Source of the DNA: Ignavibacteriales bacterium
Lineage (GTDB): Bacteria > Bacteroidota > Ignavibacteria > Ignavibacteriales > SURF-24
Length of the DNA: 64,000 nucleotides
NCBI GenBank assembly: GCA_003599415.1
Contig: QZKB01000148.1
Coordinates: 62,001 to 126,000 of the forward strand
Direction: 5' to 3'
Shown here: positions 1 to 64,000 of the stretch, piece by piece
Position numbering within the stretch: position 1 is the stretch's first letter
Layout: every line of letters starts with the position of its first letter
Made by a program: the position numbers and the translations under genes
Notes under the pieces: model-generated
Told to the model about the DNA's origin: nothing
The model's database searches: none
What the model saw: only the letters and a program-made list of their open reading frames with translations

Positions 1-1269
1 ACTTTCGGCTAAAGCTCTGCTCCAGATGGAAGTCTGTGCTATATCCATTACACCGTCTTCTCCATCGTTATCTGCAAAAAGAAGTAACGTCGCAGGTAAT
101 GAAAATCTACTGTCAATATTCTGTTTATTTCCATCCAGCAGAAGCTGCCCGTCTAGATAAGTGCGGAAAAATTCTCCATTCTTTACTGCAATTATCAGCC
201 TGTACCATTCATTTGGTGAGACGGAGTAAGCCCCGTAACCAGTTGCATTTGTTCCTAATTTTCCTTCAGTATTAATGAAAAAATCGGCGTCATCTGAATT
301 GGTTTGAGTTGTCTGGAAAAAGGCCTTCCAACTTGTAATATCAGGAACCTTGAAATCGAACTGAAGAGTATATTCATTTACTAATGAACCACCGCCATTT
401 GCAGAAATTCCATGTTCTGCCTGGTAGTAGCTTCCAGGGCCGATTCGTACTGCTTTATTATTTTGCGAAGGGCCATCGACCTGCTGGTGGGTACCAACAA
501 GGGTTAAATCTTTTCCAAGGAATCCTTCAGCCAGATTATCACTGTTATCAAATTTCCAGGTGCAAGCTGGTTGAAGGATGTCTACTGGTAATAAATGTCC
601 ATATCCACCAAGGTTTTGAACTTGATATGAAGTTAACGGTTTATCCCAAATTGCTACTTCAGCAACATCAATTTCACCATCATCACCATCATTATCTCCG
701 AAAAGTAAAACAATATTTTCAAGACTAAATCTGTCATCAATTACCTGTGCGGTTCCATCTAATAAAAGCTGGCCATCAAGGTAATACCTGTAATGTGTTC
801 CGTTATTAACTGAGATTACAAGACGATACCATTCCCCTGCAGAAACAGCATAGGAAGAATAGCCGGTTGCCTGTAGACCAATATTACCGCTTGTATTTAT
901 AAACCCTTCACCGTCATCACTGTTCAAAGGATTGGTTTGTAAAAAGGTATACCAACTTCCAATGCCTGGTACCTTAAAATCAAATTGAATAGTATATTCA
1001 TTAACTAATAATCCGCCGCCATTAGCGGATATGCCATGTGTCATTTTATAATAACTGCCAACACCTATACGTACAGCATTATTTCCGGTTGCCGGGCCTT
1101 CAACGCTTGATTGGGTACCGACTAATTCAAGGTTAGAACCTACCTCAGATTTTGTAAGGTCAGAAGAATCATCAAACTTCCATTGACCAACCGGATTAGG
1201 AGTTTGTGAAAAAATTATCTGATAGTTTACTAAAAATAAAACGAGTAGAAAACGGAATGAACTTTTCAT
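1..1269 (-). CDS. Secreted protein with tandem LamG-like domains (C-terminal part outside window)
   Basis: The reading frame is open from an ATG at 1269 to the window edge, giving 423 residues without a stop, so the C-terminus lies outside. It begins with a hydrophobic signal peptide ending near 'FSQT'. Two copies of a roughly 195-residue concanavalin A/LamG-like jelly-roll domain follow, with near-parallel landmarks: 'W.FD.S..L' at the start, 'HGISANGGG', 'VNEYT.QFDFKVP', 'W.F.QT', 'EWYRL.I.V', 'YLDGQLLLDG' and an acidic 'D.DG..G..D.A...IW' end. Such domains usually bind carbohydrate or act as spacers in exported proteins. No catalytic domain is visible in the part present; one may lie beyond the edge. 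A conserved 18-bp motif shared with the next two genes lies about 80-100 bp upstream. Export and the LamG call are well supported; the function is unknown. Confidence 0.8.
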   Translation of the reverse strand, partial: MKSSFRFLLVLFLVNYQIIFSQTPNPVGQWKFDDSSDLTKSEVGSNLELVGTQSSVEGPATGNNAVRIGVGSYYKMTHGISANGGGLLVNEYTIQFDFKVPGIGSWYTFLQTNPLNSDDGEGFINTSGNIGLQATGYSSYAVSAGEWYRLVISVNNGTHYRYYLDGQLLLDGTAQVIDDRFSLENIVLLFGDNDGDDGEIDVAEVAIWDKPLTSYQVQNLGGYGHLLPVDILQPACTWKFDNSDNLAEGFLGKDLTLVGTHQQVDGPSQNNKAVRIGPGSYYQAEHGISANGGGSLVNEYTLQFDFKVPDITSWKAFFQTTQTNSDDADFFINTEGKLGTNATGYGAYSVSPNEWYRLIIAVKNGEFFRTYLDGQLLLDGNKQNIDSRFSLPATLLLFADNDGEDGVMDIAQTSIWSRALAES

Positions 1270-1350
1270 ATTTATCCTGCATTTAAAATAGATTTTTTGA
1301 AAAGGGAACTACTGGAATGCAAAAATAGAAGAGGGAGCATGGAATCACAA

Positions 1351-1368
1351 TCGCATGTTCATGGTATT
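1351..1368 (-). promoter_or_regulatory. Shared upstream motif, copy 1
   Basis: The plus strand reads TCGCATGTTCATGGTATT. Nearly the same 18 bases occur upstream of the genes starting at 5305 and 6848, in the same orientation relative to the gene (consensus on plus: T-M-GCATGT-W-Y-R-TGGTAT-W). Between this site and the gene lies an A/T-rich stretch (about 1283-1300) that is also found in front of the gene at 5305, so motif plus promoter look like a conserved unit. A neighbouring NarL-type regulator is the obvious candidate binder, by inference only. Confidence 0.5.
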
Positions 1369-1420
1369 ATGGTGTTTTAAAAAAACAGTACTTATAAGGA
1401 AATTTTAAGGCAGGTTAATT

Positions 1421-1450
1421 TGAAAAAAAAGGGGAGCTTCTGCTCCCCTT
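1421..1450 (-). terminator. Rho-independent terminator after the phosphodiesterase gene
   Basis: A perfect 9-bp stem (AAGGGGAGC at 1429-1437 with GCTCCCCTT at 1442-1450) and a 4-base loop are followed, on the minus strand, by a run of T. It lies 28 bp past the stop codon at 1478, so it ends the transcript that includes the phosphodiesterase gene. Confidence 0.85.
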
Positions 1451-1477
1451 AAATGTGGAAATTAAGTACGGACAAAT

Positions 1478-4400
1478 TTACTTCATTAAGATCATCTTTC
1501 TTGTCTGAATGTAATTCCCGGCTTGCATTCTGAAAAAATAAATTCCGCTTGCATATCCGGCTCCGTTGAAGGAGATTTCATAAGTACCAGCTTCCTTCTC
1601 TTCATTCACCAGGTTAGCTACTTCCCTGCCTAAAGCATCAAAAATTCTTATATTAACTTTTGATGAGACCGGTAATTCATAGTTAAATTTTGTTTCAGGA
1701 TTAAATGGATTCGGGAAATTCTGTGAAAGAGAATATTCTTTCGGAACATTCTTTCCTGATTCAACAATCTGGGAATACCATGCAGAACCGTCAAGATCAA
1801 TCTGTTTCAGGCGGTAATAGTAATTACCAGCTTTAATATTCCTATCAATAAAAGAGTAGCTATGTTTTTCAGTTGATGTTCCAAATCCCGCAACAAACCC
1901 GATTTTTATGAAATCTGTTTTATTGCTGCTCTTTTGTATTTCGAATCCGGCATTATTTGTTTCAGTAGCTGTTGACCATTTCAAATTAACATTGTTTGCG
2001 TTAGTTTCTGCTGTAAATGAAGACAGTTCTACCGGGACATTTATAATTACAGGCATTTTACAATTGCTGTATAGTTGAGAAATTTCCTCTGTAGAAAGTG
2101 CTCTGTCAAATATTGCAACATTATCTAATTGGCCATTAAGGTAAGAAATAGTACCCGTGGTTCCGCTTTTACCAAGCATTGCAACCTGTCCTGTTAATAC
2201 TGTACCCGTTAAAGGAAGAGTTCCTTTTAGAACTCCATTCATATAAATCTGTGCATTAGCGCCATCATAAACACCAACAACATTAATCCATTTTCCAGTA
2301 ATCAGGTCAGCCTGAGCAATACCGGGTCTTGCTGCGCCGCCTGTTGTTGCTGCTTTAAATCTTAATTCTTTATTCCCTTTATCTGCATAGATTACATATT
2401 GGTCTCCCTGAGAATCAAACAAAGGTCCGTAAGACATTGTCATTTCTGTTGGGAGATAATTAAGTTTTGTCCAAACAGATACAGTCACCTTGCCAGATGT
2501 AATATCGAACGAAGGTGAAGATGAAAACTGTACATAATTATCAACTCCGTTAAAGCCAAGTGCATTACCTGAGTATCCTGCCCATGGACTTGAACTCATA
2601 ATTGTACCGTTATTTTTATTCGGGGAAAAATCGAATAATGTATCCGTACGGGCTTCATCCATTGAGTAATATGCAATTAAGTTTGGAGGAAAACCAAAAT
2701 GATGAACGACATATGAACTGTTCTCAGCAATTGTATTTTGAATCGCAGCTCTGTCTTTCAGGTTATTTATCATTAATACATATTCTAAATTTGATAAAGG
2801 TGTTGTGGTAAGAATAACCGATTTTCCGTCGAGAGCTAATACTGCGGTTTGTACAGAAACACCGTTATCAAAAACATAATTGGATTTATTTTCTGCCGTT
2901 GACTCATCAAGCATTTCGCTGAATTCAACTATAACCTTAGTTTCCTCTCCGTAAGATGTTATATATACAGGTTGAGGAGGCTTAGTATCAGTAGTTGTAG
3001 TTGCGGTTACTTCATTGCTGTAGTTTTGGCTTAAAAGCGCCTGAGAATTTTTGGCTCTAACCCTGTAATAAAAAGTTTTATTTTCAGTATTGGTAGCGTC
3101 AAGAAATGATGTTTGATCTCTATCTACTGTAGCAATCAAAGTTGTGGGTGACGGATTAAGATCTCTGTAAATTTCATATCCGACAATTACACTTTCATAA
3201 GTTACTGAAGGCTGCCAGGTTAATTGAACATCTGTTTCAGTCACAGAAGGAATGTCCAGGATAACATCTGAAGGATGAGGATCAATGGCAGCAGTGTTAA
3301 CTGATGAATAAATATCAAATATTTCTTCCGGTGATAGAGCCCTGTTAAATACTTCAACATGATCAATCTTGCCTTTAAAGTATGAGGGGGTCCCCTGAAC
3401 GCCGCTCTTTCCAAGCATTGCTACCTGACCGGATTTAACATTTCCGGTAAGAGAATGAGAATCCTTAAGAACACCATTAAGGTAAATCTTTGCGTTTGAT
3501 CCATCGTAAACTCCCACTACATGTATCCATTCTCCGGCTATAAGATCAGCGCCCGGTATTCCCGGCCGTTCTGCTGAAACGGTTGTTGCGGTTTTAAATC
3601 TTAATTCATTATTTCCTTTATCTTCGTACAAAACATATTGGTCGCCGTCGGAATCGAAAAGCGGACCATATGCTCCCGGCAAATCTGCAGGCACATATGC
3701 TAATTTAGTCCACAGCGAAACCGTAACTGCCGGACCATTAATATCAAAGGAAGATGAAGTGGTGAATTGTACAAAGTCATTAACTCCGTCAAACTCAAGT
3801 GCATTTCCAAGCAAACCCTCTGAAATGAATGCTCCGTTTTTAATTGTTCCATTATTAGCATTAGAGGTACCGTCAAGAATCAGCGTATCGGAACCACTTA
3901 CCTGAACATCATCAAGCTTATAATATGCAATCATATTTGAAGCCATATTATAATGCCTGAAAATAGTTGAACTCGTAACCATTTTATTCGCAGTAATTGC
4001 TCTGTCTGTTATATTCTTTACGGTAATAGTATAAGTTGTGTCAGTCATACTTGTGGTTGTTAGTGTTACGGTTTTTAAGTCCAATGCTAATTTTGCGCCA
4101 AGTACCTTAACATTTTTGTTTATTGAATAATTTGTTTTTGTTTCTGCTGTTGTTTGTTCAACTCTTTCGCTGAATTGTACATAAACTGTAAAAGTATCAC
4201 CCTTTGAGGTTACAGATGAAACAGTAGGTTTAGTTGCGTCAGTTAAAGTTGTAGCAGATACATTGTTGCTATAATTGTTACTTAGTAAACCCGCAGCGTT
4301 TTTAGCTTTAATACGGTAGTGATATGTTTTATTTTCATTATATGTCTCATCAATAAATTCGGTTGTATCTCCAACGGTCGTGTATAAAGTTGTTGGGTCG

Positions 4401-5305
4401 GCATTTATATCGCGGTAAATCTCATATCCGGCTATTCCACTTTCTGGATCTGAAGCCTCTCCCCATTTTAATGTAATTTTTGTTTCACCAGTTGGGACCG
4501 CAGAATCAATCACTACATCAGTTGGGGCCGTAACATCAGAAACAATAACAAGAGTTTGAGGATAATTGGTTGTAATAGCATCAATACCCTGTCCAATCAA
4601 AGTTAACATCTGGCTTGAACTATTAATTGTCCATGCGTTAAAAAAAATATTTTTAGAGTGGGCATATTCAATTAAAGAATTGGTAATTGATCCACCGCTT
4701 CCAACCCATTCACCGCCAAGTGATGCTACCTGATCAATCATGGATGTGGTTATTGTTCCAAAAAGCTGGACGTCAATTGAAGTATCCAGGAATTTTGAAA
4801 CTGCAAGCTGGGAAGAAGTAAAGCTTGAAAGTATTACCCGACTCTGCATATTCCAGTCCTGAATCATCTTGACGACCTTTTGTACAATGGTAGCATCAGA
4901 AGATTTAATTTCTGCAACGATATCAATATCAGGATTATCTTTTGCCAGTTTTAATGCTTCGGCAAAGGTAGGAATTTTTTCACCGGTAAAAACAGTGCTA
5001 AACCAGGAGCCTGCATCCAACGCGCGAAGCTGTGCATAAGTAAAGGAACTTAAACTTCCGGTTCCATCGGTTGTACGGTCAAGTGTGTTATCGTGCATTA
5101 TCATAAGCGAGTCATCACTTGACAATTGAATATCAAGCTCAAAATAGTCCGCTTTAGCTTCAATTGCTTTTACCCAGGCAGAATAGGTGTTTTCGGGTGC
5201 CAGTGAAGAACAACCTCTGTGTGCAATATTAATTACAGTAGCAAAGCTTTGAAAACCGGAAAGCAGGATTATTGCTGTAATTAGGAACAGTGTCTTTCTA
5301 ATCAT
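1478..5305 (-). CDS. Secreted glycerophosphodiester phosphodiesterase with duplicated FN3-Ig-LamG modules and T9SS sorting domain
   Basis: The protein is 1275 aa. After a signal peptide (1-22) comes a GDPD domain (about 24-255) with the family signature: H29-R-G, E38-N, metal ligands E56 and D58 ('ELD'), and second catalytic H71-D. Such enzymes hydrolyse glycerophosphodiesters to an alcohol and glycerol 3-phosphate. A fibronectin III domain, an Ig-like 'FSE..E.TTAE.K.NY' domain and a LamG domain follow. That three-part block is then repeated, so roughly 420 residues are duplicated. The last ~85 residues are a T9SS type A sorting domain ('SQNFPNPFNPETKF' to the end), so the protein should be exported across the outer membrane. 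SD GGAG precedes the ATG. The carbohydrate-like appendages suggest it works on a glycosylated or wall-attached phosphodiester, which is inference. A strong terminator follows. Confidence 0.88.
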   Translation of the reverse strand: MIRKTLFLITAIILLSGFQSFATVINIAHRGCSSLAPENTYSAWVKAIEAKADYFELDIQLSSDDSLMIMHDNTLDRTTDGTGSLSSFTYAQLRALDAGSWFSTVFTGEKIPTFAEALKLAKDNPDIDIVAEIKSSDATIVQKVVKMIQDWNMQSRVILSSFTSSQLAVSKFLDTSIDVQLFGTITTSMIDQVASLGGEWVGSGGSITNSLIEYAHSKNIFFNAWTINSSSQMLTLIGQGIDAITTNYPQTLVIVSDVTAPTDVVIDSAVPTGETKITLKWGEASDPESGIAGYEIYRDINADPTTLYTTVGDTTEFIDETYNENKTYHYRIKAKNAAGLLSNNYSNNVSATTLTDATKPTVSSVTSKGDTFTVYVQFSERVEQTTAETKTNYSINKNVKVLGAKLALDLKTVTLTTTSMTDTTYTITVKNITDRAITANKMVTSSTIFRHYNMASNMIAYYKLDDVQVSGSDTLILDGTSNANNGTIKNGAFISEGLLGNALEFDGVNDFVQFTTSSSFDINGPAVTVSLWTKLAYVPADLPGAYGPLFDSDGDQYVLYEDKGNNELRFKTATTVSAERPGIPGADLIAGEWIHVVGVYDGSNAKIYLNGVLKDSHSLTGNVKSGQVAMLGKSGVQGTPSYFKGKIDHVEVFNRALSPEEIFDIYSSVNTAAIDPHPSDVILDIPSVTETDVQLTWQPSVTYESVIVGYEIYRDLNPSPTTLIATVDRDQTSFLDATNTENKTFYYRVRAKNSQALLSQNYSNEVTATTTTDTKPPQPVYITSYGEETKVIVEFSEMLDESTAENKSNYVFDNGVSVQTAVLALDGKSVILTTTPLSNLEYVLMINNLKDRAAIQNTIAENSSYVVHHFGFPPNLIAYYSMDEARTDTLFDFSPNKNNGTIMSSSPWAGYSGNALGFNGVDNYVQFSSSPSFDITSGKVTVSVWTKLNYLPTEMTMSYGPLFDSQGDQYVIYADKGNKELRFKAATTGGAARPGIAQADLITGKWINVVGVYDGANAQIYMNGVLKGTLPLTGTVLTGQVAMLGKSGTTGTISYLNGQLDNVAIFDRALSTEEISQLYSNCKMPVIINVPVELSSFTAETNANNVNLKWSTATETNNAGFEIQKSSNKTDFIKIGFVAGFGTSTEKHSYSFIDRNIKAGNYYYRLKQIDLDGSAWYSQIVESGKNVPKEYSLSQNFPNPFNPETKFNYELPVSSKVNIRIFDALGREVANLVNEEKEAGTYEISFNGAGYASGIYFFRMQAGNYIQTRKMILMK

Positions 5306-5448
5306 TTAATACTCCATATTGTTAATTAATAAAGTTTATTCGTGAGAAATATATTTACGAATCAATCATGCTTTTGTTTCAGTATTGTGAGTAATGGCCT
5401 CGGACTTTTGACCGTTGTTAAAATAGATTTTTATAAAAGGCATATCAA

Positions 5449-5466
5449 TCGCATGTATGTGGTATT
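5449..5466 (-). promoter_or_regulatory. Shared upstream motif, copy 2
   Basis: The plus strand reads TCGCATGTATGTGGTATT, 16 of 18 bases identical to copy 1. It lies about 145-160 bp upstream of the ATG at 5305. It is followed on the minus strand by an A/T-rich segment (about 5416-5437) almost identical to the one downstream of copy 1. Confidence 0.5.
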
Positions 5467-5477
5467 CTAAGCCGGGA

Positions 5478-6848
5478 TTATTTCATTAAAATCATTGGTC
5501 TTGTTTCTGCTTTATCAGCGGATATTAAATTATAAAAATATATTCCCGAGGCTAAGTCTGTTGCATTAAATACGGTTGTGTAATTTCCTGTATTTTTATA
5601 TTCATTAATTAATGTTTTTATCTCATTACCCATCAAGTCATAAATTGTTAATTTTACTTTACCCGGCTTATCAATATAGAATTCAATTGTTGTTGAAGGA
5701 TTGAACGGATTGGGGTAGTTCTGTTTAAGTTGAAAATGATCCGGTGATTTTGACTCAGAATTATTTTCAATGCCGGTAGTCCATCCGAGTTTTTCTGTTA
5801 TGTATGAAGCAAGTTTTTCTCCCATAGCTTTCTGGTGGCGAACCCGCGGGTGTTTTGACCATGCAGGATCAAAGGGGAAGAAATATGTTCCGATGTTTTG
5901 ATCATTATCGTTATTGTTTAATGATTCTACTGCACCTTTTATATATCCGGGCCAGGGTGATCCGGTTCTTGTAGCATCCATACTGCCTAATGCACAAACA
6001 ATAAAAGCAGCCTGATGATGACTGCGGATTTTACGTACAAAATTAGCGTAAGTATTTGTTATGGTTGCAGAATCCCTTGAACCAAGTAGCCAACTGTCAT
6101 TCTGCATAATATTGATTACTACAACATCTGGTACAAACAAATCAAAATCCCACTCACTTTCTGCTTTTTCAGGATCAAGCCGGTAGTAATAATCGGGCAT
6201 AACCAGATTGAAAAAACTTTTCATAAGCCCAATACCGCTTTTTGCAATGCACATATACTCAGCCTTTAATAACCGTGATGCCACAGCACCATAGGCGAGA
6301 AAATTATTTTCGTATTTCAGATTATCATCGGCATAAGAATCAGGTGCTTCATCACCATACCCGCAGGTAATCGAATCTCCATAGAATAATATCTTACGTA
6401 AAAGTTCTGCATCCGGTTCAAGAAGGTTTTTTCCTTCATCTATTTCCAATCCAAGGAATTTGGTTGAACCTGTGGATGCTTCCGTTCTGCGGAAAATTAA
6501 TAGACTATGAACAGTATCTTTTAATACGGATGAAACCGGATATTTGTTGCTGCCTTTCTTGCAATCAATTAGAAAAGGATGATCATAATCCTCATCAATG
6601 TAAATATCAAAATAAGACTGACCTGTTGAATCATCCAGGGTTATACTAAGCGAAGTACCTTCAAACTTAGTCTTAATGTATGTTCCCGGCCAATAAAGAA
6701 CAGGGCTATCAGGAACACTATTGTTAATTCTTCCCACATAAAAGAAGTTGGGATTATCTGCTGTAATTGTTGTCCCCGATAAATTTGTGATCAATAAAAA
6801 AAGAATGAACGGAAGTAAACGTAAAGTATTAAAAGTAACCTTAGCCAT
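5478..6848 (-). CDS. Secreted SGNH-family carbohydrate esterase (CE2-like) with T9SS sorting domain
   Basis: The protein is 456 aa. It has an N-terminal signal segment (about 10-25) and a beta-sandwich domain (about 30-145, 'YVGR...PVLYWPGTYIKTKFEG') like the N-terminal domain of CE2 acetyl-xylan/glucan esterases. An SGNH hydrolase domain follows, with the block I nucleophile in G157-D-S159 ('YGDSITCGYG'), a block III-like 'IMQND' and a C-terminal catalytic His in 'WSKHP' (H333). The last ~80 residues are a T9SS type A sorting domain ('NYPNPFNPSTTI...'). The likely job is removal of acetyl or similar ester groups from extracellular polysaccharide. SD GAGAGG precedes the start. The gene is preceded by a copy of the 18-bp motif also found before its two downstream neighbours, so the three may be co-regulated. 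The exact ester substrate cannot be read from sequence. Confidence 0.82.
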   Translation of the reverse strand: MAKVTFNTLRLLPFILFLLITNLSGTTITADNPNFFYVGRINNSVPDSPVLYWPGTYIKTKFEGTSLSITLDDSTGQSYFDIYIDEDYDHPFLIDCKKGSNKYPVSSVLKDTVHSLLIFRRTEASTGSTKFLGLEIDEGKNLLEPDAELLRKILFYGDSITCGYGDEAPDSYADDNLKYENNFLAYGAVASRLLKAEYMCIAKSGIGLMKSFFNLVMPDYYYRLDPEKAESEWDFDLFVPDVVVINIMQNDSWLLGSRDSATITNTYANFVRKIRSHHQAAFIVCALGSMDATRTGSPWPGYIKGAVESLNNNDNDQNIGTYFFPFDPAWSKHPRVRHQKAMGEKLASYITEKLGWTTGIENNSESKSPDHFQLKQNYPNPFNPSTTIEFYIDKPGKVKLTIYDLMGNEIKTLINEYKNTGNYTTVFNATDLASGIYFYNLISADKAETRPMILMK

Positions 6849-6969
6849 TTAAAACCTCTCGATTTAGAATCTTGTTATTGCATAAGTATTTATATCAACA
6901 AAGAATTGAATCCAGGTAATTTTCTGAATTGTCAGTAAAAAAATAACCTTGACGGAAGCCGTGCATCAA

Positions 6970-6987
6970 TAGCATGTTCGTGGTATA
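6970..6987 (-). promoter_or_regulatory. Shared upstream motif, copy 3
   Basis: The plus strand reads TAGCATGTTCGTGGTATA, 15 of 18 identical to copy 1. It sits about 122-139 bp upstream of the ATG at 6848, just after the NarL-type regulator gene ends at 7064. Confidence 0.5.
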
Positions 6988-7063
6988 AATATATTTCCTG
7001 AGGAGTTTTTTAACAGCAGAGAAACCAGGCGAGGAAATACCTGAAGTAAGTTTGATTGGAAAA

Positions 7064-7744
7064 TTAAGGTAACAGATTCTCTTTATAAACTTTTGAAATT
7101 ACTCCGGCGCGCGTATTTACATGGAGTTTTGTATATATATTTTTAACGTGAGTATTTACCGTGTGAAAACTCAGGAATAATTTATCTGCAATTTGTTGTT
7201 TGGTTAACCCTGAAATAATGAACTGAAGAATTTCTTTTTCCCTGTCTGTCAACCCGTAGTCCTTTTTCTTTGGCTTCAAACGGGTAAACATGTCCAGCAC
7301 CTTATGAGCTATTTTCATATTCATTGGTGCGCCGCCTGCTAAAATTTCTTTTATTGCATCAACAATTTTTTCCGGTGAAGAATCTTTAAGCATATAACCC
7401 GATGCACCGGCGCATAGTGCATCAAAGACGTTATCATTATCATCATAAACAGTTAGTATTAATATCTGTACCAAAGGTGATATTGTTTTAAACTTTTCAA
7501 TGCCTGCAATTCCGCTCATACCCGGCAGCCCAATATCAAGCAGAATTATTTCAGGACCATTTTCGTGTTTAAGCACATCAATTGCTTCTTCACACATTGA
7601 AAAGGAGTGCGAACATCTCATCCCTTGCGTTCTTTCAATCAGATTAACCAGTGATTTTCTATACCGGAGGTTATCTTCAATAATCCATATATCTATTTGA
7701 TTCGCAGTTGTTTCGGAACTCATTTTTTTTTGTATTATTTTCAT
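7064..7744 (-). CDS. NarL/FixJ-family response regulator
   Basis: The protein is 226 aa. A receiver domain (about 16-135) carries the acidic pair E23-D24, phosphoacceptor D70 ('ILLDIGLPGMSG'), and the conserved T ('ILTVYD') and K ('YMLKDSS'). A LuxR-type helix-turn-helix occupies about 160-222 ('LTDREKEIL..I..GLTKQQIADKL..S..TVNTHVKNIY.KL'). Phosphorylated regulators of this family dimerise on DNA as transcription factors. The gene follows the sensor kinase gene on the same strand with a 75-bp gap, so the two form a pair. A second possible start is the internal Met8. Candidate targets are the three genes downstream that share an 18-bp upstream motif. Confidence 0.93.
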   Translation of the reverse strand: MKIIQKKMSSETTANQIDIWIIEDNLRYRKSLVNLIERTQGMRCSHSFSMCEEAIDVLKHENGPEIILLDIGLPGMSGIAGIEKFKTISPLVQILILTVYDDNDNVFDALCAGASGYMLKDSSPEKIVDAIKEILAGGAPMNMKIAHKVLDMFTRLKPKKKDYGLTDREKEILQFIISGLTKQQIADKLFLSFHTVNTHVKNIYTKLHVNTRAGVISKVYKENLLP

Positions 7745-7775
7745 TTAAAAAATAAAGACTATTAAAAAGTGTATC

Positions 7776-7790
7776 TATACCACGTTTGCG
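7776..7790 (+). promoter_or_regulatory. Partial copy of the shared motif, opposite orientation
   Basis: The plus strand reads TATACCACGTTTGCG. Its first nine bases match the reverse complement of copy 3 exactly, but the other half differs and is one base shorter. It lies in the 75-bp gap between the sensor kinase and response regulator genes, where a regulator could tune its own expression. This is a weak match. Confidence 0.25.
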
Positions 7791-7819
7791 TTATTTTTTA
7801 AGAAATATCATTTTGATTT

Positions 7820-10800
7820 TTAAGTGGGAATAATAAGTCTTATCAAAGTGCCCTTTCCTTTATCTGAAGATATAGAAAGCTGTGCATTCATTTTTTCAGC
7901 TCGTTTTTTCATATTGTATAACCCGTTGTTTTCTTTAACACCCATAACATCAAAACCTTTTCCGTTATCCTGAATCTGCATAGTAAAATTTTTTGAATCA
8001 CCCGACAGATCAACAATACACTTTGTAGCATTGGAATGTTTAACTACATTTGTAAGGCACTCTTTATACAACAGAAAAATATTTCTGCGGACTTCCAGGT
8101 TGAAGCCTTCCATATTAACTCCGCTTGAAGCATTAAATGTCCACTCAAGGTTTGACAATATTTTTGCTGCTGTTTCTTTCATTTTAAAAACAATATCTTC
8201 GCTGGCATCATTCCTTGGATTAATAAACCATATGATATCCCGCATAGCATCAACGGTTTCTTTTGCAGTCTTACTTATATCAGAAGAAAGTTCATGCTCG
8301 TTCCTGTTTAGTGAATTGCTTTGCATAAGCATCTGACTGTTTACACTAATACTGCTAAGGTTGCTTCCAATTTCATCATGAAGATCACTTGCAATGTTAT
8401 AACGGAGCCTTTCCATTTTTAATAGTTGTTTAATTCTGTATTGATATAAAGTAAAACCGATTGCAATAATTATAATAAAGACTGATATTCTGAACCACCA
8501 TGTATTCCACCAGGCAGGAAGAATTATGATCTTAAGTAATTTTGGTTTTCCCCATATTCCGTCGGGGTTTGTTGCTTTCACAAAAAAACGGTATTTACCT
8601 TCCCGAATATCTGTATAATAGGCGGTTGTTCGTGTATCTGCGTTTACCCAATCCGGATCAATACCTTCAAGTTTATATGCAAAATTATGTTCATTAACAG
8701 GTAGTAGATCCAGAGCATTAAAACTTAATGAAAAGAAATTCTGGTTATGTTTTAATGTTATTTCATCGGTGGTTAAGAGTGATGTAGGCAGTGGAGCTTC
8801 AACATCAAAAATTTTAAATGATGTAAGAACAACGGGCGGACCAACAGGATCGATTTTTATTGAATCGGGAATAAATGAAATTACACCGCCAATTCCTCCA
8901 AAGTACATTACTCCTTCTTTATTCTTAAAGTAAGAATGCCAGTTGAATTGATTATTTATCAGCCCGTCGTTTTCACTATAAATCCTGAAAGTATTTGTTT
9001 TAGGAGTAAACTTAACCAAACCTTTCATAGTACTTATCCATAAGTTACTTTGATTATCCTCAATAATTCCATATATAACATCATTGGGAAGACCGTTCAA
9101 AGTAGAATAATGTTCAAATTTACCTGTCGATTTGTTGAATTTATTCAGCCCGGCATTAAAAGTACCAATCCATATTAAACCGGAATTATCCTGTGCAATA
9201 CAGGAAATTTTATTCCCGCTAATTGAATTTGATTTAACTTTTTGAGGCAGGTAATGAAATAATTTTTTATTGGTTAAGTCATACCTGTAAAGCCCGTCCA
9301 GCCAGGTTCCTATCCAAATATTTTTTTCGCGGTCTTCAAACAATGCATTAACTGAAACCGAATCAGGAAATCTAGTGCTTGCGTCCTGGGTTTGGGGATT
9401 AAAGGGAAGGAAAATTTCTTTTTTCCTGTCGAATATCTGCAGTGCATCATTTGAACCGACAAGGAATAAACCTGTACTGGTTTCTAAAATTTGTTGTATC
9501 CAATTTGATCTTAATGAATTTGAGTTTCCATGAACATGCAGGTAATGTTTAAAAGTATTTGTAGCAGGATTAAAAAGATTTAATCCATTATTACTTGTTC
9601 CTATCCAGAGCAGTCCGTTTTTATCTTCATACATAGTAACAATATCATCTGCACTCAGGCTGTTTTTATCCTTAGGATTAAATCTGAAGTGATCGATTTT
9701 GTTTGACTTAAGATCAATCCGGTCAAAGCCTGCCCCGCCAAACCCTATCCAAAGTTTTTTGTTTTTACCTTCAATAATACTGCTAACAACTCTTCCCCCC
9801 AGCGCAGTGTTTTTTGCAGGCATATATCTGTACTGAACAAATGACTCGTTCATCTTTAATTTATTTAAACCGTCTTCAGTACCAATCCAAAGGTTCTTCT
9901 GGCGGTCTTCATAAAGATACCGGATTCTGTTACAGACAAGTGAATGACTATTGTTTTCATCATTGATTAGATGTGTTACTTTTGATGTTCCTGTTAAATC
10001 CTGTTCTAAGAGAAAGAGACCGGAGTAATTATAACCGCCAATCCACATCCTGTTTTTATAATCAACAAGAGTCTGTCGTATTGAAGTTGATAAAACAGAT
10101 TGGTATTCAGCCGGAAAATCACCGGGCTGAGTAAAAATGTTTTTATTTATATCGTATAATTTTAAACCGCCATCCGTGCTTATTAGTAATGAATTATTTC
10201 TGTACTTTGTAAGAAACCAGATGTAGTTATCAGGAAACGAACTTGGATGATTATTTTTCGGAAAAATTTGTAACTGCTTATTATCTGCTGTTGAAAATTT
10301 TATTATTCCTCCTCCCCAGGTTCCTACCCAAAGAATATTATTGTCATCCTCATCTATTACCGTCACATTGTTGTGCGGAAAGTAATATTCGTTTCTCCGG
10401 GAAGTGTTGTACGTTTTAATTTTTAATGTTTCCGGATTAAGTTTATTTAATCCGTTTGTTGTTGTTCCAAACCAGATATTATTATTATGATCCTCAAATA
10501 TATGTTGAATGTAAAGGTTGTTGCCGGGTTTATGTATCTTTGTAAAAGACTCCTGAACCGGATCATATTTGCATAAACCGCTTCCCCAGGTTCCTACCCA
10601 TAGGGTTTTATCTCTGCTCTCAAGCAAATTCATAATATAGTTCTCCGGCAAAGAGGTTGGGTCAGCCGGGTTGTTTTTGAATACTTTAAAAGACTGTCCG
10701 TCATACCTGTTCAATCCGTCTTTAGTAGCTATCCATAAATATCCGTCTGATGTCTGTACGATGCAATTAATAGATGTGTTAGAAAGACCATTATTTACAT

Positions 10801-10894
10801 TGAACCTTTCGAACTTCAAATAGCTGAATTGGGAATAAAGAATGACTGGACTGATTAAGAAAATCAGTATGATTATTAAAGTATTTTTAATCAT
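7820..10894 (-). CDS. Sensor histidine kinase with beta-propeller (Reg_prop/Y_Y_Y) periplasmic sensor
   Basis: The protein is 1024 aa. After a signal segment it has about 650 residues of two-component-regulator propeller repeats, seen as recurring 'W.GT...GL..Y/F......H/Y' blocks, then a Y_Y_Y domain (about 715-785). A transmembrane helix spans 803-819 ('ISVFIIIIAIGF'), followed by a HisKA_3 dimerisation domain with phosphoacceptor H839 ('ASDLHDEIGSNLSS') and an HATPase_c domain (about 930-1024, 'DNGKGFD', 'GLYNMKKRAE'). The architecture is that of the hybrid polysaccharide-sensing kinases of Bacteroidota, but without a fused receiver and HTH. That role falls to the separate NarL-type regulator downstream. 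It probably senses an oligosaccharide in the periplasm. It lies directly downstream of the GH16 gene (129-bp gap). Confidence 0.92.
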   Translation of the reverse strand: MIKNTLIIILIFLISPVILYSQFSYLKFERFNVNNGLSNTSINCIVQTSDGYLWIATKDGLNRYDGQSFKVFKNNPADPTSLPENYIMNLLESRDKTLWVGTWGSGLCKYDPVQESFTKIHKPGNNLYIQHIFEDHNNNIWFGTTTNGLNKLNPETLKIKTYNTSRRNEYYFPHNNVTVIDEDDNNILWVGTWGGGIIKFSTADNKQLQIFPKNNHPSSFPDNYIWFLTKYRNNSLLISTDGGLKLYDINKNIFTQPGDFPAEYQSVLSTSIRQTLVDYKNRMWIGGYNYSGLFLLEQDLTGTSKVTHLINDENNSHSLVCNRIRYLYEDRQKNLWIGTEDGLNKLKMNESFVQYRYMPAKNTALGGRVVSSIIEGKNKKLWIGFGGAGFDRIDLKSNKIDHFRFNPKDKNSLSADDIVTMYEDKNGLLWIGTSNNGLNLFNPATNTFKHYLHVHGNSNSLRSNWIQQILETSTGLFLVGSNDALQIFDRKKEIFLPFNPQTQDASTRFPDSVSVNALFEDREKNIWIGTWLDGLYRYDLTNKKLFHYLPQKVKSNSISGNKISCIAQDNSGLIWIGTFNAGLNKFNKSTGKFEHYSTLNGLPNDVIYGIIEDNQSNLWISTMKGLVKFTPKTNTFRIYSENDGLINNQFNWHSYFKNKEGVMYFGGIGGVISFIPDSIKIDPVGPPVVLTSFKIFDVEAPLPTSLLTTDEITLKHNQNFFSLSFNALDLLPVNEHNFAYKLEGIDPDWVNADTRTTAYYTDIREGKYRFFVKATNPDGIWGKPKLLKIIILPAWWNTWWFRISVFIIIIAIGFTLYQYRIKQLLKMERLRYNIASDLHDEIGSNLSSISVNSQMLMQSNSLNRNEHELSSDISKTAKETVDAMRDIIWFINPRNDASEDIVFKMKETAAKILSNLEWTFNASSGVNMEGFNLEVRRNIFLLYKECLTNVVKHSNATKCIVDLSGDSKNFTMQIQDNGKGFDVMGVKENNGLYNMKKRAEKMNAQLSISSDKGKGTLIRLIIPT

Positions 10895-11023
10895 AAGTAT
10901 GGGAAAATTAAAAAATAAATATTCCTGAAACTATTAAAAATAAAACCTCGTTTCAAAATAATTTTTATGTAATCATTACATCAAACTGCAGATAAAAAAA
11001 CGGACAATTTTATTATGTCAACA

Positions 11024-12826
11024 CTACTTCATTAGCAATAATTTTTTAGTCATTGTGAAATCATTTCCTGCAAGTGTATAGAAATAGACACCCGAACAAA
11101 CAGGTAAATTCTTTTCATCATTTGAATTCCACGTTATATAGTTTTCACCGGTTGCAGGATCCTCAATTCTTTTAGAAAAAATTTTTCTGCCGAGCGTATC
11201 GTAAATGTAAAAATCAAGTGGTTGTTCCTTTGAAACAAAAAACTTAATTATTGTATTTCCATTGAAGGGATTCGGATAGTTCTGCTCAAGTATAAATTTA
11301 TCTGGTGTTAAATTGTCCTGTTCGTTCAAACCGGTAGAAACCTGTTCAACAACAATTCCATCAACCAAAGGGTTATTTATCTCAGCCGGGAAATAAATGT
11401 CTATTACTTCATCTTTAATAATAATATTATCAATTGTTAAATTGTACGCTGCATTTTTCCCTGCAGCTTTGAAAATATCAACATTATCTGCCACAAGTGA
11501 ATCTTCGACAAAAATATCAAAAACGCGTTTGTCGTTCTCAGTAAAATAATTTTCAGACATCATCAGTTTCAGTTTGTATGCTCCATTCGGTACACGTACT
11601 TTGTATGTTACAAGGCTATATCTTTCCGACTTGTAAATATAATCTTCATCTGTGCCGCTGATAAGAGCAGAAGTTTCAGCTGCAGTCCCGTCAAGATATC
11701 CATATTCAACACTTTCATTCCACTCCTGATCTGCTAGGTAACCGGAAGATGCCAGACCGCCGACATTTATTTTAATAGGGAAACTCAATTGTTTGGGCAT
11801 ATTAATCATTACGGCTTTTGCGCTTGTAATATTGGGTGGATCTGCAAGATCATTAATTCCCGCAAGAGTTATTAGATTATAACTTTTAGAAAGATCAAGT
11901 TTAGATATAAAGAGATCAACTTTCTTAAGGTTGCCTTGAAGCCGGATGCTGTCTATAACCGTCCCGGCAATCATATATAAGCTTTTATTTTCTGCAGTAG
12001 TTTTATCAAGCTCTTCGGAAAATGTGGCGGTTACTTTTCCACTGGTTGCTCTTGCAGTTAATAGCACCGGAATTTTCTTGTCTGTAAATCCAAGGTTATC
12101 TGGATCAGTAAGACATAGTACAAGTTTGCCATCTCTGAAGACAGCATTTTCCTGAACGAAGTCGCAGTTGTTTCCGTTAAAAGTATGTGTTGCTTTATCC
12201 CATCTTGTTTGGTCCCAGGAATTAAATTCATCTGTCCACAGATGTGTAAAATTATTTCCTGTTCCGTACGTGCCGGTGCCGGGTGTATATGAGTAATAGC
12301 TTACAAAATCATAATATGCAAAGAAGGGAAGAGTGATTTCATTAAAAATACCCGCCCAGTTTTCATAAGCAGGATTCCAGATATTCATCATGATTTTCTG
12401 TGGACGATTTAAAGTTTTAATATGATCTTCTGTTTGTCTTGCTACTTCCTCTCCATCAATAAACCAGGCAACATAATCGGGCGTCCATTCAAAAGCATAT
12501 GTGTGAAAATCTTCTGCGGGATTAAAATTTACATTCTGTGCCCTAACATGGTTGGTTTGTCCCGGTGTTATGGTATTAAACTGAACATTGTCATTATATC
12601 TTCCCATTATTTCAATATCAATTTCATTCCAGGTGCTTGACCCGTCATGATAAGTAAAGAAAGATGAAAGCATTCCTTCGCGCTGTGCAGATTTAATTCG
12701 TGCTTCAAACCTGCCGTAAGTATAGGCGGCCTTAGTGCGATATTCGGCTCCCTTAAAATTTTTTGCATTTAGAACAAACGTGCTTCCCATTAAAATGAAC
12801 AATGTTGTCAGTAATATTTTTTTCAT
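11024..12826 (-). CDS. Circularly permuted GH16 beta-1,3-1,4-glucanase with malectin-like and T9SS domains
   Basis: The protein is 600 aa. The signal peptide (1-21) is followed directly by what is normally the middle of a GH16 licheninase: 'GAEYRTK...YGRFEARIKSA', then catalytic E68-I-D70-I-E72 in the straight ExDxE form of licheninases, then 'HTYAFEWTPDYVAWFIDG' and 'MMNIWNP..ENW.G' (to about 180). The strands that normally come first ('WTDEFNSWDQTRWDKATHTFNGNN', 'RDGKLVLCLTD') lie after them at about 196-242. This is the order known from the Fibrobacter succinogenes glucanase. An Ig-like domain (about 255-345), a malectin-like carbohydrate-binding domain (about 350-495) and a T9SS sorting domain (about 515-600) complete it. 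It likely cleaves mixed-linkage beta-glucan outside the cell. A GH9 gene lies 53 bp upstream and a sensor kinase gene downstream. SD AAGGAAGAG supports the start. Confidence 0.9.
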   Translation of the reverse strand: MKKILLTTLFILMGSTFVLNAKNFKGAEYRTKAAYTYGRFEARIKSAQREGMLSSFFTYHDGSSTWNEIDIEIMGRYNDNVQFNTITPGQTNHVRAQNVNFNPAEDFHTYAFEWTPDYVAWFIDGEEVARQTEDHIKTLNRPQKIMMNIWNPAYENWAGIFNEITLPFFAYYDFVSYYSYTPGTGTYGTGNNFTHLWTDEFNSWDQTRWDKATHTFNGNNCDFVQENAVFRDGKLVLCLTDPDNLGFTDKKIPVLLTARATSGKVTATFSEELDKTTAENKSLYMIAGTVIDSIRLQGNLKKVDLFISKLDLSKSYNLITLAGINDLADPPNITSAKAVMINMPKQLSFPIKINVGGLASSGYLADQEWNESVEYGYLDGTAAETSALISGTDEDYIYKSERYSLVTYKVRVPNGAYKLKLMMSENYFTENDKRVFDIFVEDSLVADNVDIFKAAGKNAAYNLTIDNIIIKDEVIDIYFPAEINNPLVDGIVVEQVSTGLNEQDNLTPDKFILEQNYPNPFNGNTIIKFFVSKEQPLDFYIYDTLGRKIFSKRIEDPATGENYITWNSNDEKNLPVCSGVYFYTLAGNDFTMTKKLLLMK

Positions 12827-12879
12827 GATCTCTTCCTTTAATTGAATGAACTCTTCGTTTAAGTATTACTGGTAAAAAA

Positions 12880-14883
12880 TTATTTCAGCAGAATCATCTT
12901 TTTTGATGCTGTGTACGTTCTGCCAATTACCTGGTAGAAATAAATGCCTGTTGCTGGCTCATTCCCGGTATTATCATTTGTATTCCATGTGTAAAAATTT
13001 TCTCCGCTTCTGCAAAAATCCAAATCTTTTGTGTGAACTAAATTTCCAAGAGAATCATAAATATTAATCTTTATATCCTCTTCTGCCGGCAGATGAAACC
13101 GGATAACTGTTGATCCGTTAAAAGGGTTCGGAAAATTTTGTTCAAGCTCTATCCGGGAAGGGATAATCTGTTGGAGTGTTCCAAGCCCGCTTGGTTTATT
13201 TACACCTTTAAAAAAGCCTGTAACAAAAACAAGTGGGGAATTCCAATTTATTGCTACTTCGTTTGATGCGTAACTTTCCATTACATCAACATAACATAAA
13301 GCAGGCGGGGTCGAGCTGTTAAAACGCGCTTTTAAAACATCATCACTTAAATATTTATTTGGACCACCGGCAAGCAAGCCTGGTACTGGCGCTGTAATTT
13401 TATCTGCTTCGGAAGGACGATGATGCGGGTGCATAACCGAATTTGTTCCGGTTCCTGTAACAAATGAAATATTATGTGCGTTGCATCCAAGAATATAGTT
13501 AAGCTGATCCAAAGCAGTGTTGTAATAATTCATATCGGCAGTAAGCTGGTATTCCGCTATAAGTAATATCGCTTTATTCAGTACATCTGAATTACAGCCC
13601 CAGTTAAATTCGTTTGATATTAAAGTTAGATGAAAACCACTTGAGTTTCTTCTGGATACTAATTTATCGCAATAAGTTTTAAGCGCTGCTTTCAGCGTAT
13701 TCTTGATTGAGGAATCTGTATTCGGGTTATTACTTAAAAGATAGGTGAGTAAAGCAAGACTTCTAACATTTCCCCAGCCCATTGCGCCTGTAAATATTTC
13801 GGCTTCATTATAATGAGATTTGAAATAGTTATGATACGTTTCTTTTCCTGTAGTTAAAAATAATTCACAGGCAGCCCATAATCTTTCATCTCTGTCATCG
13901 GAATCGCCATATCCACCTGTAAATGTATCGGAAGGATTTTTAAATCCGCCTGTTGGAACAATTGAAGAATGGACTTCAAGATAAGACCAGGCAAGTTCTG
14001 CAGCAGAAAGACATTTGCTTGAAAAAGAAGAATCGAAGGCAGAATATATTCTTGATGCTTTTGCAAGTACACTTGCAAAGTCTCCTGTTGCAGTGCTTGA
14101 TACGGTATAAATATTTCGCATGCCGGAATCGTTATTCGGCATAATAAAACTTTCAAAATTATTTTTTGTAACCTTAAAGAAAACTCCGCCGTCTGTATTC
14201 TGCATTTTCAGGAACCAGTCAATTTCATATTTGTTTTCATCAAGTAAATCAGGAATACAATTTCCGCTTTCGGGAATATTTAAATCATCATTGTAAAACC
14301 GGTCCGGAAATAATTCGTAAGCAAGCAACATTGTACCAACAGTAACTCCGGCATTAACAATATATTTTCCGTAATCACCTGCATCGTGCCATCCGCCGGT
14401 AACTAAGCGGAAGCCGCTTAAACCTGTAGACGTATGATAAAATCCATCTGTTGTATGACAGGCGGTATGGTAATAAACGCCGGCGTGTGTACCAGGCAGC
14501 AAAGAGCCGCATCGCCAGTAATAGAAACCTTTTAATGAAGCTTTATATACATTCTCATAGACGATGTCTGAGATAGTGAATTCATATGATTTTTCACCAT
14601 CTTTAGTGCTGATATAGTAGCGGCCGGTTTCATTGAACGAGGAAAAACTTCCTTTTGATAATGTTAAACCTGTCATCTCATCAGAGATAGTCCGGGATGT
14701 AAGATCTCCGCGGAATTTTATTTGACCGTTAGCGGCGTCACAAATGTAGAAGCTATCCGCACCCGAAGTGCTGAAGACAAATTTTTCTGAGCTTGTTAAA
14801 TAACCTTCCTGATTAATAAATACTGTACAATAGGCGGTAATATTGAAGGCTAATAATAGAAATAATCGTTGAATTTTTATCAT
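12880..14883 (-). CDS. Secreted GH9 endoglucanase with N-terminal Ig-like domain and T9SS sorting domain
   Basis: The protein is 667 aa. It has a signal peptide (1-20), a cellulase N-terminal Ig-like domain (about 21-105, beginning 'INQEGY'), then a GH9 (alpha/alpha)6 barrel (about 110-560). The GH9 signatures are present: 'GGWHDAGDYGKY' with the catalytic base aspartates D167 and D170, 'HPHHRPS' around H487-H488, and the acid E542 in 'YASNEVAINWNSPLVF'. The last ~85 residues form a T9SS type A sorting domain ('EQNFPNPFNGST'). GH9 enzymes hydrolyse internal beta-1,4-glucosidic bonds in cellulose or mixed-linkage glucan. The gene is first of a likely GH9-GH16 pair; a strong terminator separates it from the outer-membrane operon upstream. 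No clear SD precedes the ATG. Confidence 0.93.
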   Translation of the reverse strand: MIKIQRLFLLLAFNITAYCTVFINQEGYLTSSEKFVFSTSGADSFYICDAANGQIKFRGDLTSRTISDEMTGLTLSKGSFSSFNETGRYYISTKDGEKSYEFTISDIVYENVYKASLKGFYYWRCGSLLPGTHAGVYYHTACHTTDGFYHTSTGLSGFRLVTGGWHDAGDYGKYIVNAGVTVGTMLLAYELFPDRFYNDDLNIPESGNCIPDLLDENKYEIDWFLKMQNTDGGVFFKVTKNNFESFIMPNNDSGMRNIYTVSSTATGDFASVLAKASRIYSAFDSSFSSKCLSAAELAWSYLEVHSSIVPTGGFKNPSDTFTGGYGDSDDRDERLWAACELFLTTGKETYHNYFKSHYNEAEIFTGAMGWGNVRSLALLTYLLSNNPNTDSSIKNTLKAALKTYCDKLVSRRNSSGFHLTLISNEFNWGCNSDVLNKAILLIAEYQLTADMNYYNTALDQLNYILGCNAHNISFVTGTGTNSVMHPHHRPSEADKITAPVPGLLAGGPNKYLSDDVLKARFNSSTPPALCYVDVMESYASNEVAINWNSPLVFVTGFFKGVNKPSGLGTLQQIIPSRIELEQNFPNPFNGSTVIRFHLPAEEDIKINIYDSLGNLVHTKDLDFCRSGENFYTWNTNDNTGNEPATGIYFYQVIGRTYTASKKMILLK

Positions 14884-14915
14884 AAAAATTTTATTTAAGC
14901 ATGTTTATAAACAAA

Positions 14916-14937
14916 GGAACACGCCGAAGCGTGTTCC
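14916..14937 (-). terminator. Rho-independent terminator after the PorV-like gene
   Basis: A perfect 9-bp stem (GGAACACGC / GCGTGTTCC) closes a TTCG-type tetraloop when read on the minus strand, followed by a T-rich tail (TTTGTTTAT). It lies 31 bp past the stop at 14968 and ends the TonB receptor/PorV operon. Confidence 0.85.
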
Positions 14938-14967
14938 AGTAAGATAGTTATTATTTAAAGAGCATTG

Positions 14968-15999
14968 TTAAAAAGTTATACCCACAGTGAACTTCTGGAT
15001 ATCTTTAAGTCTTCCAAAATCCTGGTAGGCATAATCAAAACGTAAACCTAAGTTACCAAGCACTTCCTGCTTTACACCAACTCCAAGCGTCAATCCGCCT
15101 TCAGCATCTTTTTGGAAAAGTGAGGAGTAACCACCGCGTAAAGCGATAAGATTCATAAACAGATATTCTCCGCCTATATTTACGCATTCATAGTTATCGC
15201 TTGGATGCATAGCATCAACTGCCACTGTTAATTTATTTTGTTCGTTGAATTCTGCCGTATAGCCTAATCCAACTCTGAAGTTTAACGGCAGTGACCAGGA
15301 TTGAGTTTCAAGGTAAGCGGGAATCTGATCATTATTGCCTCCGCTTGTTAAATCAAGATCAACAAGAATAAGGTTAGAGTTTCCGCTTAACTGCATCTTT
15401 GTTCCGAAATTAGTAATTGCTGCCGCAAGTATAATTCCTGCAAACGGAGTTCTGTACTGAACACCGATATCCATTGCGAATGCTGTTGCTCCCATTTTCC
15501 ATAAAGACTGGTAAACAACTTTAGGATTAAAACCGATGCAGAAATTATCCGTAAGGTTAATTGCATAAGCAAGACTGAATGAAACATCTCTTGCAGAAAA
15601 TGTTTCGCCGGTGCCATTTGGTTCTTCAATTGTGGTTACATTCATTTCTCCGTAATTGGATGTTGTAAAGCTCATACCAATTACTCCGAGATCACCAAGA
15701 TTGTAAGATGCTGCAAGGTAGTTATAGCTTACATCTGCAAGCCATTTTGTATGATCGAATATAATTCCGAAACCTGAAGTCTTTGCAAGACCAGCAGGGT
15801 TCCAGAACATTGCGCTCTGGTCATCGGAAACACTTACAAAAGCGCTGCCCATAGCGGTTGCTCTTGCACCCTGTGCAATAGAAAGAAACGGGGCAGCCGT
15901 TGTACCTTTTTTAGAAACATCTGAAACAAAAAGCTGAGCAAATGTAGCAGATGCAGTAAAGAAAATTAAAAGTATTGTGATATTAAATTTATTTTTCAT
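14968..15999 (-). CDS. PorV/PorQ-family outer-membrane beta-barrel protein
   Basis: The protein is 343 aa with a signal peptide (1-21). It then shows the PorV/UPF0164 N-terminal signature 'SKKGTTAAPFLSIAQGARATAMGSAFVSVSDD.SAMFWNPAGLA' and alternating amphipathic strands to a C-terminal aromatic (F343). PorV proteins are FadL-like barrels that act with the type IX secretion machinery, shuttling sorting-domain cargo to the surface. It is the last gene of a three-gene operon after a TonB-dependent receptor and a 1053-aa secreted protein, with only 13 bp to the gene upstream. A strong SD (AAAGGAG) sits 8 bases before the ATG at 15999. It may be a dedicated partner of this operon rather than the general PorV. 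Confidence 0.85.
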   Translation of the reverse strand: MKNKFNITILLIFFTASATFAQLFVSDVSKKGTTAAPFLSIAQGARATAMGSAFVSVSDDQSAMFWNPAGLAKTSGFGIIFDHTKWLADVSYNYLAASYNLGDLGVIGMSFTTSNYGEMNVTTIEEPNGTGETFSARDVSFSLAYAINLTDNFCIGFNPKVVYQSLWKMGATAFAMDIGVQYRTPFAGIILAAAITNFGTKMQLSGNSNLILVDLDLTSGGNNDQIPAYLETQSWSLPLNFRVGLGYTAEFNEQNKLTVAVDAMHPSDNYECVNIGGEYLFMNLIALRGGYSSLFQKDAEGGLTLGVGVKQEVLGNLGLRFDYAYQDFGRLKDIQKFTVGITF

Positions 16000-16012
16000 T
16001 TTTTCATCTCCT

Positions 16013-19000
16013 TTACTTTATTACCGCAAATTTGCCGATGTGTTCGCCAATACCTTCCGCTTTTACGTGGAATATATATACACCGTAAGCTATGTCCATA
16101 CCATCTTCCGTAACCATGTTCCAGGTAAGGGCACCATCCATTGGCGATGTATCTTTGTAAAGAGTTTTAACAAGTGCACCGGCCATTGTATAAATTCTTA
16201 CTTCACATTTTGCAGGAAGGTTTATAAATGAAATCTTGCGTTCGCCTCTGCCTGTAGAATTAAGGTTAATTCTTTCCCAGGTAGCTGCACCAAGGTATGG
16301 ATTAGGTACAACAGAAATTTTTGATAATTCCTGGTTAGCTTTATTGTTATCCGTTGCTGAAGGAGAAATAGAGTATGAGAAGTAATCACCTTCATAGAAC
16401 GGTTTAGAAATTCTTAATAGGAATTTATCGCCTGCTCCCGGAATATTAGGAGTTGCATTAGGATCTAGTGGTCCATTATAACTTATCTTCCATGCAATTC
16501 TTGAATTACCGACTGTTTGTGCACCTATGAATTCGAGTATCTGAATTTCATCTCCGATAGTTAAGCTGTTTGAGTTATCAAGATCTCTTATTGCGAATTT
16601 ACTTTTAAGACCCGTGAATAAATTTGTTATTTTGAAATTGACAGGCATTTTAACATAGAACTGTGGAAGCGCACTTATAAAACCTGTATCCTGTGGCGAA
16701 TCGAAAAATTCTATCTGATAATCATTTGGCCAAGGGACTCCTCTGCTAGTTGCATCTGCAGAAACAGCAAGATCCAAATTGCTGTCACCGGTTAACCAGT
16801 TGGTTTGGTCAACTATCGGCAGAATAGTGGTATCGTTAATTACAGATATTACCATTCCATCAAAAGCAGGAGTTGGTCTGTTGGCACCAATGTTAGAAGT
16901 GTCAAGATCTGAAATTAATGTAGAATCTTTTCCGTTAAGAATACGGTGAACACTGAATTTACTTGTTTCGTAGTTTGGCATTGTTCCGGTAGAATTAAAT
17001 ACTACACGGTATTCAGCACCCAAAACAATCTGTGAAGGATCAAGAATCTCAAAAGATAATTTTCCTGTGCCCAAACCGGAAGTAACTTTATTGGGGTCTC
17101 CAACGAAACTAGGTGGAATGTACCCGGCAGAAGGTGCATTTGGTGTAATAACAGCACAGTTGATATCTACAAATTGTAGATTACCGGCAAAGTCTTCTGT
17201 GATTATTTTTGTACACTCAGTAGGCTGCAAACCTTTGGTTCCATATTGCGGGTCACCCATATCATATGAGACTACTGCATAATAGTATCGTTGCCCGTTA
17301 TTAACGGTAGTATCTTTATAGCTGTGTTGTAAACCCGTTTCATTTCCACGCCAGAAATGTGCACCGTTTATACCAACCGGATCAGGTCCTTTAAGGCTAT
17401 CAATAATATCAAACTGGGCTAAAGGTTTCCAGTATTTCGGATTTCCTTTGGAATCGGTAATAATTTTTACATCGTTAAAGGCAGCCTCGGTACTTCTGTA
17501 AACCATGTATCCTTCAAAGTCTTTCTTATAACCTTTGGTAGGGTCATTATCTTCGTACCCAAGAAATTTGTCAATTGATTCTTCAGCCTTATTATCCCAG
17601 AATAAATAAACTGCACCATCACCCGGAACGGCTGTTAATTTTGGCTTGTTAGGCGGCTTGGAAAAATTATAGTTGGCATTATAAATTTCCTGGATAGTTT
17701 CTTTATTAAAGATAAGGTCTTCTATATTATTGCCGAACATAAATGCCATTGAGAATCTTTCTCTTTTGCTCTTTTGTAGAGGGAAAGGTCCGGATGCAAA
17801 AACAATACTGATATTGGAATTCTGGAGAGAAGTATCGAATGTACCTGCAACCATTTTCATCCACATTGGTTCGTCATCTTTTGGCCAGCCACCTCCAACA
17901 CCACCGTCTCCAAGTCTGTAAATTGAAACCGCAGTTAATCCAATCTGATCAGATTCATCTTTATCTGTCTTATCAACATTAGGTTCACCCGGGAATTCAG
18001 TTGCAATGGGGTAAGCGCCGCTTGTAGGTATTCCGTCACCTTCACCCTGGTCTGGTCCTGTATAACCATCATCCAAAGGACCAACGCCGTCTAAACCAAG
18101 GTCATCATTCAATGGTTCATTTAGATCGCCATCCCACTTTCCGTTGCTATTAATATCTGAAAATCCGAGCCAGTCATTATCATTATCAATACCATCATCT
18201 CTTGTTTCATTTAAAAGACCGTCTTCGTCGTTATCGGTATTATCCAAAGCATTGCCCGGGCTTTCAAGGTAAGCATAACCGTACAGGCCGGTAATCCACT
18301 GGTCGGGCACGCCTTTCCCGTTTCCATCGTATGCGTAAACAATATCAAGCCTTGTATCAAATGAAGCGCAATCGTCACCGGAATCATTTGTGCCGCCAAC
18401 ACCGGGGTCAGTATAGAATCCGAATGCTGCATCGCTATAGTCATTATCAGAAATATTAACAATATCAAAATGTTGAAAGAGTATATTTTCAGCAAGTACG
18501 TGAGACCATTGAAAACCTCTTGTTTCTACACGAACTCCCAAGCCGCCGCGTAAAGTATCGGATGCGATTGGATTATACATATAAGGTTTTCTCTGGAATT
18601 CTTTGTCTTTGGAATCATCCATAACGAAGAATGTTTCAAAATCCGAGTTTGTAATTCCTTTACCAAAATAACCGCTCCATTTACCTGCCCATCCCGGATC
18701 GTTTAAGTCGGTCATTTTATCGGGCCAGTAATCGGGCCAGGATTGTTTATCTGTGTTAATTGCTGGTTTGGTATAAGTCGCATTAAAATAGCCGGGGACT
18801 GGAGTTAACGTCCAGAGCTGACCTGTTACAGGATCTTTATCAACCCATTCCCTGTAATAAGTTTCCAGAGGATGAATTTTCTGGCCTGTTCCCGGTGCAG
18901 TAACTTCCGCTGCAATAAGAACGCAAATACCATCTTCGTAAGAATGCCCGGAGTATTTTGGCCACTCTCCGGATGGCTGATTTGGCCAATGACCAATCTG

Positions 19001-19174
19001 CGCAGTATTGTCAAATAAAGTTCTTATCTGGTTACCATCCATAACTGTTTCTCTTCTGTAGGAGATATCGCCTTTAGGTTCATTGCGGTAAAACTGTGTC
19101 AGGTTATCTACCTGAGAATAGAAAGCAGGTGGGACAATAAGAAATAAAAATAGAATTAAATATTTTTTTGTCAT
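16013..19174 (-). CDS. Large secreted protein of the TonB receptor/PorV operon
   Basis: The protein is 1053 aa. The ATG at 19174 is preferred over an upstream TTG because SD GGAG lies 7 bases before it. It has a signal peptide, a long beta-rich body and, at about 310-390, an aspartate/asparagine-rich stretch ('DNTDNDEDGLLNE', 'DDGIDNDND', 'DINSNGKWDGD') that looks like repeated calcium-binding loops. A fibronectin III-like part (about 540-660) follows. The C-terminal ~90 residues ('SVVPNPYLGAATWERINL' to 'GKFAVIK') resemble a sorting or FlgD-type Ig domain in a variant form. The position between a TonB-dependent receptor and a PorV-like protein suggests a surface partner in nutrient capture, perhaps doing the job of a SusD. 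No catalytic motif was seen; the function is unassigned. Confidence 0.7.
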   Translation of the reverse strand: MTKKYLILFLFLIVPPAFYSQVDNLTQFYRNEPKGDISYRRETVMDGNQIRTLFDNTAQIGHWPNQPSGEWPKYSGHSYEDGICVLIAAEVTAPGTGQKIHPLETYYREWVDKDPVTGQLWTLTPVPGYFNATYTKPAINTDKQSWPDYWPDKMTDLNDPGWAGKWSGYFGKGITNSDFETFFVMDDSKDKEFQRKPYMYNPIASDTLRGGLGVRVETRGFQWSHVLAENILFQHFDIVNISDNDYSDAAFGFYTDPGVGGTNDSGDDCASFDTRLDIVYAYDGNGKGVPDQWITGLYGYAYLESPGNALDNTDNDEDGLLNETRDDGIDNDNDWLGFSDINSNGKWDGDLNEPLNDDLGLDGVGPLDDGYTGPDQGEGDGIPTSGAYPIATEFPGEPNVDKTDKDESDQIGLTAVSIYRLGDGGVGGGWPKDDEPMWMKMVAGTFDTSLQNSNISIVFASGPFPLQKSKRERFSMAFMFGNNIEDLIFNKETIQEIYNANYNFSKPPNKPKLTAVPGDGAVYLFWDNKAEESIDKFLGYEDNDPTKGYKKDFEGYMVYRSTEAAFNDVKIITDSKGNPKYWKPLAQFDIIDSLKGPDPVGINGAHFWRGNETGLQHSYKDTTVNNGQRYYYAVVSYDMGDPQYGTKGLQPTECTKIITEDFAGNLQFVDINCAVITPNAPSAGYIPPSFVGDPNKVTSGLGTGKLSFEILDPSQIVLGAEYRVVFNSTGTMPNYETSKFSVHRILNGKDSTLISDLDTSNIGANRPTPAFDGMVISVINDTTILPIVDQTNWLTGDSNLDLAVSADATSRGVPWPNDYQIEFFDSPQDTGFISALPQFYVKMPVNFKITNLFTGLKSKFAIRDLDNSNSLTIGDEIQILEFIGAQTVGNSRIAWKISYNGPLDPNATPNIPGAGDKFLLRISKPFYEGDYFSYSISPSATDNNKANQELSKISVVPNPYLGAATWERINLNSTGRGERKISFINLPAKCEVRIYTMAGALVKTLYKDTSPMDGALTWNMVTEDGMDIAYGVYIFHVKAEGIGEHIGKFAVIK

Positions 19175-19197
19175 TTTTTTCTCCAAATCAATAGTAT

Positions 19198-21906
19198 TTA
19201 GAATCCAAATCCAAAACCGATACGGATTTCTCTTGGTGTAGAATACATACTTGGATCCTTTACGTATTGTTCAATTGTATTTAAACCGATTACTTCTACC
19301 GGACTGAATCTGTAACCCAAATCTGTAGTAGCTCTGCCGGTTGTACTGTAAACGCCGAATTCATTCTTTATATCGAGTACGTTATATACAAGCAGGAATG
19401 TATTGATATTTATTCCAAGAACATTAAATGTTTTATCGGCACGAAGATCAAGGTTGTAGAATTCGGGTCTTACACCACCGTTTTCAAACCTAACGCCTTT
19501 GGAAACACGTGTGTCTTCTGTGTATGGTGTTCCGCTTCCGTATTGAAAAATTAATCCGATTGTCCAGTCTCCGGGTTCGCCGACTGTAACAGAAGCATTA
19601 AATGTATTTCTCTGATCCCAGTTCAAAGGAACTACAACTTTAGTATCTTCTACAGGAGGATCTGTTTGGTTATTGTTAAATACAGTATTCGGATCTGAAG
19701 AATTTCCTTCGGCAATCTGGAAAGTATAATCTAACTTGAATCCGAAATAATCTGAAAATCTTTTGTCAACCGTTATAATAAAACCTCTTACATTTCCGTA
19801 ATCCCTATTGATATATCTTGCGAATCTTACTGCATCATAAGTTTTAAGTATTTCCATACCAAGCAGGTTTCTAATGTCTCTGTAATATGCAGTTACATCA
19901 AGAGCAAGGTTCGCGAACAAAACCTGTTGTAAACCTATTTCGTATTGTACTGTCTTCTGAGGTTTAAGATCAGGATTACCAATAATAGAGTTTAACTGGT
20001 CCTGTCCTTGCGGAACATAATAATCCGGATTTGTATAAAGATTTTCGAAACTTGGTATCTGGAAGAAATGACCGTATGAGAACCTGATAATTCCCTGATC
20101 TGTAATTGGGAATGATGCACCGAGACGAGGGCTGACCTGGAATTTTTTGGAAGCGTCTTTCAGTATAAAATTTCCGTTAGCGTCAACACCGGGAAAGTTA
20201 ATGTTTTTATCCACGTTCTTTAAATCAACAGGTATTTTTGAATTGGGATCAAAATAATCAAAACGGATACCGGCATTAATAATCATAATATCGTATTCCA
20301 TCTTATCCTGAATATAAGCTGCAAACTCCATTGGTTTACGTACATAAAGTATGTTACTGCCAATATCTGTAATTACATTCAGATTCGGATAACCGGGTAC
20401 AAATGGAATGTAGCCGGTGCTATCTGCAATACCGACACTTATTAAATCATTGCTGTGGTTATATATCTTATGGAATCTTCCTTCTGCTCCAATACCAATC
20501 TTATGTTCCTTTGATATTTGAGAAGATAACGACCACTGTGCTATATAAGTCTGTGTGTTTCTTTCGTACCTGTTTCCTTCATTTCCACCTGACCTGAAAG
20601 TATATCCGCTTAATGCGAGTCCCTGCCGTGGATCTACGTAACGTGGATCGAAAGGATCTTCGTACCTGTTCCCCCAGTATTTATAAATAGCGGATGAGAA
20701 TTTTAAAGTTTGGAATGTACTCTGAGAAGGATAATGTGAAATCTGCAGATTATGGATCATATCTGTTCTGTGATGAGCCATCTTACCATCGGGTGTCCAG
20801 GAATAATAATGATCATAATATTTATTGTAGTTGTCATCCCAGAATAAGCTATAGCTGAATTTTAATGTTGGCAGAACATAAGTTAATTTTCCGTTAAAGG
20901 AGTATTTTCTTGAGGGATCCATCGCAACATATTCACCATCACCGGTTGCAATAGGAATAAATTCTCCGTCAGGAAGCTGAATTGGAGCAATATCTGTTAT
21001 ATTGTAAACTCTTTTTCCATACATATGTCCGTCTTCCTGGTAGTAACGGCCGGTAACAAAAAAGAAAAGATTATCAATTGGTTTTGCCGGTCCGCTGAAA
21101 CTAAACTGTAAATTTTTTGTGGGTATGCGAAAAACTTTACCGAGATTCTGAAATAAATCCTTATGTGCTGTTACAAAATTACCGACGTACCCACTAACTG
21201 TTCCTTCAAATTTATGCGAACCGTCTTGTGTTACAATGTTTACAATTCCTGACATTGCCTGGCCGTACTCTGCATTGAATGTACCGCTTATAACTTCCAT
21301 CTGACGGATAGAAGTATTCTCTACCTGCAACACAAAGCTATTATTAAAAGCGTCTGTAACAGAGACTCCATCAACAAGATAAGAAACCTCATTACTACGA
21401 CCTCCCCTAAAGTGACCGTCCATAACACCGGCCTGCAGATTGACAAGCTGTCCAACGCTTTCAACAGGCATCATTTTAATTTCACCGGCAGAAATTGTTG
21501 CGGATGTAGATGTTAAATCTTTTTGAACCAGCGGGCGCTCTGCCTGAACAACAACTTCCTTTGTTTGTAAGGCAGTTGAGTTCAAATTAACATCAAGCTT
21601 TGTTGTTAAATCAATTTTAATTTCTACGTTTTCCACAATGGTTTTCTGGTATCCTATTGCGGTTATAATAACACGGTACTCGCCGGGCGGAATATTATTA
21701 ATATAATAGTAACCCTCCACATCTGCGGCAGCACCCAGGTATGTTCCTTCAATAACAATGTTGGCACCAACAACAGGTTCTTTGTTTTCATCATAAATCT
21801 TACCTGAAAGTTTTCCTGTTGTTCCTGCCTTAAGGATAATTGTTAAAGAAAGAAAGATAAAAAGTAAATATTTAGTCAATTGTTGAATTCGTACAGAGGA
21901 TTTCAA
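19198..21906 (-). CDS. TonB-dependent outer-membrane receptor
   Basis: About 902 aa from the TTG at 21906, which has a perfect GGAGG five bases upstream; an earlier in-frame TTG at 21918 has no SD. A signal peptide is followed by a carboxypeptidase regulatory-like domain (about 30-110, 'GKLSGKIYDENKEPVVGANI'), a plug domain (about 120-235, 'YLVDGVSVTDAFNNS', 'NAEYGQAMSGIVNIVTQ') and a 22-strand barrel ending in an aromatic (GFGFGF). Such receptors import ligands too large for porins using TonB energy. It is the first gene of the operon with the 1053-aa protein and the PorV-like protein. No SusD homologue is next to it, unlike standard Bacteroidetes glycan loci. The substrate is probably a beta-glucan oligosaccharide, judged only from the neighbours. 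Confidence 0.9.
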   Translation of the reverse strand: MKSSVRIQQLTKYLLFIFLSLTIILKAGTTGKLSGKIYDENKEPVVGANIVIEGTYLGAAADVEGYYYINNIPPGEYRVIITAIGYQKTIVENVEIKIDLTTKLDVNLNSTALQTKEVVVQAERPLVQKDLTSTSATISAGEIKMMPVESVGQLVNLQAGVMDGHFRGGRSNEVSYLVDGVSVTDAFNNSFVLQVENTSIRQMEVISGTFNAEYGQAMSGIVNIVTQDGSHKFEGTVSGYVGNFVTAHKDLFQNLGKVFRIPTKNLQFSFSGPAKPIDNLFFFVTGRYYQEDGHMYGKRVYNITDIAPIQLPDGEFIPIATGDGEYVAMDPSRKYSFNGKLTYVLPTLKFSYSLFWDDNYNKYYDHYYSWTPDGKMAHHRTDMIHNLQISHYPSQSTFQTLKFSSAIYKYWGNRYEDPFDPRYVDPRQGLALSGYTFRSGGNEGNRYERNTQTYIAQWSLSSQISKEHKIGIGAEGRFHKIYNHSNDLISVGIADSTGYIPFVPGYPNLNVITDIGSNILYVRKPMEFAAYIQDKMEYDIMIINAGIRFDYFDPNSKIPVDLKNVDKNINFPGVDANGNFILKDASKKFQVSPRLGASFPITDQGIIRFSYGHFFQIPSFENLYTNPDYYVPQGQDQLNSIIGNPDLKPQKTVQYEIGLQQVLFANLALDVTAYYRDIRNLLGMEILKTYDAVRFARYINRDYGNVRGFIITVDKRFSDYFGFKLDYTFQIAEGNSSDPNTVFNNNQTDPPVEDTKVVVPLNWDQRNTFNASVTVGEPGDWTIGLIFQYGSGTPYTEDTRVSKGVRFENGGVRPEFYNLDLRADKTFNVLGININTFLLVYNVLDIKNEFGVYSTTGRATTDLGYRFSPVEVIGLNTIEQYVKDPSMYSTPREIRIGFGFGF

Positions 21907-21911
21907 CTTTA

Positions 21912-21916
21912 CCTCC
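21912..21916 (-). promoter_or_regulatory. Shine-Dalgarno GGAGG that fixes a TTG start
   Basis: GGAGG on the minus strand ends five bases before the TTG at 21906, placing the receptor's start there rather than at the TTG at 21918, which overlaps the site. Confidence 0.6.
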
Positions 21917-22116
21917 AAATTTTATTTACACCAAAATCACTAATTAAAATCTATATTCTGGGCAAAGCCCAACTTGTTTTCAAAATTAAATCAAAGAAAA
22001 ATATCCATAAGGATAAAACTTTTAAATGACGTACAAAATTATCATTCCTCTCCCATATTTATATTCAGCTCTCACTACATTCCTATATGATTGAAAAGAA
22101 CATTAAAATAAAAAGA

Positions 22117-22145
22117 GAAGAGACAATCTTTACGATTGCCTCTTC
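22117..22145 (-). terminator. Rho-independent terminator after the carbohydrate-binding protein gene
   Basis: A 12-bp stem with one mismatch (GAAGAG-A-CAATC / GATTG-C-CTCTTC) and a 5-base loop is followed on the minus strand by TCTTTTTATTTT. It lies 20 bp after the stop at 22165. Confidence 0.8.
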
Positions 22146-22164
22146 AGGAAAGGAGGAGTTCAAA

Positions 22165-24840
22165 TTATTTAATAAGCATCATTTTTTTTGAGCTCTGGAA
22201 GCCTTCAGTGTTAATCTGGTACATGTAAATACCGCTTGATAAGCCTGAAGCATCAAAGTTTACATTATAAACACCTGAGTTTTGATTAGCATTTACTAAT
22301 TCTTTTACTTGTCTTCCAAGTACATCATAAATCTTCAATGTAACAAAGCCAGGTTTCTCAAGTGTGTACCTAATCTGTGTTGTCGGGTTAAACGGATTAG
22401 GATAGTTCTGTGATAATTCGTAAGACAACCTTTTAACGTCTTTATCGTTAACACCTACTGTCCATTGGTCGCCAATCCAGGTATACGTCCAGCGAGCGGT
22501 CGTACTCCATGAATTATCGTCGTTTAACGGAGAATAACAAAGGATTCCTTCTCTATCATTAGGACCCTGAGGGCTGTCATTATCGTTAATTGAAAAGTCG
22601 ATTGGTATTCTCATTCCTCTCTGAGGAACAAACACGTCATCCATAGTTGTTGCACCGGCATTACGTTTTGTAGCAATATCCTGCCAGGAAACTCTTGCTT
22701 CTACAGTATAACCTGTTGGGAATTTTTCACCCCAGAAGTAGTCAGCCGTACCAGGTAATAATAAAGAATCGCTGCTTTGACCATCAAAGAATCCTCTATT
22801 CTTAGAGAAGCGGAAATGATAATCAGGGGTAGCACCTCTTCTGTAAACACCGTGCGGTTCGCCATGCCAATCATATAAACCGATGAAAAGATCCGGGCAA
22901 TCGCTAAGGTAAGAAGCAATTTCACTTTCCGGTCTAACTGCAATAACATCATCTTCAATATCAAAAGCAACATAGAGGTATTGTTGATCTGCTGCTAAAT
23001 AAGCAATTACCTTTAAGTCAGCATCGCCGTCAATAGCTGTGTTAGGAGCAATAAAACCTGAGCCGTCAGTAACAGACATAACAATAGGAGTAATATTAGC
23101 CCATTCGGTTAATACGCCATCTGCAACAAATGTAGTTGTCGGAGCATGATCAATATCAATTACAGGAACACCTTTTGCTGTATTGGTAATAGGTGTTGAA
23201 AGAGAAACCGGTAAACCAACATTTCCTACTCTATCTGTAGCATTAACAGCATAATAATAAGAAACAGGCTGATCTGTTAAAGGTGCTCTTAAAATATGTT
23301 CTGCAAGCTGAGTGTTTTCCGGAACGTTTAAGGCAGCAACTTCAACGTCTGCCGCAGTAAGATCTGTGATTGGATTAAAGCTATAATAAACATCATAAGT
23401 TTCTTCTGATTCACTTGGTACATCACTCCAGGTTACTAAGTTTGAATAAGTACCTGCAACTCCAAGTAATCCTTCTGGTGGATTTGGAGCAGTAACATCG
23501 GTTTCTCTATAACCAACAGGTGACATTAAATCAAGTAAAATAGAGCCAGAACAAATTTCACCCTGAACATAAGGAGCATCTGCTGAACCTGAGAATTCAA
23601 TTTTCCAGGCGGCAATTTTATCTAGGTTTAATACACCATCACCATAGTTTCCGGAGTTCCATGAAGGTACGGTGAATCCTTTTGTACTTAGTGTACCAAG
23701 GCCAACACCAAGATCTTTCAAAGGAATTTTAATCATCTGCCATTCTGTATTTGCAGTATATAGATCGATTGGAACAGTCATCTGCCAGGGTTCGCTAGTT
23801 CCGGAACTTTCATCATATAAGAAGAATCTGAAAGTAACACGGTTTGCAGCTCCTGTTGTTGGAGTAACAACTTTATAATATAAAAGAAGGTCGGTGTTTG
23901 AAGTCAAATCCTGCATGAAAGTACCATCTGCAAAATCATGCTGAATGTTGACATAACCTCCCCAGCTTTGGCTGTTGTTTACGGTGAAGTCATATTTCAA
24001 AGAGGAATAACCTTCGAATGGGTGGTCTGTAACATCAGTTAAAGTAATTGCTCCTTTTCCTGCATCACCAGCCCATTCCATTTGATCAATTGCATTAAAA
24101 TATCCATTGGTAGCAGTAGAGTCGAAAGTTGTGATTGCGGGATATGCAGTACCAAGAAACTCTAATTTATCAAAAATAACGGTACCGGTTGCCTGGCCGT
24201 TATCCGCGATACCTGGAGTTTCAAATTCAAAAACGTAACCGACAATTTTATCGAGATCTAATGTACCATTGTTAGTTGTGCCTGCCCATCCGGGTAATGA
24301 AAAACCTTCATTATTAGGACTGCCAGCACCCCTGTCTACAAGAGGAATTATAAGATAATTCCAACCAGGGGCAGCATCATAAACTATTGTACCGGCATTA
24401 AAATACCAGCTTTCATGGTCTGCATTACTTGCCCAGTAATTTGCGCTTCCACCGGCGTCAAATATTTGCATTCTTAATTCAACCTGACCCGGTTTACTTG
24501 ACGGGGTTACGTTATAATACCATAACCTTAAAGCGGCAGCTCCGCTCCAGTCAATATAGGTTGAATCTTCCTGTGGCACAGTATAATTCATAAAAGAATA
24601 ACCGCCCCAACTTTCAGTTGAGTGTACAAGCCAGTCAATTTTCAAGGCTCCGGGGCCGTCATAAACGGGATCAGTAATATCCGTAAAAATCAGCGAGCCA
24701 TCACCAGTCTGTGCTCCATCAGCCGGAGCATGAACAAAGAAAGAATCCGCTGTAACGGTATCAAATCCATTTACTATCCACTGGGCTTGAACCATTGTTG
24801 CGAAGGACAATAGGAAAAGAACTATAGAAAGTTTTTTCAT
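22165..24840 (-). CDS. Secreted multi-domain carbohydrate-binding protein with T9SS sorting domain
   Basis: The protein is 891 aa with a signal peptide (1-19). Two related jelly-roll domains follow (about 20-235 and 236-450): both start with a 'FDS/T' strand and share 'ESWGGY'/'QSWGGY', 'LDLDKIVGYVFEFE'/'LNLDKIAAWKIEFSG' and 'GTVIFDKLEF'/'GSILLDLMS'. They look like CBM11/CIA30-type beta-glucan-binding folds. A fibronectin III domain (about 455-560) and a CBM9/DOMON-like domain (about 565-790, 'ADLKVIAYLAADQQYLYVAFDIEDD') come next, then a T9SS sorting domain (about 808-891). No glycosidase motif is visible, so it is probably a surface glycan-binding scaffold. The SSS symporter gene lies 49 bp upstream on the same strand and likely shares its transcript. 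CBM family assignments are by fold pattern and not certain. Confidence 0.75.
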   Translation of the reverse strand: MKKLSIVLFLLSFATMVQAQWIVNGFDTVTADSFFVHAPADGAQTGDGSLIFTDITDPVYDGPGALKIDWLVHSTESWGGYSFMNYTVPQEDSTYIDWSGAAALRLWYYNVTPSSKPGQVELRMQIFDAGGSANYWASNADHESWYFNAGTIVYDAAPGWNYLIIPLVDRGAGSPNNEGFSLPGWAGTTNNGTLDLDKIVGYVFEFETPGIADNGQATGTVIFDKLEFLGTAYPAITTFDSTATNGYFNAIDQMEWAGDAGKGAITLTDVTDHPFEGYSSLKYDFTVNNSQSWGGYVNIQHDFADGTFMQDLTSNTDLLLYYKVVTPTTGAANRVTFRFFLYDESSGTSEPWQMTVPIDLYTANTEWQMIKIPLKDLGVGLGTLSTKGFTVPSWNSGNYGDGVLNLDKIAAWKIEFSGSADAPYVQGEICSGSILLDLMSPVGYRETDVTAPNPPEGLLGVAGTYSNLVTWSDVPSESEETYDVYYSFNPITDLTAADVEVAALNVPENTQLAEHILRAPLTDQPVSYYYAVNATDRVGNVGLPVSLSTPITNTAKGVPVIDIDHAPTTTFVADGVLTEWANITPIVMSVTDGSGFIAPNTAIDGDADLKVIAYLAADQQYLYVAFDIEDDVIAVRPESEIASYLSDCPDLFIGLYDWHGEPHGVYRRGATPDYHFRFSKNRGFFDGQSSDSLLLPGTADYFWGEKFPTGYTVEARVSWQDIATKRNAGATTMDDVFVPQRGMRIPIDFSINDNDSPQGPNDREGILCYSPLNDDNSWSTTARWTYTWIGDQWTVGVNDKDVKRLSYELSQNYPNPFNPTTQIRYTLEKPGFVTLKIYDVLGRQVKELVNANQNSGVYNVNFDASGLSSGIYMYQINTEGFQSSKKMMLIK

Positions 24841-24889
24841 AACTTTTCTCTCCTTTTTTGTTTTGTTTGGTTTTTATTAGTTAAAGATC

Positions 24890-26515
24890 TTACCATAAAC
24901 TCCATAGACCGAAAATAACGATAAGAATAAAAACTGAAATTATAATGTTTGTTCTGTATCCGCCTAAAGCACCGGAGTGATTAAAATTATAACTGAATTC
25001 TCTAATGCTCTCCGGGAATAAATAAGTAATTTTTGTGACTTTCTGTTCTTCCTCGGTTTTTGTTAGTTTGCTTAATGCTAAAATCAGAACTGATGACAGA
25101 ACAAAAAGTATTATTGCAAAGTGCAAAAAGTTAATTTCTTTTATTGAGATTAAAATCGGGTTGGTTATCCACTCCATATTTACAAGCATTTCAAGTATAA
25201 ATCTTGATACACCAATTACTTCACCTATGATTAAAGTCCAGAAAGCAGCTTTGGCTGTTATTCTCTTGTTTAGCAGACCAAATAGAAAGACTGCTGTAAT
25301 TGGCGGGCTAATAAATCCCTGAAGACTCTGCAGGTATATATATACCTGTGATGTAATAAGCTTTACAAGAGGGACGCATAAAATGGCAACCACAACAATA
25401 ATTGTTGTAGATAATCTTCCAACAAGAACCAATTCTCTTTCTGATGCACCGGGATGTTTTGGTTTATAAATATCGTTAGTATATAAAGCGGCAGTACTGT
25501 TAAAAACGCTTGCAAGTGAAGACATTATTGCCGCCAATAATCCTGCAACAACAAACCCTTTTATTCCAACCGGAAGCAGGTTACTTGCAAGCAGCATCGG
25601 GTAAGCATCATCACCACTGATCTCAGGATATAACGACACCGCAATTAAACCTGGTAAAACTAAAATAAATATCGGGAGAATTTTTAATGAAGCTGCAAGG
25701 AGGGAGCCGCGGCGTGCATCGTTAATACTTTTTGCGTTAAGCATTCTCTGCACAATGTATTGATCGGTACACCAATACCAGAATGCTATTATCGGTGCTC
25801 CAAAAATAATTCCTGTCCATGGGTAATCAGGGTCTGATGCTGCTTTGAACATATTAAAGAAATGATCCGGCAGCTTTTCTTTTAATCCTGCTATTCCTCC
25901 AACTTCATTTAAACCGAATATTGTAAGTATGATTCCGCCTGCAATCATTAATATTGCCTGAACAGTATGTGTTCTAATAACAGCGGAGGCGCCGCCGATT
26001 ACTGAATATAAACCGGTAATCAGAATTAAAATGATAGCTGAAGTGTATATGTTGAATCCAAAAATCTTGTAGAATAATATTCCGCCGGCAAATAATGTAA
26101 CGGATATTTTAGTAAACAGGTAAATAACAATTGATGTGTAAGTAAAGAATTTTCTGCTTCTTGCATCAAATCTTTTCTCTAAAAATTCAGGCATTGTTAT
26201 AACACCCGATTTAAAATAAATAGGTGCAAGGAACCAACCAAGAAGAATTAAAATAAAGATTGCCATTAATTCTATTTGGCCGGCAGCTAATCCTCTTGAT
26301 GCACCTTCACCGGCAAGACCAATAAAATGTTCACTGGAAATATTTGTGGCAAAAATTGAAAAACCAACCGCAATCCAGCCCGCATTTCTGCCTGCTAAAA
26401 AGAAATCAGTTGAATTCCTGTCCCTCTTACGGGAATAGTTAAATCCGATGCTTAATATTACTATTAAGTAAACGAAGAGTATAAGACTGTCTAAAAGAGT
26501 AAATCCGTTGAACAC
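24890..26515 (-). CDS. Sodium:solute symporter (SSS family), probable sugar
   Basis: The protein is 541 aa with about 13-14 hydrophobic helices. It has SSS-family features: an N-terminal 'DFFLAGR..GW..VG.S..AT..S' block (about 37-60), 'GGA.AV..T...Q' near 175-190 and the conserved 'YWCTDQYIVQRML' segment (about 247-260), which is characteristic of the SglT/sodium-glucose branch. It should bring a monosaccharide into the cytoplasm with Na+. The start is a GTG at 26515 without a clear SD. Upstream lie a candidate sigma-54 promoter (26547-26563) and a double palindromic operator (26634-26673), so expression is probably under the NtrC-type regulator encoded nearby. Downstream is a glycan-binding protein. 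Confidence 0.9.
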   Translation of the reverse strand: MFNGFTLLDSLILFVYLIVILSIGFNYSRKRDRNSTDFFLAGRNAGWIAVGFSIFATNISSEHFIGLAGEGASRGLAAGQIELMAIFILILLGWFLAPIYFKSGVITMPEFLEKRFDARSRKFFTYTSIVIYLFTKISVTLFAGGILFYKIFGFNIYTSAIILILITGLYSVIGGASAVIRTHTVQAILMIAGGIILTIFGLNEVGGIAGLKEKLPDHFFNMFKAASDPDYPWTGIIFGAPIIAFWYWCTDQYIVQRMLNAKSINDARRGSLLAASLKILPIFILVLPGLIAVSLYPEISGDDAYPMLLASNLLPVGIKGFVVAGLLAAIMSSLASVFNSTAALYTNDIYKPKHPGASERELVLVGRLSTTIIVVVAILCVPLVKLITSQVYIYLQSLQGFISPPITAVFLFGLLNKRITAKAAFWTLIIGEVIGVSRFILEMLVNMEWITNPILISIKEINFLHFAIILFVLSSVLILALSKLTKTEEEQKVTKITYLFPESIREFSYNFNHSGALGGYRTNIIISVFILIVIFGLWSLW

Positions 26516-26546
26516 GCTATTTGGTTATTTTTTTGCGCAATCTAAA

Positions 26547-26563
26547 CTACACAAAAAGTGCCA
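26547..26563 (-). promoter_or_regulatory. Candidate sigma-54 promoter of the SSS gene
   Basis: The minus strand reads TGGCACTTTTTGTGTAG: a perfect -24 box TGGCAC, but a -12 box GTGTA matching the consensus TTGCA at only three of five bases. It lies 71 bp from the double palindrome upstream, the spacing expected between a sigma-54 activator site and its promoter. Confidence 0.45.
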
Positions 26564-26633
26564 GCAGAATTACCAACTTAATTCTTTATTAGTTCACTGT
26601 TTTCAAGGGATAGTTTATTGGAAATGAATTTTA

Positions 26634-26673
26634 CTTATTAAATTGATAAGTAAGTGCTTATTATTTTAATAAG
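26634..26673 (-). promoter_or_regulatory. Double palindromic operator (site A)
   Basis: Two 17-bp palindromes, CTTATTAAATTGATAAG (26634-26650) and CTTATTATTTTAATAAG (26657-26673), are separated by 6 bp, so their centres are 23 bp apart, near two DNA turns. The same pair occurs at 29280 and 33888. This is the probable enhancer site of the sigma-54 activator encoded at 29417-30877. Confidence 0.65.
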
Positions 26674-26732
26674 TGAAAAAATAGTGATAATACTATTCTG
26701 TTTAATTGCATAAAGGAAGGATATAAATGTAG

Positions 26733-26778
26733 AACCTTCAGGGTTTCTTGTTGAAATGCGTTGTGTACCCTGAAGGTT
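26733..26778 (-). terminator. Hairpin after the GH2 gene
   Basis: A perfect 12-bp stem (AACCTTCAGGGT / ACCCTGAAGGTT) with a 22-base loop lies 6 bp past the GH2 stop. The following minus-strand sequence is only moderately T-rich, so termination is likely but not certain. Confidence 0.55.
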
Positions 26779-26784
26779 TAAGAA

Positions 26785-29157
26785 TTACTTTATTAAAATC
26801 ATTTTTTTAGTCTGATTAAATTCCCCTGCTTCCATCTTATAGAAATAAATTCCCGATGACAGATGTTTAGCATTTCCGCCAGAGGTGGACCCACCTTCGG
26901 CGGAAAACTCAACTTCGTAATTACCTGCCGGTTTTTCTTCATTTACAAGTGTTGCAACTTCATTCCCAAGAATGTCATAAATCTTTAACGTTACATTTTG
27001 TAGAGACGGGGTATACCCCGTCTCAACGTGTGGAACTGCATATTTTATGGTTGTAACCGGGTTAAAAGGATTAGGATAGTTCTGTTCTAATTTAAATTCA
27101 GTTGGAATAACTTTGCTTTTGTCATTTTCTTCAACATCCGTAATTACACCGCCCATGTTAAAATATGGTGTATAAGATTCAATTAATTTTCTGCCAACGG
27201 GTTTTATTTTGTTCCTGTCCATACTGTAAAGGCCCATGCTTTGATAACCTTTCGGATGTCCATGTGAATACCAGTCAAATATACACCACCAGGTAACACC
27301 CATTAAGAACCCGCTTGGGTTATAATTGCCCCCACTGTTTATAGGAGCATAAATCTGGAAAGCCTTAAATGTTTCAGAAAAAACCGTAACTTGTTTGTTA
27401 GTATCAGAGTTTGTTTCGGTTGACCAGTAACCAAACTCTGTATCCAATACCGGTTTACCGGGTTGATTCACTTTAGCTCTTATTAAAAAATTATTTGTAC
27501 CGGCATAGTAAGTGCTACCATGAAAAACGCCGAAATACATTGTCCATCCTGCAACATCGCAGGCTTTCTGAGAATCATCTTCAGGACCAGGTCTGTCTGC
27601 AGCAGCAGATTGTGTTATCAATCGCCCATCCTTGATTTTTCCGTTTAATTCATTCCACATCTTCTCAATAAAAATTTTTCTGTTCGGAACATCAAGACAC
27701 TCGTTACACAGGCTCCACATAATTATGGAAGGTCTGTTCATATCTCTGTAAACCATTTCCTTAAACATCTGTTCGTGTATATGCCTGTCGTTATTTTGTA
27801 TTTGCCATGCAGTTTCTTCATCAAACCACCACACAGGAATTTCTTCAACAATTGCTATCCCCAACCTGTCTGCTAAAAGATAAGTATAAGGATGATTTGG
27901 ATAATGGGCCGTTCTAAGCATGTTTGCTTTTGTAGCTTTTACAAGTTCAAGATCAGAAAGTATTACTTCTTTAGGAATACTTCTTCCGTAAACAGGATGA
28001 TCTTCATGTCTTGCCACTCCGGTAAAGAAAACAACTTTATTGTTAAGGAGAACTTTATCCCCAGAGCGTTTTATTATGCGAATTCCGAATTGTGTGTAAA
28101 ATTCATCGGTTGTGTTTCCATCAACTGAAAGAGTAACTTTCATTATATAAAGATTTGGATCCTGCGGGGACCATAATTCCGGATTCTCAACTTTTATATT
28201 TGTCCGCCATACATTGAATGAATCACTTTCTACTGAAATACTTGTTTGTGTTGGGCCTGTGGTTTGTGCGGCATTACCAATTAAATCGTAACCTTTTTCT
28301 GCATCAAGATTGAGCGAATCAATATTGGCTTTGAAAATATTAATTGTTACATCAACATTTTTACTTGTGCTGTTTTTATTCAGAACTGTTATTGTTGTTT
28401 CAAGATTACCGGTTTCATCTTTTGTAATTACATCTGCTCTAACAACGGAAACAGGTTCGGCAATTTCAAGATAAACATCATGAATAATTCCCGCATAATT
28501 AAACCAGTCAACTTCATAGTAGGGAACAATATCTTTCCGTTTTCCCCATTCGGGATTATCAACTCTAACCGCTAAAATATTTTGTCCGTCTGATTTTAAT
28601 ATGCCGGAAACATCAAAAGCAAAAGGAGTATAACCACCTTCATGATAGCCTAAATACTGGTCGTTCAGCCACACATCAGCAACATAGTTAACAGAATAGA
28701 AAATCAGTTTGATGAATTTATCGTTAACGGAACTGCCAATATTAAATTTATATCTGTACCAAATACCATCCTCATAATATTCTGGTACTTTTGGAAAGGC
28801 ATACATTGTATTTTCAACACCGGGAATATTTTTATCTTCCCAGCCGCTGTCATTAAAATCAGACTTGTACCTGTTCTGCGCTTCCGCCAGCAATCCGTTC
28901 ATTATATTTGAATCTCTTTTGGATAATGAAAGACTGTCGTTAGCATTAAACCTTTGCTTTTTCCATGTTCCCCTTAAAGAAATTGTAGTTCTGTTTTGTT
29001 TTTCAAAAGATGGAACAGGCATGCCATTCTGAAAAGGGATATAAATTCCATTACCTGAATTTAAACCAAATGTTGCTTCCAAATCAGCAACCTGGGAGCG
29101 GATGTTACCTAAAGCGATTAAAATAAAAACAACAATAAGTAAACCTCTTATTCTCAT
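26785..29157 (-). CDS. Secreted GH2 glycosidase with T9SS sorting domain
   Basis: The protein is 790 aa. A signal peptide (1-21) is followed by the GH2 sugar-binding domain (about 57-235, 'GIWYRYKFNI', 'VNYVADVWLNDQYLGYHEGGYTPF'), an Ig-like domain (about 240-360) and a TIM barrel (about 362-690) with acid/base E486 ('WSLCNECLD') and nucleophile E574 ('LDTEFGYW'). The T9SS type A sorting domain fills the last ~95 residues. GH2 covers beta-galactosidase, beta-mannosidase and beta-glucuronidase; the sequence alone does not decide which. The sorting domain is interrupted by two in-frame palindromic DNA insertions ('ETGYTPSLQ' and 'GGSTSGGNA'). SD AGAGGG supports the ATG. A candidate sigma-54 promoter and a double palindromic operator lie upstream. 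Confidence 0.88.
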   Translation of the reverse strand: MRIRGLLIVVFILIALGNIRSQVADLEATFGLNSGNGIYIPFQNGMPVPSFEKQNRTTISLRGTWKKQRFNANDSLSLSKRDSNIMNGLLAEAQNRYKSDFNDSGWEDKNIPGVENTMYAFPKVPEYYEDGIWYRYKFNIGSSVNDKFIKLIFYSVNYVADVWLNDQYLGYHEGGYTPFAFDVSGILKSDGQNILAVRVDNPEWGKRKDIVPYYEVDWFNYAGIIHDVYLEIAEPVSVVRADVITKDETGNLETTITVLNKNSTSKNVDVTINIFKANIDSLNLDAEKGYDLIGNAAQTTGPTQTSISVESDSFNVWRTNIKVENPELWSPQDPNLYIMKVTLSVDGNTTDEFYTQFGIRIIKRSGDKVLLNNKVVFFTGVARHEDHPVYGRSIPKEVILSDLELVKATKANMLRTAHYPNHPYTYLLADRLGIAIVEEIPVWWFDEETAWQIQNNDRHIHEQMFKEMVYRDMNRPSIIMWSLCNECLDVPNRKIFIEKMWNELNGKIKDGRLITQSAAADRPGPEDDSQKACDVAGWTMYFGVFHGSTYYAGTNNFLIRAKVNQPGKPVLDTEFGYWSTETNSDTNKQVTVFSETFKAFQIYAPINSGGNYNPSGFLMGVTWWCIFDWYSHGHPKGYQSMGLYSMDRNKIKPVGRKLIESYTPYFNMGGVITDVEENDKSKVIPTEFKLEQNYPNPFNPVTTIKYAVPHVETGYTPSLQNVTLKIYDILGNEVATLVNEEKPAGNYEVEFSAEGGSTSGGNAKHLSSGIYFYKMEAGEFNQTKKMILIK
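26873..26906. repeat. In-frame palindromic insertion in the GH2 sorting domain (element 1)
   Basis: An imperfect palindrome whose arms are TTTCCGCC and GGCGGAAA at the ends and AGGTGG / CCACCT at the centre, with 2-base mismatched bulges. Within the gene it encodes roughly 'AEGGSTSGGNA', in a place where the sorting domain of neighbouring proteins goes straight from the 'F.A' strand to 'L.SGIYFY'. Confidence 0.65.
27003..27024. repeat. In-frame palindromic insertion in the GH2 sorting domain (element 2)
   Basis: A perfect 22-bp palindrome (GAGACGGGG, TATA, CCCCGTCTC). It encodes the core of 'ETGYTPSLQ', which interrupts the usual link between the first sorting-domain strand ('TTIKYAVP') and 'VTLKIYDILG'. 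It is distinctly richer in GC than the gene around it. Confidence 0.7.
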
Positions 29158-29195
29158 AAACCCTCTAAGTTTATTAATGGCAAATAGAAATTAAC

Positions 29196-29211
29196 GACAA
29201 TAATAATACCA
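29196..29211 (-). promoter_or_regulatory. Candidate sigma-54 promoter of the GH2 gene
   Basis: The minus strand reads TGGTATTATTATTGTC: TGG and TTG at sigma-54 spacing, with a weak overall match. It lies 69 bp downstream of operator site B and 39 bp before the GH2 start. Confidence 0.3.
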
Positions 29212-29279
29212 GAAGAGATACTCTAAAAATCAAGTTTTCCAATCCGGTTAAGTTTTAAAAGGTATAAAGTGAAGGCTCA

Positions 29280-29319
29280 ATTATTAAACTGATAAGCAAA
29301 TACTTATTAAAATAATAAG
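29280..29319 (-). promoter_or_regulatory. Double palindromic operator (site B)
   Basis: ATTATTAAACTGATAAG (29280-29296) and CTTATTAAAATAATAAG (29303-29319) are separated by 6 bp, the same layout as site A. It lies in the gap between the sigma-54 activator gene and the GH2 gene. Confidence 0.65.
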
Positions 29320-29416
29320 TAAGCAATATCATCGCTCCACTTGAAGTAAAAACATTTCCGGTTTAAGGAAAATTCCAAAGAAGAGTAAAAATAAAGTGGA
29401 ATAGATTCCCTATTGT

Positions 29417-30877
29417 TTATTTTAAGCCAAGTTCTTTCGCCATGCGATAATAGTTTGGGGGTGCAAGACCAAGTTTTTTAGCAGCTTCAGTATCGGAGGA
29501 TGAATTCTTCCTTACAAACAAGAAGTACTTTTCGCGTATCATCTTTTCCATTTGCTTTAACGGAAGTATTTCTCCGTTATCAGTAAATCTTATTCCGGGA
29601 AAGTTATAATCATCAATTGGGTCTGAGTTCGTTAGACCAAGCGTTCTGCTTACAATTTGCGCTGTAATAATTTTTTCATCGTTGAATAAAAATCTCTGAA
29701 CAACATTTATAAGTTCTCTTATATTTCCGGGCCAGTTATAGCTTAACAATATTTCCATTGCTCCAACATCTATCTGCGGCTTTTCACGCCCCATGTCAAT
29801 GCTCAGTTCATTAAGATAAAAGTTTACAAGTATTGGTATATCGGATTGTCTTTGTTTTAATGAAGGGACGGTTATTGGAACAACATTTAACCGGTAGTAA
29901 AGGTCTTCCCGGAATCTTTTAGCTTTCACTTCTTCTTCGATGTTCCTGTTTGTAGCCGCTATGATTCTTACATCTACCTTAATTTTTTCAGTCCGGCCGA
30001 TTTTTTCTATCTCACCATCCTGAATAACGCGTAACAGTTTTACCTGTGCAGATAAGGGTAGCTCAGTAATTTCATCTAAGAAAATTGTGCCGTTGTTTGC
30101 AATTTCAAATAGTCCCGGCTTTCTTTTATCTGCTCCGGTAAATGCTCCTTTCTCGTAACCGAATAATTCGCTTTCAACCAATTCATTCGGCAGGCTTCCG
30201 CAGTTTATCGGGATAAAGTTTTCAAATTTCCTGTTACTGTTATAATGAATATTATATGCAACCAGTTCTTTGCCTGTGCCCGACTCACCGTTAATAAGGA
30301 TAACAACATTTGACTGGGAATATTTCTTAATATCTTCTCTTAACCTTACAATAACCTGGGATTCACCAACTATTTTGCGTTGCTGCAAGACATCATGAAT
30401 GTTTTTTAATAGCTTTTGGTTGGATTTGTTTCTTTCGCGTTCAAGTTTTCCTTTTTCGTAAGCGTTAAAAATGCTAATTATAAAATCTGTTGGCTGGTAA
30501 ATAAACTCTTCAATATCCCCGGGATATTTTGTGCAATACCAAAAGGCGCCGGCTTTAAGAAGTTTATTTGCAAAATTAAAATCAGTGATATTTATAGTCA
30601 TTTTTGTAATAACTATTATTTGAATTGAAGGTCTTATTTCTTTAATCCTTTGGATAAGTTCTTCACCCATAAGACCACCGGCAATCTGAAAATCCATAAT
30701 CACTATGTCAAACAGATTATCATCATTATTCAGCAGCTCAATTGCATCTTTTCCATTGGATACAATTCTTGAAATTCCTATTATTTCGTTAAATGGAGCA
30801 AGCGTATTCCGGACACGTCTTACATCAAATTCTTCATCTTCTATTAATAAAATTTTAATAATTCCGGACTGATACAT
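29417..30877 (-). CDS. NtrC-family sigma-54-dependent response regulator
   Basis: The protein is 486 aa. The receiver domain (about 6-128) has E13-D14 and phosphoacceptor D62 ('IVIMDFQIAGG'). The AAA+ sigma-54 interaction domain (about 165-400) has Walker A G197-E-S-G-T-G-K, the sigma-54-contacting loop GAFTGA (244-249) and Walker B 'TIFLDEI' (264-270). A Fis-type HTH follows (about 440-486, 'DTEAAKKLGLAPPNYYRMAKELGLK'). Such proteins bind DNA 70-150 bp upstream and use ATP to open sigma-54 promoters. It is last in an operon after a solute-binding protein and a sensor kinase (14-bp gap). The three double-palindrome sites nearby are its likely targets, including its own operon. Confidence 0.94.
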   Translation of the reverse strand: MYQSGIIKILLIEDEEFDVRRVRNTLAPFNEIIGISRIVSNGKDAIELLNNDDNLFDIVIMDFQIAGGLMGEELIQRIKEIRPSIQIIVITKMTINITDFNFANKLLKAGAFWYCTKYPGDIEEFIYQPTDFIISIFNAYEKGKLERERNKSNQKLLKNIHDVLQQRKIVGESQVIVRLREDIKKYSQSNVVILINGESGTGKELVAYNIHYNSNRKFENFIPINCGSLPNELVESELFGYEKGAFTGADKRKPGLFEIANNGTIFLDEITELPLSAQVKLLRVIQDGEIEKIGRTEKIKVDVRIIAATNRNIEEEVKAKRFREDLYYRLNVVPITVPSLKQRQSDIPILVNFYLNELSIDMGREKPQIDVGAMEILLSYNWPGNIRELINVVQRFLFNDEKIITAQIVSRTLGLTNSDPIDDYNFPGIRFTDNGEILPLKQMEKMIREKYFLFVRKNSSSDTEAAKKLGLAPPNYYRMAKELGLK

Positions 30878-30891
30878 CAGCTTTAATCCTA

Positions 30892-32367
30892 CTAGTTCTT
30901 AATTTTGATTGTAAATGTACAACCTTTTTCCTCCATATTCCTAACACTTAATTCCCACCCGCAGCGTTTACTTATTTCGTATGCAATGTAGCAGCCGTAG
31001 CCTGTATTCTGATTTTCAGACTTTTTACTTGTTATATGTTCATAAAACAATTTTGGTAAGCCATCACTATCTTTTTCAAGCAGCGCCGGTAAAATACCTT
31101 TCCCGTTATCATTTATTTCTATTGTAGATATTTTTTCTTCGGGGAAAAACCTGGTCCGGATTAATATAGTAAGAAAGTTTTCACCGCCGTGTTCAATGCT
31201 GTTTTGAATAAGCGGCTCCATTATTTCCCATATTACAAATTCGTTTACCGGAACAATCGGTATTGATTCATCAAGGTCTAATTTTATTTCAAAAGCGTTG
31301 GACTTGCGTGATATTCTTAAGAATATATGGTCAACAATAAACTTAATTACTTCATTCAGGTTTGTTTTGAATAATGGATTCCGTATTGTCTGTATCGGCG
31401 GGTCAAACCATTTCATATCATATATAACCCTTGAAATAAAATTGGAGTACTTTGTTACCCGTTCTTTAATTTCCTTTGTGTTTTCCGGTGTAAGAGTTCG
31501 TAAATCTTCTTTTATAAATCCCATCACCTTTTCAGCCTTGTGATGAGTATGATAAATCCGTTTTGTAAAAATTAATTCTTTTTCGTAATTGAACTGCTTC
31601 TTAAGGTTTGTCTCATGTTCTTCGAATAACTGCCTCTGTGCTTCATCCCGCTCCTTTACAGTGTAAGATGAAATGAAATACATTGCGAGAAGTCCGAATA
31701 AAATAAGCGAAAGATATATTACCGAAGTTTCGTCAAAACTTGAACTGATCTGGTTAGTGATAAAAGAAAAATCGGGAGTGTTCTTCATATAAATAGCACC
31801 GCGGAATTCACCGCGCAGCACAAACGGAACGAAAGTATGGAAAGTTGCTTTCTCGGTTACGCTTGCAATATGCTCTTTGGAAATTAATTCTTCTCTTAAT
31901 TTTTTATAGATTGTCATAGCGTTTTTGTGCTGCGATTCTGTCTGAGGTGGGTTGTAGTTGCTGTCAAACAGAAACGAGTAAAGTACTTTGCCGTCATCAA
32001 TAGAATATATTTCTTTTCCCCTCTGTACGATAACGCAGATTTCTTCTATGTTATGCTGAAGTACCTGCTGGCTGAATATTATGTCGAATGACTGAATGAT
32101 CCTGTTCGCTTCAGCTTCATCTATCTCTTCCTTAGGATTTATTGTTTCAACAAGAAGTTCCAGCGATGTTGTTGTTAAGTTTGCAAGACGTTCGGCGGAA
32201 TCTCTCTGGTACCATTCCTGCGTTTTGCCAAGGAATCCGTTTATTGAAGATTTGTTTATAAATGACAGAACAAGTTGAAACGAGAACAGTACTATAAACA
32301 AGAGCGTCAGATGCTTGAATTCGAAATGATATTCTCTGAATTTTTCAAGGAATCTTTTTTTTAACAT
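30892..32367 (-). CDS. Membrane sensor histidine kinase paired with the sigma-54 regulator
   Basis: The protein is 491 aa. Transmembrane helices at about 20-37 and 216-235 enclose a periplasmic sensor of about 175 residues with no family I can name. A cytoplasmic linker (about 238-270) leads to an atypical phosphoacceptor region with H273/H275/H276 ('RIYHTHHKAEKVMGF') and a C-terminal HATPase_c domain (about 375-491) with N box 'IQNSIEHGG', G1 'DNGKG' and G2 'GYGCYIAYEI'. The gene sits between a solute-binding protein gene (11 bp upstream) and the NtrC-type regulator gene (14 bp downstream), so the three probably form one signalling chain. The exact phosphorylated histidine is uncertain because the H box does not match the usual form. 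Confidence 0.88.
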   Translation of the reverse strand: MLKKRFLEKFREYHFEFKHLTLLFIVLFSFQLVLSFINKSSINGFLGKTQEWYQRDSAERLANLTTTSLELLVETINPKEEIDEAEANRIIQSFDIIFSQQVLQHNIEEICVIVQRGKEIYSIDDGKVLYSFLFDSNYNPPQTESQHKNAMTIYKKLREELISKEHIASVTEKATFHTFVPFVLRGEFRGAIYMKNTPDFSFITNQISSSFDETSVIYLSLILFGLLAMYFISSYTVKERDEAQRQLFEEHETNLKKQFNYEKELIFTKRIYHTHHKAEKVMGFIKEDLRTLTPENTKEIKERVTKYSNFISRVIYDMKWFDPPIQTIRNPLFKTNLNEVIKFIVDHIFLRISRKSNAFEIKLDLDESIPIVPVNEFVIWEIMEPLIQNSIEHGGENFLTILIRTRFFPEEKISTIEINDNGKGILPALLEKDSDGLPKLFYEHITSKKSENQNTGYGCYIAYEISKRCGWELSVRNMEEKGCTFTIKIKN

Positions 32368-32378
32368 ATGGATATCAA

Positions 32379-33683
32379 TTATTTAATGGTAATTCGTTCA
32401 GCTTCTATTTTGCTGTTTGCTTTTATTAAGGCTTCTTTAACGGGCATTTTTTGTCTGAGTGCGAGATTAAGATAATATGAAAGTATATCAGAGATGGTTG
32501 TGTAGTTTTCAAGGAAAGGTCTGTGATAACCAAGCGTGAACATTTGTTTGAAATATTTCAATTCAGTATGCTTGCCTGTAAAAACAGAATCATCATAAAG
32601 CAGGTTATTAATAGGAAGGAAATTTCCTTCTTCATACAGAATTTTCTGTACATCCTTCTGCATAATGAAATTTAGGAAAGTAATTGCCTCCGGTACCTTT
32701 GTTGAATATTTTGAAATCATCAGGTTCCAGCCGCCAAACACAGACACCTTTTTTCCATCTTTAAAATGAGGCGGAGGTACCTTTCCGATTAAGTTTTTAT
32801 CAATCAGTCTGTTCTTGTCTGGAATCTTATCAAAACTTGACCAATCACGTAAAAAGATACCGTTCTTCTCTACATAATAATTGTTTGCAGAACTTTCTCT
32901 GAAGCGGACTACATCTTTTGGTGCCATACCATATTCGTTCACCATTGCAACAAGCAGTTTCAAACACTTTTCAGCTTCAGGAGAATCAATATAAAGTTTA
33001 TCTTTCTCCGCTATAGGCTTACCAAGACTTGCCATCATTTCCGCAAACAGGCAGATAAAGCCTTCGTAATCATCTCCCGGAAAAGTGTAGAAAGGATTCT
33101 GGGAATTCCCGGATTCTTTATGCAGTTTAATAAAGTCTTCCCAGGTAATAGATTCGTTTAACTTCTTTTGAATAATATTGTGATTGGGAAGAGTGGCTAA
33201 TATATCGCTGCGATAGTATAACATAGAAATATCTATATATAACGGGATAGCGACAAGAGAACCATTATAAATGCAGGATTGTAAGGCGTAACTTAATAAA
33301 TTTCTTCTGTTAACAGAATCTATAAACTTATCTAATGGAACACTCCACTTAGCAAAACGCGGTACCCAAATCTGGTCAACGGCAAAAATATCAATGCGGT
33401 CGCTGTTACTCCGCAAATATCTGGCAATCAATTCCTTCCTTTCATTAGTGCTGAACTTGTCAAACGGAGTGTTAATTGCTTCAACTTCAATTTGCCCGGC
33501 GTATTTTTTATTGAACAGGTCAATTATTTTCTGGTGAGCGCTCGAAATATTATCGACAAAATAAAGTTTTTTTACCGATGAGTTTTGCCTGTTGCTTAGC
33601 GGAGAGGAAACATATCCGATAAGTATAAATGCCGTAATGATAACTGTACTTATTATTACATAAAATATTTTTTCAAATTTCAT
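32379..33683 (-). CDS. Extracellular sugar-binding protein (ABC family 1 type), probably a sensor component
   Basis: The protein is 434 aa. An N-terminal hydrophobic helix (about 7-25) has no lipobox, so it is either an uncleaved anchor or a signal peptide. The rest looks like a family 1 solute-binding protein: 'HQKIIDLFNKKY', 'DIFAVDQIWVPRFAKW', 'LVAIPLYIDISMLYYRSDIL', 'VFGGWNLMISKYSTKVPEAITFLNFI'. Such proteins bind oligosaccharides for ABC importers, but no permease or ATPase gene is present in the window. Instead the gene leads an operon with a histidine kinase and a sigma-54 activator (11- and 14-bp gaps). The likely role is to present sugar to the kinase. A candidate sigma-54 promoter and a shared double palindrome lie upstream. 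Confidence 0.82.
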   Translation of the reverse strand: MKFEKIFYVIISTVIITAFILIGYVSSPLSNRQNSSVKKLYFVDNISSAHQKIIDLFNKKYAGQIEVEAINTPFDKFSTNERKELIARYLRSNSDRIDIFAVDQIWVPRFAKWSVPLDKFIDSVNRRNLLSYALQSCIYNGSLVAIPLYIDISMLYYRSDILATLPNHNIIQKKLNESITWEDFIKLHKESGNSQNPFYTFPGDDYEGFICLFAEMMASLGKPIAEKDKLYIDSPEAEKCLKLLVAMVNEYGMAPKDVVRFRESSANNYYVEKNGIFLRDWSSFDKIPDKNRLIDKNLIGKVPPPHFKDGKKVSVFGGWNLMISKYSTKVPEAITFLNFIMQKDVQKILYEEGNFLPINNLLYDDSVFTGKHTELKYFKQMFTLGYHRPFLENYTTISDILSYYLNLALRQKMPVKEALIKANSKIEAERITIK

Positions 33684-33811
33684 ATGAACAATTTTTTAAT
33701 TGCAATTTAAAATTACCGGGCTGAATTATTCATATCAGATGCAAATTCTTTTTTTCCCGATGCCGATAATATAGAAAAATTTTCTAATTGTCAGTTTAAA
33801 AAATTGAGACA

Positions 33812-33827
33812 GGCATTAAGATCTCCA
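33812..33827 (-). promoter_or_regulatory. Candidate sigma-54 promoter of the sensory operon
   Basis: The minus strand reads TGGAGATCTTAATGCC: GG and GC exactly 10 bases apart with TGG and ATGC boxes. It lies 61 bp from operator site C. The -24 box beyond TGG is a poor match. Confidence 0.35.
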
Positions 33828-33887
33828 AAATGTCTGGAAAAGGAAGAAGAAGATTAACTCCATAAATACTTTGATCAAAAAAAATTA

Positions 33888-33926
33888 CTTATCAATTTAA
33901 TAAGCATTGCTTATTAAAATAATAAT
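33888..33926. promoter_or_regulatory. Double palindromic operator (site C)
   Basis: CTTATCAATTTAATAAG (33888-33904) and CTTATTAAAATAATAAT (33910-33926) are separated by 5 bp. The reverse complement aligns with sites A and B. It lies midway between divergent genes and could serve both promoters. Confidence 0.65.
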
Positions 33927-33980
33927 TGATGTAAAGATGTAAATTATTTTATATTTTTTTTCTTTAAAAAATTAACTTAC

Positions 33981-33997
33981 TGGTTACTTACTTGCGG
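33981..33997 (+). promoter_or_regulatory. Candidate sigma-54 promoter of the GH125 operon
   Basis: TGGTTACTTACTTGCGG has a TGG -24 core and an exact TTGC -12 core with the GG-N10-GC spacing. It lies 55 bp downstream of operator site C. Transcription would begin near 34007, supporting the ATG at 34043 as the GH125 start. Confidence 0.55.
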
Positions 33998-34042
33998 GCA
34001 TAATATTTGAGTTTTATCCCGCTTAGTTCACAATGGATAATA

Positions 34043-35476
34043 ATGCCCAATAGAAGAGATTTTATCAAGACTTCAGCCCTTTTGTTTGCCGGTTTAAATT
34101 CCTTCGGATTCAGGATGCCCTCCTTTATTTCAATTAATCTTTTTGATAGTAAAAGACCGGGTATTACCGAACGAAATTTTATTAGTGATGCAATTGAGGC
34201 AAAAATTTCTTCTGTGAAAAATGATATTGCCGATGAAGAATTGGCCTGGATGTTTGAAAATTGTTTTCCAAATACTTTGGATACTACAGTTAAGTACCAG
34301 GTACTGAATGGAAAACCGGATACTTTTGTTATTACCGGCGATATAAATGCAATGTGGCTAAGAGACTCTTCCGCTCAGGTTTGGCCTTACCTGCGCCTTA
34401 TTAATGAAGATAAAAAGCTGAAAGATTTAATTGCGGGTGTAATAAATCGTCAGGCTAAATGTATTTTGATTGATCCATATGCAAATGCGTTTAATTTTAG
34501 CAACGAAGGCAGCGGCTGGGAAACTGATATAACTAAGATGAAACCGGAACTGCACGAACGTAAATGGGAAATCGATTCTCTTTGCTACCCGGTTCGTCTG
34601 GCACATGGTTACTGGAAACATACTTCCGATGCATCTTGCTTTGATTCCAACTGGCAAAACGCGATGAAGTTAGTTGTTAAAACCTTCAGGGAGCAGCAAA
34701 GAATAAATGATAACGGTCCTTATTCATTTATGAGGAATACAACAGTAGCTTATGATACTGTTCCTCTTCATGGATTTGGAAATTCAACAAAGAAGATCGG
34801 TTTGATTCATTCAATGTTCAGACCATCAGATGATGCGTGCATTTATCCGTATCTTATTCCTTCCAATTTTTTGGCGGCTGAATCTCTGAAACAACTTGCT
34901 GAAATATTCGCTAACGAAAATCTTGATAAAGAATTTGCTGAGGAATGCAGGGAGTTTTCCCAGAAGCTGCATGAGCTTATTAATAAATATGCTGTTGATG
35001 AACATTTATTTTACGGAAAGATATATGCGTTTGAGATAGATGGCTTCGGAAATAAACTGTTTATGGATGATGCGAACGTTCCAAATTTACTTTCACTCCC
35101 TTACCTTGGAGTAATATCATCTGAAGATGAAATTTATAAGAACACAAGAACTTTTGTTTTAAGCGATGATAATCCTTATTTCTATAAAGGTAAAGCTGCA
35201 GAAGGAATCGGGGGCCCGCACATTGGCCCGGATATGATATGGCCGCTGGGAATTATAATGCGTGCCTTAACAAGTAAAGATGATAAAGAAATTCTTTCAT
35301 GCTTAAAAACATTAAAAGCTACTCATGCCGGAACAGGGTTTATGCATGAGTCGTTTCATAAAGATAATCCTGAAAAGTTTACAAGAAAATGGTTTGTATG
35401 GGCAAACACTTTATTCGGTGAATTGATTATTAAAATTCATGATGAAAAACCTAATCTGCTTAAAAACAGATTTTAA
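34043..35476 (+). CDS. GH125 family exo-alpha-1,6-mannosidase-like protein
   Basis: 477 aa from the ATG at 34043. A start at the upstream TTG (34007) is rejected because that base is the predicted transcription start. The N-terminus 'MPNRRDFIKTSALLFAGL' is a twin-arginine signal, so the protein is probably exported folded to the periplasm. The body is a GH125 (formerly DUF1237) (alpha/alpha)6 barrel: 'GDINAMWLRDSSAQVWPYL', 'NEGSGWETD', 'KWEIDSLCYPVRLAHGYW', 'FRPSDDACIYPYLIPSNF', 'GIGGPHIGPDMIWPLGI', 'GFMHESFHKDNP'. Known members remove alpha-1,6-linked mannose from the non-reducing end. This is the only alpha-mannose enzyme recognised here, which sits oddly in a mostly beta-glucan locus. It leads an operon with an MFS transporter and a ROK kinase. 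Confidence 0.9.
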   Translation: MPNRRDFIKTSALLFAGLNSFGFRMPSFISINLFDSKRPGITERNFISDAIEAKISSVKNDIADEELAWMFENCFPNTLDTTVKYQVLNGKPDTFVITGDINAMWLRDSSAQVWPYLRLINEDKKLKDLIAGVINRQAKCILIDPYANAFNFSNEGSGWETDITKMKPELHERKWEIDSLCYPVRLAHGYWKHTSDASCFDSNWQNAMKLVVKTFREQQRINDNGPYSFMRNTTVAYDTVPLHGFGNSTKKIGLIHSMFRPSDDACIYPYLIPSNFLAAESLKQLAEIFANENLDKEFAEECREFSQKLHELINKYAVDEHLFYGKIYAFEIDGFGNKLFMDDANVPNLLSLPYLGVISSEDEIYKNTRTFVLSDDNPYFYKGKAAEGIGGPHIGPDMIWPLGIIMRALTSKDDKEILSCLKTLKATHAGTGFMHESFHKDNPEKFTRKWFVWANTLFGELIIKIHDEKPNLLKNRF

Positions 35477-35542
35477 ATTTTGAAGCCCATAAAGTAAAGG
35501 GCTGTATTTAGAAAAAATTAAAATATTAATTCGGAGAACTTA

Positions 35543-37030
35543 ATGGCAGTAACAAGCAGCGGAACCGTTTCAGTAAATGGTTCTAAAAATGGAAACGGTG
35601 TTAACTACTCAAATGCGTTTATTGTAGTTACATCATTATTCTTTATGTGGGGATTTATCACCTGCTTAAATGATATCCTTATTCCTCATCTTAAAGCAGT
35701 ATTCGACCTGAATTATACGCAGGTAATGTTAATTCAGTTTACCTTTTTTACTGCCTATGCAATTATATCATTACCATCAGGAATGCTGGTTGAGAAGATA
35801 GGTTATAAAAGTGGAATTATTATCGGGCTTCTTGTTGCTGGTTTGGGATGCGTCCTGTTTTACCCGGCTGCAGGTTCTCGTTCATATGCAATATTTTTAC
35901 TTGCTCTTTTTGTGCTTGCTTCAGGCATTACATTGCTTCAGGTTGCCGCCAATCCTTACGTTGCCATCCTCGGTAAACCGGAAACAGCATCAAGCCGTTT
36001 GAATCTATCGCAGGCATTTAATTCACTTGGAACAACTATCGCTCCAATTTTTGGTTCAATTTTAATTTTAGGAGTTGCAGTAAAAGGTGCGGACGAATTA
36101 GCAAAGATGAGCATGACAGAAGTTGAAGCATACAAATTAGCTGAAGCAAGTTCTGTCCAGGTACCATATCTCGGATTAGCGGCAGCGTTGGTTTTGATTG
36201 CTATTATTTTTGCTTTGTTTAAACTTCCTAAAATTGAAGCGGCATCTGTTCCGGCTAGCAACAGCGCCGGCGACAGCTATGATAATTTACATAAAAGCGC
36301 ATGGGGATATAGACATCTTGTACTGGGCGCCGTAGCAATTTTTGTTTATGTCGGTGGCGAAGTTTCTATCGGAAGTTTCCTTGTAAATTATTTTAAGGAA
36401 TTACTTGGAATGCCTGAAGTTGAAGCCGGCAAGTACGTTGCCCTTTACTGGGGTGGTGCTATGATTGGAAGATTCTTCGGCTCTATAACTTTATCTGATA
36501 TGACTGATATCAAAAAGAAAAATATTTATGTGGCGCTTGTATTTGTACTCGCTCTTGCACTTGCTTTATATGTAACAAAAGAATACCAGACCGGCGGATT
36601 CACAAGCACATTAACTTTCCTTGTAATGGTTGTGATTAATTATATCGCATTCAACATTGGCAAAAGACAACCCGGAAGAACACTTGCAATTCTGGCAGTT
36701 GTTGCGGCAATACTTGTAATTGTTTCAATGTTAACTTACGGTCATGTAGCTATGTACTCAATTCTTGCGGTTGGATTATTTAACTCAATTATGTTTCCAA
36801 CAATATTTACCCTTGCTATTGATGGACTTGGAAAACATACAGGTCAGGGTTCAGGAATTCTTTGTACCGCTATTGTTGGTGGTGCTATAATTCCGGTTGC
36901 ACAGGGATTCTTTGCAGATAACATCGGAATTCACCATGCATTCTTCCTCCCGGTACTGTGCTATGCATACATAGCTTATTACGGCGTTAAGGGACATATT
37001 CCTTCATTCTTAAAACCATCTAAGGCATAA
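35543..37030 (+). CDS. MFS sugar:H+ symporter, FucP/GluP type
   Basis: The protein is 495 aa with about 12-14 hydrophobic helices. It has the fucose/glucose/galactose transporter signature near the start ('[44 protein letters not shown]'), '[14 protein letters not shown]' and '[12 protein letters not shown]' (about 140-175), and '[13 protein letters not shown]' in the second half. It imports a hexose into the cytoplasm by proton symport. SD GGAG lies before the ATG, and the next gene (ROK kinase) starts 5 bp after the stop, so import and phosphorylation are coupled. There is an extra hydrophobic stretch of about 30 residues late in the protein (about 350-395) beyond the basic twelve-helix plan. 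Confidence 0.92.
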
Positions 37031-37035
37031 GCATT

Positions 37036-38001
37036 ATGAAGGAAGTAACTCTTGGTATTGATATCGGCGGTACTAATACCGTCTTCGGTTTTGTTGATAA
37101 GGAAGGTAACTGTATCTCAGATTCTTCAATTCCTACTAATGCACATGAAGAAGCTGAATTATTGTTCTCAAGATTATTCGCTAAGGTTAAGGATATGCTT
37201 GCAGGATTATCCGGAGAATATAAAATGATTGGTATTGGTGTTGGCGCACCAAATGCAAATTATTATCACGGAACAGTTGAACAGCCGCCCAACCTAAGCT
37301 GGGATATTGTTAATGTTCTGGATATAATAAAAAAATATTATGACGTTCCTTCTGCAATTACAAATGATGCTAACGCGGCTGCAATTGGTGAAATGCAGTT
37401 CGGTGCTGCAAAAGGAATGAAAGACTTTATTGTAATTACTCTTGGTACGGGATTAGGAAGCGGTATTGTTGTAAATGGTGAATTGGTTTATGGGCACGAT
37501 GGCTTTGCAGGTGAAATCGGGCATACAATTGTCGATCCTGCAGGCAGGCAGTGCGGCTGCGGCAGAAAGGGATGCCTTGAAACTTATGCTTCAGCATCAG
37601 GCATTAGGAGAACGGTTTATGAACTACTTTGTAATTCAATGGAACCAAGTTTATTAAGAAAAATTCCTTTTGAAGATCTTACTTCCAAAATGATTTACGA
37701 TGCAGCCGTTGAAGGTGATAAATTGGCGCTTGAAGCTTTTGATTATACTGCTAAAGTTCTTGCACTAAAACTTGTTGATGCTGTTGCCCATACAAGTCCT
37801 GAAGCAATTATTCTTTTTGGAGGATTGGCTGCAGCGGGCGACCTTATCTTTGTGCCGACAAAAAAATATATGGAAGAGTTTATGCTCAATATTTTTAAGA
37901 ACAAGGTTAAACTTATTCCTTCTGCTTTAACAAAAGGAAATACTGCTGTTCTTGGTGCAAGCGCACTTATCTGGAACGAACTTGAAAAGTTGAAAAAGTA
38001 A
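37036..38001 (+). CDS. ROK-family sugar kinase (probable glucokinase)
   Basis: The protein is 321 aa. An N-terminal phosphate-binding 'LGIDIGGTNTVFGFV' (6-20) is followed by catalytic D111 in 'TNDANAAAIGE', the second phosphate motif 'ITLGTGLGSGIV', and the ROK zinc site H163 with C173, C175 and C180 ('GHTIVDP..RQCGCGRKGCLE'). It phosphorylates an incoming hexose, most likely glucose, with ATP. It lies 5 bp after the MFS transporter and 71 bp before a GH3 beta-glucosidase, so the three would release, import and phosphorylate glucose. Fructose or N-acetylhexosamine kinase activity cannot be excluded from the motifs alone. Confidence 0.92.
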   Translation: MKEVTLGIDIGGTNTVFGFVDKEGNCISDSSIPTNAHEEAELLFSRLFAKVKDMLAGLSGEYKMIGIGVGAPNANYYHGTVEQPPNLSWDIVNVLDIIKKYYDVPSAITNDANAAAIGEMQFGAAKGMKDFIVITLGTGLGSGIVVNGELVYGHDGFAGEIGHTIVDPAGRQCGCGRKGCLETYASASGIRRTVYELLCNSMEPSLLRKIPFEDLTSKMIYDAAVEGDKLALEAFDYTAKVLALKLVDAVAHTSPEAIILFGGLAAAGDLIFVPTKKYMEEFMLNIFKNKVKLIPSALTKGNTAVLGASALIWNELEKLKK

Positions 38002-38072
38002 AGCGATTAATTATCTTTATAAAATATTAACTAAAGAATAACAGAATTTTAAATAACAATTAAGAGTTCAAT

Positions 38073-39902
38073 ATGACAAGAAAATTTTATTTCACCATTC
38101 TGCTAAGTGCAATCCTTTTGATGGGATTTGCCGGAGAAACAAGCATGGAAAAGAAAAGTGATGACAAAGCTATAAATAAAAAAGTTAAAGAGCTTATTTC
38201 TAAAATGTCGCTTGATGAAAAGGTTGGTCAAATGACACAGGTTGATTACAGTGCCATAAAAGAGAATCTTGACGACATTAGGAAATATTATATCGGCTCA
38301 ATCCTTTGGGGTGGTGATACTGAGATTGATGATCTTTCACCTGCAGGCTGGGCTAAAGTTGCAGAGCAGCTTCAGTCTTATGCATTACAAACTCCATTAA
38401 AAATTCCTTTGCTTACAGGTATTGATGCTGTGCACGGGCATAACAATGTTAACGGCGCTGTAATCTTTCCGCATAACATTGGATTAGGCTGCACACGTAA
38501 TGCAAAACTTGTGGAAAAAGCCGCGGCAGTTACAGCCGAAGAAGTTGCGGGAACAGGAATTAACTGGACCTTTGCACCCTGTGTTGCAGTAGTTCGCGAT
38601 GAAAGATGGGGAAGAACTTATGAGGGTTTTGGTGAAACACCTGAACTTGCAAAGATGATGGGCGCTGCTTATGTAAAAGGTTTGCAGGGCAAATCTCTTG
38701 CTGCCAATACTTCAATTCTTTCCTGTACAAAACATTATATGGGTGACGGTGGTACAACAGGTGGAAAAGACCAGGGCAATACTGAAATTGATGAAAAAAC
38801 ATTACGTAAGCTTCACCTTGCAGGTTATATTGATGCAATAAAAGCCGGTACAGGATCAATCATGGCGTCTTACAACAGCTGGAACGGTGAACAACTCCAT
38901 GGTCACAAGTATCTTCTTACTGATGTGTTAAAAAAAGAACTTGGCTTTAAAGGATTTATAGTTTCCGATTATGCTGCTATAGATAAATTACCCGGCACCG
39001 GTTACAAGGAACAAATAGAAAAATCAATTAATGCCGGAATGGATATGGCAATGATTCCTAACGGACATGGAAAGAAAAACAGCTACCTCGACTATATTAC
39101 CTTCCTTAAAGAGCTTGTTAATGAGGGTAAAGTTCCTATGACAAGAATTGATGATGCGGTAGCAAGAATTCTTAAAGTTAAACTTCAGATGGATTTATTC
39201 AATAAAAAAACCGTTGATAATAACTTACTTGCAAAAGTCGGAAGTGAAGAGCACAGAAAAGTTGCAAGAGAATGCGTAAGACAATCGCTGGTTCTGTTAA
39301 AGAATGATAACAAAACTCTACCGCTGAAAAAAAATCTTAATAAAATTTTTGTTGCAGGCAGCAGTGCAGATGATCTTGGTAACCAGTGCGGTGGTTGGAC
39401 AATAACCTGGCAGGGTAAAAGCGGAAAAGTTATGGATGGCGGAACTACTGTTCTTGATGCAATTAAAAATTCAGTTCCTGAAAAAACTATTGTTACTTAT
39501 TCAAAAGACGGTACCGGTGCAGAGGGATATGATGTTGCTGTTGTTGTAATTGGTGAAAAACCTTATGCTGAAATGTTCGGCGATAAACAGAATTTGGCAC
39601 TTTCAGAGGAAGATATAAAAACTATTAAGAATGCTAAAACTGCAGGTATACCTGTGGTTGCTGTTTTATTTTCAGGCAGGCCAATGTTAATTGATGAAGT
39701 TCTGAAAGATTGCAACGCCTTTGTAGCTGCCTGGTTACCGGGAACTGAAGGCCAGGGTATAACGGATGTTCTATTTGGAGACTTTAAACCTGTAGGCAAA
39801 CTTTCGCATACCTGGGCAAAAAACATGGATCAGATTCCTTTAAATAAAGGAGATAAAAATATTAAACCGTTATTCCCATATGGATACGGATTAAGTTATT
39901 AA
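38073..39902 (+). CDS. GH3 beta-glucosidase (exo-1,3/1,4-glucanase type)
   Basis: The protein is 609 aa with a signal peptide (1-20). The GH3 barrel (about 40-365) has the substrate-pocket motif 'CTKHYMGDGGTTGGKDQG' (from about 218) and nucleophile D299 ('GFIVSDYAAI'). A flavodoxin-like second domain (about 395-609) has the probable acid/base in 'VVIGEKPYAEMFGD'. It ends at 'FPYGYGLSY' without the C-terminal fibronectin-like domain, as in the barley ExoI/glucan exohydrolase branch. It trims glucose from beta-glucan oligosaccharides, probably in the periplasm. It is last in the GH125-MFS-ROK-GH3 run; hairpins follow at 39916 and 39978. Confidence 0.92.
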   Translation: MTRKFYFTILLSAILLMGFAGETSMEKKSDDKAINKKVKELISKMSLDEKVGQMTQVDYSAIKENLDDIRKYYIGSILWGGDTEIDDLSPAGWAKVAEQLQSYALQTPLKIPLLTGIDAVHGHNNVNGAVIFPHNIGLGCTRNAKLVEKAAAVTAEEVAGTGINWTFAPCVAVVRDERWGRTYEGFGETPELAKMMGAAYVKGLQGKSLAANTSILSCTKHYMGDGGTTGGKDQGNTEIDEKTLRKLHLAGYIDAIKAGTGSIMASYNSWNGEQLHGHKYLLTDVLKKELGFKGFIVSDYAAIDKLPGTGYKEQIEKSINAGMDMAMIPNGHGKKNSYLDYITFLKELVNEGKVPMTRIDDAVARILKVKLQMDLFNKKTVDNNLLAKVGSEEHRKVARECVRQSLVLLKNDNKTLPLKKNLNKIFVAGSSADDLGNQCGGWTITWQGKSGKVMDGGTTVLDAIKNSVPEKTIVTYSKDGTGAEGYDVAVVVIGEKPYAEMFGDKQNLALSEEDIKTIKNAKTAGIPVVAVLFSGRPMLIDEVLKDCNAFVAAWLPGTEGQGITDVLFGDFKPVGKLSHTWAKNMDQIPLNKGDKNIKPLFPYGYGLSY

Positions 39903-39915
39903 TAAAGTTTTAGGT

Positions 39916-39950
39916 GTTCTCTTTCCTTCTTTAATGTAAGGAAAGAGAAC
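39916..39950 (+). terminator. Hairpin after the first GH3 gene
   Basis: A perfect 13-bp stem (GTTCTCTTTCCTT / AAGGAAAGAGAAC) with a 9-base loop lies 14 bp after the stop. It is not followed by a T run, so it may act as a 3' stabiliser rather than a terminator. Confidence 0.5.
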
Positions 39951-39977
39951 ATAATAATAAGAGCCTCTCCTCCTCCT

Positions 39978-40043
39978 AAAACCACCTCTTAATCCTTCCC
40001 CTAAGAATGAATGGCAATATACAAGAGGTGGTTTTACTTTTTT
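39978..40043 (+). terminator. Rho-independent terminator, long-loop
   Basis: A perfect 13-bp stem (AAAACCACCTCTT at 39978-39990, AAGAGGTGGTTTT at 40023-40035) with a 32-base loop is followed by ACTTTTTT. It probably ends the GH125-to-GH3 transcript. Confidence 0.6.
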
Positions 40044-40256
40044 CTTAAGCAGGTAACCTGCTTAGTTATTAAGGAGAGATTAAGATTGAATTAAGAGTAA
40101 GATTAAAAGCAAGAGTAAGTGTAAGATTATGAGTAAGAAAGAAAAATAATTTATAATTCCTGTTCTTACTCTTACTCTTACTCCTGCTCTTACTCTTTTT
40201 TATATTCTAACTTGTAAATTAATTATTGACAACTCACAGTTTAAGTCGAGGTTAAA

Positions 40257-42488
40257 ATGAACATAAGGCCAAACAATATTCTTTCGGTTCTTCTGTTATT
40301 AATGCTTCTGTCTCTTCAATCATTTGCACAACAAAAGTCCTTTGAAGCAAGAGTTGATTCAATTCTTTCGCTAATGACCCTGGAAGAAAAAGCCGGGCAG
40401 TTAAACCAGCTTTCAAGCGGGCTTGGTATGGGACCTGTAATAGGTCAGGATGATCTTGCCGCTCAGAAAAAATTAGTAAGAGAAGGAAAAGTCGGCTCAC
40501 TGTTTAATGCAATTGGCGCCGGGCTTACAGGAGAATTACAAAAAGTTGCGGTTGAAGAATCAAGATTAAAAATTCCTCTTATCTTTGGACAGGATGTTAT
40601 TCATGGATTCAAAACAATTTTTCCAATTCCACTTGCAGAAGCAAGTTCATGGGACCTGAAGGCGGTTGAGTTATCTGCAAAGATAGCTGCTAAGGAAGCA
40701 TCTGCATCCGGTTTGCACTGGACGTTTGCACCAATGGTTGATATTGCCCGCGACCCGCGCTGGGGAAGAATTGCTGAAGGATCCGGTGAAGATACCTACC
40801 TGGGTTCTTTAATGGCTGCCGCAAGAGTAAAAGGTTTTCAGGGCGATTTGAAAAACACAAGTAATATTCTTGCCTGTACGAAACATTATGCGGCTTACGG
40901 TGGTGCGGAAGCCGGAAGAGATTACAACACAGTTGATATGACGGAAAGAACTTTAAGAGGAGTATATCTTCCTCCTTATAAAGCAACGGTAGATGCAGGT
41001 GTAAGAAGTTTTATGTGTAGCTTTAATGAACTTGACGGCATTCCGTCTTCAGCAAACAAATGGCTCTTAGATGATGTGCTGCGGAACGAGTGGAAGTTTG
41101 ATGGTATGATTGTAAGCGATTGGAATTCTGTTGGTGAACTTGTTACACATGGAGTTGCATCTGATTTAAGTGAAGCCGCTGTGTTGGCTTTAAATGCAGG
41201 TGTTGATATGGACATGGAATCCCGCGCTTATATTGGAAATATCGTTCAACTTGTTAAAGACGGAAAGCTTTCTGTTGCTGTTGTTGATGAAGCCGTAAAG
41301 AGAATTTTAAGAATGAAATTTGAATATGGCTTGTTTGATGATCCTTACAGAAACTGTGACAAGAATCGCGAGAAGACTGATGTCCTTTCGAAAGAAAATA
41401 AAGATGCCGCGCTTGATGTTGCCCGTAAATCTGTTGTCCTTCTGAAAAATGAAAATCATCTTTTGCCTTTGAAAAAAGATCTGAAGAAAATTGCGCTTAT
41501 AGGTCCTTTGGCAAATAATTATACTGATATGCTTGGTTCCTGGACTTGCATGGGAGATTCATCCAATGTTGTTCCTTTACTGGAAGGAATTAAAAATAAA
41601 GTAAATGCATCAACTGAAATTATTTATACAAAGGGCTGCGAGATAAAAGGAACTGACAAAGAGGGTTTTAAAGAAGCAATTGATGTTGCAAACAAATCTG
41701 ATGTTGTTATTCTTGCACTTGGTGAAAGTGGCTGGATGAGCGGTGAAGCTGAAAGCAGGTCGTCTTTAGATTTACCGGGTGTGCAGGAAGATCTTGCAAA
41801 AGAAATATTTAAAACAGGCAAACCCGTAGTTGTTGTATTAATGAATGGAAGACCATTATCAATAGGCTGGATTGCAGAAAATATTCCTGCAGTAGTTGAA
41901 GGATGGTTCCTTGGTATTCAGGCAGGTAATGCCCTAGCTGATGTTTTATTTGGAGATTATAATCCGGGCGGAAAATTACCGGCAACATTTCCAAGAACAG
42001 TAGGACAGGTTCCTATTCATTATAATCATAAGAATACAGGCAGACCGGCAAACGATCTTGTTAAATGGAATTCCAAATACAACGATTTACCTATTGGTCC
42101 GTTATATCCTTTTGGCTATGGATTAAGTTATACAACTTTTGAATACAGCAAACCTGTCTTAAGTTCAGGTAAAATTAAGGCAGATGAAAAATTAAAAGTA
42201 ACTATAGAAGTTAAAAATACCGGCAATTATGACGGAGAAGAAGTTGTTCAGTTGTATATCCGTGATCTGGTTGCTTCTGTAACCCGGCCGGTAAAGGAAT
42301 TGAAAGGCTTCAGTAAAATATTTCTTAAGAAAGGTGAATCAAAGTCGGTTGAATTTCAACTTGGAAAAGACGAATTATCTTTCTATGATAAAAATATGAA
42401 ATGGACGGTTGAACCGGGAAAATTTAAGGTGTTTGTCGGTACAAACTCGGAAGATGTTCAGGAAGCTGATTTTGAAGTTGTTGAATAA
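40257..42488 (+). CDS. GH3 beta-glucosidase, BglX type
   Basis: The protein is 743 aa with a signal peptide (1-24). It has full-length BglX-like architecture: a GH3 N-terminal barrel (about 35-355) with 'CTKHYAAYGGAEAGRDYN' (from about 207) and nucleophile D288 ('GMIVSDWNSVGEL'), a C-terminal alpha/beta domain (about 390-630), and a fibronectin III-like domain (about 665-740, 'VTIEVKNTGNYDGEEVVQLYIRD'). It hydrolyses beta-linked gluco-oligosaccharides in the periplasm. SD GAGG precedes the ATG. The gene starts a second run with the GH-A lipoprotein (14-bp gap), the GH16 laminarinase (3-bp gap) and an esterase. Confidence 0.94.
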   Translation: MNIRPNNILSVLLLLMLLSLQSFAQQKSFEARVDSILSLMTLEEKAGQLNQLSSGLGMGPVIGQDDLAAQKKLVREGKVGSLFNAIGAGLTGELQKVAVEESRLKIPLIFGQDVIHGFKTIFPIPLAEASSWDLKAVELSAKIAAKEASASGLHWTFAPMVDIARDPRWGRIAEGSGEDTYLGSLMAAARVKGFQGDLKNTSNILACTKHYAAYGGAEAGRDYNTVDMTERTLRGVYLPPYKATVDAGVRSFMCSFNELDGIPSSANKWLLDDVLRNEWKFDGMIVSDWNSVGELVTHGVASDLSEAAVLALNAGVDMDMESRAYIGNIVQLVKDGKLSVAVVDEAVKRILRMKFEYGLFDDPYRNCDKNREKTDVLSKENKDAALDVARKSVVLLKNENHLLPLKKDLKKIALIGPLANNYTDMLGSWTCMGDSSNVVPLLEGIKNKVNASTEIIYTKGCEIKGTDKEGFKEAIDVANKSDVVILALGESGWMSGEAESRSSLDLPGVQEDLAKEIFKTGKPVVVVLMNGRPLSIGWIAENIPAVVEGWFLGIQAGNALADVLFGDYNPGGKLPATFPRTVGQVPIHYNHKNTGRPANDLVKWNSKYNDLPIGPLYPFGYGLSYTTFEYSKPVLSSGKIKADEKLKVTIEVKNTGNYDGEEVVQLYIRDLVASVTRPVKELKGFSKIFLKKGESKSVEFQLGKDELSFYDKNMKWTVEPGKFKVFVGTNSEDVQEADFEVVE

Positions 42489-42502
42489 ATAAGAGAATTT
42501 TA

Positions 42503-43855
42503 ATGAAGCTGAAGCGTTACATTAATCTGGCGTTAATTGTGTTATTAGTGTTAAGCTATGGTTGTAGTAATTCATCGGAGAATGAATATTCCTATCCGAC
42601 AGTAATTTCCGGAATTGTAAGAAATACTGGCGGACAGTTGCTATCTTACACTAAAATATCACTTACTACTGCTCCGGATTATCAATCTGTGTGGACTGAT
42701 GAAAACGGTACTTTCAGACTTGAAAATTTTCCTTCCGGAAAACATAAATTAAAAGCAGAACACGTTGGATATAATGATTATACGGCAGATATTCCTTCCG
42801 CTATTAATGGAACTTCAGTGTTAAATCCCGTTCTTTCAGTTAAAACATATAATATTCCAATTGTAAAGCCCGTTAGCAAAGGAACAGTTCGTATAAATGG
42901 CAAAGCACTTGAAACGGATTTCGATGGTGATGGAATTTATACCCCATTTAAAGTAAAGGGAGTTGCCTTTTCGCCTACCCCCATTAACAATAAACCTTAT
43001 TTAAATGGTATTGATGACAGAAGCATTCAACTGCTTAAGGAAATGAATGCAAATACAATAAGAACTTATAGTGGAACCGGGAAATATTTTTTACAGAATG
43101 CGGCACCAAATGGTATTCGTGTAATAGTCAGTTTCTGGGTGGATACAAATTACGATTTATCCAGTGCGGATATACGTCAGAAAGTAAAAGATGAATTTGC
43201 GAGGATGGTTCTTGATTTTAAAGATTATTCCGCTGTGCTTATGTGGAATTTAGGGAATGAGCAGAACTATCAGAACGGCAATAATTCTAACTGGTATTCA
43301 CTTGCGCAGGAACTTGCAGTTGAAGCATACAAAGTTGAAGGTGAAAAATTTCACCCGGTTTGTATTAATAACGGGAATATATACAACATCGGTGATGCAT
43401 CATTAAATGCGGATGATAATTCACTTACTTATGTTGACCTTTGGGCAACCAATATTTATGAATATAATATTGCTACAAAGCTTAATGAATATAAAAACAA
43501 ATCAGGCAAACCGATTGTTGTTACTGAATACGGAATTGATGCGTTAGATAACCGGACAAAACTTGAGTACGAAAATATGCAGGCAGCATTTGATAGTGTC
43601 AACTGGGCACAGATTAAAGCTTCCGATGATGTTTGTGTTGGTGCAACAGTATTTGAGTTCACTGATGAATGGTGGAAGGGCGGTACTCCAGCAATTCATG
43701 ATTATGGCGGTTATCCTACAAGTGCTCACCCTGATGGATATTCAAATGAAGAATGGTGGGGAATAATTGCTACTTCTCCGGACACAAATGGAGATGGGCT
43801 GGATGAATGGCGTCCAAGAAAAGTTTATTATATGTTTCAAAGAAACTGGAAGTAA
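42503..43855 (+). CDS. Clan GH-A glycosidase-like lipoprotein with carboxypeptidase regulatory-like domain
   Basis: The protein is 450 aa. The lipoprotein signal ends at C21 ('LSYGCSNSS'). A carboxypeptidase regulatory-like Ig domain (about 33-115, 'ISGIVRNTGGQLLSYTKISL') follows. The rest is a TIM barrel (about 125-450) whose motifs fit clan GH-A: 'LKEMNANTIRTYS', putative acid/base E253 in 'WNLGNEQNY', and putative nucleophile E342 in 'VVTEYGID'. The family is not clear; it resembles GH2 catalytic domains and GH72/GH17-like glucan-modifying enzymes more than typical GH5. Its place between a BglX-type GH3 and a GH16 laminarinase suggests action on beta-1,3-glucan. The gene is 14 bp after the GH3 and 3 bp before the GH16. 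Confidence 0.7.
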   Translation: MKLKRYINLALIVLLVLSYGCSNSSENEYSYPTVISGIVRNTGGQLLSYTKISLTTAPDYQSVWTDENGTFRLENFPSGKHKLKAEHVGYNDYTADIPSAINGTSVLNPVLSVKTYNIPIVKPVSKGTVRINGKALETDFDGDGIYTPFKVKGVAFSPTPINNKPYLNGIDDRSIQLLKEMNANTIRTYSGTGKYFLQNAAPNGIRVIVSFWVDTNYDLSSADIRQKVKDEFARMVLDFKDYSAVLMWNLGNEQNYQNGNNSNWYSLAQELAVEAYKVEGEKFHPVCINNGNIYNIGDASLNADDNSLTYVDLWATNIYEYNIATKLNEYKNKSGKPIVVTEYGIDALDNRTKLEYENMQAAFDSVNWAQIKASDDVCVGATVFEFTDEWWKGGTPAIHDYGGYPTSAHPDGYSNEEWWGIIATSPDTNGDGLDEWRPRKVYYMFQRNWK

Positions 43856-43858
43856 AAT

Positions 43859-44698
43859 ATGATTATAAAAAAAACTTTTTCACTGATGTTACTTATTTTC
43901 TTTTTATCATCGCTTTTTATTTTTGCAAATCTTAACTGTAAAAAAGATGATTCCAATCCTGTCGAAACAAAAGATCCTACCGATACAATTCCTGCACCTG
44001 CCGGTTGGAAACTTGTGTGGAATGATGAATTTTATGGAACATCAATAGATAAAACCAAGTGGGAACATGAAGTTAATGGCGATGGCGGTGGTAACAATGA
44101 ACTTCAATACTACACTGATAGCCAGGCAAATTCATATGTACAAAACGGTTTGCTTGTTATTCAGGCAAAAAAAGAAAACTATCAGGGTAAACAATACACA
44201 TCTGCAAGAATGAGAACTAAATATAAAGGTGATTGGAAATATGGCCGCTTCGAAATAAAAGCAAGGTTACCTTACGGGCAGGGAATGTGGCCAGCAATAT
44301 GGCTGCTTCCAACAGATTGGGAATACGGCGGCTGGCCTGAGAGCGGTGAAATTGATATTATGGAATTACTTGGTCATCAGACAGATAAAGTTTATGGTAC
44401 AATTCACTGGGGCACTTCACAAAATCATCAGAGCAGCGGCGGAAATTATACTTTAAAGACCGGTACATTTGCGGGTTTGTATCATGTGTTTGCACTTGAA
44501 TGGGATTCAACCGGATTCAAATGGTTTGTAGATGATATTCAATACTATACTGCCAAACATGGTCAGCCTTTCGATAAAAGATTTCATATGATATTGAATG
44601 TTGCTGTTGGCGGTAACTGGCCCGGTAATCCTGATGAAAGTACATCATTTCCACAGAAGATGTATGTGGATTATGTAAGAGTGTTTGAAAAAAAATAG
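43859..44698 (+). CDS. GH16 laminarinase (endo-beta-1,3-glucanase), probable lipoprotein
   Basis: The protein is 279 aa. The N-terminal hydrophobic segment ends at C27 ('ANLNCKKDD'), a non-canonical lipobox. The GH16 domain fills the rest in normal order, starting 'GWKLVWNDEFYGTSIDKTKWEHE' and 'NNELQYYT'. Catalytic residues lie in the bulged form E164-I-D166-I-M-E169, typical of beta-1,3-glucanases (GH16 subfamily 3), with 'MWPAIWLLP' just before and 'HVFALEWD' after. It cleaves internal beta-1,3 bonds of laminarin-type glucan. This contrasts with the permuted, straight-strand GH16 at 11024. It overlaps the operon frame tightly (3 bp after the previous gene). Confidence 0.93.
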   Translation: MIIKKTFSLMLLIFFLSSLFIFANLNCKKDDSNPVETKDPTDTIPAPAGWKLVWNDEFYGTSIDKTKWEHEVNGDGGGNNELQYYTDSQANSYVQNGLLVIQAKKENYQGKQYTSARMRTKYKGDWKYGRFEIKARLPYGQGMWPAIWLLPTDWEYGGWPESGEIDIMELLGHQTDKVYGTIHWGTSQNHQSSGGNYTLKTGTFAGLYHVFALEWDSTGFKWFVDDIQYYTAKHGQPFDKRFHMILNVAVGGNWPGNPDESTSFPQKMYVDYVRVFEKK

Positions 44699-44762
44699 CG
44701 CCTTGTTCTTTTTAAATAATATTTTTGCTTATACATTTTTACAAATACAAATGGAAACAGAG

Positions 44763-45509
44763 ATGAAATTAAATTTAATGTTATTTGGCTTACTGACTAT
44801 TGCTGTTTTAGTTACCGGCTGTTCAGCCGTAAAACAAACGGTAACAACTACTCCGGGTCAGCAAGCCCAATCATTTTCAAAAGAGTATACAAGAACTGAA
44901 AAACTTGATTATCTCTTTTACCTACCGAAAGAATACGGGCAGGATAATAAGAAACTACCTTTGCTTTTATTCTTGCATGGATCAGGTGAAAGAGGAAATG
45001 ATGTTAACCTTGTTGCAAAACATGGTCCTCCTAAATTAATTAGTGAGGGAAAGGATTTTCCTTTTATCGTTGTTTCGCCACAATGCCCCGATGGATTATG
45101 GTGGACAATGGATTCTCAGCTTGAAATTCTAAATGATATGATTGAGAATATTTGTGATAATTATAATGTAGACAAAGACAGGATTTACATTACCGGTCTG
45201 AGTATGGGAGGCTATGGCACTTGGTCAATGCTTGCAAAATATCCTGATAAATTTGCGGCAGCAGTATCAATATGCGGCGGCGGGGATTCCCTGCTTGTAA
45301 ATCGTTATTGCAAAATTCCAATCTGGGTTTTTCATGGTGCAAAAGATAATGTTGTTCCTATTGCACAATCAGAAAGTATGGTGAACGCTCTTAAGAAATG
45401 CGGAAGCAATGTGAAATTTACTGTCTACCCTGAAGCAGGGCATAATTCCTGGGAAGAAACATATAACAATCCTGCATTATTCAAATGGATTCTGGAGCAG
45501 CATAAATAG
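44763..45509 (+). CDS. Alpha/beta-hydrolase esterase lipoprotein
   Basis: 248 aa from the ATG at 44763. This start is preferred over an upstream ATG (44685) that overlaps the GH16 gene, because it yields a clean lipoprotein signal ending at C20 ('VLVTGCSAV'). The alpha/beta-hydrolase fold has the oxyanion 'LHGSGERG', nucleophile S147 in 'GLSMGGYGTW', acid D195 ('FHGAKDNVVP') and base H227 ('PEAGHNSWEE'). This is the pattern of small carbohydrate/phenolic esterases (CE1-like or 'phospholipase/carboxylesterase' family), often found with glucanases. It is the last gene of the run; a strong terminator follows at 45537. Confidence 0.85.
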   Translation: MKLNLMLFGLLTIAVLVTGCSAVKQTVTTTPGQQAQSFSKEYTRTEKLDYLFYLPKEYGQDNKKLPLLLFLHGSGERGNDVNLVAKHGPPKLISEGKDFPFIVVSPQCPDGLWWTMDSQLEILNDMIENICDNYNVDKDRIYITGLSMGGYGTWSMLAKYPDKFAAAVSICGGGDSLLVNRYCKIPIWVFHGAKDNVVPIAQSESMVNALKKCGSNVKFTVYPEAGHNSWEETYNNPALFKWILEQHK

Positions 45510-45536
45510 GAAATCACTTATAATGTAATGAAAACA

Positions 45537-45571
45537 AAAATGCCGGATAGTTTAGAATCATCCGGCATTTT
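45537..45571. terminator. Bidirectional terminator between convergent genes
   Basis: A perfect 12-bp stem (AAAATGCCGGAT / ATCCGGCATTTT) with an 11-base loop lies between the plus-strand esterase and the minus-strand antitoxin. The minus strand runs on into TTTTTGTTTT; the plus strand has TTTTAATTT. Confidence 0.85.
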
Positions 45572-45590
45572 AATTTACTCTTAAGAAATT

Positions 45591-45818
45591 TTACGCGGCT
45601 TTATATTCTTTTATATCGAGAATGGAGCCTTTTGAAATTGATTCTTTTATATCAAATAAGAGATGACGGGTCGTCAGCTCGGATAAATATTGTTCACCAC
45701 AGTTATTACAAACTTCGGCTGGTACATTCTTGTAAACAAAAATCGAATCCTCTTTAGTTAATGTTACAACGGATGTCTTTTGCTCCGTTTGTCCATTTTT
45801 ACAAATAACACAATCCAT
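45591..45818 (-). CDS. MqsA/YgiT-type zinc-finger antitoxin-like protein
   Basis: 75 aa from the ATG at 45818, chosen because AAAGGAAG lies seven bases upstream and the start then falls one base after the toxin gene's stop. Two CxxC pairs, 'CVIC' (3-6) near the start and 'CNNC' in the middle, are typical of YgiT-type zinc fingers found in MqsA-like antitoxins. The usual C-terminal DNA-binding HTH of MqsA is missing, so it is the short form. It pairs with the DUF4258 gene upstream as a toxin-antitoxin module, inserted on the minus strand between plus-strand glycosidase genes. Confidence 0.8.
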   Translation of the reverse strand: MDCVICKNGQTEQKTSVVTLTKEDSIFVYKNVPAEVCNNCGEQYLSELTTRHLLFDIKESISKGSILDIKEYKAA

Positions 45819-45819
45819 A

Positions 45820-46104
45820 TTACAACTTCCTTTCAAAATTACTATCCCATTTAAGTGGATCTGGCTCATATACTGTTATTATAATAACTTCTTTATCTTT
45901 TAGATTGTCTGCAGCCACAACATGAATAGGTTTAGTTTTCGCAAACCCAAGTAATAATTTTGACGGATAAGGTTTATCATTATTATAGCTGCTAATAACT
46001 TTACCATTTTTAACAATAGTATTAATTATTTTTTCATCAATATCACGCTCCAGCATCCTTTGAATTGCGTGCAAACGATATTTAATAGTATAATCTTCGA
46101 ACAA
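45820..46104 (-). CDS. DUF4258 family toxin-like protein
   Basis: The protein is 94 aa, read from a TTG at 46104 because an in-frame stop lies just upstream and no ATG is available near the start. The pattern 'YRLHAIQRMLERDIDEKII..IV.NGKVI.SY....PYPS.LLL' and 'VVAADN...KEVIIITVYEPDPLKW' is that of DUF4258 proteins, which are RelE-like and found next to YgiT-type zinc-finger antitoxins. It likely acts as a ribonuclease-type toxin held in check by the downstream partner. The 1-bp gap to the antitoxin gene indicates translational coupling. Confidence 0.8.
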   Translation of the reverse strand: MFEDYTIKYRLHAIQRMLERDIDEKIINTIVKNGKVISSYNNDKPYPSKLLLGFAKTKPIHVVAADNLKDKEVIIITVYEPDPLKWDSNFERKL

Positions 46105-46189
46105 TGTATATTATGGAAAAGTAAAAGAATCGTTTGTATAATAGTCAAGAAATTTTTATTTAGCAATATGAAATTTTAAAAATTATCCA

Positions 46190-48088
46190 GTGATGTGTAA
46201 AATGAAAAATGGTTACACCAATCCCTCCTTTAAATACATCTTATTAATACTTCTTTTGCAATTTACAAAATTGTTTTCTCAACAACTTGTAAATGAAGTA
46301 CGTCCATGGAAAGGCAGCGCTGTTTTAGGTAACGGTTCAATATGCGCTGTATATTCTGACGACCAGAGAGTCTCTTCATCATTCAAAGGTATTCAACATT
46401 TTTATGTTGATGACTTCACTGCAGATTATGTTGCATCAACCTGGTTTGATGTGGTTGACTTACGTGGCAATTCTCTTAAATCGAAGCGTGATACGATTGG
46501 AATGGATAATTTCTTTACGACATTTAACCGTTCGGAATTAATTGATGGCTCGGTGAAAGAAGTTAAGTGTTTCGCACATCCCTCAAATGCAATGGTATTG
46601 TCACTTGACATAAAAGACGCCCGGGTGCCGTCACTGAAGGAATGTAAAATCATTTTAAGAAAAAATATTGTAACGGACAGGACAATTACTTTAATGTCGC
46701 TAAAAGTTGAAGAAGATTATGTGGTTGCTAACTGGTCAAATGGAATGAACTTAATATTTTGTAATAAAGAAAAGGAACAGGAAGTAAGAGCTAAAGATTC
46801 GATCGTTTATATTGGTTGTAAGGGTAAAGATGAAATTATTGTTACTGCCGGTAAAAATCTTAAGGATTTGAAAACTGCACTTAAAGTGTTGCGGCTTGAA
46901 AAAAGTTTATTCTCAACTGCTTTTCAACATTGGAATAAATGGATTGGAACCGGAAAAATTCCCAGGCTCGATTCAAGGATAAGTGATAACTCAAAATATT
47001 CCGAGTATTATAAGAGAAATTTATATTCTGTAAAAGCTGCAAACCTGAACGGTATGATTCCTGCCGATATAACCGGGCAGTTTTTAACTAACAATATGCC
47101 GCAGCTTTATCCCCGCGATGCAATGATGTGTGCCCGCGTGTTTTTATTGACAGGACATTTGGATGAAGCTAAACAAATTATAAATTTTTGGCTGAAGAAA
47201 GAGATACCTAAAAAATCAATCGGCGAGTTTTATGCCCGTTACGATGCCAATGGTTTAGCTGTTGATGCCGGTGCCGGTGCAAGATATGATGAGCCAGAAT
47301 GGGATGCAAACGGTTACTTTATATGGCTTGTTAATGAATACAACAAGCAGAAGAATGAAATGCTTGCAGGTAAGGATTTCATCTTTGAACTTGCAGATTT
47401 TCTTGTATCTAAAATTGATGAGAATGAATTGCTTTACGAAGGCGGCATAGTTGAATGGACAGGCTATCTTCCTACAACAAATATGATTTGCTCTGCTGCA
47501 CTTCAAACAGCTTCTAAGCTTGCACTAAAATATAAAGACGAATTCAGGGCGGAAAAATATGAGGATGCCGCGGAAAAAATTTCATCTGCTTTGGAGTATA
47601 CTTTTGATGAGAGCAGAGAAATGTTTACAGCCGTAAGGTTCACAGGAATTAAAGCCGATGACAACAGGAGTATTTCTGAGAAGAAAGGCATTAAACTTTA
47701 CTTGTGGGATACTACCATTCCGTTTGGCGTTTTATATGGCTTTGAGGATAATGAAGAAATTCAAAAAACAGTAGATGTTTTTCTTAAGAAAAATATTATT
47801 CAGGGTGGGGGGTTACAATACTTTGAAGCAAAAGATAATGCATGGCTTTCTGCTTACGGCAGTGATGCATTCTTCTTTCCGACAGCCGCACTTGCAGAAT
47901 ATTTGTGTTTAACAGGGAAACATGCTCTAGCAGAAAAGCATATTAAATGGATGATGGACAACTCCAATACTTACGGTTTAATGCCGGAAAGAATTTTTAA
48001 TAACGAGTCTGATTGCAGTCCTGCTTCACCTTTAAGCTGGTGCAGCGGAGAGTTTGCACTGGCAGTTTTGAAGTGGAGTGAGAAGTAA
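46190..48088 (+). CDS. Probable GH15-like (alpha/alpha)6 glycoside hydrolase, secreted
   Basis: The protein is 632 aa; the ATG at 46202 (Met5) is an alternative start. The signal peptide runs to about residue 30. An N-terminal beta-rich domain (about 35-250, 'AVLGNGSICAVYSDD') is followed by an (alpha/alpha)6 barrel: 'PQLYPRDAMMCARVFLLTGHLDEAKQIINFWL', 'EPEWDANGYFIWLVNEY', 'EGGIVEWTGYLPTTNMICSAAL', 'GLMPERIFNNES' and 'SPASPLSWCSGEFALAVLKW'. This is the layout of glucoamylase/phosphorylase-like barrels (GH15 and relatives); acidic catalytic residues are probably in 'WDANGYF' and 'PERI'. The substrate is uncertain. Toxin-antitoxin pairs on the opposite strand flank it on both sides. Confidence 0.65.
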   Translation: MMCKMKNGYTNPSFKYILLILLLQFTKLFSQQLVNEVRPWKGSAVLGNGSICAVYSDDQRVSSSFKGIQHFYVDDFTADYVASTWFDVVDLRGNSLKSKRDTIGMDNFFTTFNRSELIDGSVKEVKCFAHPSNAMVLSLDIKDARVPSLKECKIILRKNIVTDRTITLMSLKVEEDYVVANWSNGMNLIFCNKEKEQEVRAKDSIVYIGCKGKDEIIVTAGKNLKDLKTALKVLRLEKSLFSTAFQHWNKWIGTGKIPRLDSRISDNSKYSEYYKRNLYSVKAANLNGMIPADITGQFLTNNMPQLYPRDAMMCARVFLLTGHLDEAKQIINFWLKKEIPKKSIGEFYARYDANGLAVDAGAGARYDEPEWDANGYFIWLVNEYNKQKNEMLAGKDFIFELADFLVSKIDENELLYEGGIVEWTGYLPTTNMICSAALQTASKLALKYKDEFRAEKYEDAAEKISSALEYTFDESREMFTAVRFTGIKADDNRSISEKKGIKLYLWDTTIPFGVLYGFEDNEEIQKTVDVFLKKNIIQGGGLQYFEAKDNAWLSAYGSDAFFFPTAALAEYLCLTGKHALAEKHIKWMMDNSNTYGLMPERIFNNESDCSPASPLSWCSGEFALAVLKWSEK

Positions 48089-48092
48089 AGAA

Positions 48093-48338
48093 TTATTCCA
48101 GAATTAGTTTTATCAAATCTTCTTTTGATAATTTAGTTTTTAGTGATAATTCATTTAGTATGTTATTCAATGTTCCGATTTTGATTGGATTATGATTTGG
48201 GAGTGTAATATGATGTTCACCGTCAATATATCTTTTTGAAAGTCGTAAATGGCTCCCCTTTTGTCTGGTAATTGAGTATTCAAGTTTAAGTAGTACTTTA
48301 ATTAAGTGATCGCTTGAAATATCGCGTGGCATTTTCAT
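48093..48338 (-). CDS. hicA: HicA-type toxin
   Basis: The protein is 81 aa. It has the HicA double-stranded-RNA-binding-like fold: 'DHLIKVLLKLEYSITRQKGSHLRLSK' with the catalytic His in 'GSHL', followed by 'HHITLPNHNPIKIGTLNNIL'. HicA enzymes cleave mRNA. Its start overlaps the stop of the HicB-like gene by 4 bp (ATGA). It runs convergent with the GH15-like gene, with only 4 bp between the two stop codons. Confidence 0.85.
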   Translation of the reverse strand: MKMPRDISSDHLIKVLLKLEYSITRQKGSHLRLSKRYIDGEHHITLPNHNPIKIGTLNNILNELSLKTKLSKEDLIKLILE

Positions 48339-48544
48339 GCTGCAATTACTTCTTCTTTAACATAATGTAAACGGATAAGTTTAGGCATTTCATCTGTTTC
48401 AAAGTGACAGGCAACAGCTTCTCTTATATAATCTTTTAACTCTTCAAATGAGTCGCTTTCAGTAAATATCGAATGCCCGAGTGCTTTAGCTTCGTATCCA
48501 CCTTCTAAAGAATCTTCAATAATAAAAATGATTTCATTGGCCAT
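48335..48544 (-). CDS. hicB: HicB-like antitoxin (DUF1902 type)
   Basis: The protein is 69 aa: 'IIFIIEDSLEGGYEAKALGHSIFTESDSFEELKDYIREAVACHF' is the HicB degenerate RNase H-like fold, in the short form without a DNA-binding tail. It overlaps the HicA-type toxin gene downstream by 4 bp. It should neutralise the toxin. Confidence 0.82.
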   Translation of the reverse strand: MANEIIFIIEDSLEGGYEAKALGHSIFTESDSFEELKDYIREAVACHFETDEMPKLIRLHYVKEEVIAA

Positions 48545-48666
48545 AGTAATTCTCTTTTATCTCCAGATAAAAATATAGCATTATCTCTGAACTATCAAGA
48601 TGAAGAGTTACAGCTAAAAACTTTCAGAGCAAATAACCGGGCAGCCGGGTTTAATGAAAATAATCT

Positions 48667-48825
48667 TTATGAAGTTTTCTTCTCTTTCATCGCTTCGGCA
48701 ATTTCTCTCATGCTTGATGAGATTGATTCTGCAGCGTTTACAAACCGGAATCCAAGCCAAAATACTAAAATTGCAATCGCCAAGTAAATTAATGCTATTG
48801 CGGTTGGGAAAAAGAATCCAAACAT
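48667..48825 (-). CDS. Small single-helix membrane protein (52 aa)
   Basis: A short ORF from an ATG at 48825 with SD GGAG spaced five bases upstream. The first ~28 residues form one hydrophobic helix ('FFFPTAIALIYLAIAILVFWLGF') and the rest is a charged amphipathic tail ('SMREIAEAMKEKK'). No family was recognised. A clean SD, a sensible membrane topology and a stop soon after the tail support a real gene. It lies about 120 bp upstream of the hicB start on the same strand and may or may not belong to that module. Confidence 0.6.
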   Translation of the reverse strand: MFGFFFPTAIALIYLAIAILVFWLGFRFVNAAESISSSMREIAEAMKEKKTS

Positions 48826-49102
48826 ATTTGCTCCACGATAACTATTTATAAAGATAATTTATATGCTCTGTTCTTCTTTTGGAATACGACTTGAAAAATA
48901 AAAAAAATCACATCAAAATCCAGTTATCAAAATGAAAGAATCCACAAATCTTATTGATTTAATAATCTCCGCATTATCAGTATAATAATTCCTTAGGATT
49001 AGGCTGTTTAATTTTTTGAATTTTATTTATAAAATACAATCCGGTTTGAGGCATATCTTTTGTGCCTTTATAAGGTTGTATTTTTAAGTGAGGAGTGGTT
49101 GA

Positions 49103-50650
49103 ATGCGGATAATCATTTTTACAATTCTGCTGTTTACTTTTTGTGTAAACGATTTTGCCCAGTACGATGATACAGGCAAACGTGGAATTTATTTCGCGAA
49201 GAAAAATTACTCTCCTTTAACAATACCTGCTTTTGAAACTAGTAAAGATAAACTTCCTTCGCCTGTACTTGATGACAATAAAGAATATATTGAACTTTAC
49301 TGGAAAGCATGGGAATTAGCATTCAATCATTTCAAGCAGCCACCACAGGGCTCGCCATTTGTCTCCGATTTTATTGATGAGGCTTTCTCTCACTCGGTGT
49401 TTCAGTGGGATACAATTTTTATGATAATGTTTGCACGGTATGCACACTTCATTTTTCCTTCTATTCAATCCCTTGATAATTTTTATTGCCGCCAGTATGA
49501 GAATGGTTATATCTGCAGAGAAATTCAGGAGGAAGACGGGCAGGATTATGTTTATGAAGGAAGAGAACATACTGTTAATCCCCCATTATTTAGCTGGGCA
49601 GAACTTGAGAATGCAAAAGTAAGCGGGGATTTATCCCGAATTAAATTGGTCCTTCCGGTGTTAGAAAAATATGCCGAATGGCTTGAGAAATTCAGGAAGA
49701 AAGAAAACACAAAACATAATCTTTACTGGCAAACCGGATTAGGATCAGGGATGGATAATACACCGCGCAGTGGTTCAGCCTGGACGGATATGAGCTGTCA
49801 GATGGTTATGCTGTATAATGATATGGTTGTTATGAACGATGAACTTGGATTGAAAGAAAAAGCTGAACATTTCAGAATGATGGCAAAAAATATTTCTTCT
49901 AAAATAAATGAATTAATGTGGAATGAGGGAGATGGTTTGTATTATGATCTTGATGACAACGGTAACCAGGTTAAGTGTAAAACTATAGCTAGCTTCTGGC
50001 CGCTGATTGCAGGAATTGCAAACCAGCAGCAGGCGGAAAAATTATTTTATAATCTCAAAGACACAAAATCTTTCTGGCGTACAATTCCATTTCCTTCTCT
50101 CTCTGCAGATCATCCTTCATATAAACCCGATGGACAATACTGGCTTGGTAGCGTGTGGGCACCTACAAATGTTATGGTTTTGAAAGGTCTTCAGAAATAT
50201 GACCAGTTTGGCTTTAATGAATTTGCAACTCTTGCTGCAGAAACCTACCTGGACGGAATTTACAAAGTTTACAAAAAGACGGGAACAATCTGGGAAAATT
50301 ATTCGCCTGATGCGTATGCAAGAGGAATCTGGTCTAAACCGGATTTTGTTGGCTGGAGCGGTTGCGGCCCAATTCAATTATTAATTGAAAATGTAATAGG
50401 AATTAATGCCGACGGTTTAAATAATAAAGTTATCTGGAATGTAAGCAGAATAGACCGGCATGGCCTGGAACATCTTCATTTTGGAAATAATACTACTTCA
50501 TTCCTTTGTAATAAAAGGACGGACCTGAATAAGACAATTGAATTAACTATCGAATCAGATAATCCCTTTGAACTTACAGTTGTAAGAAGATTTGGTGAGA
50601 AGAAAGTGCTGAATGTAATTAAGGGAAAGAATATTTTTATTGTTGAATAA
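49103..50650 (+). CDS. Secreted GH37/GH63-like (alpha/alpha)6 glycosidase
   Basis: The protein is 515 aa with a signal peptide (1-19). The body shows trehalase/GH63-type landmarks: 'LYWKAWELAFNHF', 'VFQWDTIFMIMFARYAHFIFP', 'NPPLFSWAELE', 'WQTGLGSGMDNTPRSGSAWTDMSCQMV', 'SFWPLIAGIANQQQAE', 'DGQYWLGSVWAPTNVMVLKGL' and 'WENYSPDA.ARGIW'. Catalytic acids are probably the D in 'SGMDNTPR' and the E in 'WENYSPD'. This is the mannosylglycerate-hydrolase-like/GH63-like group (MGH1-type domain), which acts on alpha-linked gluco- or mannosides. SD GAGGAG is well placed. The GH3-PA14 gene follows 49 bp downstream. Confidence 0.8.
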   Translation: MRIIIFTILLFTFCVNDFAQYDDTGKRGIYFAKKNYSPLTIPAFETSKDKLPSPVLDDNKEYIELYWKAWELAFNHFKQPPQGSPFVSDFIDEAFSHSVFQWDTIFMIMFARYAHFIFPSIQSLDNFYCRQYENGYICREIQEEDGQDYVYEGREHTVNPPLFSWAELENAKVSGDLSRIKLVLPVLEKYAEWLEKFRKKENTKHNLYWQTGLGSGMDNTPRSGSAWTDMSCQMVMLYNDMVVMNDELGLKEKAEHFRMMAKNISSKINELMWNEGDGLYYDLDDNGNQVKCKTIASFWPLIAGIANQQQAEKLFYNLKDTKSFWRTIPFPSLSADHPSYKPDGQYWLGSVWAPTNVMVLKGLQKYDQFGFNEFATLAAETYLDGIYKVYKKTGTIWENYSPDAYARGIWSKPDFVGWSGCGPIQLLIENVIGINADGLNNKVIWNVSRIDRHGLEHLHFGNNTTSFLCNKRTDLNKTIELTIESDNPFELTVVRRFGEKKVLNVIKGKNIFIVE

Positions 50651-50699
50651 TTTACTTGTACAGTTATCAATTAATTTTTAATAAATAATGAGGACCACA

Positions 50700-53198
50700 A
50701 TGATTTTAAAATCTTACCTGACTTTACCGTTGGTTTCACTTATGTTTTTTTTAGGAGGTTTCTTTCCTGAAAAAGAAAATATTCCTCCATATAAAAATCC
50801 GTCTCTTTCAACTGATGAGAGAGTTGAGGATCTTCTTAAAAGAATGACAATTGAGGAAAAGATTGATATTCTTGGAGGAACCGGTTTTGCAACCAAGCCA
50901 AATGAAAGACTTGGTATTCCTGAACTTAGAATGAGTGACGGTCCGCTTGGCGTTAGATGGAATGAGAATACAGCGTTTCCATCAGGAATAATGTTAGCAT
51001 CAACATGGAACCCTGAGCTTGCTAAAAATGTAGGAGCGGCAATTGGAAGAGAAGTTAAAGCGCAGGATAGGCATGTTATACTTGGTCCTTGTGTTAATAT
51101 AGCACGCATTTCACAAGGCGGAAGAAATTTTGAAAGCTATGGCGAAGATCCTTCCCTCGCATCAAGAATGACTGTTGATTATATAAAAGGTGTTCAGAGT
51201 GAAGGAGTTGCAGCAACAGTAAAACATTTTGCATGTAACAACCAGGAACACGAGAGAATGTACGTTGATACAAAAGTTGATGAACGCACATTGAATGAAA
51301 TTTATTTGCCGGCATTTAAAGCCGCCGTTAAAGAATCTGATGTTCTTTGTGTTATGAACGCCTACAATAAAATAAATGGCCACTACGCGAGCGAGAATGA
51401 TTACCTTCTTATTGATAAATTAAAAAAGGAATGGGGATTTAACTGGCTTGTTATGTCTGACTGGGGTGCGGTTCACAGCTCAATTCCTACTGCAAACGGT
51501 GGAATGGACCTGGAAATGCCAACCGGTGAATATCTGAATAAAACTACTCTTATGGATGCAATTAAAAACGGAGTTGTTAAAGAATCAACTATTGATGAGA
51601 AGGTAAGAAGAATTCTACGCGTTCTTTTTAAAATGGGATTGTTTGAAAAACCAAGCCTGAAAGATGATTATGTTTCCGGTACAAAAGAAAATCTTGACGC
51701 CGCTTATAAAGCTGCACTTGAAGGAATAATCCTGCTTGAGAATAAAGATAATATTCTTCCGCTTGATTTTTCAAAGATTAACTCGGTTGCTGTAGTTGGA
51801 CCGAATGCGCATTTAGCAAGAACCGGAGGCGGTGGAAGTTCTTTGGTAGATCCTATTGAAGCTGCAAGTCCTTTGCAGATTATTAAAGAAAAATTCGGCG
51901 ACAAAGTTAAAATTAATTACGGGGCAGGAATTAAACTTGACGGTGAATCAAACCCGATTGAGCCCAAATATTTTTCCTTTAATGGAGAACAGGGACTTAA
52001 AGGAGAATACTTTGATAATAAAGAACTGAAAGGCACTCCCGCCTTTACAAGAATTGATAAACAAATTAATTTCGACTGGGGCGGCGATGGCCCTAAAGAA
52101 GGATTCAAATCAGAAAACTTTTCTGCAAGATGGACAGGTAAACTGAAAGCGGAAGAATCCGGTGAATTTATTCTTGATGTTACAAGCGATGACGGAGTTC
52201 GCTTGTATATAGATGGAAGTCTTGTTATTGATTTCTGGAGTGACCATGCTGCAGAAACAAGATCTTACAAAATGAAAATGACTGCGGGAAAAGAACACGA
52301 TATAAAACTAGAATACTATGAGAATGGCGGAAGCGCTTCATGTAAGTTTGGCTGGACACCTCCCGGCGAAGATCCGAAATTTGCAGCAATTGATGCCGCT
52401 AAAAATTCTGATGTTGTTCTGTTTTTTGCCGGGACATCAAACCAGTATGAATCTGAGGGATTTGACAGACCTGATATTAATTTGCCGAAGGATCAGGATA
52501 AACTAATTAAAGAATTAGCAGGCGTTAACAAGAATATTATTGTCGTCATCAATTCCGGCTCACCTGTTATTTTAGAAAACTGGATTGATGATGTTAAAGG
52601 TATTGTACAGGTTTGGTTTGGCGGAAGTGAAATGAGCAAAGCAACATTTGATGTATTGAGCGGCGCTTATAATCCATCCGGTAAACTTCCGGTTACATAT
52701 CCGAAAAGTTTAGAGGATTGCTCCGCTTACAAATTATATAAAGCGCAGGATAGCGTTACAGTTTACTCAGACGGAATTTATGTGGGCTACAGGCATTTTG
52801 AGAAAAATGATATTGAGCCAAGATACCCGTTCGGATATGGTTTATCTTACACTTCATTCAAATATTCCAACCTTAAACTTGAAAAGCAAAATGCATCTTC
52901 CGTTAAGGTAACATTTGATTTAACAAACACAGGCAAGGTTGAAGGGGCAGAAGCTGTGCAGGTTTATGTAGGAGAAGTTAATCCAAAGATTGACAGACCA
53001 GCAAAGGAATTAAAAGGATTCAGTAAATTAAATCTTAAACCGGGCGAGACAAAAAAGGTTGAGATTACATTAGACAAAGATTCATTCTCTTACTGGAACC
53101 CTGCAACAAAGAACTGGACAATGGATTCAAGTGATTTTGAAATCCTTGTCGGCAGTTCGTCTGCAGATATTAAACTGAAAGAAAAAATTGCCTTGTAG
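50700..53198 (+). CDS. GH3 beta-glucosidase with inserted PA14 domain
   Basis: 832 aa from the ATG at 50700, which has SD GAGGA five bases upstream; an ATG at 50688 overlaps that SD. A signal peptide is followed by the GH3 barrel (about 35-320) with 'VKHFACNNQE' and nucleophile D254 ('WLVMSDWGAVHS'). The C-terminal domain is interrupted at about 415-540 by a PA14 domain ('GEYFDNKELKG', 'FSARWTGKLKAEESGEFILDVTSDDGVRLYIDG'), and a fibronectin III-like domain ends the protein. The PA14-in-GH3 layout is that of beta-glucosidases acting on longer or branched substrates. It is the third GH3 of the window and of a different subgroup from the other two. Confidence 0.93.
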   Translation: MILKSYLTLPLVSLMFFLGGFFPEKENIPPYKNPSLSTDERVEDLLKRMTIEEKIDILGGTGFATKPNERLGIPELRMSDGPLGVRWNENTAFPSGIMLASTWNPELAKNVGAAIGREVKAQDRHVILGPCVNIARISQGGRNFESYGEDPSLASRMTVDYIKGVQSEGVAATVKHFACNNQEHERMYVDTKVDERTLNEIYLPAFKAAVKESDVLCVMNAYNKINGHYASENDYLLIDKLKKEWGFNWLVMSDWGAVHSSIPTANGGMDLEMPTGEYLNKTTLMDAIKNGVVKESTIDEKVRRILRVLFKMGLFEKPSLKDDYVSGTKENLDAAYKAALEGIILLENKDNILPLDFSKINSVAVVGPNAHLARTGGGGSSLVDPIEAASPLQIIKEKFGDKVKINYGAGIKLDGESNPIEPKYFSFNGEQGLKGEYFDNKELKGTPAFTRIDKQINFDWGGDGPKEGFKSENFSARWTGKLKAEESGEFILDVTSDDGVRLYIDGSLVIDFWSDHAAETRSYKMKMTAGKEHDIKLEYYENGGSASCKFGWTPPGEDPKFAAIDAAKNSDVVLFFAGTSNQYESEGFDRPDINLPKDQDKLIKELAGVNKNIIVVINSGSPVILENWIDDVKGIVQVWFGGSEMSKATFDVLSGAYNPSGKLPVTYPKSLEDCSAYKLYKAQDSVTVYSDGIYVGYRHFEKNDIEPRYPFGYGLSYTSFKYSNLKLEKQNASSVKVTFDLTNTGKVEGAEAVQVYVGEVNPKIDRPAKELKGFSKLNLKPGETKKVEITLDKDSFSYWNPATKNWTMDSSDFEILVGSSSADIKLKEKIAL

Positions 53199-53200
53199 CT

Positions 53201-53289
53201 GATGAAATAGAATACAGATGACGCGGATTGTTATGATTCACACAAATCAGATCAGCGATGATCACAAGAATCATAATGATCCGTGTTCT
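53201..53289. repeat. 89-bp intergenic repeat, copy 1
   Basis: It starts GATGAAATAGAA and ends ATGATCCGTGTTCT; copy 2 lies at 53930-54018 in the same orientation with the same length and no gaps. The ends form weak inverted repeats. It directly follows the GH3 stop codon. Confidence 0.75.
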
Positions 53290-53366
53290 ATTCAGCCGGA
53301 GTGAAGTGTCTTGACTTTACTGCTCTCCTCAATTATTTTTCTTCGGGTTATCAGGGAGAAATTAAT

Positions 53367-53927
53367 TTGCGGCAGTTAAAAATAATTTTATTATCAATCT
53401 TCCTAATATTCACCGTAAACAATCTGCGGGCTCAAGAGAAAGATTCAACCGAGAACTTTATTCAAAATTCCAGTGCTTGGTTAAGATTGGGACTTGGTAA
53501 AAGTTACTTTGGTCCGACAACAAATATTAGTTTGTCTTATGCGTATAAAAACAACATCTTTACAGCAAGATTTTTAAAGGCAGATGAATTCCGGTTTGGT
53601 GTAGATGGCTCTGCCTTTCCTGAACCGTCAATTGGCTTTAAAGAATTTGGTTTACTATATGGATTATCCCAAAGAAATTCTATAGTAATGATGAGCGCAT
53701 CTGCCGGGATAGCCTATATTAAAGGACTAGACAGGGGAAGAGAAATCAGGTATCATGATCTGTATGAGAAGGTGAATATATCAACTGTGGGATTTGCATA
53801 TGAAGCGGAATTACGTGTAGAGTTTACAAGTTTTATCGGTATGGGATTTACATTCTTCGGAAACCTTAATTCAAAAAGAAATTATTATGGCGGAATGTTG
53901 ATGATTACTGTAGGGAAATTACGATAA
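53367..53927 (+). CDS. Small outer-membrane beta-barrel-like protein, unknown
   Basis: 187 aa from a TTG at 53367 with SD AGGGAG eight bases upstream. The longer reading from 53283 would start inside the intergenic repeat and is rejected. A signal peptide ('LKIILLSIFLIFTVNNLRAQ') is followed by alternating amphipathic strands ('AWLRLGLGKSYFGPTTNISLSYAYKNNIFTARFLKADEF', 'VGFAYEAELRVEFTSFIGMGFTFFGNLN') ending near the C-terminus, consistent with an 8-stranded barrel. No family was recognised. It is bracketed by two copies of an 89-bp repeat and lies outside any clear operon. Confidence 0.65.
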   Translation: MRQLKIILLSIFLIFTVNNLRAQEKDSTENFIQNSSAWLRLGLGKSYFGPTTNISLSYAYKNNIFTARFLKADEFRFGVDGSAFPEPSIGFKEFGLLYGLSQRNSIVMMSASAGIAYIKGLDRGREIRYHDLYEKVNISTVGFAYEAELRVEFTSFIGMGFTFFGNLNSKRNYYGGMLMITVGKLR

Positions 53928-53929
53928 TT

Positions 53930-54018
53930 GATGAAACAGAACACAAATGACACTGATAATCATGATTTACACGGATCAGATCAGCGAAGATCATAAGAAT
54001 CATAATAATCCGTGTTCT
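53930..54018. repeat. 89-bp intergenic repeat, copy 2
   Basis: It starts 2 bp after the small barrel gene's stop. The ends are inverted: AACAGAACAC near the left and GTGTTCTGTT just past the right end. The core GATCAGATCAGCGA is shared exactly with copy 1 up to one base. Confidence 0.75.
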
Positions 54019-54085
54019 GTTTTTCTTCTCTCTTGCTTTTCAAATCTCAATCCTATACTTTTAGCCAAAAAATATTTGGACTGAT

Positions 54086-54916
54086 ATGGTATCCTTATTA
54101 ATAACATTATTACTTTTTCTTCATTTAAATGGAATTGAAGAATCTCCGATGCTTTACCGCTATAACATTCAGAATAAAAATGTCTCATCAACAGAACTGC
54201 CGAAAGCACTTAAAGAAATTTCAGGAATGGCTGTAACCAAAGACGGAAGAGTGTTTGCCCATAACGATGAAAGAGCCGTAATATGCCAGGTTGATGTTAA
54301 CAGTGGTGAAATAATTAAATCTTTTTCTGTTGGTAAAAAAGCTCTTCGCGGAGATTTTGAGGACATCGCAATAGTTGATAAGAAATTTTATCTCATAACC
54401 AGCGACGGATATTTAATTGAGTTTACCGAAGGAAGAGATAAAAGTTCAGTAGATTATAAAAGATACGAAACTGGTCTTTCGGCAAGTTATAATATTGAAG
54501 GTATGTGCTACGACGATGAAACCAACTCACTCATTCTTGCCTGTAAAGATTACCCGGGCAATGGTTATAACGGCTACAGAACCTGCTATTCATTTTCTCT
54601 TGCTTCAAATAAGCTTGATAAGAAACCAAAATTTGTTCTGCCGATAAAATATATAACCGGAAAAATCGGGATAAAAGATTTTAAACCATCCGGCATTTCT
54701 AAAAATCCTGCATCGGGCAGTTTTTTTATTATCTCTGCAAATGATAACGGAATAATTGAAGTATCACCGGATGGAAAAGTAATTGCTCAATCAAAATTAC
54801 CCAAACATATTCATGAACAGCCTGAAGGAATTGCTTTTTTACCGGACAAGACTTTGTTGATAAGCGATGAAGGGAAAACAGTTGGGTCAATTACAAAATA
54901 TCCTCTCGGGAAATAA
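54086..54916 (+). CDS. SdiA-regulated-like beta-propeller protein
   Basis: The protein is 276 aa with a short hydrophobic N-terminus (possible signal). The repeat pattern 'LKEISGMAVTKDGRVFAHNDE', 'GDFEDIAIVDKKFYLITSDGYLIEF', 'YNIEGMCYDDETNSLILACKD', 'PSGISKNPASGSFFIISANDNGIIEV' and 'PEGIAFLPDKTLLISDEG' fits the SdiA-regulated/phytase-like propeller family, whose members bind phosphate esters or calcium. Its stop is 7 bp before the next start (metallophosphoesterase), so the two are co-transcribed and may act in related phosphate-ester metabolism. Confidence 0.75.
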   Translation: MVSLLITLLLFLHLNGIEESPMLYRYNIQNKNVSSTELPKALKEISGMAVTKDGRVFAHNDERAVICQVDVNSGEIIKSFSVGKKALRGDFEDIAIVDKKFYLITSDGYLIEFTEGRDKSSVDYKRYETGLSASYNIEGMCYDDETNSLILACKDYPGNGYNGYRTCYSFSLASNKLDKKPKFVLPIKYITGKIGIKDFKPSGISKNPASGSFFIISANDNGIIEVSPDGKVIAQSKLPKHIHEQPEGIAFLPDKTLLISDEGKTVGSITKYPLGK

Positions 54917-54923
54917 ATTACGG

Positions 54924-56093
54924 ATGAAACATAAAATCCTCACCTTGACACTGCTGAACTTTGCTGCTCTGATATTAACAGGCTGCAGCGTTAGCGGTGT
55001 TTTTATAAATGATGAAATAAAATTTGCAACGGCTGATACGAACAAACAAAACGAAGTTGCTGCTTCAATATATCTTATAGGTGATGTGGGCGATCCTTCT
55101 GCAGACAAACAGGAACCATCCTTAGCATCGCTTCAGAAAGATGCATCTGAAAATTCAGTACCGGAGAAAATGATTTTCTTCCTCGGCGATAATATTTATG
55201 ATTTTGGTATGCAGGCGGAAGATGATGCAGACAGGAAGGAAATGGAACGAAGAATTGACGAGCAGATGAAAGTAATTCTTGAAAGTAATTCAAAAGGATA
55301 TTTTATTCCCGGCAACCACGACTGGGATTACTGGGGCAAGGACGGTGCAAACGCTGTAAAGAGACAGGAAAAATATGTTGAGGAAAAATCAGACGGAAAA
55401 ATTTCTTTCCTGCCCGATAACGCATGCCCCGGTCCTGAAATAATTGATGTGCAAGATGATCTTAGAATTATTCTCTTCGACTCACAATGGATACTTCAGG
55501 ATTATCGCTACAGGTCAGCAGATGGATGTTCTTCCAAAAGCGAAGATGAAGTTTATAAAAATATTGAAGCTGCTTTTAAAAGTGCAGGCAACAGGAAAGT
55601 TTTGGTTCTTGCCCATCACCCGGTTGATTCGCACGGCGAACACGGCGGATTCTTTAGCTGGGAAGCGCACCTGTTTCCGCTAAGAGCGTTTGTTAAAGAA
55701 TTGTGGATTCCTTTTCCCGTTATCGGTTCGCTTTATCCGCTTGCAAGAAACCTCGGAATTACAAGTCAGGACATGTCCTCATCAGTTTATAAAAGAATGG
55801 CAAACCGGCTTGACAGTATTTATACAAAATATTCTCCGGTTGCTGTTGCCGCGGGCCATGATCATTCGATGCAGGTTTTACAAATGAATAATTACCTGAT
55901 GCTTGTAAGCGGCGGTGGTCTTGCAGCAAGGATAAGAAGTTTAACTACAGGAAAAAATACTATCTTTGCATACGATGATTCCGGTTATATGAGGATTGAT
56001 TTGTTAAAGAACGGAAGAATGAAACTTGATGTCATCATTCCTGTAAATGATGGGAAGGAAAGCGAAGATGTTTTTTCGATTTGGCTGAACTAA
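54924..56093 (+). CDS. Metallophosphoesterase lipoprotein
   Basis: 389 aa from the ATG at 54924, selected over an upstream ATG (54867) because it gives a lipoprotein signal ending at C21 ('ALILTGCSVSG'). Calcineurin-like phosphoesterase motifs are present in order: 'LIGDVGD' (variant of GDxH), 'FFLGDNIYD', 'FIPGNHDWDYW', 'VLAHHPVDSHGEHGG', 'AAGHDHSM'. It hydrolyses phosphomonoesters or diesters at the cell envelope. The BamA-like protein gene starts 17 bp downstream; fusions or neighbours of this pair are common in Bacteroidota. Confidence 0.9.
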   Translation: MKHKILTLTLLNFAALILTGCSVSGVFINDEIKFATADTNKQNEVAASIYLIGDVGDPSADKQEPSLASLQKDASENSVPEKMIFFLGDNIYDFGMQAEDDADRKEMERRIDEQMKVILESNSKGYFIPGNHDWDYWGKDGANAVKRQEKYVEEKSDGKISFLPDNACPGPEIIDVQDDLRIILFDSQWILQDYRYRSADGCSSKSEDEVYKNIEAAFKSAGNRKVLVLAHHPVDSHGEHGGFFSWEAHLFPLRAFVKELWIPFPVIGSLYPLARNLGITSQDMSSSVYKRMANRLDSIYTKYSPVAVAAGHDHSMQVLQMNNYLMLVSGGGLAARIRSLTTGKNTIFAYDDSGYMRIDLLKNGRMKLDVIIPVNDGKESEDVFSIWLN

Positions 56094-56109
56094 ATTTTTT
56101 TGGGGTAAG

Positions 56110-58797
56110 ATGTTGAAGAGCAAATTCAAAAATATTTTTCAGTTCAATTCCTTCTTACTCTTACTCATAATCTTACTCTTCATTTCTTTCCATTCCGTTC
56201 CCGCTTATTCAGCCGGGCAAGATTCCACCAGGAAATATATTACAATTGCACCTGGTGCTGAATACAAAGCCGGCTGGTTCCATGAAGTTTTCTTCGGTGA
56301 ACACTGGCGTGAATTATGGACAACACCAATTAAAGTTGAAGTGCTTGATCTTAATGCTTTTGCAGGCGGACTTACTCCTTATAAAAAAGGTGGCGGCTTT
56401 CAAACCAAATCACTTCGCTTTAAAGGAAACGACGGACGAATTTATAAATACCGTTCTGTAAATAAGGATCCGTCTAAGGTTCTTCCAATTGAATTGCAGC
56501 AATCGTTAGTAGCTGATGTGCTGCAGGATCAGATAAGTTCATCAAATCCGTTATCAGCAATTATTGCTTCGCCTTTACTTAATGCAGTTGGAGTGTTAAA
56601 TGCTCAGCCAGAAATCGTCTATCTTGCAGATGATGAAAAGCTTGGTGAGTATAGGAATGAGTTCTCTAACCTGCTTGGTATAATTGAGGAGCACCCCACT
56701 GACTCAGATGACGAAAATAGTTTTGCCGGTGCAGATAAAGTTGAAGATACTTTTACCTTCTTAGATAAACTTGAGGAAGATAATGAAAATTGCGTTGCTG
56801 CCACGGACTATCTTAAATCAAGATTGATGGATATGTTTATGAGCGATTGGGACAGGCACACAGACCAATGGCGTTGGGCAAGATATAAAAAAGATGGAAA
56901 GAAAATATGGTACCCAATTCCACGCGACCGCGACCAGGCATTTTGCAAACTTGACGGCTTCCTTCCGCAAATTGCTGAACTTGCGGTTCCGCAGCTTGAA
57001 GGCTTCGGTGATCATTATCCTGAAATTGAGGATCTTACCTGGTCCGGCAGATTCTTAGACAGGCGATTGCTTACAACAATTACAAAAGCAGAATGGGATT
57101 CCGTTACAAGATTTGTCTATTCACATCTGACTGATGAGGTAATTAAAAATTCAGTAAGACAGCTGCCGGAAGAATATTTTAACATCGCAGGTGATTATCT
57201 TATTACAAATCTTAAAATAAGAAGAGAAAGATTAATTGAAGCTTCCGAAGAATACTATGTGCTTGTTTTTACTTATGTGGATTTAAGAGGAAGCAATAAA
57301 GCTGAATATGCCGAGATAAAGAGGTTGAATGATGATGAAGTGGAAGTATCAATTTATGATTTGAAAAAGAACCGAAAGAAAAAAGATATTCCTTTCCTCC
57401 ACAGGATTTTTAATTACAACGAGACAGAAGAAATAAGAATTGAAATGCTCGGCGGCGATGATTCTGTTGTGGTAAAAGGAGACGTCGCCTCAAGCATTCA
57501 ATTAAGGATTAATGGCGGCGATGGAAAGGATAAGTTAATTGACAGCTCAGGTGTGAATGGAATTCTTTTCAGCATCTTGCCTGTGCTGGCAATACCTGAG
57601 CGCAAAACAATCTTTTATGATGAGGATGATAACACTGAATTTATTGAACGAGCCGGCACTGTAATCATTCAGGATAAATATCCTGTACCAAAAGATTATT
57701 TTGAAAAATATGAGCCGGCTGTAAGAGACTGGGGCTTCGACTGGAAGTTTGGACCAATGGCTAACTATGAAACCGATGAAGGTGTTCTTATTGGCGGCGG
57801 ACCAATACTTTATAAATTCGGTTATAAAATTGAGCCTTATGTTTTCAGGCTTCAGGCTTATGCAGCTTATGCCACCCGAATTAATAGTTATATGTTGGAT
57901 CTCAACGGAGAGATTTTCGGCGCAATTAAAAATGCTTCAATCGGTTTTGATATAATGCGCTCGGAACTATCAATCTCAAACTTTTACGGTTTCGGAAATC
58001 AGACACAAAGAAAAGCATACCTTGTAGACCGCGATTACTACAAGGCTGAATTTGAAGAAGTAAGGCTTGCAACCCAGATTAAATTTTTCCTCCTGAAAAA
58101 TTTTACACTTATAACAGAAGCAAATGTAAAATATACACACGTCGAGAACTTAAACTCTAAGCGTTCTCACTTTGGTAATTCAGGGAATGACAGGCTGATT
58201 AAACAACTTAACCCGTTTGGAATAGATAAAAATTCATTCCTCAATCTCTCTGTACAGGCAATTTATGATACGCGCGATAACATTGTCTCTCCGCTTAATG
58301 GGTATGTGCTGGATTTTAAGAGCAGTGTAAATCCTGAGCTGCTTAGAAGGAATGAAGAGTTTGTTAAGCTTGCTCTTGACGCAAAAACTTATGTTCCTTT
58401 TAATTTTATTACAAGCTGGGTGCTTGCCCTTAGAGCAAGAGGTGAGAAGCTGTTTGGTGATTACCCGTTTTATGAAGCAGCCTTTCTTGGCGGCACGGAA
58501 ACATTAAGAGGATTTGACAGGCAGAGATTTGCCGGGGAAGCTTCTTTGCTTGGAAATGCCGAGCTGCGTTTTTATGTAACGAAAATTAATATTGTTGTCC
58601 CAACTGCAATTGGTTTAACGGCTTTTACAGAATCAGGCAGAGTGTTTATAAAAGGTGAGCATTCGGAAAAGTGGCATACATCGGTAGGCGCAGGAGTCTG
58701 GGCATCAATTATTAACCGTGATATTACGTTTAGCGCATCGTACGCAAAATCCTACGAAGACTGGGGCGTGTATGCTGTGTATGGTTTTACATTTTAA
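56110..58797 (+). CDS. BamA/TamA-family outer-membrane barrel with kinase-like N-terminal region
   Basis: The protein is 895 aa with a signal peptide (1-35). Residues 55-420 do not look like POTRA domains. They contain a nucleotide-binding-like strand ('YKYRSVNKDPS', about 113-122), 'DWDRHTDQWRW' (D246-H250) and 'PIPRDRDQAF' (269-278), a motif pair resembling the catalytic Asp and metal Asp of CotH/HipA/Fam20-type kinases. The C-terminal part (about 540-895) is a 16-stranded BamA/TamA barrel with 'GGTETLRGFDRQRFAG' and a terminal aromatic F895. SD GGGGTAAG precedes the ATG. The metallophosphoesterase gene is 17 bp upstream. Kinase activity is inference; the barrel is well supported. Confidence 0.82.
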   Translation: MLKSKFKNIFQFNSFLLLLIILLFISFHSVPAYSAGQDSTRKYITIAPGAEYKAGWFHEVFFGEHWRELWTTPIKVEVLDLNAFAGGLTPYKKGGGFQTKSLRFKGNDGRIYKYRSVNKDPSKVLPIELQQSLVADVLQDQISSSNPLSAIIASPLLNAVGVLNAQPEIVYLADDEKLGEYRNEFSNLLGIIEEHPTDSDDENSFAGADKVEDTFTFLDKLEEDNENCVAATDYLKSRLMDMFMSDWDRHTDQWRWARYKKDGKKIWYPIPRDRDQAFCKLDGFLPQIAELAVPQLEGFGDHYPEIEDLTWSGRFLDRRLLTTITKAEWDSVTRFVYSHLTDEVIKNSVRQLPEEYFNIAGDYLITNLKIRRERLIEASEEYYVLVFTYVDLRGSNKAEYAEIKRLNDDEVEVSIYDLKKNRKKKDIPFLHRIFNYNETEEIRIEMLGGDDSVVVKGDVASSIQLRINGGDGKDKLIDSSGVNGILFSILPVLAIPERKTIFYDEDDNTEFIERAGTVIIQDKYPVPKDYFEKYEPAVRDWGFDWKFGPMANYETDEGVLIGGGPILYKFGYKIEPYVFRLQAYAAYATRINSYMLDLNGEIFGAIKNASIGFDIMRSELSISNFYGFGNQTQRKAYLVDRDYYKAEFEEVRLATQIKFFLLKNFTLITEANVKYTHVENLNSKRSHFGNSGNDRLIKQLNPFGIDKNSFLNLSVQAIYDTRDNIVSPLNGYVLDFKSSVNPELLRRNEEFVKLALDAKTYVPFNFITSWVLALRARGEKLFGDYPFYEAAFLGGTETLRGFDRQRFAGEASLLGNAELRFYVTKINIVVPTAIGLTAFTESGRVFIKGEHSEKWHTSVGAGVWASIINRDITFSASYAKSYEDWGVYAVYGFTF

Positions 58798-58811
58798 TTG
58801 AATATACTTTT

Positions 58812-60881
58812 CTACTCTTCTACTTCTGTCTTCGGTTTTAACAGTTCATAAATTGCTGTTTGTGCCTGAACTCTTTCATCCTTCTTTGCTTTTTTATAAT
58901 TATTGTTCTGCACTTTGTTTATAACTCTTGCTTTAACATTATCTCCCAGTTGAATTGAGATAATCTTCTTTATTTCTTTTTGAATTTTCTTATCATAGAC
59001 AGGAAAAGCGACTTCAATTCTTCTGCTTAAATTCCTTATCATTAAATCTGCAGAGCCAAGATAGTATTTCTCTTTTCCGTCATTATGGAAAATGAAAACT
59101 CTTGAGTGCTCAAGATATCTGTCAACTATGCTTGTGATTTTTATATTCTCACTTAATCCTTTAACACCGGGAATCAAACAGCATATTCCTCTTACAACCA
59201 TTTGTATTTTTACTCCGGCGCAGGAAGCTTCGTAAAGCTTTGCAATCATTTTCCTGTCTTCAATATGGTTTACCTTTAAAATGATTGAAGCTTTCTTTCC
59301 CGCTCTGGCATTAGCAATTTCGTTATCAATCAGTTCGTACAATTTTTCTCTTAAGTTGAATTGTGCTACAAGAAGATGATTAAACTCTAACTCTCTGGTT
59401 TGAGTTGTTAAATGTTCAAAAACTTTTTCGGAATCATCGGTAAGTCTTTTATCGGCAGTGAACATGCCATTATCGCTGTAAATTTTTGCTGTGCTCTCGT
59501 TAAAATTTCCTGTGGCAAGGTAAGCGTATTTTTTTATCTGCTCATCTTCCTTACGATAAACAAGACAAAGCTTGCAGTGTACTTTAATTCCCGGGAAGCT
59601 GTACAAAACTTTCACGCCATTTGCCGCAAGCTCTTCTGCCCAGTGAATATTGGATTCTTCATCGAAGCGCGCTTTGCATTCTACAAAGGCAGTAACATCT
59701 TTGTTATTCTTAGCGGCGTTAATCAATTCCCCCATCACTCCGGAATTCTTTGCCGTTCGGTACAAAGTAATTTTAATTGCCTGTACTGCCGGATCATCAG
59801 CTGCTTCCCTGATAAAGCGGATTACGTAATCAAATTTCTGATAAGGATAAGTAAGTAAATGGTCACTCTCTTTTATAGATTCGAAGAGGAACGGATGTCC
59901 CTCAAGTTCCTTTTTATAAACCGGCGGCTGAGGTTCATTTTCAAGCTTTGCATTTTCAGGCAAAGGAAAAGCGAAAAGATCATTCATATTATGATATCTT
60001 CCCCCGGGAACAGCATCTTCTTTTTCAATCTGGAAACAGTCGCGTAAAAACTTAAGCATCTCTTTCGGCATATCTTTATCAAAAAGAAATCTTGCCGGGG
60101 GACCGGTCTTACGTTTGCCCAAACCTTTTTTAATTTTTTCAAGCAGGTTGCCTGAGAATTCATCATCGATATATAATTCTGCATCGCGTGTAAGTTTTAT
60201 CTCGTACGCGGCTTCTACTTTAAAGCCGGGAAAAACTTCCGGCAGAAATATTCTTATCAAATCATCAATAAACATAGTGCAATGCTTACCATTATCCTGT
60301 AGAACAGTAAATCTTTTTACATGCTGTGTTGGTACTTCCACTAAGCCATAACTTGTTTTAACTTTATTCTTAAGACTGTCTGATTTTGCTTGAGATAAGC
60401 GGACTACAAGATAAAGTGAACTGTTCTGAAGGAACGGCGCCACCTTCTTCTTCATTAAAATCATCGGTCTTAAATAAGGAAGTATGTTCTGGCTAAAATC
60501 CTCACGCAAAGATTCTTTTTGTTCTCCTGTTATATCAGACTCTTTTAAAAGAAGAATATTATTCTGGTTTAACTCCGGCAGAATAATTTCCCGCCATATT
60601 TTACCGTACTCTTCCTGGTGTTTATAAACTGTCTTTGCTATTCTTTCCAGCAGTACAGCCGGATCGAACTGTAATTTCCTCTGTGTTTTGTTTTTCAGGT
60701 TGAGAAGGCTTTTAATAGAAGCGACTCTTACCCTGAAAAATTCGTCAAGGTTGGATGAGAAGATGGCCATGAATTTTATCTTTTCATAAAGCGGAACGGA
60801 CGGATCCTTGGCTTCCTGTAATACTCTGTAATTAAATGAAAGCCAGCTTAAATCCCGGTTGAAAAATTTCTTGTTATTCAT
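58812..60881 (-). CDS. ppk1: Polyphosphate kinase 1
   Basis: The protein is 689 aa, the normal length for PPK1. The N-terminal domain starts 'FFNRDLSWLSFNYRVLQEA' and 'FMAIFSSNLDEFFRVRV'. The autophosphorylated histidine is H435 ('PGIKVHCKLCLVYRK'), with 'ATGNFNESTA' soon after; the second conserved His lies in 'DRYLEHSRVFIFHN'. It makes inorganic polyphosphate from ATP, reversibly. It faces the BamA-like gene (14 bp between stops) and is upstream of nothing on its own strand in the window except sixA (62-bp gap), so the two may share an operon with the HD-PycTM gene. Confidence 0.96.
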   Translation of the reverse strand: MNNKKFFNRDLSWLSFNYRVLQEAKDPSVPLYEKIKFMAIFSSNLDEFFRVRVASIKSLLNLKNKTQRKLQFDPAVLLERIAKTVYKHQEEYGKIWREIILPELNQNNILLLKESDITGEQKESLREDFSQNILPYLRPMILMKKKVAPFLQNSSLYLVVRLSQAKSDSLKNKVKTSYGLVEVPTQHVKRFTVLQDNGKHCTMFIDDLIRIFLPEVFPGFKVEAAYEIKLTRDAELYIDDEFSGNLLEKIKKGLGKRKTGPPARFLFDKDMPKEMLKFLRDCFQIEKEDAVPGGRYHNMNDLFAFPLPENAKLENEPQPPVYKKELEGHPFLFESIKESDHLLTYPYQKFDYVIRFIREAADDPAVQAIKITLYRTAKNSGVMGELINAAKNNKDVTAFVECKARFDEESNIHWAEELAANGVKVLYSFPGIKVHCKLCLVYRKEDEQIKKYAYLATGNFNESTAKIYSDNGMFTADKRLTDDSEKVFEHLTTQTRELEFNHLLVAQFNLREKLYELIDNEIANARAGKKASIILKVNHIEDRKMIAKLYEASCAGVKIQMVVRGICCLIPGVKGLSENIKITSIVDRYLEHSRVFIFHNDGKEKYYLGSADLMIRNLSRRIEVAFPVYDKKIQKEIKKIISIQLGDNVKARVINKVQNNNYKKAKKDERVQAQTAIYELLKPKTEVEE

Positions 60882-60942
60882 AGTGGGCTCAAAAGTTTAG
60901 TAAAATGAATGCTTTAATAATTAATGCGCCTGAACCTAAACC

Positions 60943-61440
60943 TTATTTAAAATATTTTTTAGGATACTCGAAGAATTTTAACTGTCCTTTTGCTTTCTTT
61001 ATCATATCCCATTTGTCAATATCAAATTCAACACCTGCAATGCTGCAGGTGGGCATATTATCAATTGTTTCTCCTGATATTTTGTTCAGGAAATATGTGT
61101 GCCCCGGATTATGTCCAAAAATCATGACCGATTCCAGTTCATCATCCAACTCTTCAATTAAACTATACAGCTCACTTTCATCTGCAAGATAAACACTTCT
61201 TTCAACCTGAATTTCTTTTCCCGGGTAATCAAGTTCTTCTGCAAATATTTTTGCTGTTGTTAAAGCTCTTACGGCAGGGCTTGACACAATTAAGTCAGGG
61301 GACACTTTCATCTTCTTTAGTAGTTTACCCATGAACGGAGCGTCATGTTTGCCGCGGTGGTTTAACGGGCGTTCTTCATCCTTCATTCCCATTTCTTTCC
61401 AGCTTGATTTTGCATGACGAACAAGATAAATAGTTTTCAT
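60943..61440 (-). CDS. sixA: SixA-type phosphohistidine phosphatase
   Basis: The protein is 165 aa. It has the histidine phosphatase signature R8-H9-A-K ('IYLVRHAKSSW'), 'ERPLNHRGKHDAPFMG', 'VSSPAVRALTTAKI' and the second His in 'VMIFGHNPGHTYFL'. SixA removes phosphate from phosphohistidine in signalling proteins such as HPt domains. It lies 12 bp downstream of the HD-PycTM gene and 61 bp upstream of ppk1, all on the minus strand. Confidence 0.93.
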   Translation of the reverse strand: MKTIYLVRHAKSSWKEMGMKDEERPLNHRGKHDAPFMGKLLKKMKVSPDLIVSSPAVRALTTAKIFAEELDYPGKEIQVERSVYLADESELYSLIEELDDELESVMIFGHNPGHTYFLNKISGETIDNMPTCSIAGVEFDIDKWDMIKKAKGQLKFFEYPKKYFK

Positions 61441-61452
61441 AAACAGTATCTC

Positions 61453-62685
61453 TTAATTTAAATCGATGACGGTTTGATTTGGATAAGTTAAAATTGCAAT
61501 AACATAAGCGGCTATCACCACGATCATTCCGTACATAAAAATGTTGTAGCAAATTCTAAGGTACTTGTATTTTTTGCCGAGCACTATGCCAAGGTAATAG
61601 AAATCTTTAATCATACTTCCGTAAAGGTATTCGCTGTCGTTCATCATTTCTTTCATTCCCCATTCAAAGTCGTTCAGGTTCATATTAAAAAAATTGCCGA
61701 AGAAAAGAAGGTTTGCCTTCTTCTGTTTAATATCATCAACCGTAAAAGTACCGGAAGTAACCTGGGGCTTGGTAACAATTGCGGCATATACAATTGTTAA
61801 TAAACTTACAATAAGTAAAATCATAGTGGGAATAATTAAATGGGGATTAGCATCAAGCTTTCTAACAAGAACAGAAATAACGATTGAAAGAAGAATTGTG
61901 TTCACGCTAATCATTATATGTGCTTTATTATCAGCCATGCCGCTAAGCCTTAAATGGTTAGTAGCAGTTATCCTGAACATTGTTTCAATACCACGTTCAG
62001 GCTTAAGCTGTTTTTCTTTCTTTAGCTCAAGTTTCTCCTTCTGTATCTCAAGTTTTGATAAATCAAATGTCTGTTCTTCAGTTTTTTTGCGGAGTTTCTT
62101 TTGCAGCTTTAAAAGATTTTCCGTTCTCTGCTTTCCATAATTTTCCCGTGCTGCTTTTGTTCTGAAAGGATTACCGATCATAATGTCAATGCTGTTTTTA
62201 AGCCATTCAAAATCGGTATAAGTTTTTCCGGTTGACTGCTCAAGTTCAACTCTTAGCAAATCACCTTTTTCAAAAAAACTTTTTTTACCGAGATGACTTA
62301 AGTCCGCATCGCATACAACTTCCTCAAGTAAATCTTTAGGCTGCTGGGGAATTCTGGATGCAACAATACAGCTTTTAACCTTCTCAATTTTATCAGCCGG
62401 GTAATTTTGTACAGTTAAAAATTCTGTGGCAATCTCAGAGCTAATCAATTCGTGTTCTTCGCGTTTAACCGTGTAGCCGCTATCGTGGAAGAGTGCAGCA
62501 AGTAGAACAATCTCTGTTTCGCTTGTATTCAAGCCCGACTCGTCCGCTAGTTTTTTTGCGGTTTCAAACACTTCATTTGAATGTGTAAAATTATGATAGA
62601 CAATTTTTTCAGATAATTTGTTTTGAAGTAAGTCCGAAACAAATTCATATGCTTTCTTTACTATGATTGAGTTTGCCATGACCAT
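61453..62685 (-). CDS. HD-domain phosphohydrolase fused to a Pycsar-effector-like membrane domain
   Basis: The protein is 410 aa; the ATG two codons downstream (Met3) is an alternative start. The N-terminal HD domain (about 25-175) has the metal ligands 'YHNFTHS' (H35), H67-D68 ('LFHDSGY') and a later Asp in 'VVCDADLSHLG'. It is followed by a coiled, lysine/glutamate-rich linker (about 175-230). The C-terminal part (about 233-400), starting 'MFRITATNHLRLSGMADNKAHIMISVNTILLSIVIS', is the PycTM domain known from Pycsar defence effectors, with three to four transmembrane helices. No cyclic-nucleotide cyclase gene adjoins it, so it is not a standard Pycsar pair. The close spacing to sixA and ppk1 suggests a housekeeping signalling role instead. 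Confidence 0.85.
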   Translation of the reverse strand: MVMANSIIVKKAYEFVSDLLQNKLSEKIVYHNFTHSNEVFETAKKLADESGLNTSETEIVLLAALFHDSGYTVKREEHELISSEIATEFLTVQNYPADKIEKVKSCIVASRIPQQPKDLLEEVVCDADLSHLGKKSFFEKGDLLRVELEQSTGKTYTDFEWLKNSIDIMIGNPFRTKAARENYGKQRTENLLKLQKKLRKKTEEQTFDLSKLEIQKEKLELKKEKQLKPERGIETMFRITATNHLRLSGMADNKAHIMISVNTILLSIVISVLVRKLDANPHLIIPTMILLIVSLLTIVYAAIVTKPQVTSGTFTVDDIKQKKANLLFFGNFFNMNLNDFEWGMKEMMNDSEYLYGSMIKDFYYLGIVLGKKYKYLRICYNIFMYGMIVVIAAYVIAILTYPNQTVIDLN

Positions 62686-63400
62686 TCTGCTAATTTTGTA
62701 AAAAATCTGGAATTAAGATATTTAATTTGATTCTAATAGTAAATGAATCTTTTATCATTTAAAAGGAATCTGCCAAGCAGATTAATCTGAAAAATTGGAA
62801 AGAGTAAATTCTGGTAAAGAAAAATGGGTAACCGGAAATCTAAAAGTGAAAATTGGAAATAAGTAATTTGGAATTAGAAACCAGAGATATTAGTTGTAGC
62901 AAGATAAGAAGTCAAAAGTGAGAAGTGAAATAATTACAATCGAATTGCAACTAAATAACTATCAAATAACAATTGAATTACCATCATTCAATTATTTAAT
63001 CGTGCAAGGAAGTCAAGTTGCAAGGATGATAGGCTGCAAGAATGCAGGTCACCTTTTTTTTTGATGAAATAACAACTTGCAATTTCTCAGCCAGAGGCTG
63101 ATCTCGTAAGCCTTAGTCTCATAAATTTGCGGGACAATTACCATTTTCCAATTTCAAATTACCAAATAAGTCACTGTTCTTCTTGGCCTTAGCCTTACCA
63201 GCAGAATTACAATTGAATTACCGCTGAATTACAATCCATTAAATGTCCAATAACCAACTCACAATAACCAATTTCCAATTCTTCACTTAGCCTTAGCCTA
63301 TGCCTCAGCCTCACATCTTAATCACCACTGTATTACAATAGAATTACAATGAATGACAATTGACTGACAATCGAATTACCATCGCATTAAAAGCAGTCTA
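62686..63400. other. Gene-free low-complexity region
   Basis: In these 715 bp no coding ORF of note was seen. The sequence is full of loosely repeated words: GAATTACAAT/GAATTACCAT occurs at least six times (for example near 62935, 62974, 63206, 63226, 63345 and 63373), and CCTTAGCC/GCCTCAGCC occurs near 63190 and 63290-63312. Small hairpins are present: TCAGCC-AGA-GGCTGA near 63088 and CTGCA-AGAA-TGCAG near 63032. There is no regular period as in a CRISPR or tandem array. Confidence 0.5.
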
Positions 63401-64000
63401 TCACGATTGTTGTACGCTTACCTTTCCCGGCTTCTTCCTCTTTATTACAAGCACATTAAAAGCTTCAACAATTATAAAGAGACTTAGAATAAACATTGCT
63501 ATTCCGCTTATGCCGCCTATCATTCTTGTTGAATCTACTCCGTTGAATTCAGGGAAAGCTTTAATAAATGGAATAATCATTAATAATAATGACCACAATG
63601 TCATAACTATCATTATAATCATTGGTATAACCGCATAGAAAGATCTCTTTCCTGTTTTAACAAGCCATACAACTACTGAAAGTAAAACAAGGCTTGCGAG
63701 AAGCTGGTTAGTTGTTCCGAATATTGGCCATGCAACAAGATATGCTTTTTCTTTTGCAGCCATAAGGAAAATAAATGGTAAAAGAAGAGTAATAAAAGTG
63801 GCAAGCGCTGCACCGGATTTTGATTTAAGTCCGAACAGCTCCTGGCAGATATATCTTCCAAGTCTTGTGCATACATCAAGAGTATCATATACGAAAGTTG
63901 AGAATGCGAGAAGAGCGAAAGATATTGCTATGTTATAATCAATACCGATAAGAGCAAGATAATTTGCGATGCCGTTTGCGTAGATCATATTAGGATCGCC
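63401..64000 (-). CDS. cstA: Carbon starvation protein CstA, C-terminal part (cut by window edge)
   Basis: The reading frame runs on to the window edge ('G-D-P-N' precedes the first ATG), so the N-terminal part is outside. The 199 residues present include the CstA signature 'FVYDTLDVCTRLGRYICQELFGL' and 'AYLVAWPIFGTTNQLLASL', with five hydrophobic helices and a short charged C-terminus. CstA proteins import peptides or pyruvate under carbon limitation. There is no clear terminator after the stop; the low-complexity region begins there. Confidence 0.92.
   Translation of the reverse strand, partial: GDPNMIYANGIANYLALIGIDYNIAISFALLAFSTFVYDTLDVCTRLGRYICQELFGLKSKSGAALATFITLLLPFIFLMAAKEKAYLVAWPIFGTTNQLLASLVLLSVVVWLVKTGKRSFYAVIPMIIMIVMTLWSLLLMIIPFIKAFPEFNGVDSTRMIGGISGIAMFILSLFIIVEAFNVLVIKRKKPGKVSVQQS

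Follow-up and report, generated by a model that had tools for sequence, protein, structure and literature searches.

Paired palindromes as probable upstream activating sequences of a sigma-54 sugar and glycan regulon in Ignavibacteriales

Paired AT-rich palindromes in an Ignavibacteriales genome very probably act as the upstream activating sequences (UAS) of a sigma-54 regulon that serves the uptake of sugars and the breakdown of glycans, run by a system made up of a sugar-binding protein (SBP), a sensor histidine kinase and an NtrC-type response regulator. This reading is built on sites, site spacings, promoter offsets, co-occurrence and gene content, all taken from sequence. The window, the whole stretch of 64,000 nucleotides that was analyzed, carries the three genes of this system together with transporter and glycosidase genes (Table 1). 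The first-pass annotation had described three double palindromes here; all three are present as described, while the set itself was incomplete, with a fourth pair missed in the window and a fifth double site located elsewhere in the same genome, 5' of a secreted GH5 gene. When the genome (5.03 Mb, 173 contigs, 88.5% complete) was scanned with up to three mismatches, the double pattern was found four times at 23-bp spacing and once at 22-bp spacing with 0 control matches, and the double sites are therefore not attributable to chance. The single palindrome TTATYAWWNTRATAA occurs in 14 places in this genome. Eight are parts of the 22/23-bp double sites, two are parts of double sites with 18-bp spacing on contig C8, three lie inside ORFs, and one is intergenic with no promoter match nearby.

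Table 1. Genes, double palindromes and candidate promoters in the window. Promoter offsets start where the TTAT...ATAA core ends; p values are from shuffles preserving base content only.
Feature	Position	Strand	Remarks
SSS family sodium:solute symporter gene (SSF)	24890..26515	-	PF00474
Sigma-54-type promoter TGGCACTTTTTGTGTA	26548..26563	-	SSS side, offset +72, p 0.010
Double palindrome CTTATTAAATTGATAAG / CTTATTATTTTAATAAG	26634-26673; pair at 26635..26672	none	centres 23 bp apart; candidate UAS for SSS symporter
GH2 gene (glycosidase bearing a T9SS sorting tail)	26785..29157	-	domain search
Sigma-54-type promoter TGGTATTATTATTGTC	29196..29211	-	GH2 side, offset +70, p 0.015
Double palindrome ATTATTAAACTGATAAG / CTTATTAAAATAATAAG	29280-29319; pair at 29281..29318	none	centres 23 bp apart; candidate UAS for GH2
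NtrC-type response regulator	29417..30877	-	REC, AAA+ with GAFTGA, HTH-like tail
Sensor histidine kinase	30892..32367	-	invariant ...IYHTHHKAEK... stretch
SBP_bac_1 sugar-binding protein	32379..33683	-	hydrophobic N-terminal stretch (by eye)
Weak sigma-54-like sequence TGGAGATCTTAATGCC	33812..33827	-	SBP side, offset +62, p 0.08; doubtful
Double palindrome CTTATCAATTTAATAAG / CTTATTAAAATAATAAT	33888-33926; pair at 33889..33925	none	centres 22 bp apart; candidate UAS between SBP operon and GH125
Sigma-54-type promoter GGGCATAATATTTGAG	33996..34011	+	GH125 side, best candidate, offset +71, p 0.005
GH125 gene, ORF as called	34007..35476	+	first of a run reaching 39902
Fourth double palindrome	48951-48988	none	centres 23 bp apart; 5' of GH63/trehalase-like gene
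Sigma-54-type promoter AGGCATATCTTTTGTG	49049..49064	+	GH63/trehalase-like side, offset +61
MGH1/GH63/trehalase-like glycosidase gene	49103..50650	+	domain search
GH3 gene	50688-53198	n/a	follows MGH1/GH63/trehalase-like gene

The run that begins with GH125 also encodes a GluP/FucP-like MFS transporter, a ROK glucokinase-like protein and a GH3 enzyme. No ABC permease was found among the window genes scanned for domains, and the SBP is presumed to be the sensor partner of the kinase. In its predicted structure, the kinase has a transmitter fold of the usual kind plus an alpha/beta domain outside the cytoplasm, for which a Cache-like fold would be a guess; at a pTM of 0.49, little weight is placed on this model. 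In the regulator, the receiver (PF00072) and the AAA+ domain (PF00158, E 1.2e-70) are clear. The phosphoacceptor Asp62 is invariant in 17 aligned regulators, as is the FTGA of the GAFTGA motif. Its C-terminus has no Pfam HTH match at 1e-3, and the conserved tail appears HTH-like by eye; among the best 25 NCBIfam models, none reaches its cut-off. The genome has one sigma-54 gene (a single PF04552 match, 199 bits). Together with the co-occurrence described below, the receiver and AAA+ domains, the GAFTGA motif and the sigma-54 gene make this regulator the likely binder of the sites, in agreement with the original proposal.

Across the order, 107 non-redundant strict double sites were collected from the fetched loci, with centre spacings of 21 bp (17), 22 bp (57) and 23 bp (33). 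None lies inside an ORF of at least 120 aa (60-bp margin) in DNA that is 89.5% coding, a figure of 0/107 that is biased towards true sites because loci were fetched for holding a kinase or a site. Some strict matches fall outside the fetched set (e.g., G045:C14, G152:C35:83241 and the g14 matches), and among the matches listed across genomes, three at 20-bp and one at 24-bp spacing are found outside the fetched loci. A strict sigma-54 motif is present at offsets 55-97 on 91/152 site sides that have a downstream gene and on 0/62 sides that do not, against a background of 0.0022 per 10 bp across 876 further upstream regions. Clustered by spacer, 72/84 offsets fall at 59-64 or 69-75, none at 65-68 and 12 at 84-95; tested against a smoothed null, this phasing has p 5e-5. 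That the sites are chance AT-rich palindromes or terminator-like hairpins of intergenic DNA, whose base composition they do share, is scarcely credible: the control in the window's own genome is empty, spacings of 20-24 bp give 201 matches in 164 genomes against 9 for the reversed pattern, and the eleven spacings from 25 to 35 bp give 30 matches, with 12 control matches. As judged from sequence, chance origin is already contradicted by the conservation of the sites and the phasing of their promoters.

The promoter form itself required revision. The GG-N10-GC pattern used in the first-pass annotation, taken as (T/C)GG-N10-GC, is found at offsets 55-97 on 15/130 non-SBP sides, and the putative promoters are better written GG(C/T)A(C/T)-N6-TG. 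Promoters resembling the SSS-side one precede SSF genes at +72 to +75 in several relatives, and AGGCATAATATTTGAC is the form in which the GH125-side promoter reappears in L042 (+72, ahead of an MFS gene) and L043 (+75, ahead of a GH125 gene). The GH125 promoter originally picked by eye, TGGTTACTTACTTGC, was dropped in favor of GGGCATAATATTTGAG, which recurs in relatives. Given the position of the latter, ATG 34043 is a likelier GH125 start than TTG 34007 (start codon read by eye). The 88 genes behind strict promoters comprise 36 SSF, 18 GH2, 17 MFS, 4 GH3, 4 GH5 and 2 GH125 genes, with one each of GH9, GH16, GH31, MGH1-like and ROK. At L055 and L056, SSF and GH2 genes are divergent, and each of the two has a separate double site lying 71-74 bp from the promoter of that gene. 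On 41/130 non-SBP sides, no strict promoter is found at 55-97; at a few g9 loci (L057, L058, L064, L069) it lies at 118-127 instead, and the 37 genes on these sides include several that are not sugar-related (triosephosphate isomerase, SelR, DNA methylase, kinases and receiver proteins).

The regulator's own operon stands apart. Four transcripts, including that of the regulator, had been assigned to the regulon; the sites hold up as candidate UAS for the SSS, GH2 and GH125 transcripts, whereas sigma-54 control of the SBP operon does not hold as a rule, the strict promoter being found on 2/22 SBP sides vs. 89/130 other sides. It is unlikely that the regulator also controls its operon from the site between SBP and GH125, whether as an activator or, with the site at the start of the SBP gene, as a repressor. 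A clean palindrome pair is found 5' of the SBP gene in 20/39 loci, window included, and the GG-N10-GC sequence at +62 in the window's own genome falls in a favored phase window; against this, SBP-side promoters are rare, and distances from site to SBP start are scattered from -6 to 256 bp (e.g., 30, 19, -6; ORF starts as called). The SBP sides at L042 and L043 hold nothing resembling TGGAGATCTTAATGCC. Autoregulation through sigma-54 was rejected as a general feature, leaving the weak +62 candidate in the window's own genome, and the SBP-kinase-regulator operon probably relies on another promoter type.

The link between sites and operon is seen in their distribution. Sites occur in 69/92 genomes with the kinase or operon and 11/72 without (p 7e-15), and at the genus level in 40/50 vs. 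2/18 (p 4e-7). Since site and operon are neighbors in the genome, their linked loss is to be expected; a within-genus permutation of the link gives p 5e-5. The strict site is absent from 23/92 kinase-bearing genomes, including two of one genus (G134, G135), where a relaxed scan near both kinases, with base-content shuffles as the null, found no sites. Another transcription factor, such as a paralogous regulator on contig C59 of the same genome or an unseen repressor, could in principle bind the sites, with the adjoining two-component system linked by position only. The C59 paralogue has a recognition helix identical to that of the window regulator at 8/11 residues and could also bind, and three genomes with no kinase match (G016, G019, G049) carry motif-like sites; in five of the 11 kinase-free genomes with sites (G044, G046-G048, G051), the sequence differs in the middle. 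This explanation is nevertheless improbable. Sites accompany orthologue-type kinases in 68/77 genomes but a lower-identity best kinase in 1/15 (the boundary, about 53% identity, was set by the analyst), sites linked to the paralogue are spaced differently, and sigma-54 promoters require an activator of the AAA+ class to which the window regulator belongs.

The C59 regulator belongs to a paralogous SBP-kinase-regulator clade (clade P). Half-sites are alike in both clades (TTATY...RATAA), and promoter offsets are equal. Spacing is 18-19 bp at 7/7 clade-P-linked sites in five loci (base-content shuffles), compared to 21-23 bp at 51/51 sites linked to clades A-D. The tally at 16-19 bp is 35 matches with 6 control matches; the count is 7/145 with five g9 matches that re-read a 22-bp site excluded, and 12/145 with them. 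The tree places 91 loci, window included, out of 140 kinase matches, two of which are pieces of a single gene, so more genomes with clade P may exist. Genes behind clade-P sites include GH130, CBM35, CE2 and SSF among the 10 scanned, a set that suggests mannan. Judging from its sites, the sister switch seems to work with similar palindromes at a narrower spacing. We tentatively propose, with slightly more doubt than confidence, that the same-genome paralogs are kept apart mainly by palindrome spacing, at 21-23 bp for the clade of the window together with neighboring clades and 18-19 bp for that of C59. If so, specificity would come from the side-by-side fit of two dimers more than from base reading, and a new specificity could arise after gene duplication with little change in the DNA-reading helix.

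For the regulon of the window, we infer binding, phosphorylation, looping and the sensing of a sugar as follows. The two-component switch probably senses sugar, presumably presented to the kinase by the SBP. The kinase would phosphorylate the regulator, two dimers of which would sit on the same DNA face, one per palindrome, with two helical turns between them. By way of a short DNA loop, they would then remodel the sigma-54 polymerase waiting at a promoter that begins some 80 or 91 bp away from the centre of the site. The direct targets would be the SSS symporter, GH2, the GH125 and GH63/trehalase-like operons and the distant GH5 gene. A mannoside as the common substrate, an idea taken from GH125, was discarded because GH125 lies directly behind only 2/88 promoters; the GluP-like MFS, ROK glucokinase-like, GH3, GH16 and GH30 genes may point rather to glucose or beta-glucan. 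With rules for operator and promoter in hand, sugar genes could be predicted in more than 60 relatives, and the two favored operator-promoter distances, one helical turn apart, would be a natural record of a constraint on short-range looping. In the genomes compared, the relatives of the window are represented almost wholly by MAGs. In a literature search that covered few subscription journals, no paper was found that describes a glycan regulon under sigma-54 in Ignavibacteria, paralogous enhancer-binding proteins with a spacing code, or polysaccharide sensing in these relatives.

Regulators such as NtrC, AtoC, ZraR and DctD combine REC, AAA+/GAFTGA and HTH domains and act by looping from a UAS 5' of -24/-12 promoters. 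The system described here shares the REC and AAA+/GAFTGA domains and predicted UAS 5' of -24/-12 promoters, the regulator tail appearing HTH-like by eye, and differs in its paired AT-rich TTAT-N7-ATAA palindromes, its two favored promoter distances and its glycan and sugar targets. In the Salmonella PgtC-PgtB-PgtA system, a solute-binding-like regulatory protein, a kinase and an NtrC-type regulator lie beside the transporter that they induce. An SBP, a kinase and an NtrC-type regulator are likewise found near uptake genes here; however, the regulator scores 92 bits against a PgtA equivalog cut-off of 650, and the ligand class and the multi-gene glycan regulon are different. In Bacteroidetes, hybrid two-component systems of polysaccharide utilization loci couple periplasmic glycan sensing to glycosidase and uptake genes, also the proposed targets of sugar sensing in the present case. 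Unlike in those systems, kinase and regulator are encoded by separate genes, a binding protein is added, and the output is sigma-54 rather than AraC-type.

NtrC-type sigma-54 regulators are covered in a review (PMC7408454). Related comparative work predicts enhancer-binding proteins, inverted-repeat UAS and promoters of sigma-54 regulons in Clostridiales; its sections drawn on here include regulons for sugar use, such as that of CelR for cellobiose (PMC6615313). In those sections, response regulators make up only 44/431 enhancer-binding proteins, UAS mostly stand 100-250 bp away from their promoters, and TGT-N10-12-ACA is common to 15 groups (PMC6615313), whereas the regulator here is of the two-component type, its sites lie 60-75 bp away and its motif is different. 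The sigma-54 regulome of Desulfovibrio vulgaris was likewise studied comparatively, with DVU2275 predicted to bind an AT-rich palindrome; in the part of the source used, no sugar targets are described, and the word "sugar" is found 0 times in its main text (PMC4641369), while sugar genes are the predicted targets of the paired palindromes described here.

The double palindrome, sought with centre spacings of 22 and 23 bp and up to three mismatches, occurs at five places in the 5.03-Mb genome, and reversed-pattern controls gave no matches in the same scan. The order-wide scan described below likewise puts the count for this genome at five. The three double palindromes of the first-pass annotation were all found where it had placed them, and its list is extended by two further sites. 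Single palindromes are present at 14 places in the genome, 8 of which fall within the five double sites.

Double sites and regulator operon in the genome (window positions unless a contig, C, is named; L, fetched locus)
Feature	Position	Strand	Context
First double site	26634-26673		
Second double site	29280-29319		
Third double site	33888-33926		
Fourth double site	48951-48988		precedes MGH1/GH63/trehalase-like gene and GH3 gene
Fifth double site	contig C55		115 bp upstream of GH5 gene with CBM6-type module and T9SS tail
18-19 bp double site	C8:1347 (L310, 1347-1379)		before protein with signal-like start
18-19 bp double site, one mismatch	C8:23292 (L311, about 3292-3324)		before MFS_2 sugar symporter
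18-19 bp double site	C12:62711 (L312, about 6711-6744)	minus	before CE2 esterase
Regulator	29417-30877	minus	
Kinase	30892-32367	minus	
SBP	32379-33683	minus	

The fetched loci hold 107 strict double sites once redundancy is removed, and none of these lies inside an ORF of at least 120 aa (60-bp margin), in DNA with a coding share of 89.5%. Centre spacings are 21 bp (17 sites), 22 bp (57) and 23 bp (33); spacings of 20 and 24 bp were permitted in this search and are represented by none of the 107. An order-wide scan gave 201 matches at spacings 20-24 vs 9 control matches, including, among the matches listed, three at 20 bp and one at 24 bp, while the eleven spacings from 25 to 35 pooled gave 30 vs 12 in controls.

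The regulator operon has the gene order SBP, kinase, regulator. The kinase is found at E 1e-60 or better in 92 of 164 genomes of the order; among 40 fetched kinase loci the regulator adjoins it in all 40 and the SBP lies upstream in 39, the contig ending at that point in the remaining one. Its relatives in named genomes (49 loci) come mostly from Ignavibacteria/Ignavibacteriales MAGs, many deposited as Bacteroidetes; Kryptoniota, Calditrichaeota and KSB1 contribute a small number. Kinase residues 267-284 form a nearly invariant stretch, FTKRIYHTHHKAEKVMGF, which has no Pfam HisKA match and is likely an unusual phosphoacceptor region.

Strict sites occur in 69 of the 92 genomes with the kinase vs 11 of the 72 without it (p 7e-15). 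Counted by genus, the figures are 40/50 vs 2/18 (p 4e-7), and permutation within 18 mixed genera gave p 5e-5. When kinases are divided at a cut-off of ~53% identity, which was our own choice, sites are present in 68 of 77 genomes with an orthologue-type kinase vs 1 of 15 having only lower-identity kinases. A neighbouring site and operon can, however, be lost jointly without any functional link. Strict sites are also missing from 23 genomes that do have the kinase, which counts against the link. These genomes include G134 and G135 (Melioribacter type), each with two SBP-kinase-regulator systems (L184, L185, L237, L238); relaxed scans around their kinases found no double site, and their operators may have diverged. 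A different paired sequence, TTATCTCTGAAATAAT...ATTATTTCTAAGATAA, is conserved among several species belonging to two genera (G044, G046-G048 and G051; e.g., G047:C1:472662-472699) and may be coding DNA.

A strict promoter motif, GG(C/T)A(C/T)-N6-TG, was sought on both sides of each site, with offsets counted from the end of the TTAT...ATAA core. It is present at 55-97 bp on 91 of 152 sides having a downstream gene and absent from bins 0-229 on the 62 sides without one; its background rate is 0.0022 per 10 bp in 876 other upstream regions. After spacer DNA was clustered at 62% identity, 84 cases were retained; 72 of their offsets fall within 59-64 or 69-75 and 12 within 84-95, and the range 65-68 is empty (phase test against a smoothed null, p 5e-5). 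The two main windows are one helical turn apart. A few g9 loci have the promoter at 118-127 rather than 55-97. In L055 (5112-5148 and 5201-5237) and L056 (3366-3402 and 3456-3492), two double sites separated by ~90 bp occupy the region from which an SSF symporter gene and a GH2 gene diverge, and the promoter of each gene has a double site of its own at a distance of 71-74 bp.

The genes behind 88 strict promoters comprise 36 SSF symporters, 18 GH2, 17 MFS, 4 GH3, 4 GH5 and 2 GH125, with one each of GH9, GH16, GH31, ROK and MGH1-like; these families account for up to 86 of the 88, on the assumption that each protein was counted once. A further 37 genes stand on the 41 non-SBP sides that lack a strict promoter, among them 7 GH5, 3 MFS, 2 GH3, 2 GH16, 2 GH30 and 1 SSF, as well as triosephosphate isomerase, SelR, DNA methylase, kinases and receiver proteins. 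In L200 (G063) and L204 (G064), double sites separate a triosephosphate isomerase gene from a divergent neighbor that has a strict promoter.

Autoregulation, in which the regulator would drive its own operon through sigma-54 as first annotated, is no rule of the system: the SBP side carries a strict promoter in 2 of 22 loci vs 89 of 130 other sides. With SBP starts taken as called, they lie anywhere from -6 to 256 bp from the site. Since the window has a weak GG-N10-GC at +62 on this side, weak sigma-54 activation of the SBP operon may occur in this species.

A paralogue on contig C59 of the same genome, with a kinase 51% identical, points to a sister system of other spacing. Promoter-anchored scans (offsets 56-78, any spacing from 15 to 32 allowed) found 51 sites in the 63 loci of kinase clades A-D, the window's clade and its neighbors, all 51 at 21-23. 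In clade P, that of the paralogue, 7 of 7 sites are at 18-19 (Fisher p 3e-9), although these stem from only five of 19 loci and are thus of limited independence; the other 14 loci gave no site. Clade E (9 loci) gave one site at 23 and one at 24, and shuffled loci gave none. Ten further loci, chosen for close-spaced matches, hold seven sites at 18-19 and one at 16. Sites of 16-19 bp occur in 13 of 19 genomes placed in clade P vs 7 of 145 others, or 12 of 145 if five re-read 22-bp sites are included. The 18-19 bp sites of the window's genome have sigma-54-type promoters at +63 to +73; the MFS_2 gene is divergent from a neighbor reading by eye as galT. A paired site of 31-bp spacing (about three turns) lies at G008:C63:11662-11707, on a contig that also carries a clade-P kinase.

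The boldest reading of these data, that palindrome spacing would insulate paralogous systems, has in our estimate a little under an even chance. The recognition helices, SNFYRMCKELG in C59 and PNYYRMAKELG in the window, have 8 of 11 residues in common, and clade B, with a spacing of 22-23, also has MCKELG. The two types have similar half-site letters that do not match throughout: position 5 is mostly T in the first (74%) but mostly C in the second (56%). Base reading may therefore play some part in telling them apart.

We infer regulator binding, phosphorylation, looping and an inducing sugar. The regulator combines a REC domain, an AAA+ domain carrying GAFTGA and an HTH-like tail, a single sigma-54 gene is present in the genome, and trehalose/maltose-binding proteins are nearest to the SBP by sequence among solved structures. 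Taken together, the sequence evidence is best read as a putative sigma-54 two-component regulon of the NtrC type that serves sugar uptake and glycan breakdown and whose paired operators appear to be kept at two favored distances.

Follow-up and report, generated by a model that had tools for sequence, protein, structure and literature searches.

On the established view, REPs are moved by RAYT proteins that act on single-stranded DNA. The GTAG REP families consist of GTAG-tagged palindromes of 20–40 bp, some of which lie inside ORFs, and their GTAG foot is able to supply a TAG stop codon; among the Rickettsia elements, RPE-4 and RPE-6 are members of the CGTC REP superfamily, for which there is no dedicated transposase (Di Nocera et al. 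2013, PMC3733652). In the portion of Quentin et al. (2018, PMC6006769) drawn on here, the 'double-foot' GTAG REPs of subclass 2.4 TnpA_REP come from Cyanobacteria and Bacteroidetes, and in-frame insertion into the element's own tnpA_REP gene is given as a feature unique to this subclass.

Here we analyse a palindrome in a 64,000-nucleotide stretch of an Ignavibacteriales genome (hereafter the window). This palindrome is likely to represent a copy of a GTAG 'double-foot' REP of the subclass 2.4 RAYT type, which enters T9SS loops in-frame, with cores that arrived or were exchanged repeatedly and one core (TCATATATGA) that multiplied together with domain cassettes.

The palindrome and its host gene

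An earlier note had described a perfect 22-bp palindrome, GAGACGGGGTATACCCCGTCTC, at 27003–27024, and this is confirmed. It is the sole match within the window even when up to three mismatches are allowed, and shuffles give 0.00; a chance palindrome is rejected on this value and on the copies found genome-wide. In an inverted-repeat search, the arms grow to 14 nt (27000–27013 and 27014–27027), are 93% complementary and have no spacer. The features of the locus are, in window coordinates:

26785–29157, minus strand: host gene for a GH2 (beta-galactosidase/glucuronidase-like) protein of 790 aa with a C-terminal T9SS sorting domain
26797–27078, minus strand: T9SS type A sorting domain (Por_Secre_tail), residues 694–787, with loop 1 interrupted by the palindrome and loop 2 by a second hairpin
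27000–27027, unstranded: whole REP-like element, 28 bp with 14-nt arms
27003–27024, unstranded: perfect palindrome GAGACGGGGTATACCCCGTCTC, from the letters and the shuffle test
26873–26906, unstranded: second hairpin insert (TTTCCGCCAGAGGTGG / CCACCTTCGGCGGAAA), unrelated to the palindrome, in-frame at loop 2 and encoding AEGGSTSGGNAK
22168–22410, minus strand: sister sorting domain with both loops empty and no insert
1481–1723, minus strand: sister sorting domain, no insert
5481–5723, minus strand: sister sorting domain, no insert
11027–11284, minus strand: divergent sister sorting domain without the palindrome insert
12883–13140, minus strand: divergent sister sorting domain without the palindrome insert

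The foot at the 27000 end is an intact GTAG, while the opposite foot is degraded and reads GTTG for GTAG on the minus strand. Within the gene, 27000–27027 gives V-E-T-G-Y-T-P-S-L plus one base, and the in-frame reading is V-E-T-G-Y-T-P-S-L-Q. The claim that these residues are an in-frame addition to the T9SS domain, missing in sister proteins, thus holds for all five sister domains of the window.

Profile searches find GH2 and Por_Secre_tail/TIGR04183 domains in the host protein, and its sorting domain scores above the cut-off for both PF18962 (35.4 bits, cut-off 27) and TIGR04183 (24.3 bits, cut-off 23). A predicted model of a 111-residue fragment (mean pLDDT 76, about 63 in the insert region) places the palindrome insert in the loop between strands E22–29 and E41–48, and the second hairpin insert in the loop flanked by strands E66–73 and E90–98. 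Solved structures searched by sequence gave marginal matches only, and the loop assignment therefore rests on the predicted model.

Two other hairpin repeats occur in sorting domains. The palindrome family TTCCGCC..GGCGGA (L359–L374; 26873–26906 in the window) occupies loop 2 of the window gene and is nested within the GTAG REP core elsewhere; by coordinate comparison, about 11 of its 14–16 matches lie in T9SS sorting domains. Only location counts here: abundance of the CCGCC pattern alone is meaningless, because a control pattern, itself hairpin-like, is equally frequent. A third and unrelated repeat, ACCTCACCCCAGCCCTCTCC...GGAGAGGG...GGGTGAGGT (L092, C12:4818 and C12:15998), encodes TSPQPSPYQGEGVRV in loop 1 of two tandem paralogues.

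Copies across the genome

Patterns in which the core was left variable were used to search the genome (5.03 Mb in 173 contigs; completeness 88.5%, contamination 7.3%), and they may have overlooked copies whose feet are degraded. We counted as good those copies that had a GTAG-like foot and were symmetric to 85% or more. There are 33 of them, with symmetric cores of about nine kinds, and a palindrome unique to the GH2 gene is thereby rejected. Exact double-foot matches (a palindrome with a GT[AG]G foot and a complementary C[TC]AC foot) number 22. The consensus is a 28-bp element, GTAG-AGAC-variable symmetric core-GTCT-CTAC, and the majority of copies read GTAGAGAC...GTCTCTAC. The cores are TCATATATGA (14 copies), GGGGTATACCCC (4), the TTGCGCGCAA type (4), GGGGCATGCCCC (3), GGGATATATCCC (3), the CCATATGG type (2) and further singles, and nearly all of them are symmetric.

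The copies are concentrated at one site: 27 of the 33 are found, in different T9SS sorting domains, at the same loop, where at least six core types occur, and 26 of these 27 are open in the same frame 0 (V-E-T-x-x-x-x-S-L). In the remaining one (C90:7612, L049), the core CCATAAATGG sets an in-frame TAA and the sorting domain is truncated, so this insert probably broke its gene. About nine more sorting domains have degraded or nested versions at loop 1, with a CCGCC..GGCGG hairpin within the core. About 0.8% of the genome is T9SS sorting-domain sequence; the presence of six of the eight counted core classes in these domains has a chance of the order of 1e-11, and that of 27 of 33 copies a chance far below 1e-11, though copies are not independent. 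The element is carried by 27 of about 163 sorting domains in the genome.

Outside the sorting domains, five of the six copies are inside or beside RAYT genes, and almost none in the genome is intergenic. The listing of intergenic versus in-frame copies that the earlier note had proposed did not yield the expected spread, nearly all copies being in one T9SS loop or in RAYT genes. This scarcity between genes would be surprising if the element inserted at random; possible explanations are (i) targeting of the loop, (ii) exchange at resident palindromes, or (iii) multiplication together with sorting domains.

Link to RAYT genes

Three RAYT genes of the genome contain the element (contig and position):

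C15 RAYT, copies at C15:25433 (inside) and 25656 (3' flank): core GGGATATATCCC inside, in-frame after MPNHIHA, and at the 3' flank
C66 RAYT, copies at C66:3041 (inside) and 3367 (5' flank): core GGGGCATGCCCC inside, related REP upstream
C166 RAYT, copy at C166:181 (inside): third core type

In all three, the REP is in-frame, after MPNHIH[AG] and before the C-terminal part, the position of the Y being judged by eye; the HuH motif PNHIH is present. The C15 RAYT gene owes its TAG stop codon (L006, C15:25653) to the GTAG foot of its 3' REP. The best family of the RAYT proteins is NF047646 (REP-associated tyrosine transposase), with 54 and 45 bits against a cut-off of 80 bits, and PF01797 is above its cut-off for the C15 protein only; scores under the curated cut-off are expected if the palindrome interrupts these proteins. 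RAYT genes with internal palindromes are also present in relatives (L135, L136, L137, L139 and L319).

Both GGGATATATCCC and GGGGCATGCCCC, the RAYT-internal cores, recur in T9SS loops. In this genome, which is 88.5% complete, we found no RAYT with a TCATATATGA core. Because of its GTAG/CTAC feet and its location in and beside RAYT genes, we place the element with the GTAG 'double-foot' REPs.

Orthologues and other genomes

We then compared the host gene with its GH2 orthologues in relatives. The loop-1 palindrome is missing in 18 of 19, including the closest one (65% identity), which has an ordinary short loop. In the GH2 orthologue of genome G013, which belongs to another family, loop 1 contains a different core (VETRRGESL), and loop 2 has an additional copy (VETRHASSL). 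The data contain no clean strain-level pair of empty and filled sites, the nearest GH2 orthologue being the one that is 65% identical. The earlier note had named uniqueness in the genome together with conservation of the insert in all orthologues as evidence against its idea of a mobile repeat tolerated in a linker. We find neither, since there are 33 good copies, 18 of the 19 orthologues are empty and the nineteenth has a different core. A repeat family that is in-frame at the loop and mostly empty in orthologues supports the idea.

Among the matches listed for GGGGYATRCCCC, the exact core with GTAGAGAC, are Bacteroidota, Ignavibacteria, one Acidobacteriaceae and one Anaerolineales genome, as well as the candidate phyla Moranbacteria, Buchananbacteria and Roizmanbacteria. 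About half of the tested copies among these listed loci are in long open frames, which are no proof of a gene, and these copies nearly always have one of the two phases in which the TAG stop is avoided. As side observations, position 1665 of L170, from a Moraniibacteriota genome, encodes an in-frame VETGHTPSL in a MiaA-like (tRNA dimethylallyltransferase) gene, named from its motif only, and element copies are clustered or tandem in L172, L180, L285 and L237, some of them coding repeated VETGHA units.

The double-foot pattern occurs in 50 of 96 relatives, with dominant cores that vary by genome, and in none of the four other members of the same family. Elements at the same T9SS loop are found in relatives of two other families. 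In G071 (another family), three domains have TCATATATGA at this loop with different flanks, and G044 and G022 have some copies there. In a counter-test, G026 and G020 had no T9SS-domain copies among those examined; most of their copies have an intergenic or short-ORF setting. A bias towards T9SS domains is therefore not universal, although it is strong in the genome of the window and found in some others.

Duplication, insertion or exchange

We built a tree of 82 sorting domains of this genome with the loop left out. With so short a domain, support at most forks is weak. The TCATATATGA class forms one clade with a common downstream sequence and requires one change. The remaining classes are dispersed over the tree, and 20 changes are required for the full set of ten labels. 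Near-identical domains may differ in core: C13:61567 and C165:7378 are 85% alike in the left flank and only 68% alike in the element. On contig C12, four paralogues have three different hairpin repeats at loop 1. As TCATATATGA is one clade, while other cores are scattered and differ between near-identical domains, we attribute the spread of the TCATATATGA class (14 copies) mainly to domain duplication or conversion, and that of the others to repeated insertion or exchange. Point mutation with arm-to-arm correction is not favoured as the origin of core variety, near-identical domains differing at about half of the core positions. Filled loops have a net gain of +9 to +24 nt, less than the 28-nt element, which implies that target bases were lost or trimmed later; simple insertion is therefore unproven.

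Synonymous codons were compared in the 13 complete domains of the TCATATATGA clade. Among codon pairs for the same residue, 2% differ in the element, against 33% in the left and 22% in the right flank; of the columns with a constant residue, 22 of 32 flank columns and 1 of 8 element columns vary synonymously (Fisher p = 0.006). With element codons near-invariant while synonymous sites of the flanks vary, the palindrome may be renewed or held at the DNA level, which is suggestive rather than conclusive given the few element columns.

These observations are consistent with the following sequence of events: (i) the REPs are probably moved by a RAYT acting on single-stranded DNA, a role that the RAYTs of this genome would fill; (ii) the element would enter the beta1–beta2 loop of T9SS sorting domains in the phase that keeps the frame open, with a net addition of 3 to 8 residues; (iii) different REP types, that is, different cores, would have reached this loop, or been exchanged at it, several times; and (iv) the TCATATATGA core would then have multiplied through duplication or conversion of whole sorting-domain cassettes. 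Inserts may survive because the loop joins two strands and accepts extra residues, and because the element is open in this phase. That the position reflects a tolerant loop, and not targeting, is our inference.

Alternatively, the loop may be a docking site rather than a target of new insertion, with RAYT-driven strand exchange at the GTAG/CTAC feet swapping symmetric cores at a resident REP. Near-identical domains with the same feet and different, perfectly symmetric cores favour such an exchange, as do the near-lack of intergenic copies and the invariance of the palindromes amid diverged flanks. However, independent insertions at a tolerant loop would look the same, and no strain-level swap was seen; we regard this reading as unlikely. 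A more speculative and somewhat less probable extension is that REP palindromes have settled in T9SS loops as exchange sites, where RAYTs, by strand exchange at the feet, swap the cores of loops with those of copies in RAYT genes, and that shared palindromes may also promote cassette shuffling between secreted proteins.

A role in RNA, in which the hairpin is kept near the mRNA 3' end of secreted-protein genes for decay protection or pausing, seems quite improbable. Computed folding does give the window element a strong RNA hairpin (−19.4 kcal/mol, z −4.3), the hairpin lies 60–90 codons ahead of the stop, and its nucleotides are perfectly conserved within the TCATATATGA class. But any REP would fold alike, most sorting domains are without the hairpin (only the 27 of about 163 have the element), and so are 18 of the 19 GH2 orthologues.

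History might also have run at the protein level only: a useful or neutral linker peptide, VETxxxxSL, would have had a single origin and been multiplied as sorting domains duplicated, leaving the palindrome as a by-product. The single TCATATATGA clade with its common downstream sequence agrees with this, so domain duplication explains 14 of the 27 loop copies. Against it, the codon differences within this clade (2% versus 22–33%, p = 0.006) indicate that the DNA itself is kept, the other cores are scattered, C13:61567 and C165:7378 differ in core despite being near-identical, and the same elements occur in RAYT genes, other genes and intergenic DNA of other phyla. We judge this history very unlikely.

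Identity with the Rickettsia-type protein-coding palindromic elements (RPEs), to which the earlier note had likened the repeat, can practically be dismissed: the likeness in behaviour stands, both being in-frame palindromes at a tolerated position, but kinship does not, as RPE-4 and RPE-6 are CGTC REPs (PMC3733652) and this element has GTAG/CTAC feet, 28 bp and a RAYT association.

Implications

Under the favoured reading of a GTAG 'double-foot' REP tolerated in T9SS loops, a transposase-linked 'extragenic' palindrome is here confined almost wholly to coding sequence, where it occupies a single loop of a single export signal across many genes. If this is general in these bacteria, it offers a natural test bed for the movement of REPs by RAYTs, with sites, cores and phases readable from dozens of paralogous loops, and for how repeats add peptides to proteins. 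The residues of these loops would be repeat-derived and should not be taken for functional sorting-signal sequence.

Comparison with known systems

The repeat type is known, and its niche in T9SS sorting domains is unusual and apparently unreported. Searches of the open-access literature yielded no report joining T9SS with palindromic repeats, or RAYT with sorting domains, and the element's letters matched only primers and unrelated sequences in the papers searched. Also apparently unreported are (i) six cores on one T9SS loop, (ii) near-identical domains with differing cores, and (iii) a palindrome that is invariant amid diverging synonymous flanks.

Like MITEs, these elements are small, non-autonomous repeats that are probably moved by a transposase encoded elsewhere. 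Unlike MITEs, the whole element is one palindrome; it lacks a spacer framed by terminal inverted repeats, and we saw no target-site duplication. With the RPEs, it shares in-frame palindromes tolerated in protein-coding genes, but RPE-4 and RPE-6 are CGTC-tagged with no dedicated transposase known, whereas here there are GTAG feet and RAYTs. Closer are the GTAG REPs of PMC3733652, which share the foot-derived TAG stop, seen here at the C15 RAYT. The intragenic REPs of that study are mostly in varied genes at different sites, while here one loop of one domain family is occupied repeatedly, by at least six cores.

The closest likeness is to the subclass 2.4 'double-foot' REPs of PMC6006769. As in the portion of that account used here, the elements have GTAG/CTAC feet, are multi-copy, and flank RAYT genes and interrupt them in-frame, the subclass being assigned by description. 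What distinguishes the present genome from that portion, where no concentration in T9SS sorting domains is described, is that 27 of the 33 copies are in such domains.
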